This document shows positions 1 through 39,002 of a DNA stretch of 39,002 nt, piece by piece. The notes below the pieces were generated by a model. The model had not been told where the DNA came from and did no database searches. It saw nothing but the letters and a program-made list of their open reading frames with translations. The first letter of the stretch is position 1. Each line of letters begins with the position of its first letter. The position numbers and the translations under genes are program-made. The stretch comes from an uncultured delta proteobacterium (lineage in GTDB: Bacteria; Myxococcota_A; Polyangia; Polyangiales; Polyangiaceae). The stretch lies in assembly GCA_903906315.1 (NCBI GenBank), contig CAIVJW010000251.1, positions 1 to 39,002 of the forward strand, written 5' to 3'.

Positions 1-3000
1 CGCGCTTGATCGAGTCGATGCCGAGGTCGGCCTCGAGCTCCATCGGCATCGCGAGCATGTCGGCCGGGTAGCCCGTCTTCTCGGCCACGATCGCGAGCAT
101 CAGCGCCTCGAGGTCGACGGGAGTGCCGTGCGAGGCGGGTGAAGTGCCCTGCGGGGCACTCGAAGTGCCCTGCGAGGCGGTTGAAGTGCCCTGCGGGGCA
201 CTCGAAGTGGCCTGCGAGGCGGTTGAAGTGCCCTGCGGGGCGCTCGCGAGTGCCTCGCGTGGCACTACCGAGGCCCTCGCGGGTTGGTGCGAGGCCCCTG
301 CATGGGGGGTCGAAGGCCCTTGCACGGCACTCGGCACCGCCGCGCGGGGCACCTCCGGGGCCATCGCGAGGCCGCGCGAGGCCGTCGCGATCGCCACCGG
401 CGCGCCGCCGAGGATGGCCCCGAGGCCCAGGAACGACGCCTCGACCGTGTGCAGGAACGCGGTGTGCGTCTGCGCCATGGTCGAGAGATAGGCGGCGTGC
501 ACCTCGGTCGTCTGGCGCTGCGACTCCTGGTAGGCGCGGACCCACGCAAGGTGCGCGTCGCTCGGCATCGCGACGGGCGCGTGCGCGGCGGCGGCGGGGG
601 CGTAGGTCGGGGCGGCGGCGGGAGCGGGGACGTGCGTCATCGTGGGGGTGGGCGCGGCGGCGCGGGGGGCAGGGGGGGTGAGGGCGAGGGCGACGGGCGC
701 CGAAGCGACGGGATTCGGCGAGGTGACGGGCTTCGACGTCGCCGCGGGCGGCGGGGCCGGCTGCGGAGCCGACCGAGGCCCGTTCGGCTTCGGCAGCGCG
801 GCGGCGCCGCCCGGGGGCGGGTACGGCTTGCCGAGGTTCGCGCCGTTCATCGCGATCGTCATCGCGGGCTTCTTCTTCTTCGGCGTGGCGCTCGGCGGCG
901 CGTAGCCCTCCCAGAGCGGGGCGAAGTCGACGGCGACGCCGGTGGTCGCGAGGCGGCCGAGCGCCTCGTGCAGGGCCGTGACGCCGTGCTTGCCGCGGCG
1001 GTCCACGGCGATCGCGACGTGCGGGCGGCCGTCGAGGATCCTCCCGACCAGCTCGGTGAGCACCGACCCGGGGCCGACCTCGACGAACACGCGCGCGCCG
1101 CGCGCCCACATCGCCTCGATCTCCTCGACGAAGCGCACGGGCTTGGCGATCGCGTCCGACAGGTGCTGCCGGATCGCGGCGGCGTCGGCCGGGATCGGCG
1201 CGGCGTCGACGTTCGAGAAGACCTCGGCCGTCGTCTTCGCGAACGTCACGGGCGCGAGCGCCTCGCCGAACGCGACGCCCGCCGACGCGACGATCGAGCT
1301 GTGGAACGCGGTCGCGACCGAGAGCTTCTTCGCGGTCACGCCCCGCTTCGCGAGCTCGGCCACGACCCGGTCGACCGCCTCGACGCCGCCCGAGACGACG
1401 ACCTGCGTCGGGTGGTTGTGGTTCGCCACGACGACGTCGCCTCCGATCGCGGCGAGGTGCGCGCGGACTTCGTCGATCGTCGCCGCCACCGCGGCCATCG
1501 CGCCCGGCGTCTTGGCCGCGTCGCGCATGGCCTCGCCGCGCTTGCGCGCGAGGGCGAAGAAGGTCGCGTGGTCGAGGCCGCCCGCGGCCGCGATCGCGGT
1601 GAGCTCGCCGAAGCTGTGGCCGGCGCAGAGGGCGGGCCGGACGCCGGCCGCAGTGAGGACGTTGAAGAGCGCGAGGCTGGCGACGCCGATGCCGGGCTGC
1701 GCCCACTCCGTGGCGGTGAGCGCCTGCGCCTGCGCCTCGCGGTCCGCGTCGGTGAAGACCGGCCGCGGGAACACGACGTCGTGCACCGGGACGCCGTCGT
1801 ACCGGGCGGACGCGGCCTCGTCCCAGGCGGCGCGGGCCGCGTCGAACGTCATCGCGACCTCGGCGCCCATGCCGACGTACTGGCTGCCCTGGCCCGGGAA
1901 CAGGAACGCGATCTGGCCGGCGTCGCCGCCTGCCGCGTAGTGGGTGCCGGTCGGCGTCGAGAACGCCGCGTCGGGCGCCGCCGCGATCCGGGCGCGCGCC
2001 TGGCCGAGCTTCGCCGCGAGGTCGGCCGCGTCGGAGGCGACCACCGCGAGGCGCGCGCGATCGGTCGACTTGAAGGCCTCCTGCGATCGCCGCGCGACCG
2101 CGACGATCCCGTCGCCCTCCGCGCCCTTCGCGAGGTCGGCGCACTTCGCCGCGAGGCCGGCGCCCGTCGCGTCCGAGACGAGCACGAGCTCGGTCGGGAC
2201 CGTGCGCGCGCGCCACGCCTTCTTCGCGGGGCCGACGTACTCCTCGAGCGTGACGTGGAAGTTCGACCCGCCGAAGCCGAAGCTCGACACGCCCGCGCGC
2301 CGCGGGTGCGAGGCGTCGCGCACCCACGGGCGCGACCGGGTGTTCAGGTAGAACGGGCTCGACTCGATGCCGAGCTTCGGGTTCGGCCGGTCGACCTTGA
2401 TCGTCGGGGGAAGCACCTTGTGGTGCAGGGCCATGACGGCCTTGAACAGGCCCGCCGCGCCCGCGGCCGACTTGGTGTGGCCGATCTGCGACTTGACCGA
2501 CCCGAGCGCGCACCACGCGCCGTCCTTGCGGCCGCTCTCGCCGAACGCGATCTTCAGGCCCTCGAACTCGGCCGCGTCGCCGGCCTTGGTCGCCGTGCCG
2601 TGCGCCTCGACGAGCTCGACGGTGTCCGGCCCGTAGCCCGCGACCTCGTAGGTGCGGCGGATGGCGCGCGCCTGGCCCTCGGGCAGCGGCGCGTACACGC
2701 TCTTGCTGCGACCGTCAGAGGCCGATCCGACGCCGCGGATGACGGCGTACACGCGGTCGCCGTCGCGCTCGGCGTCGGCGAGGCGCTTGAGCGCGAGCAT
2801 CCCGATGCCCTCGCCGAGCAGCGTGCCGTCGGCCGCGTCGGAGAAGGGCCGGCAGTCGCCCGTGGGCGAGAGCGCCGGCGTCTTGGAGAAGCACATGTAC
2901 ATGAAGATGTCGTTCATCGTGTCGACGCCGCCGGCGATCACGAGGTCGCTCTGCCCGAGGGTGAGCTCGTTGACCGCCATCGAGAGCGCCGAGAGCGAGC

Positions 3001-3619
3001 TCGCGCAGGCTGCGTCGCTGACGCAGTTGGTGCCGCGGAGGTCGAAGCGGTTGGCGATGCGGCCGGCGACGACGTTGCCGAGCAGGCCGGGGAAGGTCGA
3101 CTCCTGCCAGGTCGGGTACTCCTTCGAGATGCGGCCGCAGATCGCCTGCGCCTCGTCCTCGGGGAGGCCGGAGTCGCGCAGCGCCTTCAGCCAGATCGGC
3201 CGCTGCAGGCGGCTCACCATCGTGCCGAGCAGCTCCTGGCCCGAGGTCACGCCGAGGATGACGCTCGCGCGGTCGCGGTTCATGGTCGCGAACTGCCCCT
3301 GCGTCGCGTCGTCGAGCACGCGCTGCGCGACGATGAGGCCGAGCAGCTGCGAGGTGTCGGTCGCGGGCACCGTGTTCGGCGGGATGCCGAACTCCATCGC
3401 GTCGAAGTCGACCTGCGACAGGAACGCGCCGCGCTTCGAGTACGTCTTGTCGGGCGCCGACGGGTTCGGGTCGTAGTAGTCCTCGGCGAGCCAGTGCGTC
3501 GGCGGCACGTCGGTCACGAGATCGCGACCGGCGAGGATGTCGCGCCAGAACCCGTGCGCGTCGGTCGACCCGGGGAACAGCGCGCTGACGCCCACGACGG
3601 CGATCGAAACCTGCGGCAT
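1..3619 (-). CDS. PfaA-like PUFA/polyketide synthase, KS-AT-ACP part (3' end beyond window)
   Basis: Type I iterative synthase of the polyunsaturated-fatty-acid (Pfa) class, cytosolic, 1206 codons visible and still open at base 1. The ketosynthase (about residues 5-460) has active-site Cys205 in DAACASS, His340 in EAHGTAT and His381 in GHTKSAAG. The acyltransferase (about 580-880) has Ser669 in GHSFGE. A long Pro/Ala-rich linker follows, ending in a heptad repeat, and then the first acyl carrier protein, with phosphopantetheine Ser1203 in GIDSIK, typical of Pfa ACPs. More ACPs, KR and DH would be expected beyond the edge. Start ATG at 3619 fits the conserved KS beginning (PQVSIAVVGVSALFPG). 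It lies 135 nt downstream of the pfaD-like gene on the same strand, so ER precedes KS-AT-ACP, the order I recall for terrestrial myxobacterial pfa1-pfa2. The product (EPA, DHA or another lipid) cannot be read from this part. Domain calls are secure; the Pfa class is likely. Confidence 0.88.
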   Translation of the reverse strand, partial: MPQVSIAVVGVSALFPGSTDAHGFWRDILAGRDLVTDVPPTHWLAEDYYDPNPSAPDKTYSKRGAFLSQVDFDAMEFGIPPNTVPATDTSQLLGLIVAQRVLDDATQGQFATMNRDRASVILGVTSGQELLGTMVSRLQRPIWLKALRDSGLPEDEAQAICGRISKEYPTWQESTFPGLLGNVVAGRIANRFDLRGTNCVSDAACASSLSALSMAVNELTLGQSDLVIAGGVDTMNDIFMYMCFSKTPALSPTGDCRPFSDAADGTLLGEGIGMLALKRLADAERDGDRVYAVIRGVGSASDGRSKSVYAPLPEGQARAIRRTYEVAGYGPDTVELVEAHGTATKAGDAAEFEGLKIAFGESGRKDGAWCALGSVKSQIGHTKSAAGAAGLFKAVMALHHKVLPPTIKVDRPNPKLGIESSPFYLNTRSRPWVRDASHPRRAGVSSFGFGGSNFHVTLEEYVGPAKKAWRARTVPTELVLVSDATGAGLAAKCADLAKGAEGDGIVAVARRSQEAFKSTDRARLAVVASDAADLAAKLGQARARIAAAPDAAFSTPTGTHYAAGGDAGQIAFLFPGQGSQYVGMGAEVAMTFDAARAAWDEAASARYDGVPVHDVVFPRPVFTDADREAQAQALTATEWAQPGIGVASLALFNVLTAAGVRPALCAGHSFGELTAIAAAGGLDHATFFALARKRGEAMRDAAKTPGAMAAVAATIDEVRAHLAAIGGDVVVANHNHPTQVVVSGGVEAVDRVVAELAKRGVTAKKLSVATAFHSSIVASAGVAFGEALAPVTFAKTTAEVFSNVDAAPIPADAAAIRQHLSDAIAKPVRFVEEIEAMWARGARVFVEVGPGSVLTELVGRILDGRPHVAIAVDRRGKHGVTALHEALGRLATTGVAVDFAPLWEGYAPPSATPKKKKPAMTIAMNGANLGKPYPPPGGAAALPKPNGPRSAPQPAPPPAATSKPVTSPNPVASAPVALALTPPAPRAAAPTPTMTHVPAPAAAPTYAPAAAAHAPVAMPSDAHLAWVRAYQESQRQTTEVHAAYLSTMAQTHTAFLHTVEASFLGLGAILGGAPVAIATASRGLAMAPEVPRAAVPSAVQGPSTPHAGASHQPARASVVPREALASAPQGTSTASQATSSAPQGTSTASQGTSSAPQGTSPASHGTPVDLEALMLAIVAEKTGYPADMLAMPMELEADLGIDSIKR
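122..250 (-). repeat. Heptad-coding tandem repeat in the PfaA linker
   Basis: Just before the ACP, the pfaA-like gene carries about six alternating 21-nt units. They encode xA(P/S)QGTS heptads (APQGTS, ASQATS, APQGTS, ASQGTS, APQGTS, ASHGT), so the true period is 42 nt as paired heptads. The frame is kept throughout. It probably forms a flexible spacer between AT and ACP. Shorter degenerate Pro/Ala-rich stretches continue toward the AT. Confidence 0.8.
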
Positions 3620-3671
3620 GAAACAGTCCTCTCGAAGTGCGACGGGGTGCTCAGAAGCGAAGCGGGGAGGG

Positions 3672-3738
3672 TCCACGGGGGCACGGAGCGCAGAGAGGCA
3701 CGAGTCGTCCTCTCCGTGTGCAATGCGTCTCCGTGGGG
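3672..3738. repeat. Intergenic imperfect hairpin repeat, copy A
   Basis: Imperfect inverted repeat in the 135-nt gap between the pfaD-like and pfaA-like genes. The left arm contains CCACGGGGGCACGGAG and the right arm CTCCGTG and CTCCGTGG, around a loop of AGAGAGGCACGAG type. It shares CACGGAG, CGC and AGAGAGG blocks with a second intergenic copy at 11269-11345, so it belongs to a dispersed family. In the RNA it could form a hairpin between the two cistrons. Its function is unknown. Confidence 0.6.
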
Positions 3739-3754
3739 AACCCTCTCCTCTGGA

Positions 3755-5383
3755 TCACGCGAGGAAGCGCGGGCGGAACTCGAAGGCGCTCGGGGGGACC
3801 GCGACGCCGTAGGTGCGGAGCTGCTGGGCGCGCGTCACGACGGCCGCGCCCTCGAGGAGGTTGCGGCCGATCTGGACGGTGGTGCGGTGCAGCGGGGCCT
3901 CGAGGAAGGATCCGCGCGCCCAGGCGTTGAACGCGCCCATCGCCGATCCGCACCAGATCTGGTAGTCGGCGCGGCGGTCGGGGTCGCCGTCGATGGCCCA
4001 GCGGCTGGCCTTGCCGAGGTACCAGCGGAAGACGAGCGCCATCTTGTGCTTGGGCTCGCGATCGGCCCGGGCGACCTCGGCCGGGTCGCGCTGCCTCCAG
4101 AACGCGCTCGTCTCGGCCCAGATGGCGTCGATGGTCGCGTGCAGCACGTCGCGCTCGAGCTTCTGGCGGACCTCGGCGGGCATCGCCTCGAACGAGGGCC
4201 ACGCGACGTACGCCTCGTAGAGCTTGAGGCCGCGGACGCCGAACATCGTGCCGCGCTTGAGGACCTGCACCTTCACGCCGAGCTCGAACATGTCGGCGGC
4301 GGGGGCCATCATCACGTCGGCGATGTCGGCCTGCGCGAGCAGGCGCTTGCCGTGGTCCGAGAGGCCGGCCTCGACGGCCGACTGGTTGACCGACCCCGTC
4401 ACCACGTACGCGGCGCCGAGGGCGAAGGCGGCCGCGACCGCGCCGGGGGTGCCGAGCCCGCCGGCGGCGCCGACGCGGATCGGGCGGCCGTAGGCCTGCT
4501 CCTCGGCGATCTGGTGGCAGAGCGTGAGGATCGTCGGCACGAGCGCGGTCAGCGTCTGGTTGTCGGTGTGGCCGCCGGAGTCGCCCTCGACCGTGAGGTC
4601 CTCGGCGACGGGCACGCGCGCCGCGAGGTCGGCCTCGGCCGGCGTGACGAGCCCCCGCGCGACGAGGCCCCTCAGGATCTCGGCCGGCGCGGGGCGGAGG
4701 AAGTGCCGGGCGACCTCGGGGCGGGAGATCTTCGCGAAGACGTGGTGCGCGCGGTGGACGCGGCCCGAGGCGTCCTGCGTGAGGCCGGTCGCGGCGTACC
4801 GCACGATCGCGGGCGTGAGCGCCATGTACGCCGAGGCCGAGACGCGCGCGACGTTCCGGCGGATGAGGAGGTCGGCGACCTTGTCCTCCTGGTCGGGCTC
4901 CTGCGGCGAGTGGATCAGGTTCACGCCCCAGGGCAGGGCGCTGCCGAGCTCGGCCTCGAGCACGTCGAGGGCCTTGCCGATGCGGTCGATCCCGAGCCCG
5001 GCGGACCCGAAGAAGCCGATCATCCCCGCGCGACCGGCCTCGATGACCATGCGCGTCGTGGCGATGCCGTTGGCCATCTCGCCGACCACGTACGGGAAGC
5101 GCACGCCGTGGACCTCGCCGAACGATCGGTCGCCGAGCCACTCGGGGTAGAGCGCGGGCAGCGTCGCGAGCAGCGGCAGCGCGCGCGCGTCGCCGGCCGC
5201 CCCGGGCAGCAGCTCGCCGCCGAACGCGACCCCGAGGCGCCCCGAGGCGCGGTCGCGGACCACGTGCAAGGGCTCCCGAACGCGCGCGATCGCGGCGGGG
5301 AGCTCGTGGGGGCCGAAGGAGGGGGCGTCGGCGCCGGCGCGCCAGAGGCCGAGCGGGGTGAGGTCGGTGGGGATGACGGACAC
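3755..5383 (-). CDS. pfaD: PfaD-like trans-acting enoyl reductase (FMN, nitronate monooxygenase fold)
   Basis: Reduces the enoyl intermediates made by the adjacent Pfa synthase, using FMN and NAD(P)H; cytosolic. It is 542 aa from GTG 5383, close to the usual PfaD length of about 540. The family features visible are the N-terminal Pfa-specific region (TPLGLWRAG), a TIM-barrel core with GFFGSAGLGIDRI, GAAGGLGTPGAVAAAFALGA and VTGSVNQSAVEAG, and a conserved C-terminal segment (GAFNAWARGSFL). Longer starts exist at GTG 5392 and TTG 5422. GTG 5383 is preferred because a weak TTGTAC-17-TAGATG promoter (5422-5394, minus strand) would start transcription at about 5387. It is followed on the same strand by the pfaA-like gene, so it is the first gene of the cluster as in myxobacteria. 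Family call is firm; the exact start is not. Confidence 0.88.
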   Translation of the reverse strand: MSVIPTDLTPLGLWRAGADAPSFGPHELPAAIARVREPLHVVRDRASGRLGVAFGGELLPGAAGDARALPLLATLPALYPEWLGDRSFGEVHGVRFPYVVGEMANGIATTRMVIEAGRAGMIGFFGSAGLGIDRIGKALDVLEAELGSALPWGVNLIHSPQEPDQEDKVADLLIRRNVARVSASAYMALTPAIVRYAATGLTQDASGRVHRAHHVFAKISRPEVARHFLRPAPAEILRGLVARGLVTPAEADLAARVPVAEDLTVEGDSGGHTDNQTLTALVPTILTLCHQIAEEQAYGRPIRVGAAGGLGTPGAVAAAFALGAAYVVTGSVNQSAVEAGLSDHGKRLLAQADIADVMMAPAADMFELGVKVQVLKRGTMFGVRGLKLYEAYVAWPSFEAMPAEVRQKLERDVLHATIDAIWAETSAFWRQRDPAEVARADREPKHKMALVFRWYLGKASRWAIDGDPDRRADYQIWCGSAMGAFNAWARGSFLEAPLHRTTVQIGRNLLEGAAVVTRAQQLRTYGVAVPPSAFEFRPRFLA

Positions 5384-5447
5384 GAGACGCACGCATCTAC
5401 ACAGCCGCAAAGATCGGTACAACCACGGGATTCCCCCGGGGATGCGT

Positions 5448-5475
5448 CGTGACCGGGCCGTGACGGAGGCGTGAC
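5448..5475 (-). promoter_or_regulatory. Triple direct repeat upstream of pfaD (candidate activator site)
   Basis: Three copies of GTCACG (minus strand; CGTGAC on plus) at 5448-5453, 5459-5464 and 5470-5475. They are spaced exactly 11 bp apart, one helical turn, and sit about 25-55 bp upstream of the candidate -35 of the pfaD-pfaA operon. This is the arrangement of a regulator binding three half-sites on one DNA face. No regulator is identified. Confidence 0.45.
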
Positions 5476-5519
5476 TCGAGGCTCGGGAGGTGCGTACGAA
5501 CGGACGCGGCTCGGAGGCG

Positions 5520-6938
5520 TCAGCGCGTCGCGTTGCTCGGGCCGAGGAACTTCGCGGTGACGGTGATCGCGGTCGAGGGGTCGGCGGCGCCGACGCGCCG
5601 GATGCGGACGGTGATCGGGAAGTCGCCGTGCAGCGATCCGGCGGCCATCGAGACGAAGACGGGCGCCGTCGCCGATCCGAACGAGGCGAGCTCGACGCGG
5701 GCGAGCGGGACGACGAACGTGGCGCCGGCCGTGGCCTCGGGCTCGATCAGGAAGGTCTCGGTGGCGTTGGTCTTGTTCACGAGGTGGATCGTGAAGGAGT
5801 TACGTACCTGGCCGCCGTCCATGACGTAGGGCAGGCCCGGCTGCCGGAAGAGGTTGGCCTCGAACTCGGTGTGCCGCCGGAACGCGAGCGTCGCGACGAC
5901 GACGCCGACGACCAGGAGCGCGGTGTAGAGGTAGAGCCGCGGCCGGAGGAAGCGCTTGGGCTTGCCGGCGAGGCCGTTCAGCGAGTCGTAGCGGACGAGG
6001 CCGCGCGGGCGGCCGATCTTGTCCATCACCTCGTCGCAGGCGTCGATGCACTGCGTGCAGCCGATGCAGTCGAGCTGCATGCCGTGGCGGATGTCGATCG
6101 CCGTGGGGCAGACGACGATGCAGCGCTTGCAGTCGACGCAGTCGCCGGCGCCCTCGGTGCCGGCCTTGCCGCGGGGCTCGCCGCGCAGCTCGTCGTAGCC
6201 GATCGTGATCGAGTCGGTGTCGACCAGGACCGACTGCAGGCGGCCGTAGGGGCAGATGATGAGGCAGAGCTGCTCGCGGAACCACGCGAAGTTGCCGTGG
6301 AGGATCAACGTGACGCTGGCGGCCCACGCGAAGGCCTCGGGGTGCGCGCCGGGGTTGCCGCGCATCATCTCCCAGAGCCGCGGCAGCGAGACGAAGTAGC
6401 CGACGAAGACGTGCGCGACGAAGATGGACGTCGCGAGGAAGAGCAGGTGCTTCACCGTGCGGCGCAGCAGCTTCTCGAGGCCCCACGGCGCCTTGTCGAG
6501 CTTGATGCGCTTCTCGCGCGGGCCCTCGGTGAGGCGCTCGATCGGGCGGTAGAGGCCCTCGAGGAAGACCGTCTGCGGGCACGCCCAGCCGCACCACACG
6601 CGCCCCGCGACGGCGGTCGCGTAGAGCAGCGTGAAGGCCGTGCCCGTGATGATGAAGAACATCAGCCAGATGTCCTGCGAGTTGAACGTCGACCCGAAGA
6701 GGAAGAACTTGCGGTGCTCGACGTCGACGAAGATCGCAGGGTGGCCGCTTACGGGGATCCACGGCAGCGCCGCCCACAGCGCGATCAGCGCGTAGAAGAC
6801 GACGCGGCGCAGGGTGACGAAGCGGCCCGAGACGTCCGCCGGGTACACGAAGGATCGCGATCCGTCGGCGTTGAGCGACCCCTGCGGCACGGTCGGCGGC
6901 AGGAGGACGGGGAGGTGCTTCTTGTCTTGGGCTGACAT
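5520..6938 (-). CDS. ccoG: CcoG/FixG-like membrane ferredoxin
   Basis: Cytoplasmic-membrane protein of the cytochrome oxidase accessory family, 472 aa, the usual length. Order: N-terminal tail, transmembrane helices from about residue 40, the CGWACPQTVFLEG motif whose CxxxCP cysteines are the proposed copper ligands, a second TM pair, two ferredoxin-type [4Fe-4S] motifs (CVDCKRCIVVCP and CIGCTQCIDAC), a late TM helix, and a C-terminal Ig-like FixG domain. Known CcoG proteins reduce Cu(II) for cbb3 oxidase assembly, but no ccoNOP genes lie here. It follows the DsrC-like gene by 59 nt on the same strand, downstream of the leftward sigma-54 promoter, so it probably belongs to the sulfur island. 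It may instead pass electrons or serve metal loading there; that is inference. ATG at 6938 is the only start that fits the family. Confidence 0.88.
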   Translation of the reverse strand: MSAQDKKHLPVLLPPTVPQGSLNADGSRSFVYPADVSGRFVTLRRVVFYALIALWAALPWIPVSGHPAIFVDVEHRKFFLFGSTFNSQDIWLMFFIITGTAFTLLYATAVAGRVWCGWACPQTVFLEGLYRPIERLTEGPREKRIKLDKAPWGLEKLLRRTVKHLLFLATSIFVAHVFVGYFVSLPRLWEMMRGNPGAHPEAFAWAASVTLILHGNFAWFREQLCLIICPYGRLQSVLVDTDSITIGYDELRGEPRGKAGTEGAGDCVDCKRCIVVCPTAIDIRHGMQLDCIGCTQCIDACDEVMDKIGRPRGLVRYDSLNGLAGKPKRFLRPRLYLYTALLVVGVVVATLAFRRHTEFEANLFRQPGLPYVMDGGQVRNSFTIHLVNKTNATETFLIEPEATAGATFVVPLARVELASFGSATAPVFVSMAAGSLHGDFPITVRIRRVGAADPSTAITVTAKFLGPSNATR

Positions 6939-6997
6939 GGGTGGGCTCGTGCGGTTCGCGCGGAGCGCGGTGGGCTCCCCGGGGCCGGTCGTTCGCT

Positions 6998-7267
6998 TCA
7001 GTCGGTCGGGAGGCCCGCGACGCGGAGGATCACCGCCTCGGCGTCGGGCGAGAAGAGGGCGCGGACCTGGTCGACGGCAAGGCCCGCGCACGCGGCGAGG
7101 TGCGCGAGGCCCGGCGCGCGGCCGGTGATCGCCCAGTGCTCGCGAGCGGACCCGAGGACGCTCCAGTGGAGCGGCCCGAGGACGATCCCCTCGCGAGCGG
7201 CGATCGCCTCGGCCAGGTCGGGGCTCCAGTCGTCGGCCGGAGCCGGATCGCGCATCGCGGCGTGCAT
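6998..7267 (-). CDS. DsrC/TusE-family protein lacking the C-terminal cysteines (RspA-like)
   Basis: Small cytosolic protein of 89 aa related to the sulfur carriers DsrC and TusE. Visible family positions are DDW near the N-terminus, LAEAIAAREGIVLGPLHW, SAREHW, then LF and AGLP near the C-terminus. DsrC and TusE end AGLPKPxxC, with the sulfur-carrying Cys as the penultimate residue. This protein stops at AGLPTD, so that Cys and the second DsrC Cys are both absent; the only Cys lies mid-protein in LAACAGLA. Within the DsrC/TusE/RspA scheme it fits the cysteine-less RspA (regulatory) type rather than a sulfur carrier. ATG 7267 was chosen because a leftward sigma-54 promoter (7281-7296) would start transcription at about 7270; ATG 7255 is an alternative. 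It is probably co-transcribed with ccoG and divergent from psrA. The homology is short but the spacing of motifs is convincing. Confidence 0.72.
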   Translation of the reverse strand: MHAAMRDPAPADDWSPDLAEAIAAREGIVLGPLHWSVLGSAREHWAITGRAPGLAHLAACAGLAVDQVRALFSPDAEAVILRVAGLPTD

Positions 7268-7280
7268 CGGGCGCTTGCTG

Positions 7281-7296
7281 AGCAACCTGCGCGCCA
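7281..7296 (-). promoter_or_regulatory. Sigma-54 promoter, leftward (DsrC-like gene and ccoG)
   Basis: On the minus strand reads TGGCGCGCAGGTTGCT: a -24 element TGGCGCG, a 4-nt gap and a -12 element TTGCT, which is consensus spacing (TGGCACG-N4-TTGCA/T). The invariant GG and GC are present. Predicted +1 is about 7270, 3 nt before ATG 7267. Confidence 0.65.
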
Positions 7297-7322
7297 GCGA
7301 CCGGCCTCGGATCCCCCTCGGA

Positions 7323-7342
7323 CACCGGATCGAAAGCCGGTG
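7323..7342. repeat. Inverted repeat CACCGG-N8-CCGGTG
   Basis: Perfect 6-bp arms separated by 8 bp in the divergent control region, about 55-70 bp upstream of the leftward sigma-54 start. It could be an activator or other regulator site; no regulator can be assigned. Confidence 0.35.
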
Positions 7343-7440
7343 CAGGGCAGCCATCCGGCCTTCTGCGGCGGGCTTCCGGCCGGGGCGGCCTCCTCCGCCT
7401 GAGAGGGGCGACGCGCGCGGCGTCGCTCCCCGCAACCAGA

Positions 7441-7479
7441 TGTTTCACCGCGCGTTGCACGTTGAAACACCTTGAAACA
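7441..7479. promoter_or_regulatory. Candidate upstream activating sequences for the sigma-54 activator
   Basis: AT-rich island between the two divergent sigma-54 promoters. TGTTTCA (7441-7447) and TGAAACA (7463-7469) form an inverted repeat with a 15-nt spacer, and a second TGAAACA (7473-7479) repeats the right arm 10 bp further on. The block centres about 95 bp before the psrA start and about 190 bp before the DsrC-like start, typical enhancer distances. The Fis-type HTH activator encoded at 14953-16359 is the obvious candidate to bind; this is inference. Confidence 0.5.
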
Positions 7480-7529
7480 AGGAGGTGCACGCGGCAGCCG
7501 TTGCACCGCCGGATCCGTGGGGGCGGCGT

Positions 7530-7545
7530 TGGCACCGTGGTTGCT
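7530..7545 (+). promoter_or_regulatory. Sigma-54 promoter, rightward (psrA operon)
   Basis: Reads TGGCACCGTGGTTGCT: -24 TGGCACC, 4-nt gap, -12 TTGCT. Only one base of the -24 heptamer departs from TGGCACG. Predicted +1 is about 7556, 2 nt before the psrA ATG at 7558. Confidence 0.75.
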
Positions 7546-7557
7546 CGGCGGGCCGTC

Positions 7558-9765
7558 ATGGGCGAAACACCCCCCTTCGCGCGGCGACGCTTCCTGAGCC
7601 TCGGCGCGGGCACGGCGGCTGCGGTCGCCGCGGCGCGGATCGGCCTCTCGAGCGACGCCGAGGCCTCGATCGGCACGAGCGATCCGGGCACCGACGGCGA
7701 CGTCGTGCGGTCGGTCTGCGAGGTCTGCTTCTGGAAGTGCGGCATCCAGGGCCACGTGAAGGCGGGTCGGCTGACCAAGATCCAGGGCAGCCCGGCGCAC
7801 CCGCTCTCGAACGGCAAGCTCTGCCCGCGCGGCGTCGGCGCCGTCGGGCTCGCCTACGACCCGGACCGCCTCGTGAAGCCGCTGCTGCGCGTCGGCGCGC
7901 GCGGGTCGGACTCGATGAAGCCGGTCTCGTGGGAGGAGGCGATCGGCTTCCTGGCCGACAAGCTCGACGGCATCCGCAAGAAGCACGGCCCGGAGGCCGT
8001 CGCCCTCTTCAACCACGGCGCGGGCGCCTCGTGGTTCAAGCACCTCTTCCAGGCGTACGGCTCGGTCAACTTCGGGGCGCCGTCGTTCGCGCAGTGCCGC
8101 GGTCCGCGCGACGTGGCCTTCGACCTCACGTTCGGATCGGACCCGGGGTCGCCGGAGATCCTCGACATCTCGCGATCGAACTGCGTCGTGCTGCTCGGAT
8201 CGCACCTCGGCGAGAACATGCACAACACGCAGGTGCAGGACTTCGCCGAGCTCTGCGCGAGGGACGCCGACCTCATCGTCGTCGACCCGCGCTTCTCGAC
8301 GGCCGCGTCGAAGGCGAAGACCTGGCTGCCCATCCGGCCGGGCACCGACACCGCGCTCCTGCTCGCGTGGATCCACGTCGTCGTCACCGAAGGCCGCCAC
8401 CAGCGCGAGTACGTCGAGAAGCACACGAACGGCTGGGGCGAGCTTTCGGCGCACGTGGCGACGTTCACGCCCGAGTGGGCGGCCGTCGAGACGGGACTCG
8501 ACGCCGAGATCATCCGCACGACGGCGCGCCGCATCGCCGCGGCGGCGCCGGCCGTCATGGTGCACCCGGGGCGACACGCCTCCTGGTACGGGCCCGACGA
8601 CACGCACCGGGCGCGCGCGGTCGCGATCCTGAACGGCATCCTCGGCGCGTGGGGCCACCGCGGCGGCTTCTTCCGGCCGAACGGGATGAAGCTCGCGAAG
8701 TACCCGACGCCCGCGTACCCGAAGGCCAAGCCGCCGGCCGATCGGCGCCCGGGCGAGGCGCCGTTCGCGCTCGAGCCGCTCGCGCAGGGCCTCCGCCGCG
8801 CGACCATCGACGGCCAGCCGTACCCAATCAAGGGCTGGTTCGTGTACGGAACGAACCTGATCCAGGCCTTGCCGCAGCGGGCCGAGACGCTGAAGGCCAT
8901 CGAGGCGCTCGACCTGCTCGTCGTGTGCGACCTGCTCCCGGCGGAGATCGCGAGCTACGCGGACGTGGTGCTGCCCGAGGCGTCGCACCTCGAGCGCTAC
9001 GACGATCTGCTGGGCGTGTCGTGGCACCGAGGCGGCGTGGCGCTGCGCCAGCCGATGATCGATCCGCCCGGCGAGGCGAAGCCCGGCTGGTGGATCGCGC
9101 GCGAGATCGGCCACACGATCGGGCTCGGCGCGTACTTCCCGTGGAAGGACGTGAAGGAGTACCTCGCCGAGCGCTGCCGCCTGTCGAACGTCGACTTCGC
9201 CGAGCTGCAGAGGGAGGGCATCGTGCTCTCGCCCGCGAAGCCGACGGTGGTCGAGGACGGGCTCGCGCTCACGTTCGCCACCGAGAGCGGCAAGATCGAG
9301 CTCTACAGCGAGAAGCTGAAGGCGGCCGGCTTCGATCCGCTCCCGGTGTTCCGCCGGCAGGACGCCGCCCCGCCGGGCTATTTCCGCCTGCTCTACGGGC
9401 GCGCCGCGGCGCACACGTTCGGTCGCACCACCAACAACCGCCTGCTCGGCGAGCTCTCGCACAACGACCGCGTGTGGGTGAACGCGAAGGTCGCGGCCGA
9501 CCTCGGGATCGCCGACGGCGCGACCGTGCGGCTCGTGAACCAGGACGGCGTCGAGAGCGCCCCCGTGAAGGTGAAGGCGACCGAGCGCATGCGCGGCGAC
9601 TGCGTGTTCATGGTCCACGGCTGGGGCCACACGGCCAAGGGGCTGCGCTACGCGAAGGGCAAGGGCGCCGACGACTCCGAGCTCGTCACGCGCGTCGCGG
9701 TGGATCCGGTCATGGGCGGAACGGGGATGCGCGTGAACTTCGTCGCGTTCCGGAAGGAGGCCTGA
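7558..9765 (+). CDS. psrA: Molybdopterin oxidoreductase, polysulfide/thiosulfate reductase catalytic subunit (PsrA/PhsA type)
   Basis: Periplasmic catalytic subunit of a three-part sulfur-compound reductase, 735 aa (PsrA and PhsA are about 760). A Tat signal (ARRRFLSLGAG, then a hydrophobic stretch and ASI) fits ATG 7558. The [4Fe-4S] cluster Cys are 54, 57, 61 and 89 (CEVCFWKC, LCPRG). A Cys ligand for Mo/W is expected at C180 in AQCRGPRD, as in the PsrA/PhsA group. The C-terminal dinucleotide-binding domain includes HTFGRTTNN and ends VNFVAFRKEA. PsrB- and PsrC-like genes follow at once. The substrate may be polysulfide, thiosulfate or tetrathionate; sequence alone does not decide, though rhodanese, YeeE and DsrC-like neighbours favour a sulfur compound over arsenate or selenate. 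The AAGGAGG at 7479 is too far upstream to be its ribosome site, so a near-leaderless message from the sigma-54 promoter is likely. Confidence 0.87.
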   Translation: MGETPPFARRRFLSLGAGTAAAVAAARIGLSSDAEASIGTSDPGTDGDVVRSVCEVCFWKCGIQGHVKAGRLTKIQGSPAHPLSNGKLCPRGVGAVGLAYDPDRLVKPLLRVGARGSDSMKPVSWEEAIGFLADKLDGIRKKHGPEAVALFNHGAGASWFKHLFQAYGSVNFGAPSFAQCRGPRDVAFDLTFGSDPGSPEILDISRSNCVVLLGSHLGENMHNTQVQDFAELCARDADLIVVDPRFSTAASKAKTWLPIRPGTDTALLLAWIHVVVTEGRHQREYVEKHTNGWGELSAHVATFTPEWAAVETGLDAEIIRTTARRIAAAAPAVMVHPGRHASWYGPDDTHRARAVAILNGILGAWGHRGGFFRPNGMKLAKYPTPAYPKAKPPADRRPGEAPFALEPLAQGLRRATIDGQPYPIKGWFVYGTNLIQALPQRAETLKAIEALDLLVVCDLLPAEIASYADVVLPEASHLERYDDLLGVSWHRGGVALRQPMIDPPGEAKPGWWIAREIGHTIGLGAYFPWKDVKEYLAERCRLSNVDFAELQREGIVLSPAKPTVVEDGLALTFATESGKIELYSEKLKAAGFDPLPVFRRQDAAPPGYFRLLYGRAAAHTFGRTTNNRLLGELSHNDRVWVNAKVAADLGIADGATVRLVNQDGVESAPVKVKATERMRGDCVFMVHGWGHTAKGLRYAKGKGADDSELVTRVAVDPVMGGTGMRVNFVAFRKEA

Positions 9766-9768
9766 GCG

Positions 9769-10302
9769 ATGCGCCGGGTCATGGTCATCGACGCGCGGCG
9801 GTGCGTGGGCTGCGAGGCCTGCGTGGTGGCGTGCAAGACGGAAAACCACGTGCCAGACGGCGCGTACCGTGACTGGGTCGTGCAGGAGACGCGCGGCGAG
9901 TACCCGAGCCTCGAGCTCACGATCCAGTCGCAGCGCTGCAACCACTGCTCGAACGCGCCCTGCGTCGCGAACTGCCCGACGGGGGCGAGCCACTACCGCG
10001 GCGACGGCACCGTGCAGGTCGACCGCGACAAGTGCACCGGCTGCCGCGCGTGCATCGCGTCGTGCCCGTACGGCGCGCGCTACGTCGCGCCCGAGGGGCA
10101 CGTCGAGAAGTGCACGCTCTGCGTCCACCGGCTCGACCGCGGCAAGCCGACCGCGTGCGAGGAGGTCTGCCCGACCTCGGCGATCGCGACCGGCGACCGC
10201 GGCGACCGCGGGTCGGTCGTCGCGCTGCGCCTGCGCCGCGGCACCGCCTCGGTGGTGACGCCCGAGGCCGGCACCGAGCCCAACGTCAGCTACGTGCGCT
10301 GA
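9769..10302 (+). CDS. psrB: Four-cluster ferredoxin subunit (PsrB/PhsB/NrfC type)
   Basis: Electron-transfer subunit of 177 aa linking the catalytic and membrane subunits on the periplasmic face. Sixteen Cys in four groups are visible: CVGCEACVVAC near the N-terminus, CNHCSNAPCVANC, CTGCRACIASC, and the split group CTLC with CEEVC. This is the full four-[4Fe-4S] set. There is no signal peptide of its own, as usual for PsrB-type subunits exported piggyback with the Tat-bearing partner. It starts 3 nt after the psrA stop and ends 11 nt before psrC, so the three genes are one operon. Confidence 0.92.
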   Translation: MRRVMVIDARRCVGCEACVVACKTENHVPDGAYRDWVVQETRGEYPSLELTIQSQRCNHCSNAPCVANCPTGASHYRGDGTVQVDRDKCTGCRACIASCPYGARYVAPEGHVEKCTLCVHRLDRGKPTACEEVCPTSAIATGDRGDRGSVVALRLRRGTASVVTPEAGTEPNVSYVR

Positions 10303-10313
10303 AGGAGACGGTC

Positions 10314-11258
10314 ATGCAACCGCACACCGAGATCGACTCCACCCGCAGCGCGGCGATCGCCCTGGCCGAGCGCTTCTGGGGCTGGGAGATCCCCGTCTAC
10401 CTGTTCCTCGGCGGCCTCGTCGCGGGCCTGATGCTCGCCGTGAGCGCCGCCGTGATCCTGATCGGCCGCGATCGCATCACGCGCGCGATGAAGCTCGGGC
10501 TGCTCGGCGCGCCGGTGCTGCTCTCGATCGGCATGGGCGCGCTATTTCTCGACCTCACGTACAAGCTGCACGTCTTCCGGTTCTACACGACGCTCGAGCT
10601 CTCGGCGCCGATGTCGCTCGGATCGTGGGTGCTGCTGCTCGTCTACCCGGTGCAGATCGCGCTCGTGATCGCGATGCCGGTCGAGGAGCTCGTGCCGTGG
10701 CTCGATCGCGTGCCGGCGATCGGCCGGGCGCGCGAGATCGCGGCGGCGCACGTGACCAAGCTCGCCTGGGCGGGCGTCGGGCTCGGCGTGGCGCTCGGCA
10801 TCTACACGGGCGTCCTGCTCTCGGCCACGGTCGCGCGGCCGCTCTGGTCGAGCGGCGCGCTCGGGTTCCTGTTTCTCGCGTCGGGATCGTCGACGGGCGT
10901 CGCGGCGCTGATGTTCGCCGAGGAGGACCACGAGGCCCTCGGCTGGCTCGGCCGAGCCGACCTCGGCCTCATCGCCTTCGAGCTCGCCGTCCTGCTGCTG
11001 TGGATCGTGGGCCTGATGACGCAGGGGCCGCTCTACCGTGAGGCCGCCGCGCTGCTCCTTTCGGGGCCGTGGGCGCCCGCGTTCCTCGGCATGGTCGTGT
11101 TCGGCGGGCTGATCGTGCCCGCCGCGCTCGAGGGCCTCGCGCTGCGGGGGCGCGCGCTGCACTCGCGCCTCGTGCCGGCCCTCGTGATCGCAGGGGGGCT
11201 GCTCCTGCGGTTCGTCATCGTCTACGCGGGGCAGGAGGTCGGCTTCGTCGCCGGCTGA
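10314..11258 (+). CDS. psrC: Quinone-interacting membrane subunit (PsrC/NrfD family)
   Basis: Integral membrane protein of 314 aa with about eight or nine hydrophobic helices. It exchanges electrons between the (mena)quinone pool and PsrB. The opening WGWEIPVYLFLGGLVAG is characteristic of NrfD/PsrC proteins (the PVYLFLGG stretch), and SAPMSLGSW lies in the third helix region. An AAGGAGA ribosome site precedes ATG 10314. It is the third gene of the psrABC block; the next gene is separated by a hairpin repeat. Confidence 0.9.
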   Translation: MQPHTEIDSTRSAAIALAERFWGWEIPVYLFLGGLVAGLMLAVSAAVILIGRDRITRAMKLGLLGAPVLLSIGMGALFLDLTYKLHVFRFYTTLELSAPMSLGSWVLLLVYPVQIALVIAMPVEELVPWLDRVPAIGRAREIAAAHVTKLAWAGVGLGVALGIYTGVLLSATVARPLWSSGALGFLFLASGSSTGVAALMFAEEDHEALGWLGRADLGLIAFELAVLLLWIVGLMTQGPLYREAAALLLSGPWAPAFLGMVVFGGLIVPAALEGLALRGRALHSRLVPALVIAGGLLLRFVIVYAGQEVGFVAG

Positions 11259-11268
11259 GGGGCGGAGA

Positions 11269-11345
11269 ACCACCATGGAGGCACGGAGAGCGCGGAGCAG
11301 AGAGGTGAATTCAGGCCTTCGTGTCCTCCATGCCTCCTTGGTGCC
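11269..11345. repeat. Intergenic imperfect hairpin repeat, copy B
   Basis: In the 108-nt gap between psrC and the first yeeE gene. The left arm CCATGGAGGCACGGAG pairs imperfectly with CGTGTCCTCCATGCCTCC and CTTGGTG. It shares CACGGAG, CGC and AGAGAGG blocks with copy A at 3672-3738. It falls inside a likely operon, so it may modulate message stability or partial termination; no U-rich tail is present. Confidence 0.6.
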
Positions 11346-11366
11346 TCCTCTTCTTCGGAGGAGATC

Positions 11367-11909
11367 ATGAGCCAAGAAACCGTCACCGCCGAGGCGCCGC
11401 GCGAGCGTCCGCTCTGGGACCCGTACGTCGCGGGCTTCTTCCTCGGGCTCGTCCTGCTCGGCACCTACCTGGTGTTCGGGCGCGGGCTGGGCGCGTCGGG
11501 CGCGCTCGCGCGCATCACGGCGCGGCTCGTCGACGTCGTCGCGCCGGCCTGGGTCGAGGGCAACGGCCACCTGGGGGGCTACTTCGCGAAGGGCGCGAAG
11601 TGGTGGGACGACTGGCTCGTGTTCGAGCTGATCGGCGTCGTCCTCGGCGGCGTCTTCGCCGGCCTCACGGCCGGTCGCTTCGGCTGGAAGGTCGAGGGCG
11701 GCCCGCGCGTCTCGTCGCGCACGCGCCTGATCGCGGCCTTCGGCGGCGGGGCGATCGTCGGCGTCGGCGCGCGGCTCGCGCAGGGTTGCACGAGCGGCCA
11801 GGCGCTCTCCGGCGGCGCGACGCTCGCGCTCGGGAGCTGGGCGTTCATGTTCTCGGTGTTCGGCGGCGCGTACGCGCTGGCCTGGTTCGTGAGGAGGCTC
11901 TGGACATGA
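11367..11909 (+). CDS. YeeE/YedE-family (TsuA-like) membrane protein, first half
   Basis: Membrane protein of 180 aa, four or five predicted helices, representing one half of a YeeE/YedE sulfur-compound permease. The signature is GARLAQGCTSGQALSGG near residue 140, with the conserved Cys used by TsuA proteins to relay thiosulfate. GGAGGAG precedes ATG 11367. It overlaps the next yeeE gene by 4 nt (ATGA), and the two presumably work as a pair. The expected role is movement of a sulfur anion or sulfur atom across the membrane for the PsrABC module; direction and substrate are not known from sequence. Confidence 0.87.
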   Translation: MSQETVTAEAPRERPLWDPYVAGFFLGLVLLGTYLVFGRGLGASGALARITARLVDVVAPAWVEGNGHLGGYFAKGAKWWDDWLVFELIGVVLGGVFAGLTAGRFGWKVEGGPRVSSRTRLIAAFGGGAIVGVGARLAQGCTSGQALSGGATLALGSWAFMFSVFGGAYALAWFVRRLWT

Positions 11910-12550
11910 TGCCGCTCCACCCCTCGACGTGGCTCTCCTACACGTTCGCGATCCTCGCGGGCTTCGCGTTCGGCTTCGTGCTCGAGCGCGCGGGCTTCGG
12001 CAGCTCGCGCAAGCTCGCCGCGCAGTTCTACCTGCGCGACCTGACCGTGCTGAAGGTCATGTTCACGGCGATCGTGACGGCGATGCTCGGCCTCGCCGTG
12101 CTGCGCGCGGTCGGCTTCGTCGACTGGGAGGCCGTCTACGTGAACCCGACGAACCTCGGGCCGCAGGTCGTCGGCGGCCTGATCTTCGGCGCCGGCTTCG
12201 TCGTCGGCGGCTACTGCCCCGGCACGTGCATCGTCGCGGCGGCGACCGGCAAGGTGGACGCGATCGTGTTCCTCGGCGGCGTGATGGCCGGGATCCTGGG
12301 GTTCTCGGCGGCGTGGCCGTGGGTCGGCGGGTTCGCGAGCTCGGGCGGCGGGCAGCGGCAGTTCGTCTACGAGTGGCTGCACCTCTCGTACGGGGTCGTG
12401 GCCATCCTCGTGACGTTGATGGCGCTCGGCATGTTCGCCGGCGCGGAGTGGATCGAGAAGAAGCTGCGCGGCGGCACGATCGCGCCGCCTCGCGCGGACG
12501 CGAGCGCCGGGCCCGCGGCCGACGCGGGGGCCGCGCCGACGAAGGCTTGA
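11906..12550 (+). CDS. YeeE/YedE-family (TsuA-like) membrane protein, second half
   Basis: Partner of the preceding gene, 214 aa, with five or so helices and the second signature GFGSSRKLAAQFY followed by GGYCPGTCIVAAATGK, which carries two conserved Cys. The C-terminal 25 residues are Ala/Pro-rich and hydrophilic. GAGGAGG ends 8 nt before ATG 11906; ATG 11909 is also possible. Full-length TsuA carries both halves in one chain; here they are two translationally coupled proteins, a common arrangement beside rhodanese and sulfur-enzyme genes. Confidence 0.88.
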   Translation: MMPLHPSTWLSYTFAILAGFAFGFVLERAGFGSSRKLAAQFYLRDLTVLKVMFTAIVTAMLGLAVLRAVGFVDWEAVYVNPTNLGPQVVGGLIFGAGFVVGGYCPGTCIVAAATGKVDAIVFLGGVMAGILGFSAAWPWVGGFASSGGGQRQFVYEWLHLSYGVVAILVTLMALGMFAGAEWIEKKLRGGTIAPPRADASAGPAADAGAAPTKA

Positions 12551-12563
12551 ACGGGAGCAAACG

Positions 12564-13154
12564 ATGAACCCTCGCACGATCCGCATCACGTTCATCGGGG
12601 CCGCCCTCGCCCTCGGGGTCGCGAGCGCCGCGCTCGCCGGGCGCGTCGCCGGCCCGGGACCGACGCCCTCGGTCGCGCCGGCCGAGGTGGACCCGTTCTC
12701 CGTGGCGGGCCTGCTCGCCGAGGCGCCGCCGGACGTCGTCGTGATCGTGCTCGAGGGCGCGCCTCGCCACCCGCTGCGCGGCGCGATGCCCGCGTCGAGC
12801 TTCGGCGCCGACGACGAGGCCCTCGTCGCAGGCGCCCCGAAGGTCCGGCGGATCGTGCTCGCCGGCGGGGACCCGGTCCGCGTCGATCGGATCGCGCGCA
12901 AGCTGTCCTCGAGCGGGCGCGACGTGCGGGTGCTAGCCGGCGGCCTCGGGGCGTGGGATACGGCAATGGATGCCGACCCGAAGGCCCCGGCCGACGGTGC
13001 GACGGTCGAGGTCTGGGCCGCGTACCGGTCGCGGCTCGCGCTGCGGCGCTCGTTCGGCGACGCCGCCGCGGCGCCCGTGTCGCCCTTCGCCGCGCCCATC
13101 GCGCCCATCGCCGCGCCCGGCGGCGGCGGCGCGAAGAAGCGCGAGGGCTGCTAG
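12564..13154 (+). CDS. Exported rhodanese-fold protein without the catalytic cysteine
   Basis: Protein of 196 aa with an N-terminal signal or anchor (ITFIGAALALGVASAALAG) and a rhodanese-like domain at about residues 40-140. The closing rhodanese motif is clear (VRVLAGGLGAW). The preceding active-site loop, usually CxxGxR/K, reads VLAGGDPVRVDR and has no Cys. The only Cys is the last residue (KKREGC). Sulfurtransferase activity by the usual persulfide is therefore unlikely unless the terminal Cys substitutes; a sulfur-binding or sensing role is possible. It lies 13 nt after yeeE and 15 nt before the cytochrome gene, in the same operon. Confidence 0.68.
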   Translation: MNPRTIRITFIGAALALGVASAALAGRVAGPGPTPSVAPAEVDPFSVAGLLAEAPPDVVVIVLEGAPRHPLRGAMPASSFGADDEALVAGAPKVRRIVLAGGDPVRVDRIARKLSSSGRDVRVLAGGLGAWDTAMDADPKAPADGATVEVWAAYRSRLALRRSFGDAAAAPVSPFAAPIAPIAAPGGGGAKKREGC

Positions 13155-13169
13155 CCGTCGCAGGGCGCC

Positions 13170-14945
13170 GTGAGCGTCCGCGTCACCGAGGCGGTGCTGA
13201 TCGGCGCCGGGCTCCTGGCGCTGGTGGCGGCCATCTCGCTGCTCGGGCCGGCGATCCGGCACAGCTCGAAGCCGATGCCGACGGTCCTCCTCGGCGGGGC
13301 GACCCGGGCCGAAGGCTGCCTCTCGTGCCACGCCACCATGCAGGGGCTCGGCGCGGCGCACGCGGGCATCGGGTGCAGCCCGTGTCACCTCGGCGATCCC
13401 ACGGCGCGCGAGGAGCGCATCGCACACCGCGGGCTCGAGCGGTTGCCCGGCGACCTGCACACGAGCTCGAGGACCTGCGGCCAGGGCGCGTGCCACCCGA
13501 TCGAGCACGCGCGCGTGCAGAGCAGCCTCATGGCCCGCGCGCCGGGCATCCTCGCCGTCGACCGCTTCGCGTTCGGCGAGCGCCCGACGCCCGACGGCGA
13601 CGAGGCCGACGACCTGCCGGGGATGGACCTGCGAAAAGGCCCGATTTCGCCCGCCGAATTGCACGTGCGCAAGCTCTGCGGGTCGTGTCACCTCGCCGCC
13701 CGCAAGGAGCGGCCGGGCGATCTCGGCGAGGCGGCGCGGGGCGGCGGCTGCGCGGCGTGCCACCTCGGGGCGCCCGACGTGCGCGCCGGCCGGACGGGCG
13801 GCCCGCTCCACCCGGACGTGCCCGCCGACGTGCCCGAGCGGCGCTGCGTCGGTTGCCACGCGCGCAGCGGGAGGATCTCGCTCTCGTATCGCGGCGTGGT
13901 CGAGCTCGAGCCCGGCGACCCGCGCGTCGTCGGCGCGCTGTGGGACGGGCGGCCCGTGGGCGCGGCGCCGCCCGACGTGCACGCGAAGGCGGGGATGACG
14001 TGCATCGACTGCCACACCGAGCGCGAGCTGATGGGCGACGGCACGCCCCACCGGCACGCGCACGAGGGCCTCGAGGTCGGGTGCGTCGACTGCCATGGCG
14101 GCGGTCCGTCGCCGCGCGTCGAGGAGCCGACGACCCCGGATCGCGAGCGCGTCGCGGAGCTGCTGCGCAAGGCGTGGGACCGGGCCGGCAAGCCGGCGCT
14201 CCCCGACGGGCCGCCGCTCCGCACGCGGACGGGGACGCCGCTCTGGCGCACCCACGCCCCGAGCGCGTCGCTCGCGCTGTCACAGACCGGTGGTCGCCTG
14301 GCGATCCCGCCCGCGAAGGACGGGGCGCACCATTCGATCGGGGGACACGAGCGGCTCGACTGCCAGGCGTGCCACTCGGCGTGGGCGCCGCGCTGCACGA
14401 GCTGCCACACCCGCTTCGACCCGAACGGCGCGGACCTCGACCACGCGACGGGGCTGCTGACGAAGGGCAGCTGGATCGAGACCGCGGGCGGCAACGGGCT
14501 CGGGCCGCCGCTGCTCGCGGTCGGGCCGCGAGGCGCGATCGGGCCGTACGTCGAGGGGATGCGCCTGACGATCGCGAACGTCGTCGAGGTCCCGATCGAT
14601 CGCGTGCTGTGGGCGCCGCTCGATCCGCACACGACGGCGAAGGCGCGCCCGTGCGCGTCGTGCCACGATCCGGCCGCGGTCGCCGAGGTCGCGCCGAGCG
14701 AGGGGGAGACCACGCGCAGCGCCCCGGCGCGGCTCCTGACGGAGGAGGAGCGCGCGAAGCTGGCGCGCGTCGGGCGGTGCATCCCGTGCCACTCGAGCTA
14801 CGACGACGTGATCTGGCGTGACGCCGCGGCGAGCTTCTCGCGGCTCGCGGGGCGGTCGGCGGCACCCGCGTCCCGCGCGGCGCATGACCCGGTCCTGCGC
14901 TGCCGCGGGGCGACCGGGGATCCCGCGGCGCGGACGCCCCGCTGA
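13170..14945 (+). CDS. Membrane-anchored multihaem cytochrome c (11 CXXCH plus one CX4CH)
   Basis: Periplasmic c-type cytochrome of 591 aa. An N-terminal uncleaved helix (VTEAVLIGAGLLALVAAI) anchors it. Haem motifs in order: CLSCH, CSPCH, CGQGACH (four residues between the Cys), CGSCH, CAACH, CVGCH, CIDCH, CVDCH, CQACH, CTSCH, CASCH, CIPCH. It is the last gene of the psr operon and ends 7 nt from the convergent regulator. It probably shuttles electrons to or from PsrABC, or is itself a terminal tetrathionate/sulfite-type reductase. I do not recognise a named family, and no clear nitrite- or octahaem-tetrathionate-reductase active-site pattern can be read. GTG 13170 gives the anchor right at the N-terminus. 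Confidence 0.85.
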   Translation: MSVRVTEAVLIGAGLLALVAAISLLGPAIRHSSKPMPTVLLGGATRAEGCLSCHATMQGLGAAHAGIGCSPCHLGDPTAREERIAHRGLERLPGDLHTSSRTCGQGACHPIEHARVQSSLMARAPGILAVDRFAFGERPTPDGDEADDLPGMDLRKGPISPAELHVRKLCGSCHLAARKERPGDLGEAARGGGCAACHLGAPDVRAGRTGGPLHPDVPADVPERRCVGCHARSGRISLSYRGVVELEPGDPRVVGALWDGRPVGAAPPDVHAKAGMTCIDCHTERELMGDGTPHRHAHEGLEVGCVDCHGGGPSPRVEEPTTPDRERVAELLRKAWDRAGKPALPDGPPLRTRTGTPLWRTHAPSASLALSQTGGRLAIPPAKDGAHHSIGGHERLDCQACHSAWAPRCTSCHTRFDPNGADLDHATGLLTKGSWIETAGGNGLGPPLLAVGPRGAIGPYVEGMRLTIANVVEVPIDRVLWAPLDPHTTAKARPCASCHDPAAVAEVAPSEGETTRSAPARLLTEEERAKLARVGRCIPCHSSYDDVIWRDAAASFSRLAGRSAAPASRAAHDPVLRCRGATGDPAARTPR

Positions 14946-14952
14946 CGGCGCG

Positions 14953-16359
<1,407 letters not shown>

Positions 16360-16582
16360 GATCGTCCGGGGGGCGGCGCGGCGAAGGGGAGAGCTCCCGG
16401 CGGTGCGCGTGGAGCGGGCCCCGCGAGCCCGCGCACGGGGGGGGCGAGGGGGCGCGCCACCTCGGGGCACTAGGTGGCACGTCCACGGCGCTCCTTCAAG
16501 CCGCGCGAGCCGGGCGCGAGGTGCGCGTCCGTGCGTGCGAGGGCGCGCCGCGATCGGCCCGCCGCATGCACGGCGTCACGGG

Positions 16583-19063
<2,481 letters not shown>

Positions 19064-19072
19064 GATCCGCCC

Positions 19073-20314
19073 GTGAGCACGCCGGCCGACGTCCGTCTCC
19101 TCTTCGCGACGCGGGCGGTGCGCCTGTTCGCCTACGGCTTCCTCTCGGTCGTCCTCGTCCTCTACCTCGCGGCCCTCGGCCACTCCGAGGCGCGCATCGG
19201 CCTGCTCCTGTCGCTCACCCTCGCGGGCGACACCGTGATCTCGCTCGGCCTGACGACGCGCGCCGACCGCGCGGGGCGGCGCACGACCCTCCTCGTGGGC
19301 GCCGCGCTCATGGTCCTCGCCGGCGTGATCTTCGCGGCGACGTCGAGCTTCGCGATCCTGCTCTTCGCCGCCACGATCGGCGTCCTCAGCCCCGCGGGAA
19401 GCGAGGTCGGCCCGTTCCTCGCCGTCGAGCAGGCCGCGCTCACGCAGGCGCTCCCGGCCGCGCGGCGCACCAAGGCGTTCGCCTGGTACGCGCTGGTCGG
19501 ATCGTTCGCGACCGCGCTCGGGTCGCTCGCGGGCGGCGCGATCGCGTCCGTGCTGACGCGCGCCGGCCTCGCCGAGATCGCGGCCTACCGCGCCGTCGTC
19601 GGCGGCTACGCGGCGATGGGCGCCGTGCTGATCGTCCTCTTCACGAGGCTCTCGCCTTCGTGCGAGGCCCCGCCGCCCCAGCGCGAGGCCCCGCCGCGCA
19701 AGCTCGGCCTCGGCCTGCACCGATCGCGCGGCATCGTGCTCCGCCTCTCCGCGCTGTTCTCGGTCGACGCCTTCGCGGGCGGCTTCGTCGTGCAGAGCTT
19801 CGTCGCGTACTGGTTTCACCAGCGCTTCGGCGCCGCCCCCGCGACGATCGGCGCGATCTTCTTCGGCGCCAACGTGCTGGCCGGCCTGTCCGCGCTCTCG
19901 GCGGCGTGGGTCGCGGCGCGCATCGGCCTCGTGCGGACGATGGTCTACACGCACCTGCCGTCGAACGTGCTGCTCCTGATCGTGCCGCTGATGCCGACCC
20001 TGCCGCTGGCGATGGCGGTGCTGTTCCTGCGCTTCTCGATCTCGCAGATGGACGTGCCCACGCGGCAGTCCTACGTGATGGCCGTCGTCGACCCGGACGA
20101 GCGCTCCGCGGCGGCCGGTGTCACGGGCATCGCGCGCACGATCGGCGCGTCGCTCGCGCCCATGGTGGCCGGCCCGCTCTACGCCGTGCCGGCGCTCGCG
20201 AGCGTGCCGTTCTTCGTCTGCGGGCTGCTCAAGATCGGCTACGACCTCGCGCTCTACCGCGCCTTCTCGGCGCTGCCTCCGCCCGAGGAGCACGAGGGCG
20301 CGCCGAGGGCGTGA
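19073..20314 (+). CDS. MFS transporter
   Basis: Membrane protein of 413 aa with about 12 predicted helices in two halves joined by a Pro-rich loop (near residue 205). The MFS loop 2-3 signature appears as TTRADRAGRR (normally GxLaDrxGrr). The second half contains RFSISQMDVPTRQSYVMAVV, a pattern seen in MFS proteins close to the drug-efflux branch. The substrate is unknown. GTG 19073 is 9 nt downstream of the ATPase gene, suggesting co-transcription. It converges with csoR, 1 nt apart. Confidence 0.85.
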   Translation: MSTPADVRLLFATRAVRLFAYGFLSVVLVLYLAALGHSEARIGLLLSLTLAGDTVISLGLTTRADRAGRRTTLLVGAALMVLAGVIFAATSSFAILLFAATIGVLSPAGSEVGPFLAVEQAALTQALPAARRTKAFAWYALVGSFATALGSLAGGAIASVLTRAGLAEIAAYRAVVGGYAAMGAVLIVLFTRLSPSCEAPPPQREAPPRKLGLGLHRSRGIVLRLSALFSVDAFAGGFVVQSFVAYWFHQRFGAAPATIGAIFFGANVLAGLSALSAAWVAARIGLVRTMVYTHLPSNVLLLIVPLMPTLPLAMAVLFLRFSISQMDVPTRQSYVMAVVDPDERSAAAGVTGIARTIGASLAPMVAGPLYAVPALASVPFFVCGLLKIGYDLALYRAFSALPPPEEHEGAPRA

Positions 20315-20315
20315 G

Positions 20316-20633
20316 TCAGCGCGTGAAGGCGCCGATCACGCTCAGCAGCTCGTCTACCGCCGCGTCGCCGCGCCCCCGCTGCACCGCGTCGCGCAGGCAG
20401 CCGCGCGCGTGATCGCGGACCATCGCCAGGGCGACCGCGTCGAGCGCCGATCGCACGGCCGCGATCTGCGTCAGCACGTCGACGCAGGGGCGCGCGTCCT
20501 CGACCATGGCGGCGAGCCCGCGCACCTGCCCCTCGATGCGGCGCAGGCGCCTTTGCAGCGCTTGCGGGTCGGTGCGCGCGCGCGGCTTGGCCGGCGTGGC
20601 GGGCGCCGCGTCAGGGCGCTTCGAAGCCGGCAT
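20316..20633 (-). CDS. csoR: CsoR-type copper-sensing repressor
   Basis: Small all-helical DNA-binding protein of 105 aa in the CsoR/RcnR/FrmR family. Core: LQRRLRRIEGQVRGLAAMVE, then Cys50, His75 and Cys79 with exactly the Cys-24-His-3-Cys spacing of the copper(I) site in CsoR; FrmR and RcnR lack the last Cys. It should release DNA on binding Cu(I). It is the last gene of the copA-copZ-csoR operon, starting inside the 3' end of copZ (23-nt overlap). The likely target is the palindrome at 23322-23338 before copA, giving autoregulation. Confidence 0.9.
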   Translation of the reverse strand: MPASKRPDAAPATPAKPRARTDPQALQRRLRRIEGQVRGLAAMVEDARPCVDVLTQIAAVRSALDAVALAMVRDHARGCLRDAVQRGRGDAAVDELLSVIGAFTR

Positions 20634-20817
20634 CCTGGATCGCCGCCTTCAGCTGCCCGACGTTCGCGACCGCCGGGTCGAACGTCACCTCGGCCTCCGC
20701 GCGCTCGAGCGACACGGCCGCGCTCTTCACGCCCGCGACGCCCGTGAGCACGTTCGTCACGCTGCGCACGCAGCCCATGCACGTCATCCCGTCGACCTTC
20801 ACCTTGACCGATTCCAT
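20611..20817 (-). CDS. copZ: CopZ-like copper chaperone (single HMA domain)
   Basis: Cytosolic Cu(I) carrier of 68 aa made of one heavy-metal-associated domain. The MxCxxC site reads GMTCMGC (residues 10-16), followed by the usual betaalphabeta pattern and GFEAP at the end. It lies between copA (69 nt upstream, with a duplicated palindrome in the gap) and csoR. It probably hands copper to CopA or to CsoR. Confidence 0.9.
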   Translation of the reverse strand: MESVKVKVDGMTCMGCVRSVTNVLTGVAGVKSAAVSLERAEAEVTFDPAVANVGQLKAAIQDAGFEAP

Positions 20818-20838
20818 TCGCGTGAGCCTCCTGCCTGG

Positions 20839-20901
20839 GTCGCCGGCCTCATGGCCGGGGGTACTGATTCGCGGTGGTCGCCGGCCTCATGGCCGGGGTA
20901 C
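20839..20901. repeat. Duplicated palindrome between copA and copZ
   Basis: Two near-identical 25-26-nt direct copies (20839-20864 and 20877-20901), 38 bp apart. Each contains the inverted repeat CCGGCC-TCAT-GGCCGG followed by GGGG(G)TAC. The second copy overlaps the last codons and stop of copA. As RNA each makes a 6-bp hairpin with a 4-nt loop, which could tune copZ-csoR expression relative to copA. A TACCCC half-site in each copy is reminiscent of the CsoR operator arm. Confidence 0.6.
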
Positions 20902-23307
20902 GGATGCGGCGGGGCCGCCGTGCGGGGCCGGGCGCCATCGCTTGAGCAGCAGCGAGCTGGTGACGACCGACACCGAGCTCAGCGCCATCGCGCCGCCCGC
21001 GAGGACGGGGCTCAGCAGCCCGGACGCCGCGAGCGGCAGCCCGAGCACGTTGTAGAAGAACGCAAAGAACAGGTTTTGCCGGATCTTCGCGAGTGTCGCG
21101 CGCGAGAGGTCGATCGCGTCGGCGACGCCCCGCAGGTCGTTTCGGATCAGCGTCACGTCGGCCGCCTCGATGGCGATGTCCGACCCCGACGCGAGCGCGA
21201 AGCTCACGTCCGCCGCGGCGAGCGCGGGCGCGTCGTTCACGCCGTCGCCCGCCATCGCGACGAGGCCGCCCTCGGCCTTGAGCCGCTCGACCTCGGCGGC
21301 CTTGCCCTGCGGCAGGACCTCCGCGAGCACGCGATCGATGCCGAGGGTCGCGGCGACGGCGCGCGCGGTGACCTCGTTGTCGCCGGTGATCATCACGACC
21401 GTCACGCCCATCGCGGCGAGCCTGCGCACCGCCTCGGCCGACGAGGGGCGGGGCGCGTCGGCGAGCGCGAGGAGGCCGACCGAACGGCCCGCGGCCGCGA
21501 CCGCGACCACCGTCCGACCGCCCGCCGACAGGCGCGCGACCTCGGCCGCGTCGACCTCGACGCCGCGCGCCGCGAGGAAGGCCGGCGACCCGAGCAGCGC
21601 CGCCTCGCCATCCACCGTGCCCGTGACGCCGAGGCCGGTCTGCGAGGCGAAGTCCGCGAGCGCGCCCGCGGCCGCGCCCTCGCGGTCGGCGTACGCCGCG
21701 ATCGCGAGGGCGAGCGGGTGCTTCGACCCCTGCTCGAGCGTGCGCGCCACCCGGAGCAGCCGGGGCGTGTCGCCGCCCGTGGCGATCGCGGCGACGACCT
21801 CCGGCCGCCCCTCGGTGAGCGTGCCCGTCTTGTCGACGACGAGCGTGCGCACCTTCTCCGCGCGCTCGAGCGCGGCGGCGTCGCGCACGAGGACGCCCGA
21901 CTGCGCGCCGCGTCCCGTGCCGACCATGATGGCCGTCGGCGTGGCGAGCCCGAGCGCGCACGGGCACGCGATCACCAGCACCGCGACGGCCCGCACGAGC
22001 GCCTGCACGGGGTCGCCCGCGATCGCCCAGCCGACGAACGTGACCAGCGCGATCGACACGACGACCGGCACGAAGACGGCCGACACGCGGTCGACCAGGC
22101 GCTGGATCGGGGCCTTCGACCCCTGCGCCCGCTCGGTCAGCCGCACGATCTCGGCGAGCTGCGTGTGGGCGCCGGTGCCGGTCGCGCGCACGCCGATCGT
22201 GCCTTCGAGGTTCTGCGTGCCGGCGAAGACGCGGTCGCCCGCTCCGCGTTCGCGCGGCATGCTCTCGCCCGTCAGCATGCTCTCGTCGACGGCGGATCGG
22301 CCGTCGACCACCTCGCCGTCGACCGGGAGCCGCTCGCCCGCGCGCACGACGACCCGATCGCCGACCGCGATCGCGGCGACGTCGACCTCGACCAGGGCGC
22401 CGTCGCGGTCCACGATCGCCGTCCGCGGCGCGAGGCCCAGAAGCTCCTCGATCGCGGCGGACGTGCTGCCCTTGGCGCGCGCCTCGAGGACCTTGCCGAG
22501 CAGCACCAGCGTGATGACGGCCGCCGACGCCTCGAAGTAGACGTGCTGCGAGTGCAGGCCGATCACGGTGACGACCGCCGAGATCGCGAACGCCATCGAG
22601 GTGCCGAGCGCGACGAGCACGTCCATGTTCGCCGCCCCGCCGCGCAGCGCGTGGTACGCGCCGACGTAGAAGCGGCGGCCCACCCAGAGCTGGACGGGCG
22701 TCGCCAGCGCGAGCTGAATCGGCCGCGGGACGAGCTCGTGACGCCCCGCGAACATGGCGCCCATCTCGATCATCAGCGGCAGCGTGAGCGCGGCCGACAG
22801 GGCGAGCTGGCGGAGCTGCCGGGCCTGGTCCGCGACGCGGCGCGCCTTCTGGGCCGCCCGATCGGCGCCCTCGACCGACGCGGCGCCGTAGCCGGCCCGC
22901 TTGACGGCGGCGACCAGCGCTTCGATCGCGGGGCCGTCCGGGGCGACCTCGATCCGCGCGCGCTCGGTGGCGAAGTTGACCGTGGCTCGCACGCCCGGGA
23001 TCCGGCCGATCACGGCCTCGAGGCGCGTCGCGCACGCGGCGCACGTCATGCCGTCGATCGCGAGCTCGATCTCGCGTGGAGAGACGCCGTAGCCGGCCTT
23101 CTTCACGGCGGCGACGACGTCGGCCGGCGCCACCTGCGCGGGGTCGTAGCGCACGCTCGCGCGCTCGGAGGCGAAGCTCACGCTCGCGCGGACGCCGGGC
23201 AGCCGGTTCAGCGTCTTCTCGATGCGCGCGGCGCACGCGGCGCACGTCATGCCTTCGACGCGCAGGTCGATCTCGGCCGCGGGCGGGGCGGGGGACGCCG
23301 GGCTCAT
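20887..23307 (-). CDS. copA: Copper-exporting P1B-type ATPase
   Basis: Cu(I) efflux pump in the cytoplasmic membrane, 806 aa, typical for bacterial CopA. Two N-terminal HMA domains (GMTCAAC at about 19-25 and 86-92), eight predicted helices, the copper-binding ACPCALGLATPTA in helix 6, phosphorylation site VVDKTGTLTEG, the nucleotide-binding HP pair in SKHPLALA, and GDGVNDAPAL. ATG 23307 sits 14 nt after a perfect CsoR-type operator. The operon continues with copZ and csoR. The upstream region between here and the divergent fdhD is about 100 nt. Confidence 0.95.
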   Translation of the reverse strand: MSPASPAPPAAEIDLRVEGMTCAACAARIEKTLNRLPGVRASVSFASERASVRYDPAQVAPADVVAAVKKAGYGVSPREIELAIDGMTCAACATRLEAVIGRIPGVRATVNFATERARIEVAPDGPAIEALVAAVKRAGYGAASVEGADRAAQKARRVADQARQLRQLALSAALTLPLMIEMGAMFAGRHELVPRPIQLALATPVQLWVGRRFYVGAYHALRGGAANMDVLVALGTSMAFAISAVVTVIGLHSQHVYFEASAAVITLVLLGKVLEARAKGSTSAAIEELLGLAPRTAIVDRDGALVEVDVAAIAVGDRVVVRAGERLPVDGEVVDGRSAVDESMLTGESMPRERGAGDRVFAGTQNLEGTIGVRATGTGAHTQLAEIVRLTERAQGSKAPIQRLVDRVSAVFVPVVVSIALVTFVGWAIAGDPVQALVRAVAVLVIACPCALGLATPTAIMVGTGRGAQSGVLVRDAAALERAEKVRTLVVDKTGTLTEGRPEVVAAIATGGDTPRLLRVARTLEQGSKHPLALAIAAYADREGAAAGALADFASQTGLGVTGTVDGEAALLGSPAFLAARGVEVDAAEVARLSAGGRTVVAVAAAGRSVGLLALADAPRPSSAEAVRRLAAMGVTVVMITGDNEVTARAVAATLGIDRVLAEVLPQGKAAEVERLKAEGGLVAMAGDGVNDAPALAAADVSFALASGSDIAIEAADVTLIRNDLRGVADAIDLSRATLAKIRQNLFFAFFYNVLGLPLAASGLLSPVLAGGAMALSSVSVVTSSLLLKRWRPAPHGGPAASVPRP

Positions 23308-23316
23308 CGCCGGCTG

Positions 23317-23345
23317 GAGGTATACCCCGGTGGGGTATGCGTCAA
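23317..23345 (-). promoter_or_regulatory. copA promoter with CsoR-type operator
   Basis: Perfect 7-bp inverted repeat ATACCCC-GGT-GGGGTAT at 23322-23338, matching the C-rich/G-rich palindrome with TA ends bound by CsoR proteins. On the minus strand it directly follows TTGACG (23345-23340), a good -35, and runs into a weak -10 (TATACC or TACCTC, 23324-23317). Bound repressor would therefore block RNA polymerase. Spacing to the copA ATG is 14 nt. Confidence 0.75.
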
Positions 23346-23409
23346 GGGACGGTCCCGCCGCGCCCGGTGCGCGTTCGCGCGCGCCGAAGCGCTTTGCTAC
23401 GATCGCGCG

Positions 23410-24234
23410 GTGCGCCGACCGAGCCCCGTGCGCGACGTCGATCTGATCCGGGTGCGCGGCGCCACCGCGGCGCCCGCGAGCGACTGGCTGGCCATCGAGG
23501 AGCCGCTCGAGATCCGCGCCGAGGCTCCGGGGCAGGAGGCCTCGCCCGTCGCGATCACCATGCGCACGCCCGGCCACGACGACGAGCTCGCGGTGGGCTT
23601 CCTGTTCGGCGAGGGCCTGATCGCGAGCGCGGGCGACCTCGCTTCGCCGCCGTTCGGACCCACACCGCGCGGCCGGGCCGGGTCTGTCGTCGTGCGCCTC
23701 GCGCGCCCGTTCGACGCCGATCGCGCGCGCCGCGAGTTCCCCGTCACCTCGAGCTGCGGGATCTGCGGCGCCGCGGCCCTCGACCGGCTCGTCGACCTCG
23801 CGCCCCGGCTCGGCGGCGGCCCGGCCGTCCCGCGCGCCGCGCTCGCGGGCATGCCGGCCACGCTCCGCGCCGGGCAGCCGACGTTCGACCGGACCGGCGG
23901 GCTGCACGCGGCCGGGCTCTTCCGGGCCGACGGCGCGGTCGTCGCCGTGCGGGAGGACGTCGGTCGCCACAACGCCGTCGACGAGCTCTGCGGCCGCGCG
24001 CTCCTCGACCGCACGCTCCCGCTCGACGACCTCGTCCTGCTCGTGTCGGGCCGCGTGAGCTTCGACATCCTCCAGAAGGCCGCGCGCGCCGGCGTGACGG
24101 TCCTCGCCGCGATCTCCGCGCCCTCGAGCCTCGCCGTGCAGGCGGCCGATCGGCTCGGCATGACGCTCGTCGGGTTCCTCCGCGACGGCGACTTCAACGT
24201 GTACGCGCACCCCCACCGCCTCGTGATCGCGTAG
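23410..24234 (+). CDS. fdhD: FdhD, sulfur-transfer protein for formate dehydrogenase
   Basis: Cytosolic maturation factor of 274 aa. It passes sulfur from the cysteine desulfurase IscS to the Mo-bisPGD cofactor of formate dehydrogenase, without which the enzyme is inactive. Visible family motifs: EEPLEIRAEA, TPGHDDELAVGFLFGEGL, the sulfur-accepting CGIC loop (Cys116 and Cys119), GGLHAAGLF, EDVGRHNAVDE and SGRVSFDILQKAA. GTG 23410 gives the normal length. A -10-like TACGAT (23398-23403) lies 6 nt before it, so the message may lack a leader. The formate dehydrogenase genes follow directly. Confidence 0.94.
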   Translation: MRRPSPVRDVDLIRVRGATAAPASDWLAIEEPLEIRAEAPGQEASPVAITMRTPGHDDELAVGFLFGEGLIASAGDLASPPFGPTPRGRAGSVVVRLARPFDADRARREFPVTSSCGICGAAALDRLVDLAPRLGGGPAVPRAALAGMPATLRAGQPTFDRTGGLHAAGLFRADGAVVAVREDVGRHNAVDELCGRALLDRTLPLDDLVLLVSGRVSFDILQKAARAGVTVLAAISAPSSLAVQAADRLGMTLVGFLRDGDFNVYAHPHRLVIA

Positions 24235-24293
24235 CGCACCGCGGCGTCGCCGCGCGCCGGGACGCTGGCCGGACCGTCGTATATGGTGCGGCC

Positions 24294-26201
24294 ATGAAGC
24301 TGCCTCGCCTCACCGAGCCCCTGGTCCGCGATCACGGCGCGCTCCGCGCGGCCTCCTGGGACGAGGCCCTCGACCGCGCCGCCGGCCTGATCCGCGCGTC
24401 GGTCGACCGGCACGGCCCGGGCGCGTTCGGGCTCTTCAGCTGCTCGAAGGCCACGAACGAGGTCAACTACCTCGCCCAGAAGCTCGCGCGCGTCGTCATC
24501 GGATCGAACAACGTCGACAGCTGCAACCGCACCTGACACGCCCCCAGCGTCGTCGGTCTGGCGACGGTCTTCGGAGCGGGCGGGAGCACGAGCTCGTACC
24601 GCGAGGTGGAGGAGGCGGACGTCGTCATCCTGTGGGGATCGAACGCCCGCGAGACGCACCCGATCTTCTTCCACCACGTGATCGCCGCCGTGCGCCGCGG
24701 GGCGCGGCTCTACGTCGTCGATCCTCGCCGCACGGCCTCGGCCGCGTGGGCCGACGGGTGGCTGCCGGTCGAGGTCGGCACCGACATCGCGCTCGCCAAC
24801 GCCGTCGCGCGCGCGATCCTCGACCACGGCCTCGAGGACCGCGCGTTCGTCGCTCGGGCCACGGTCGGCTTCGAGGCGTGGCGGTCCTCGCTCGCCGGTG
24901 CCGATCGGGCGAGCGCCGAGCGCACGACGGGCGTGCCGGCCGCGACGATCGATCGGATGGCGATCGACTACGCGCGCGCCGACCGCGCGATGATCTGCTG
25001 GACGCTCGGCATCACCGAGCACCACAACGCGGTCGACAACGTCTTCTCGCTCATCAACCTCGCCTTGCTCACGGGCCACGTCGGCCGCTGGGGATCGGGG
25101 CTGAACCCGCTGCGAGGCCAGAACAACGTGCAGGGCGGGGGAGACATGGGCGCGCTGCCGCACAAGCTCGCCGGCTTTCAGGACGTCGAGGACGCCGAGG
25201 TGCGCGGCCGCTTCGACCGCGCGTGGGGCGCGACCATCCCGCCGAAGCAGGGCTGGCACCTGACGCAGATGTTCGACGCGATGGATCGCGGCGATCTCAC
25301 GGCGCTCTACGTGGTCGGCGAGAACCCGGCGCAGTCCGAGGCCGACGCGCACCGCACGCGCGCGCGCCTGCGCGGCCTCGAGGCGCTCGTCGTGCAGGAC
25401 ATCTTCCTCACGAAGACGGCCGAGCTCGCCGACGTGGTCCTGCCCGCGTCCGCGAGCTTCTGCGAGGCGGAGGGCACCGTGACGAACAGCGAGCGGCGCG
25501 TGCAGCGCGTGCGGCGCGCGGTCGGCCTGCCCGGCGAGGCCCGCGACGACCTCGCGATCCTCTGCGAGCTGGCGCGGCGGCTGGGCCGCGATCTCGGCGA
25601 CCCGACGCCCGAGCAGCTCTGGGACGAGGTGCGATCGCTCTCGCCGATGCACGCGGGCATGAGCTACCGGCGCCTCGCGGACCTCGGCGGCATCCAGTGG
25701 CCGTGCCCCGACGACGACCACCCGGGATCGCCGTTCCTCCACGGGCGGCTCTGGGAGGACCCGATCGTGGGGCCGCGCGCGCCCTTCCACGCGGTCACCC
25801 ACGCGCCGCCGGTCGAGGCGCTCGACGACGCCTTCCCGCTGCGCCTCACCACGGGCAGGCGCCTCGACTCGTACAACACCGGCGTGCAGTCGGGCGGCCT
25901 CGCGTCGCCGAGGCGCCGAGGCGAGACCGTCGACGTACACCCCGCCGACGCGGACCGGATCGGCGCCGCCGACGGCGATCTCGTGCGCGTCACGTCGCGG
26001 CGCGGGTCGGTCGTCGCCCCCCTGCGCCGCGACCCCGGGCTCCGCCCCGGGCTGGTCTTCATGACGCTGCACTTCCCCGACGAGGTCGACACCAACGTGC
26101 TCACCATCGACGTGACCGATCCGCGCGCCGGCACGGCGGAGTTCAAGGCCGCCGCCGTGCGCGTCGAACGCCTCGCGGGCGCGCAGGGCGAGGGGGCGTA
26201 G
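24294..26201 (+). CDS. fdhA: Formate dehydrogenase catalytic Mo/W subunit, selenocysteine-containing, lacking its FeS N-terminus
   Basis: Catalytic domain that oxidises formate to CO2, 635 aa, cytosolic. An in-frame TGA at 24534-24536 is read as selenocysteine 81: the frame is open on both sides and the context NNVDSCNRT-U-HAPSVVGL matches Sec/Cys formate dehydrogenases, with the catalytic His next. A SECIS-like hairpin follows at once. The rest shows ARETHPIFFHHV, GITEHHNAVDN, LNPLRGQNNVQGGGDMGALP, VGENPAQSEAD and the C-terminal binding domain (LTTGRRLDSYNTG). Unusually, the protein begins at MKLPRLTEPLVRDHG. The N-terminal [4Fe-4S] domain normally fused in front is missing here and is found at the end of the gene at 28008-28928. 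The next gene starts 1 nt after its TAG. Plain annotation would miscall it as a broken gene. Confidence 0.92.
24534..24565 (+). promoter_or_regulatory. Selenocysteine codon and SECIS hairpin
   Basis: TGA at 24534-24536 is followed after 18 nt by loop GGTCT (24555-24559) on the stem GTCGTC/GGCGAC (24549-24554 with 24560-24565), one pair being a U-G wobble at the position of the bulged U. The GGUCU loop and the 18-nt distance match my memory of the E. coli fdhF SECIS, which binds SelB. Confidence 0.85.
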
Positions 26202-26202
26202 C

Positions 26203-28011
26203 GTGGATCTCCGACCGATCCAGGCTACCGCGAGCGCGGTCGAGGTCCTCGCGATCGACGCCGTGATCGACCCGGCCCTCGGCGATCCCGAGGGCCTGCG
26301 CGCGATCGAGGCGCGGCGGCACCTCCTGCTCCCGGCGCTCCACGCGGTGCAGGCGCGCGTCGGCTGGATCAGCCCCGGCGCGCTCGGCGAGATCGCGCGC
26401 CGCCTGCACGTGCCGCCCGCCGAGGCGTTCGGGGTCGCGAGCTTCTACGCGCTGTTCGCGCTGCGCGATCGGCCCGCGACGGTCGCGCACGTGTGCACCG
26501 ATCTCGCCTGCAAAGCGGCCGGTGCGGACGCGCTCGCGGGCGATCTCGCGCGCGCCGTCGGCCCCGCGGGCGAGGCGCGCGGCGGGGCGACGTGGCTCGA
26601 GAGCCCGTGCCTCGGGCTGTGCGACCAGGCCCCGGCCGCGCTCGTCACGGTCGCCGGGGATCGCCCGCGCGCACGCGCGTTCGGCGGCGCGACGGCGGCG
26701 CGCGTCCTCGAAGCGCTGGCCGGTCGGCGCGTCGGCGATCCGCCCCGCACCGTGATCCCGCAGGCCGGCAGCGCGGATCTCCGCCTGCTTCGCCGCGTCG
26801 GCGTGGTCGACCCGGCGAGCCTCGACGAGTACCGCGCCCACGGCGGCTACGTGGCGCTGCGCCGCGCCCTCGATCTCGGCCCCGCCGGCGTCGTGCGCGA
26901 GGTGACCGAGGCGCGCCTCGTCGGTCGCGGCGGCGCCGGCTTCCCGACGGGCCGCAAGTGGGAGGCCGTCGCGAAGCAGGTCGCGCGCCCGCACTACGTC
27001 GTCTGCAACGCCGACGAGTCGGAGCCCGGCACCTTCAAGGACCGCGTGCTGATGGAGGACGACCCGTTCGCCGTGCTCGAGGCGATGACGATCGCCGGCC
27101 TCGCGACCGGCTCCGAGAAGGGCTTCCTCTACGTGCGCGGCGAGTACCCGCTCGCGACCGATCGCCTCACGATCGCGATCGACGCGGCGCGCGCGCGCGG
27201 CCTCCTCGGCGAGGACGTGATGGGCCGCGGCCTGCGCTTCGACGTCGAGATCCGGCGCGGCGCGGGCGCGTACGTCTGCGGCGAGGAGACGGCGCTGATG
27301 GCCTCGATCGAGGGCTTCCGCGGCGAGCCGCGCACCAAGCCGCCGTTCCCGGTCGAGGTCGGCCTCTTCGGCAAGCCGACGTGCGTGAACAACGTCGAGA
27401 CCCTCGTGGCCGCCCTCGAGGTGATCACCGTCGGCGCCGCCGCGTACGCCGCGACCGGCGCCCCGTCCGCGACGGGCACCAAGCTCTTCTGCGTCTCGGG
27501 CCACGTCGCGCGCCCGGGCGTCTACGAGGTGCCCCTCGGCACGCGCCTCGATTGCCTGATCGACCTCGCGGGCGGCGCGCGCGAGGGATCGTCCGTGCAG
27601 GCCGTGCTCCTCGGCGGCGCGGCGGGCGGCTTCCTCCGCCCCGACGAGCTTGCCACCCCGCTCACCTTCGACGACGCACGCCGCGCGGGCGCCTCGCTCG
27701 GATCGGGCGTGGTCATCGTGCTCGACGAAGGCGCGGCGATGCCCGAATACCTCGGCCGGATCGCCCGGTTTTTCCGGGATGAATCGTGCGGTCAGTGCGT
27801 CCCGTGCCGCGTCGGCACCGTGCGGCAGGAGGAGCTCGTCGCGCGCCTCGTGCGCGGGCGCCCGATCGGCTCGCAGGAGGACGAGCGCGCGCTCCTCGGC
27901 GAGCTCGGCCAGGCGATGCGCGACGCCTCGATCTGCGGGCTCGGCCAGACCGCGACGAGCGCGATCGAGTCCGCGGTCGCGAAGCTCGGCGTGCTCGGGG
28001 GCCGTTCGTGA
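26203..28011 (+). CDS. NAD-dependent formate dehydrogenase FdsG-FdsB fusion (NuoE-NuoF type)
   Basis: Diaphorase subunit of 602 aa passing electrons from FeS clusters to NAD+; cytosolic. The N-terminal thioredoxin-like NuoE/FdsG part (about 20-165) has [2Fe-2S] ligands Cys98, Cys103, Cys136 and Cys140. The NuoF/FdsB part (about 185-600) has the FMN/NAD motif GRGGAGFPTGRKWE, ADESEPGTFKDR, GAGAYVCGEETALM, and a [4Fe-4S] site Cys529, Cys532, Cys535 and Cys578. In Rhodobacter- or Cupriavidus-type enzymes these are two genes; here they are one chain. It is flanked by the two pieces of the catalytic subunit: GTG 26203 is 1 nt after the catalytic gene, and the stop overlaps the next GTG. Confidence 0.93.
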   Translation: MDLRPIQATASAVEVLAIDAVIDPALGDPEGLRAIEARRHLLLPALHAVQARVGWISPGALGEIARRLHVPPAEAFGVASFYALFALRDRPATVAHVCTDLACKAAGADALAGDLARAVGPAGEARGGATWLESPCLGLCDQAPAALVTVAGDRPRARAFGGATAARVLEALAGRRVGDPPRTVIPQAGSADLRLLRRVGVVDPASLDEYRAHGGYVALRRALDLGPAGVVREVTEARLVGRGGAGFPTGRKWEAVAKQVARPHYVVCNADESEPGTFKDRVLMEDDPFAVLEAMTIAGLATGSEKGFLYVRGEYPLATDRLTIAIDAARARGLLGEDVMGRGLRFDVEIRRGAGAYVCGEETALMASIEGFRGEPRTKPPFPVEVGLFGKPTCVNNVETLVAALEVITVGAAAYAATGAPSATGTKLFCVSGHVARPGVYEVPLGTRLDCLIDLAGGAREGSSVQAVLLGGAAGGFLRPDELATPLTFDDARRAGASLGSGVVIVLDEGAAMPEYLGRIARFFRDESCGQCVPCRVGTVRQEELVARLVRGRPIGSQEDERALLGELGQAMRDASICGLGQTATSAIESAVAKLGVLGGRS

Positions 28012-28928
28012 GGGCGCTCCCGGTGCTGCAGCCGCGCCTCGTGGATCTCACCGTCGACGGCGCGCCCGTCCGCGTACCGGAGGGCGCGACGCTGCTCGCG
28101 GCCTGCCGCGCCGCCGGCGTCGACACGCCGACGCTCTGCTTCGCGGAGAACCTCCGGCCGGCGAACGTGTGCCGCGTCTGCGTCGTCGAGCTCGAGGGCG
28201 CGCGCACGCTCGTGCCCTCGTGCTCGCGCATGGCCGAGCCCGGGATGGTCGTGCGCACCGACACGCCCCGCGTCCGGACGAGCCGCAAGGTGGTGCTCGA
28301 GCTGCTCGCCTCGTCGGTCGACGTGTCGACCGCGCCCGCGATCCTCGCCTACCTCGATCGCTACGGCGCACGCCCCGATCGCTTCGGCCCGCCCGCGGAC
28401 GCCGGCCGCGCGGGCGCGCGCGACGCCGCCGATCCCGGCCACCACCACCGCCCCGAAGGCGATCGCGCCGCCACGGTCGCCGAGCCGCCCAAGCTCGAGG
28501 ACGACCTCTTCGTCCGCGACTACGCGAAGTGCATCCTGTGCTTCAAGTGCGTCCAGGCCTGCGGCGACGACGCGCAGAACACCTTCGCCATCGCGATCGG
28601 CGGTCGCGGCTTCGACGCGCGCGTCACCACCGATCACGCCGTCCCGCTGCCGGAGTCCGCGTGCGTCTACTGCGGCAACTGCGTCGGCGTGTGCCCGACC
28701 GGCGCGCTCGCGCCCAAGACGGAGCACGATCTGCGCGCGGCGGGCGCGTGGGACGAGGCCCGTCAGACGACGACCGACACCGTGTGCCCGTACTGCGGCG
28801 TCGGCTGCGCGCTGACCCTGCGCGTGCAGGACGGCCGCATCGTGAAGGTGACCTCGCCCGTCGAGTCGACGGTGACGCGCGGCCACCTGTGCATCAAGGG
28901 CCGCTTCGGCTTCGGCTTCGTGGGCTGA
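28008..28928 (+). CDS. Detached FeS N-terminal part of the formate dehydrogenase Mo subunit (FdsA-N)
   Basis: Protein of 306 aa that looks like the front of an FdsA/NuoG-type subunit cut before its Mo domain. Order: [2Fe-2S] ferredoxin fold with Cys44, 55, 58 and 72; two ferredoxin [4Fe-4S] motifs (CILCFKCVQAC at 175-185 and CVYCGNCVGVC at 219-229); then the molybdopterin-oxidoreductase [4Fe-4S] domain (CPYCGVGC at 260-267 and Cys295 in CIKGRFGFGF), ending at residue 306. The His-Cys3 cluster motif usual after the [2Fe-2S] domain is absent. Joined to the catalytic gene it would rebuild a normal FdsA: CIKGRFGFGFVG followed by the PRLTEPLVRD stretch. The GTG start overlaps the previous stop (GTGA). 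The two chains must associate for electrons to leave the Mo site. Confidence 0.88.
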   Translation: MRALPVLQPRLVDLTVDGAPVRVPEGATLLAACRAAGVDTPTLCFAENLRPANVCRVCVVELEGARTLVPSCSRMAEPGMVVRTDTPRVRTSRKVVLELLASSVDVSTAPAILAYLDRYGARPDRFGPPADAGRAGARDAADPGHHHRPEGDRAATVAEPPKLEDDLFVRDYAKCILCFKCVQACGDDAQNTFAIAIGGRGFDARVTTDHAVPLPESACVYCGNCVGVCPTGALAPKTEHDLRAAGAWDEARQTTTDTVCPYCGVGCALTLRVQDGRIVKVTSPVESTVTRGHLCIKGRFGFGFVG

Positions 28929-28943
28929 CGGGCGCGAGACCGC

Positions 28944-30782
28944 TCACTTCACGAGCACGATCGTGGAGTGGTTCGTCACGGCGACCGGCGCGGGCGCGAG
29001 CGTCACCAGGGTGTTCGTCGCCGTGCGGTAGACCTGAAACGTCGTGCCGGTCGGCGTGTAGGGCCCGACGAAGAGGTCGCCCGACACGGGGTCGACGTCG
29101 CTCGACGTGTGCCCCTCGCTCGGCATGATGTTGGTCGCCGTCACGGCGCCGGTCGCGACGTCCATCTTCTGGAACGGGGCCGACCAGTCGCGCGTGTAGA
29201 AGAAGCCCCCGAAGTACGACCCCGTGCGGCTGTTCTCCCCGCAGCCCGCCGGGTTGGGCCAGCTCTGCACGACGGAGTTCGTCGCCACGTCGAACACGAT
29301 CAGGCCGAGGTTACCGTACGATCGCAGGTACAGGCGCTGCGAGGCCGCGTCGAACGTGCCCGCGGAGGACGGCGCGACGGGCAGGTTCAGGTTCTGCCAA
29401 GGCCCCGCGTTCTGCGAGTACATGAGCATCGTGGTGCCGTCCTTCACGTAGTAGAGGCCCTTCGGCGTCCACTTGAAGAAGCCGATGGGCGACGACGAGA
29501 TCGGCCCCGGGCCGTCCTGTCGCTTCGTCCACGACTTCGCCACGGGGTCGTAGGCGTACACGACGCTGTCCTGCCCGAGCAGCAGCACGTTCGCGCCGTC
29601 GGTCGTGATCTGGCTGTACGTGACGGCGGGCGGGCTCGCGAGCGTCGCCCAGGTGTCGGTGACGACGTCGTACGCGTAGAAGCCCGCCGTGCCGTTGGAG
29701 CTCGTCAGGTAGACGATGCCGCCGCAGTCGTCGTCGGCCTTCGCGTCGCAGCCCTTGGGGCAGCAGCCGTCGCCGCTCTTGCAGACGAGGACCGGCGCGC
29801 CTCCCGCGCACGCGCCCGCCTGGCAGACCGTGCCCGTCGAGCACGCGTTCTTGTCGTCGCAGGCCGCGCCCTCGTTGGCGGCCTTGCCCCCGGCGCAGGT
29901 GCCGCTCGCGCACGTCTCGCCGCTCGTGCACGTGTTGCCGTCGTCGCACTTGCCGCCCTCGTTGCCCGCGACGGCGACGCACGAGTCGGTCGCCTCGTCG
30001 CACGACCCGACCTTGCACAGGTCGCCCTTCGCGACGCAGGTCTTCGCCGTGCCGCTGCACGCGCCGGCCTTGCACGCGTCGCTCTCCGTGCAGAACAGGC
30101 CGTCGTCGCAGAACGCCCCGTCCTTCGCGGGCTTCTGCACGCAGCCGACCTTCGGGTCGCACACGCCGAGGACGCACGTGCCGTCGAGGACGGAGCAGTC
30201 GACCCCTGGGCCCTTCTCGCAGCTGCCCGCCGAGCAGAAGCCCTGGAGCGTGCACGAGTCGCCGTCGTCGCAGCCCGCACCGTCGTTGCCGGCGACGACG
30301 GTGCACTGCTTCGCGCCCTCGTCGCACACCCCGACGTGGCACGAGTCGCCGCCCGGGCACCCGCGCTGATTGCCGGCCACGCACGCGCCGTTCTGGCACG
30401 AGTCGTTCTCGCTGCACCACGCCCCGTCGTCGCACGCGCCGAAGTCGTTCGCCGGCTCCCTCACGCACACGCCGTTCACGCACGCGCCCTGGTTGCAGGC
30501 GTCCGAGAGGCCGACGCAGTCGACGGGGCCCGCGCAGCTCACGGGCGGGCCGTCGGGGGCCGCGTCACGGGGCCCGGCGTCGATCGCCGTCGTCGCCCCG
30601 CCCGCGCCGCCCGAGGCGCTCCCGCCGACCCCGGCCCCGCCGCCGCCGGTCGTCGTCGTCGTCGTGGCGCCCGATCCCCCCTCGCCCTCGTCGGACGGCG
30701 CCATCCCAACGGAGGTGGCGCACGCGAAGGGCACGGCGAGGGTCAGCAGCAGCCAAGCGGACGAGGCGGGGAACGATCGCAT
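28944..30782 (-). CDS. Cysteine-rich repeat lipoprotein with a beta-propeller-like C-terminus
   Basis: Predicted surface or periplasmic lipoprotein of 612 aa. The signal peptide ends in a lipobox (LAVPFAC, Cys21). A low-complexity Gly/Thr linker (30-75) follows. About residues 80-365 hold repeated Cys modules of the kind CNxGxC, CDDGxxC and CVxGxC, as seen in many large-genome myxobacteria and often named dickkopf-like or EGF-like. The remaining 250 residues contain kelch-like repeats (GFYAYDVVTDTWATL, VVYAYDPVAKSWTK). The function is unknown; adhesion or surface binding is a guess. ATG 30782 gives a clean signal peptide. It converges with the formate dehydrogenase genes 15 nt away; no terminator hairpin is evident. 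Confidence 0.85.
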   Translation of the reverse strand: MRSFPASSAWLLLTLAVPFACATSVGMAPSDEGEGGSGATTTTTTGGGGAGVGGSASGGAGGATTAIDAGPRDAAPDGPPVSCAGPVDCVGLSDACNQGACVNGVCVREPANDFGACDDGAWCSENDSCQNGACVAGNQRGCPGGDSCHVGVCDEGAKQCTVVAGNDGAGCDDGDSCTLQGFCSAGSCEKGPGVDCSVLDGTCVLGVCDPKVGCVQKPAKDGAFCDDGLFCTESDACKAGACSGTAKTCVAKGDLCKVGSCDEATDSCVAVAGNEGGKCDDGNTCTSGETCASGTCAGGKAANEGAACDDKNACSTGTVCQAGACAGGAPVLVCKSGDGCCPKGCDAKADDDCGGIVYLTSSNGTAGFYAYDVVTDTWATLASPPAVTYSQITTDGANVLLLGQDSVVYAYDPVAKSWTKRQDGPGPISSSPIGFFKWTPKGLYYVKDGTTMLMYSQNAGPWQNLNLPVAPSSAGTFDAASQRLYLRSYGNLGLIVFDVATNSVVQSWPNPAGCGENSRTGSYFGGFFYTRDWSAPFQKMDVATGAVTATNIMPSEGHTSSDVDPVSGDLFVGPYTPTGTTFQVYRTATNTLVTLAPAPVAVTNHSTIVLVK

Positions 30783-30918
30783 GGTGGCAGAGTGCCCCGG
30801 AACGCAGTCCGCTGTCACCCGGGAGCGTCGGTGGCAGGCGCCGTCACCGCCCGCATCGAGGCTCCCCGGCGGCCGGAACCCTTCCACGGGACCGGCCGTT
30901 CGCGGTACGACTGCCCCG

Positions 30919-32376
30919 ATGACCACCGCGATCGAGCAGACGACCGGAGGCGACGGCGCCGGGAAACAGCGGCCGACTCCCGGCGACCTCTTCGGGCATC
31001 CGCGCGGGCTCGCGGTCCTGTTCTTCACCGAGATGTGGGAGCGCTTCTGCTACTACGGCATGCGCGCGCTGCTGGTCTATTACATGACCAAGTACCTGTT
31101 CCTCGCGGGGCAGGTCGAGCACGTCCTCGGCTTCGCCGCCGTGAAGGGCGCCATCGAGTCCGTCTTCGGGGCCCAGTCGCCCCAGCAGCTCTCGTCGCAG
31201 ATCTACGGGCTGTACACCGCGTTCGTGTACCTCACGCCGCTCGCCGGCGGCATCCTCGCGGATCGGTACTTCGGCCAGCGCCGCACGGTCATCGTCGGCG
31301 GCATCATCATGGCCATCGGCGAGTTCGTGCTGATGGTGCCGTCGCTCTTCTACGTCGGCCTGCTCCTGCTCATCCTCGGCAACGGCGCCTTCAAGCCGAA
31401 CATCTCCACGCAGGTCGGCAGCCTCTACCCGCCCGGCGATCTGCGCCGCGACCGCGCGTTCAACATCTTCTACGTCGGCATCAACCTCGGCGCGTTCCTC
31501 GCCGGCATCGTCTGCGGCACCATCGGTGAGACCTACGGCTGGCAGTGGGGCTTCGGCGCGGCCGGCCTCGGCATGATCGGCGGCCTCGTCCAGTACATCG
31601 TCGGCCTGAAGCACCTCGCCCCCGACAACGTCGCCCGGCGCAAGGAGGGCAAGGTCCACGACGACCACCCGCTCACGAAGGTCGAGTGGCAGCGCGTCTT
31701 CGCGCTCGTCGTGCTGTGCATCCTGAACGTCTCGTTCTGGGCCGTTTACGAGCAGCAGGGCAACACGCTCGCGCTCTGGGCCGACAACAACTCCGACCGG
31801 CACATCTTCAAGCTGGTCGGCCTCGGCTGGGAGATGCCCGCGACGTGGTTCCAGTCGGTGAACCCGGGCTTCATCTTCGCGTTCACGCCCTTCATCAACG
31901 TGCTCTGGGAGCGTCAGGCCAAGAAGGGCACCGAGCCGTCGAGCGTCACCAAGATGGCCATCGGCTGCTTCGTGCTCGGCATCTCGTTCCTCGTGATGCT
32001 GCTGCCCGCCAAGCTCGTCGATCGCGGCGGGGTCGCCAGCATGTGGTGGCTCATCGGCTGCACCGCGCTGCTCACGCTCGGCGAGATCTACCTCTCGCCC
32101 GTCGGGCTCTCGCTCGTGACGAAGATCGCCCCGCCGCGCATCGTCTCGCTGATGATGGGCTTCTGGCTCGGGTCGAGCTTCTTCGGCAACTACCTGTCGG
32201 GCTTCCTCGGCACGTACTGGGAGAAGATGTCACACTCTGCGTTCTTCGGGATGCTCGCGGCCATCTCGCTCGCGACCGGCGTGCTGATGATCGTGCTGTA
32301 CTCCCCGCTGAAGAAGGCGATCGGCGACGAGAACGCGACCTCGACCGCACCCGTGGGCGGCGCCGGGGACACCTGA
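30919..32376 (+). CDS. POT-family proton-dependent oligopeptide transporter
   Basis: Inner-membrane di/tripeptide-proton symporter of 485 aa. POT hallmarks: the E-x-x-ER-F-x-Y-Y-G motif as EMWERFCYYGMRA in helix 1, NIFYVGINLGAFL (PTR signature FYxxINxG) in helix 5, and GDLFGHPRGLAVLF at the N-terminus. An extended loop includes HDDHPLTKVEWQR between the two halves. A peptide-uptake role suits a proteolytic predator. A TTCCAC-18-TACGAC promoter-like pair (30882-30911) ends 7 nt before ATG 30919. It is divergent from the lipoprotein gene and 14 nt upstream of the kinase gene. Confidence 0.9.
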   Translation: MTTAIEQTTGGDGAGKQRPTPGDLFGHPRGLAVLFFTEMWERFCYYGMRALLVYYMTKYLFLAGQVEHVLGFAAVKGAIESVFGAQSPQQLSSQIYGLYTAFVYLTPLAGGILADRYFGQRRTVIVGGIIMAIGEFVLMVPSLFYVGLLLLILGNGAFKPNISTQVGSLYPPGDLRRDRAFNIFYVGINLGAFLAGIVCGTIGETYGWQWGFGAAGLGMIGGLVQYIVGLKHLAPDNVARRKEGKVHDDHPLTKVEWQRVFALVVLCILNVSFWAVYEQQGNTLALWADNNSDRHIFKLVGLGWEMPATWFQSVNPGFIFAFTPFINVLWERQAKKGTEPSSVTKMAIGCFVLGISFLVMLLPAKLVDRGGVASMWWLIGCTALLTLGEIYLSPVGLSLVTKIAPPRIVSLMMGFWLGSSFFGNYLSGFLGTYWEKMSHSAFFGMLAAISLATGVLMIVLYSPLKKAIGDENATSTAPVGGAGDT

Positions 32377-32390
32377 CGGCGGAGGGGATG

Positions 32391-34007
32391 ATGACGACCA
32401 CCCGAGATCCGAAGAGCACCCAGCCTCCGCGCGACTCCGAGCCCTCACCGCGCGGCGCGCGCACGGCGCTGTCCGAGGGGCTGGCCCAGGCCGCGCTCGA
32501 TCGCGTGGACGCCGCGATCGTGGCCTACGACCGCGAGGGGCGGGTCGTCTTCGCCAACGAGCGCGCGCGCTGGGACCTCGGCGTGGCGCGCCTCGAGGAG
32601 CTGATCGGGCGCACCGCCTGGGAGCTCGACCCGAGCGAGTCGGCCGCGACGTTCGCGGAGCGCTGGGCGCGCCTGCCGAGCGAGGGCCGGGTGACGTGGG
32701 CGTCGTCGGCTGCGACGCCCTCGGGCGAGACGCGCTGGCGAGAGCGCCGGCTGACGCTGGCCGATCACGCCGGCGAGGCGGTCGCGATCGAGGTCACGGC
32801 CGACGTGACCGACCGCAAGCGCATCGAGGACGAGCTCGCCGCCAAGGAGCTACAGCTCCATCAGTCCGTGAAGATGCAGGCCGTGGGGCAGCTCGCCGGG
32901 GGCATCGCGCACGACTTCAACAACCTCCTGTCGGTCATCATCAGCTACGCGGGCTTCGTCGGTGAGGCCGTGCACGACCCCGATCTCGCGGCCGACGTCG
33001 AGGAGATCCGCAAGGCCGGTCACCGCGCGGCGGCGCTGACGCGGCAGCTGCTCGCGTTCAGCCGAAAGTCGCAGGTCAGGCCCCAGGTGCTCGAGGTCGA
33101 CCGCGTCGTGCGCGAGATGGAGCGCTTGCTCCTACGGACGCTCGGCGAGCACGTCGAGCTGTCGATCCGCCCGTCGCCCGCGCTCTGGCACGTGAAGATC
33201 GACCCCGGGTCGGTCGAGCAGATCGTGATGAACCTCTCGATCAACGGCCGCGACGCGATGCCCGAGGGCGGCGCGCTCTCGGTCACGCTGGCCAACGTCG
33301 AGATCGACGCGGATCGCGCGAGCCGCTTCCACGACGTGCTCCCCGGCCAGTACGTCGAGCTGGCGGTGATCGACACCGGCGTGGGCATGACGCGCGAGGT
33401 GCAGGCCCGGCTGTTCGAGCCCTTCTTCACCACCAAGCAGGCGGGGTACGGCACGGGCCTCGGCCTCGCCACGGTGCTCGGCATCGTGAGTCGCGCGGGC
33501 GGCCACATCGACGTGACCTCGGAGCCCGGGCAGGGGTCGCGGTTCTGCGTGTACCTGCCCCGCACGGTCGATCGGCCCGACGGCCTTCGATCGGGCGCGG
33601 TCGTCGATCGCGCGGACGTCGGCAAGGGCAAGACGGTCCTCGTCGCCGAGGACGAGGTCGCGGTCCGGTCGCTCGTGAGCCGCATCCTGGCGAAGGCCGG
33701 CTACCGCGTGATCGAGGCCGGCGGCGGCGGTGACGCGATCGCGCTCTTCGAGCGGCACGCGGCCGACATCGATCTCGTGCTGACGGACGTGATCATGCCG
33801 AAGATGTCCGGCAAGGCCCTGGTCGGCTCGCTGCTCGCCCGCAAGCCCACGCAGCGCGTGGTGTTCATGTCCGGCTACACCGACGACGTCATCGCGCCGC
33901 ACGGCGTGCTCGAGGCCGGCGTGCTCCTGCTCCACAAGCCGTTCTCCGAGAGCGACCTGCTCCGCATCGTGCAGAAGGCCATCGAGACGCCGCCGCGCCA
34001 GGGCTAG
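32391..34007 (+). CDS. Cytosolic hybrid histidine kinase (PAS-HisKA-HATPase-REC)
   Basis: Signalling protein of 538 aa with no membrane segment. PAS domain (about 35-140), dimerisation/phosphoacceptor segment with His174 in GGIAHDFNNLLS, ATP-binding domain with N-box NLSINGRDAMP, DTGVGM and GTGLGLATVLGIV, and a C-terminal receiver domain with phospho-Asp466 in LTDVIMPKMSG and a Lys in LLHKPFS. GGAGG at 32381 is best spaced for ATG 32391; ATG 32388 is possible. It follows the peptide transporter by 14 nt, so it may be co-transcribed. Its output partner is not in the window. Confidence 0.92.
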   Translation: MTTTRDPKSTQPPRDSEPSPRGARTALSEGLAQAALDRVDAAIVAYDREGRVVFANERARWDLGVARLEELIGRTAWELDPSESAATFAERWARLPSEGRVTWASSAATPSGETRWRERRLTLADHAGEAVAIEVTADVTDRKRIEDELAAKELQLHQSVKMQAVGQLAGGIAHDFNNLLSVIISYAGFVGEAVHDPDLAADVEEIRKAGHRAAALTRQLLAFSRKSQVRPQVLEVDRVVREMERLLLRTLGEHVELSIRPSPALWHVKIDPGSVEQIVMNLSINGRDAMPEGGALSVTLANVEIDADRASRFHDVLPGQYVELAVIDTGVGMTREVQARLFEPFFTTKQAGYGTGLGLATVLGIVSRAGGHIDVTSEPGQGSRFCVYLPRTVDRPDGLRSGAVVDRADVGKGKTVLVAEDEVAVRSLVSRILAKAGYRVIEAGGGGDAIALFERHAADIDLVLTDVIMPKMSGKALVGSLLARKPTQRVVFMSGYTDDVIAPHGVLEAGVLLLHKPFSESDLLRIVQKAIETPPRQG

Positions 34008-34129
34008 CGAGGGCCGGGCCGAGGGCCGGTGCGGTCCCACGGCCGACGGTCGGTGTTCCACGAGGCGGCGCGCGCGCGTATAAGCCCAGGGCCTTCCGAG
34101 CGGGGGTCGGTGGGCGGAATCGAGCGAGC

Positions 34130-35314
34130 ATGACCACGCAGCCGTCCCTGGAAGGCCTCGATCTCGAGGCGTTCGCCCGCGACCTTCAGGCCATCCGCGC
34201 CGACCTCGAGGCCTCGTACGGCCCCGCCGACGCCGCGCACCTCGCGAAGATGGAGCGCTGGGGGCGTCTCTGCACCGGGGCGGGCTACGCGACCGCCTGG
34301 CTCGGGCCGAACCTCGTCTCGGCCGCGCTGCTCGCGGTCGGCAGCACCGCGCGCTGGACGATGGTGATGCACCACGTCGGCCACAAGGGCTACGACGCGG
34401 TGCCCGGCGTCCCCGAGCGGCTGACGAGCAAGCGCTTCGCCCAGGGCGCGCGGCGCTTCGTCGACTGGCTCGACTGGATCGCTCCCGAAGCGTGGCTCTA
34501 CGAGCACAACGTGCTGCACCACTACCACACGGGCGAGACCGCGGACCCGGACCTCGTCGAGCAGAACCTCGAGGCCGTGCGCGACGCGCGCTGGCCGAAG
34601 GCGCTCAAGTACGCCACGGTCGCGTTCTTCGCCTGCACGTGGAAGATCTCGTACTACGCGCCGAACACGCTGCAGACGCTGCAGGAGGCGCGCGCTCGAC
34701 GCGCGTCGCGCGACAAGGTCACCGTCGGCGGCACCGGCGGGCGACGCCTCCTCGATGCGTGGAACCCGCGCACGCCCGAGGGCCGCGAGTTCTGGGCGCG
34801 CTGCGTGCTGCCCTACGGCGCCGTCCGCTTCGGCCTGCTGCCCGCGCTCTTCGCGCCGCTCGGGCCGATCGCGTGGGCGAGCGTGGTCGCCAACACGGCG
34901 ATGGCCGAGGTGCTGACGAACGTGCACTCCTTCCTCGTGATCGCGCCGAACCACGCCGGCGACGACCTGCACCGCTACGACGGCGCCTCGGGCGGCAAGG
35001 CCGAGTTCTACCTGCGCCAGGTGCTCGGATCCGTCGACTGCACGGGAGGCAGCGACCTGGCCGACTTCCTCCAGGGGTACCTGAACTACCAGGTCGAGCA
35101 CCACCTCTGGCCCGACCTGCCGATGACCGCCTACCGCGCCGCGCAGCCGCGCGTCGAGGCGGTCTGCAAGCAGCACGGCGTCCCCTACGTGCGCGAGAGC
35201 GCGTGGAAGCGCTTCGCCAAGCTCGTCGACATCATGGTCGGCGACACCTCGATGCGGCGCGGCCTGCCGCCCCTCGCCGATCGCACGGTCGCCGCGGCGC
35301 CCGCGACGGCCTGA
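34130..35314 (+). CDS. Membrane fatty acid desaturase
   Basis: Integral membrane di-iron desaturase of 394 aa acting on acyl lipids. His boxes: HHVGH (81-85), HNVLHHYH (126-133) and QVEHH (321-325). The last, with Gln before Glu-His-His, is the third box of front-end and acyl-lipid desaturases. Hydrophobic segments lie at about 55-75 and 250-290. The regiospecificity cannot be told. The 122-nt upstream gap holds a weak promoter (TTCCAC at 34056 and TATAAG at 34079). It is not linked in operon to the pfa genes 29 kb away, but both would alter membrane lipid unsaturation. The stop is 12 nt from the convergent tolC-like gene. Confidence 0.9.
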   Translation: MTTQPSLEGLDLEAFARDLQAIRADLEASYGPADAAHLAKMERWGRLCTGAGYATAWLGPNLVSAALLAVGSTARWTMVMHHVGHKGYDAVPGVPERLTSKRFAQGARRFVDWLDWIAPEAWLYEHNVLHHYHTGETADPDLVEQNLEAVRDARWPKALKYATVAFFACTWKISYYAPNTLQTLQEARARRASRDKVTVGGTGGRRLLDAWNPRTPEGREFWARCVLPYGAVRFGLLPALFAPLGPIAWASVVANTAMAEVLTNVHSFLVIAPNHAGDDLHRYDGASGGKAEFYLRQVLGSVDCTGGSDLADFLQGYLNYQVEHHLWPDLPMTAYRAAQPRVEAVCKQHGVPYVRESAWKRFAKLVDIMVGDTSMRRGLPPLADRTVAAAPATA

Positions 35315-35326
35315 ACGCCGCTCCCG

Positions 35327-36700
35327 TCAGCGCTGGCCGATCGCGGCGGCCAGCTGCGCGCGGGCCGAGGCGAGGTCGTACTCGGCCTTGACGACCTGCG
35401 CCGCCGCGCTCGTGTGCGCCGTCTGCGCGTCGCCGAGCTCGATCACGTTGCCCACGCCGGCCTCGTAGCGGCCCTCGGCGAGGCGCAGGCGCTCGCGCGC
35501 GTTGGTGAGCACGTCGCCCCCGGCGCGGATCGTGGCCTTCGCGGCCCGCACCGCGAGGCGCGCCTGCTCGAGGTCGAGCCGGATCGACAGCAGCAAGGCC
35601 TCGCGCTGGAGCTTCACGTCGCGCAGCGTGGCGGAGGCCTCGCGCACCTGCGCCATCGTCGACAGCCCCTGGAAGACCGGCCACGACAGCGTGACGGCCG
35701 CGTTCCAGTTCGGCGCGAGCGCGGTGAGGTCGGTGCCGCCGAGCGTCGCGCCGGTCGACGCCGCGAGCGTCGGGCCGTAGCCGCCCTTCGCCGCGCCGAG
35801 CGTGAGCTCCTGCGCCTGCTCCTGGCGCGCGAGGGCCCGAAGCTCTGGCCTACCGCCCATCGCGCGCGCCATCAGCCCGTCGGTGAGGCCGTCCTCGCCC
35901 TCGACGGGCGGCGCCTGCTCGTCGGCGACCTCGAACGGCGCGGGGTCGGTCGACCCCATCGCCTGCGAGAGCTGCGCCTTCGCGATCTCGTAGCCGTTCT
36001 CGGCGGTGATCCGCGCGAGCTCCGCGTTCGCGCGGTCGGTCCGCGCCTGCGCCAGGTCGATCTCGGGGCGCGTGCCGACCTCGACGAACGCCTGGATCTG
36101 CGCGAGGTGCCGGTCCTGGTTCGCGAGCGCGTCGAGGGCGACGCCGACCAGCGATCGCTGCGCCCGCGCGGCGAAGTAGGTCGCGCGCACGGCGAGCAGC
36201 GCCTGCAGGCGCGCCGACGCTTCGTTCTCGCGCTGCACGTCGACGCCGGCCTTCGCGGCGCGCCAGCGGCCGCTCGCCTGCCCGAAGTCGTAGAGGGTCT
36301 GCGTGACATTCAGGCCGAACGCGAACGTGCCGTACGTGTCGAACGTCGCGGCCTTCTGCTGCACGGCCGCGACGCCGGGGCGCGCGTACGAGTTGCCCGT
36401 CTGCCGCGTGTAGCCCGTGCTCGCGGTCGCCTGCGGCAAGAGCGGCGCGCGGGCCAGGTCTGCGCGGGCCTCGGCGACCTCGACCGCCACGCCGGCGCGA
36501 CGCAGCGCCGGCTGCTGGGCCTCGGCCGATCGGATGGCCTGATCGAGGGTGATCACGCGCCCGGCCCGGGGCGGATTCGCCGCGCCGGCCGCGGGCAGGG
36601 GAGGCGTCGAGGCGACGGGAGCCGAGGGCGCGGGCGCGATCGGCGCCGCGGCGGCGACCTGCAGCGCGACGGTGGTCAGGGCGACGAAGAGGCCAGCCAT
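35327..36700 (-). CDS. TolC-family outer-membrane efflux protein
   Basis: Outer-membrane channel component of 457 aa. Signal peptide (GLFVALTTVALQVAAAAP), Pro/Ala-rich linker, then the two OEP repeats: ITLDQAIRSAEAQQPALRRA opens the first, and the second ends with ERLRLAEGRYEAGVGNVIELGDAQT, typical of TolC proteins. ATG 36700 shares its last base with the stop of the upstream macB-like gene, so the two are translationally coupled. It completes a tripartite MacAB-TolC-like pump. Confidence 0.92.
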   Translation of the reverse strand: MAGLFVALTTVALQVAAAAPIAPAPSAPVASTPPLPAAGAANPPRAGRVITLDQAIRSAEAQQPALRRAGVAVEVAEARADLARAPLLPQATASTGYTRQTGNSYARPGVAAVQQKAATFDTYGTFAFGLNVTQTLYDFGQASGRWRAAKAGVDVQRENEASARLQALLAVRATYFAARAQRSLVGVALDALANQDRHLAQIQAFVEVGTRPEIDLAQARTDRANAELARITAENGYEIAKAQLSQAMGSTDPAPFEVADEQAPPVEGEDGLTDGLMARAMGGRPELRALARQEQAQELTLGAAKGGYGPTLAASTGATLGGTDLTALAPNWNAAVTLSWPVFQGLSTMAQVREASATLRDVKLQREALLLSIRLDLEQARLAVRAAKATIRAGGDVLTNARERLRLAEGRYEAGVGNVIELGDAQTAHTSAAAQVVKAEYDLASARAQLAAAIGQR

Positions 36701-37929
36701 CACTCGTACCGGAGCGCTTCGATCGGATCGAGGCGCGACGCCTTCCGCGCCGGATAGAGGCCGAAGACCACGCCGACCAGCGCGCTGAAGCCGACGGCGA
36801 CCACGATGACGTCCGGCCGCACGAGCGTCGGCCAGCCGAAGCGCGCCGCCAGGCGGTTCGCGGTGAAGAGCCCGATGAGCACGCCGAGCAGCCCGCCGGC
36901 GACCGAGAGCGTGAGCGCCTCGACGAGGAACTGCGCGAGGATGTTGCCGGGCTTCGCGCCGACCGCCATCCGCAGGCCGATCTCGCGCGTCCGCTCGGTG
37001 ACGCTGACGAGCATGATGTTCATGATGCCGATGCCGCCGACGAGCAGCGAGACGGCGGCGATGCTCGCGAGCAGCGTGGTCAGGGTCTTGGTGCCCTCCT
37101 GCTGCGCGCTCGCCATCTCGGTCATGTTGCGGATCGAGAAATCGTCGTCTTGCCCGGGCTGGATGCGGTGCCGGTCGCGCAGCAGCGAGGTCACCTGCTT
37201 CTGCGCGCGCGCCGTGGACTCCGCGGAGGTCGATCCGATGAAGATGCTCCCCGACAGGTACTTCTTCAGGCCGCCCTGGATCTTGGCCTGGAACGTCGAC
37301 GCCGGCACGATCACCACGTCGTCGTAGTCCTGCCCGGTGGGCGATTGCCCCTTCTTCGCGAGCACGCCGACGACCTCGAAGGGCACGTTCTTGATGCGGA
37401 CGACCTGACCGACCGGGTCCGAGCTCGCCCCGAAGAGCTTGCCCGCGACCGTCTGGCCGAGGAGCGCGACCTTGGTGCCGCCGTCCTGGTCCGAGGAGCG
37501 GAAGAGCGCGCCGCGCACGGCGGTCCAGCTGCGGATCTCGAAGTACTCGGGCGTCGTGCCCGTCACGCTGGTCGTCCAGTTCTGCTCGTCGGACAGCACC
37601 TGCGCGTTCGACCGCAGCGCCGGCGCCGCGCGGCGCACGGTGGGGATCTCGGTCTGGATCGCGCGGAGATCGTCCCACGTCAGCGTCGGCATCGACCCGA
37701 AGCCGCCCTGCGCGCCGCCCGCCGTGGTCGACCCGGGCAGGAGGATGAGCAGGTTCGACCCCATCGACGCGAACGCGGCCTCCACGGTCGCCTTCGCGCC
37801 CTCGCCGATGGCCACCATGGCGATCACGGCGCCGACGCCGATCACGATGCCGAGCGTCGTGAGAAACGATCGCATCTTGTTTCGCACGAGCGCGCGCACG
37901 GCCACGCGGAACGTCTGCAGCGGGTTCAC
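36700..37929 (-). CDS. macB: MacB-type ABC transporter permease
   Basis: Inner-membrane mechanotransmission subunit of 409 aa: one N-terminal helix ([20 protein letters not shown]), a large periplasmic MacB-PCD domain (about 50-270), and three C-terminal helices containing [17 protein letters not shown] and ending [18 protein letters not shown], the FtsX/MacB signature. The ATPase is a separate gene, overlapping by 4 nt (ATGA). Substrate (peptide, siderophore, lipid or antibiotic) unknown. Confidence 0.93.
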
Positions 37930-38675
37930 GGCGCGACCTCCTTCGCGGGCGCGGGCGCGGGCGCGGGCGCGATGGCCGCGCGAGCCTCCTGGCGGACATC
38001 GCTCTGCACCTCGCCGTCGCGCATGACGAGGACGCGCGAGGCGTAGGCGGCGATGTCCGGCTCGTGCGTGACGAGCACGACCGTGATGCCCGAGGCGCCG
38101 AGCTCCTGGAAGAGCGCCATGACCTCGACGCTCGTCTTCGAGTCGAGGTTGCCGGTCGGCTCGTCGGCGAGGATGAGCTTCGGGCGGCTCACGAGGGCGC
38201 GCGCGATCGCGACGCGCTGCTGCTGGCCGCCGGACATCTGGTTCGGGTGGTGGTCGAGCCGCGTGCCGAGGCCGACCCGCTCGAGGGCGAGCTTCGCGCG
38301 CTCGTGCCGCTCGCGCGTGCCGACGCCCGCGTAGAGCAGCGGCAGCTCGACGTTCTCGAGCGCCGACGTGCGCGTCAGCAGGTTGAAGTTCTGGAACACG
38401 AAGCCCAGCGTGCGGTTTCTGATCTCGGCCAGCTCGGAGCGATCGAGCGTCGAGACCTCCTGGCCGGCGAGGACGTAGCGGCCGGCCGTGGGGCGATCGA
38501 GGCAGCCGATGATGTTCATCAGCGTCGACTTGCCCGACCCCGACGATCCCATGATCGCGACGAAGTCGCCCTCGTCGATCGTGAGCGTCACCCCGCGCAG
38601 CGCGTGGACCTCGACGTCGCCCATCACGTAGACCTTCGTGACGGCCTCGATCGCGAGGATCGGCGCGCCCGCCAT
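37926..38675 (-). CDS. ABC transporter ATPase of the MacB/LolD type
   Basis: Cytosolic nucleotide-binding subunit of 249 aa powering the adjacent permease. Walker [11 protein letters not shown]-loop FVFQNFNLL, signature MSGGQQQR, Walker [13 protein letters not shown] and switch His in VTHEPDIA. The C-terminal 20 residues form an Ala/Pro repeat tail. The start overlaps the stop of the macA-like gene by 1 nt. Confidence 0.94.
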
Positions 38676-39002
38676 CAGAACACCCGCCGCATGCCGCCGC
38701 CCGCGGGCGCCGCGCCGGGGGGAGCGCCGGGCGTCGCCTTCTGCGCGTCGGCCGAGACGATGGCGTCCGTGACGACGACGTCGCCCTCCTTCACCTCGCC
38801 CTCGAGCAGCTCGGTGACCGTGCCGTCGGAGAGGCCGATTCTCACGCGCACCGGGCTCGGCAGCTCGCCGCGCAGCACCCAGACCGTGCGCCGATCCGTC
38901 GGGCCGCGATCGCCCCCGCGGCGCCCCGATCCGCCGCGACGACCACCGCCCTCGGGTCGCCCGCTGCCGTCGGGGCCCGGCGCGGCGGCGGTCGCCCCGG
39001 CC
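38675..39002 (-). CDS. macA: MacA-like efflux adaptor, C-terminal part (5' end beyond window)
   Basis: The last 108 residues or so of a periplasmic membrane-fusion adaptor. The recognisable end is [22 protein letters not shown], then [19 protein letters not shown], the usual C-terminal beta-barrel of MacA/HlyD adaptors. It is preceded by an unusual Gly/Arg-rich stretch and open to the window edge. It is the first visible gene of the macA-ATPase-macB-tolC operon on the minus strand. Confidence 0.85.

Follow-up and report, generated by a model that had tools for sequence, protein, structure and literature searches.

Predicted divergent sigma-54 promoters with a linked PAS-domain activator gene, and start codons close to the promoters, at a myxobacterial psr operon

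Genes around the 7268-7557 gap

The DNA analyzed here, hereafter the window, is a stretch of 39,002 nucleotides that makes up one whole contig of an 8.79 Mb assembly in 455 contigs. The interval 7268-7557 is exactly the gap between two start codons, at 7267 on the minus strand and at 7558 on the plus strand. Rightward of the gap lies a plus-strand operon whose first gene encodes a psrA/phsA-like molybdopterin oxidoreductase (7558-9765; PF00384, PF01568 and PF04879) with an N-terminus that looks, by eye, to be of the twin-arginine type. It is followed by a psrB-like 4Fe-4S subunit (9769-10302, Pfam), an NrfD-type membrane subunit (10323-11258; PF03916, E 6e-34), two halves of a YeeE/YedE-type sulfur transporter (11367-11909 and 11912-12550, both PF04143; the first half matched the TsuA model weakly, with 32.9 bits against 400), a small secreted-looking protein (12564-13154) that is rhodanese-like only by eye and has no Pfam match, and a multihaem cytochrome c (13170-14945, Pfam). 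The small protein has orthologues in the same gene order in the related loci L017-L019 and L021-L023. In having the molybdenum subunit, the 4Fe-4S subunit and the NrfD membrane subunit in that order, the operon belongs with the Psr/Phs molybdoenzymes; it is unlike known Psr/Phs operons in the two YeeE/YedE halves, the small secreted-looking protein and the multihaem cytochrome that are added here, in its sigma-54-type promoter, and in a PhsA score below the curated cut-off of the NCBIfam equivalog (467.2 against 694 bits). Because of this score the substrate, be it thiosulfate, polysulfide or another sulfur compound, has to be inferred, and we infer that the operon encodes a thiosulfate/polysulfide-type reductase with sulfur uptake.

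Leftward of the gap, on the minus strand, 6998-7267 encodes a DsrC-like protein of 89 amino acids (PF04358, E 2.5e-9; 27.7 bits with the NCBIfam TusE/DsrC/DsvC model, under its cut-off of 53.5). One or more conserved cysteines at the C-terminus are the defining residues of the DsrC/TusE sulfur carriers, and they are absent from the DsrC-like proteins of the window and of L017, L018 and L065. We therefore rejected a DsrC/TusE sulfur-carrier function, and these proteins are unlikely to carry sulfur in the manner of either DsrC or TusE; a regulatory or docking role is our guess. In L065, from an Acidobacteriota genome, the DsrC-like gene without C-terminal cysteines (5545-5766) lies immediately before psrA and has the same orientation. 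In L023, what is left of a DsrC-like gene beside psrA (about 5700-5890) seems by eye to be its final portion alone, with no divergent promoter. Fifty-nine nucleotides after the DsrC-like gene of the window comes ccoG (5520-6938, minus strand; TIGR02745, 414.5 bits, cut-off 316.7), which may be co-transcribed with it. An earlier note on this DNA had treated the DsrC-like gene and ccoG as a pair, but no ccoG turned up near any of the three other DsrC-like genes (L017, L018 and L065), so we dropped it as a conserved member.

About 7.4 kb from the gap, beyond the last gene of the psr operon and pointing towards it, a minus-strand gene (14953-16470, start codon uncertain) encodes a sigma-54 activator, or bacterial enhancer-binding protein (bEBP), with predicted PAS, AAA+ and Fis-type helix-turn-helix (HTH) domains. 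Several other gene groups were seen in the window. At 2-5446 (minus strand) are a PfaD-like protein and a large ketosynthase/acyltransferase protein resembling part of a polyunsaturated-fatty-acid-synthase cluster. At 20316-24216 (minus strand), on the same contig as ccoG, a CsoR/RicR-like regulator gene lies beside a copper-type P-ATPase of 1109 amino acids with repeated HMA domains. At 24606-28928 (plus strand) there are genes of the NAD-linked formate dehydrogenase type (Fdh-alpha, NuoE/F-like, 2Fe-2S and Fe4S4 parts, with overlapping frames), preceded by a stretch that looks FdhD-like by eye.

The promoter pair and its palindrome

By motif search, score and conservation, a -24/-12 (sigma-54) promoter is predicted at either end of the gap: TGGCACCGTGGTTGCT at 7530-7545 on the plus strand before psrA, and TGGCGCGCAGGTTGCT at 7296-7281 on the minus strand before the DsrC-like gene. 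The earlier note had placed divergent sigma-54 promoters with perfect spacing at these two positions, and both sites indeed have the GG and GC doublets at -24 and -12 with 10 bp between them (GG-N10-GC). The genome encodes RpoN (PF04552, one match, E 2.7e-65). With up to two mismatches allowed, TGGCACN5TTGCW matched the window 5 times, compared with 7.1 times in shuffles; a motif of this looseness means nothing by itself. The two promoters are the matches with 0 and 1 mismatch among the five. The earlier note had also proposed to score the window with a sigma-54 matrix, and with a home-made consensus score in place of a published matrix the two sites came first and second (14.4 and 13.8, the next site reaching 13.1). 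Across all 8.79 Mb of the genome the stricter TGGCRCN5TTGCW occurs at only seven places, and the gap 7268-7557 has two of them; the reversed control gave 33 matches, showing that the sigma-54 motif is not enriched genome-wide and that the case for the two sites rests on their place, orientation and conservation. The other five genomic matches appear by eye to be mostly in coding sequence.

The conservation is seen most clearly in two other genomes, where the promoter pair recurs before the same two genes. L017 (the same locus as G056/L010), whose psrA is 79% identical, has TGGCACCGCGGTTGCT before psrA and TGGTGCGGAGGTTGCT before the divergent DsrC-like gene, and L018, with a psrA 77% identical, has an imperfect CGGCATCGAGGTTGCC before psrA and TGGCGCGTGGGTTGCT before the DsrC-like gene. 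L017, L018, L019, L020 and L023 each have a counterpart of the psrA promoter in the corresponding position before psrA; in L019/L020 and L023 this promoter is kept and no divergent DsrC-like gene was detected. The psrA site is weak in L021 (CGGAGCGTGCCTTGCA) and lacks the C of the -12 element in L022. If the matches were due to chance and the genes used housekeeping promoters, we would not expect two of the seven strict genomic matches to share a single gap of 290 bp, each correctly oriented, nor both sites to recur next to the two genes in two further genomes. Thus, even though the loose search finds no more sites than shuffled sequence does, and the strict motif has fewer matches in the genome than its reversed control, we regard coincidence as very improbable. 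Scanning 5400-10000 for sigma-70 promoters gave no site in the real sequence and none in shuffles, and so carries little weight; in the promoter/terminator scan the shuffles yielded as many matches as the real sequence, and no RNA family reached its gathering threshold. On sequence grounds, the two divergent sigma-54 promoters of 7268-7557 are real and conserved as a pair, and an activator gene is linked to them.

Between the promoters, the earlier note had pointed to a cluster of TGTTTCA and TGAAACA heptamers as a shared activator region. The heptamers are present, with TGTTTCA at 7441-7447 and two TTGAAACA half-sites on the plus strand at 7462-7469 and 7472-7479 (2 matches in the window against 0.02 expected). 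A shared upstream region is supported; the arrangement TGTTTCA-N15-TGAAACA is not, and we rejected it as the operator, because GTTTC-Nx-GAAAC had no preferred spacing over 21 loci (no x occurred more than three times) and the window's own x = 17 was found once among them. What is conserved is a dyad, GNAAC-N5-GTTNC, that begins 9 bp upstream of the first heptamer, and on sequence comparison the heptamers are half-sites of this dyad. The predicted upstream activating dyad of the window, GCAAC-CAGAT-GTTTC at 7432-7446 (copy GCAACCAGATGTTTC), is conserved before psrA elsewhere and is the only GNAAC-N5-GTTNC on the plus strand of the window and the only GVAAC-N5-GTTTC on either strand. The TTGAAACA half-sites are probably a degenerate second activator site; this second dyad is better formed in L017, L018 and L023.

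The spacing of 5 stands out upstream of psrA. At 24 loci picked for an activator or a good promoter, as were the 21 loci used for the flanks and the heptamers, 7.9 kb of upstream sequence held 19 dyads with this spacing, whereas the 13 other spacings in the range 0-13 gave five dyads in all, and 45.6 kb of psrA coding sequence held two with spacing 5. The palindrome was first noticed on L017-L023 plus the window. Positions left free in the search were also biased, namely an outer T (12 of 18 dyads), an outer A (12/18), an inner R (16/18) and an inner Y (17/18), extending the dyad to the palindrome TGAAACRNNNYGTTTCA. The near-identical upstream regions of L019 and L020 enter the promoter, spacing and association counts as two loci, and the 18 dyads as one.

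The centre of the palindrome is about 90 bp and about 145 bp from the two -24 elements. NtrC binds 15-bp dyads whose half-sites are 5 bp apart, and the present system is like the NtrC-type sigma-54 systems in its GG-N10-GC promoters with a 15-bp GNAAC-N5-GTTNC dyad some 90-145 bp upstream, and in an activator that has a Fis-type HTH and a GAFTGA loop. It is unlike them in the half-site sequence, in a predicted PAS domain instead of a receiver domain, in a sulfur/molybdoenzyme operon as target, and in start codons 12-15 nt past the -12 element.

In the genome of the window, GVAAC-N5-GTTTC is found at 12 separate places (13 matches, since one palindrome counts twice), and when only strict sites with a sigma-54 score above 13.5 within 300 bp were considered, the one at 7432 alone qualified, so that no other regulon member was found among these places. 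The five other genomic TGGCRC matches had no dyad nearby. The earlier idea of a self-contained regulon that ties the two gene sets together is plausible on this sequence evidence. A perfect GAAACGTCCGGTTTC palindrome was also found just before an ATG in L133 (G000:C429:3303-3317), with no good sigma-54 site; the same kind of site, or a similar one, may have a further use there.

The linked activator and its predicted PAS domain

The claim that a sigma-54 activator gene sits at the end of the island held up, since the protein of 14953-16470 matches PF00158 (E 1.3e-69) and PF02954 (E 2.2e-12), has the GAFTGA loop in the alignment, and is thus a bEBP. It had no Response_reg match and therefore does not group with the NtrC-type response regulators. 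For its N-terminal domain there was no Pfam match, and we turned to structure prediction. The AlphaFold2 model (15901-16308, minus strand; mean pLDDT 87.1) gave a best Foldseek E of 1.9e-6 to LOV/PAS structures, and VIA-align, in which absence from the results excludes no family, returned Z 14.1 to PpsR (3.9 A over 114 residues) and Z 13.6 to 8px4 (2.2 A over 107 residues). The domain is predicted to have a PAS fold and to be the sensor of the activator. Of 24 aligned sequences, 17 have a cysteine at column 143 and 16 have one at column 166, and the window protein has Cys at the first and Trp at the second; we take these columns as a lead for redox or metal sensing, and not as evidence for it.

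Does this activator go together with the palindrome? Among the best 80 of 564 psrA relatives, 49 genomes were searched with the activator N-terminal domain, and 22 had a match. The dyad was found before psrA in 14 of these 22 genomes against 2 of the 27 others (p 3.9e-5, nominal because the genomes are related), and shuffles gave it at 0.18 of the 22 loci on average and at three at most. When the seven loci on which the palindrome was first noticed were left out, the numbers were 10 of 17 with the activator and 0 of 25 without it. Eight of the 22 lack a strict dyad (L022, L046, L052, L057, L065, L077, L078 and L092), and the two dyad loci without an orthologue are L017 and L021, where GCAACCTCTGGTTGC fits the loose pattern. 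The linkage of the activator to psr proposed in the earlier note is thus supported, the orthologue tracking the enhancer palindrome. Within the same best 80 of 564 relatives, activator orthologues were located no more than 6 kb from psr operons in Myxococcota, Acidobacteriota and one Planctomycetota genome.

Many activators of this kind exist in Myxococcota according to the part of the literature consulted (PMC12316311), and another activator of the genome might bind the palindrome while that of 14953-16470 does not act here. L017 fits such a situation, as it has the palindromes and both promoters, that is, the full architecture, and no activator orthologue was found in its genome (the second search had no positive control). 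This alternative is set against the linkage of activator and psr operon in several phyla, against the association of orthologue and dyad, and against the way in which the repeat type changes together with the recognition helix of the activator. The four closest orthologues (L097-L100) have the same recognition helix as the window, ISRTTLWR(K/R)MRALGL, and the L021/L022 activator has a differing helix, MHRTTLYRKR, together with GATGCAAC-type repeats. We consider it unlikely that a different activator operates at this locus, and the linked PAS-domain protein is the preferred candidate.

Two side observations concern the same protein family. In L021 (5683-5990) and L022 (5700-6005) the activator itself, with a different HTH, is the gene transcribed divergently from psrA, and GATGCAAC/GTTGCATC-type repeats replace the TGAAAC palindrome. 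A second match to the activator N-terminal domain was obtained in G060, G085 and G095 (L121, L119 and L120), which may possibly represent a second regulon.

Start codons near the predicted transcription starts

The two promoters are unusually close to the genes they precede. From TTGCT to the ATG of psrA there are 12 nt (7546-7557, plus strand), within which the predicted transcription start falls, and from TTGCT to the ATG of the DsrC-like gene there are 13 nt (7268-7280, minus strand). Over eight myxobacterial loci the distance from TTGCN to the psrA ATG is 12 nt in the window, L017 and L018, 13 nt in L019, L020, L021 and L022, and 15 nt in L023, with the near-identical L019 and L020 to be counted as one; at the DsrC-like gene it is 13 nt in the window and L018 and 12 nt, with GTG, in L017. 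In Campylobacter jejuni, transcription was reported to start 8-13 nt past the sigma-54 word (PMC3847290), and this range combined with a spacing of 12-15 nt gives leaders of about 0-7 nt, inside the 0-10 nt that passages of PMC4842269 and PMC5243855 class as leaderless. As read from the sequence, neither gene of the window has a Shine-Dalgarno (SD) word between promoter and start codon. The psrA and DsrC-like messages therefore probably start, going by these distances, some 0-7 nt from the start codon.

These leader lengths come only from the usual distance between -12 and +1, and the sites could be sigma-54 promoters whose genes have working start codons or transcription starts elsewhere, with ordinary leaders, the tight spacing being due to compact intergenic regions. 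An AAGGAGG does occur upstream of psrA, at 7479-7485, but there is no in-frame start at the usual distance from it; and more distant psrA loci, 14 in number, have the ATG that adjoins the twin-arginine motif at least 23 nt after the promoter site. A displaced psrA start is opposed by the lack of any in-frame Met between the ATG at 7558 and the twin-arginine motif, and the explanation as a whole by the repetition of the 12-15 nt spacing at psrA in eight myxobacterial loci and of 12-13 nt at the DsrC-like gene in three, as well as by the ATG peak described below for 80 sampled sites, mostly without SD words. We judge that ordinary leaders are rather unlikely here, and continue with near-leaderless messages as the preferred reading.

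Taken together, we propose, with a probability of roughly three in four, that the two divergent sigma-54 promoters in 7268-7557 share one upstream activating region. The PAS-domain enhancer-binding protein of 14953-16470 would bind the TGAAACRNNNYGTTTCA palindrome at 7432-7446, a pairing of protein and DNA suggested by their co-occurrence, possibly assisted by the two half-sites at 7462-7479, and would remodel the sigma-54 polymerase at both promoters. One transcript would cover psrA-psrB-nrfD-yeeE-yeeE-(rhodanese-like)-multihaem cytochrome and the other the cysteine-less DsrC-like protein and perhaps ccoG; both mRNAs would have leaders of about 0-7 nt and be translated in a leaderless or near-leaderless manner, and the PAS domain would presumably sense the signal.

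The short spacing is not limited to this locus. In 59 genomes of the order (the window's own and 58 relatives), TGGCRYN5TTGCN-N11..13-ATG had 432 matches against 97 for the reversed pattern, whereas the same pattern with the ATG 20 nt further (N31..33) had 204 against 107; the reversed control is low by itself, as the comparison sets give ratios of about 1.8-2.1. Short exceeded long in 41 of the 59 genomes, long exceeded short in 12, and they were equal in 6. The window's own genome alone had three short matches against two in the control, two of the three being the promoters described here, and showed no trend. In 112 genomes across the phylum, some of them common to the 59 and counted for the short pattern and its reversed control only, the numbers were 86 versus 28 in 18 genomes of the order, 45 versus 5 in five of the class, and 372 versus 84 in the 89 others. 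In 44 genomes assigned to other phyla by their record titles, the short pattern gave 79 versus 43 and the long one 77 versus 37. Any pattern of this kind that ends in ATG is thus about twice as frequent as its reverse, and the short one has no advantage over the long one.

We also sampled 80 TGGCACN5TTGCW sites from four genomes, all 32 from G037, 30 of 45 from G045, 8 of 13 from G013 and all 10 from G007; G037 and G045 had been picked for their many strict matches, with a short-spacing excess already known, and the sites within them were taken regardless of spacing. ATGs that open a reading frame were most frequent 12-16 nt away, where 23 were counted and 3.8 expected (P 2e-11), with 8 GTGs against 4.3 expected, and an ATG at 8-16 nt was unevenly distributed over the genomes (15/32 in G037, 6/30 in G045, 1/8 in G013 and 2/10 in G007). 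An SD-like word preceded the start at 2 of 23 short-leader sites and at 26 of 36 longer-leader sites, in a test that favours the difference found, because the stretch is shorter for short leaders and any of several ATGs counts for long ones. In much of the phylum, start codons thus apparently all but coincide with predicted transcription starts. We lean, with some reserve, towards the broader view that Myxococcota have a large class of sigma-54 promoters fused to the gene, with the start codon 12-16 nt past -12 and leaderless or near-leaderless, SD-free mRNAs, of which the pair in the window would be one instance, divergent and conserved, under the control of a new PAS activator and of a TGAAACRNNNYGTTTCA enhancer serving Psr/Phs-YeeE operons across several phyla.

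As a class, leaderless transcripts are familiar. A close parallel is the leaderless expression in Deinococcus-Thermus, where the -10 region stands next to the ORF throughout the phylum and was tested experimentally (PMC12340547). In both cases a promoter element precedes the start codon by a short and constant number of nucleotides, the leader is absent or very short, and the occurrence is phylum-wide; they differ in that the element there is the housekeeping -10 box and here the -12 of activator-dependent sigma-54 promoters in Myxococcota, as predicted from genome sequence. Elsewhere, passages of one report describe 320 starts at 0-10 nt from start codons with an extended -10 motif upstream (PMC4842269). 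Desulfovibrio vulgaris has a sigma-54 regulome with many enhancer-binding proteins, which the sigma-54 promoters need, and in having many of them it is like the present bacterium (PMC4641369, main text); that main text has no mention of 'thiosulfate', 'polysulfide', 'GAAAC', 'GTTTC', 'leaderless' or 'molybdopterin'. In the open PMC literature we recognised nothing on leaderless sigma-54 transcripts in Myxococcota or on sigma-54 control of Psr/Phs-YeeE operons, and single leaderless genes with sigma-54 promoters may well be in print already.

The regulon itself seems to be of a known type, and what appears new is how nearly the start codons coincide with the predicted transcription starts. Sigma-54 promoters are the classic example of activator-dependent transcription, and leaderless mRNAs use a different route of translation initiation. 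If the reading is right, the sigma-54 genes of the phylum would share both a transcriptional and a translational class, and gene starts in annotation could be mis-set. The activator and its palindrome would also provide a handle on the switching of an operon of the sulfur-respiration type in environmental Myxococcota, Acidobacteriota and Planctomycetota.
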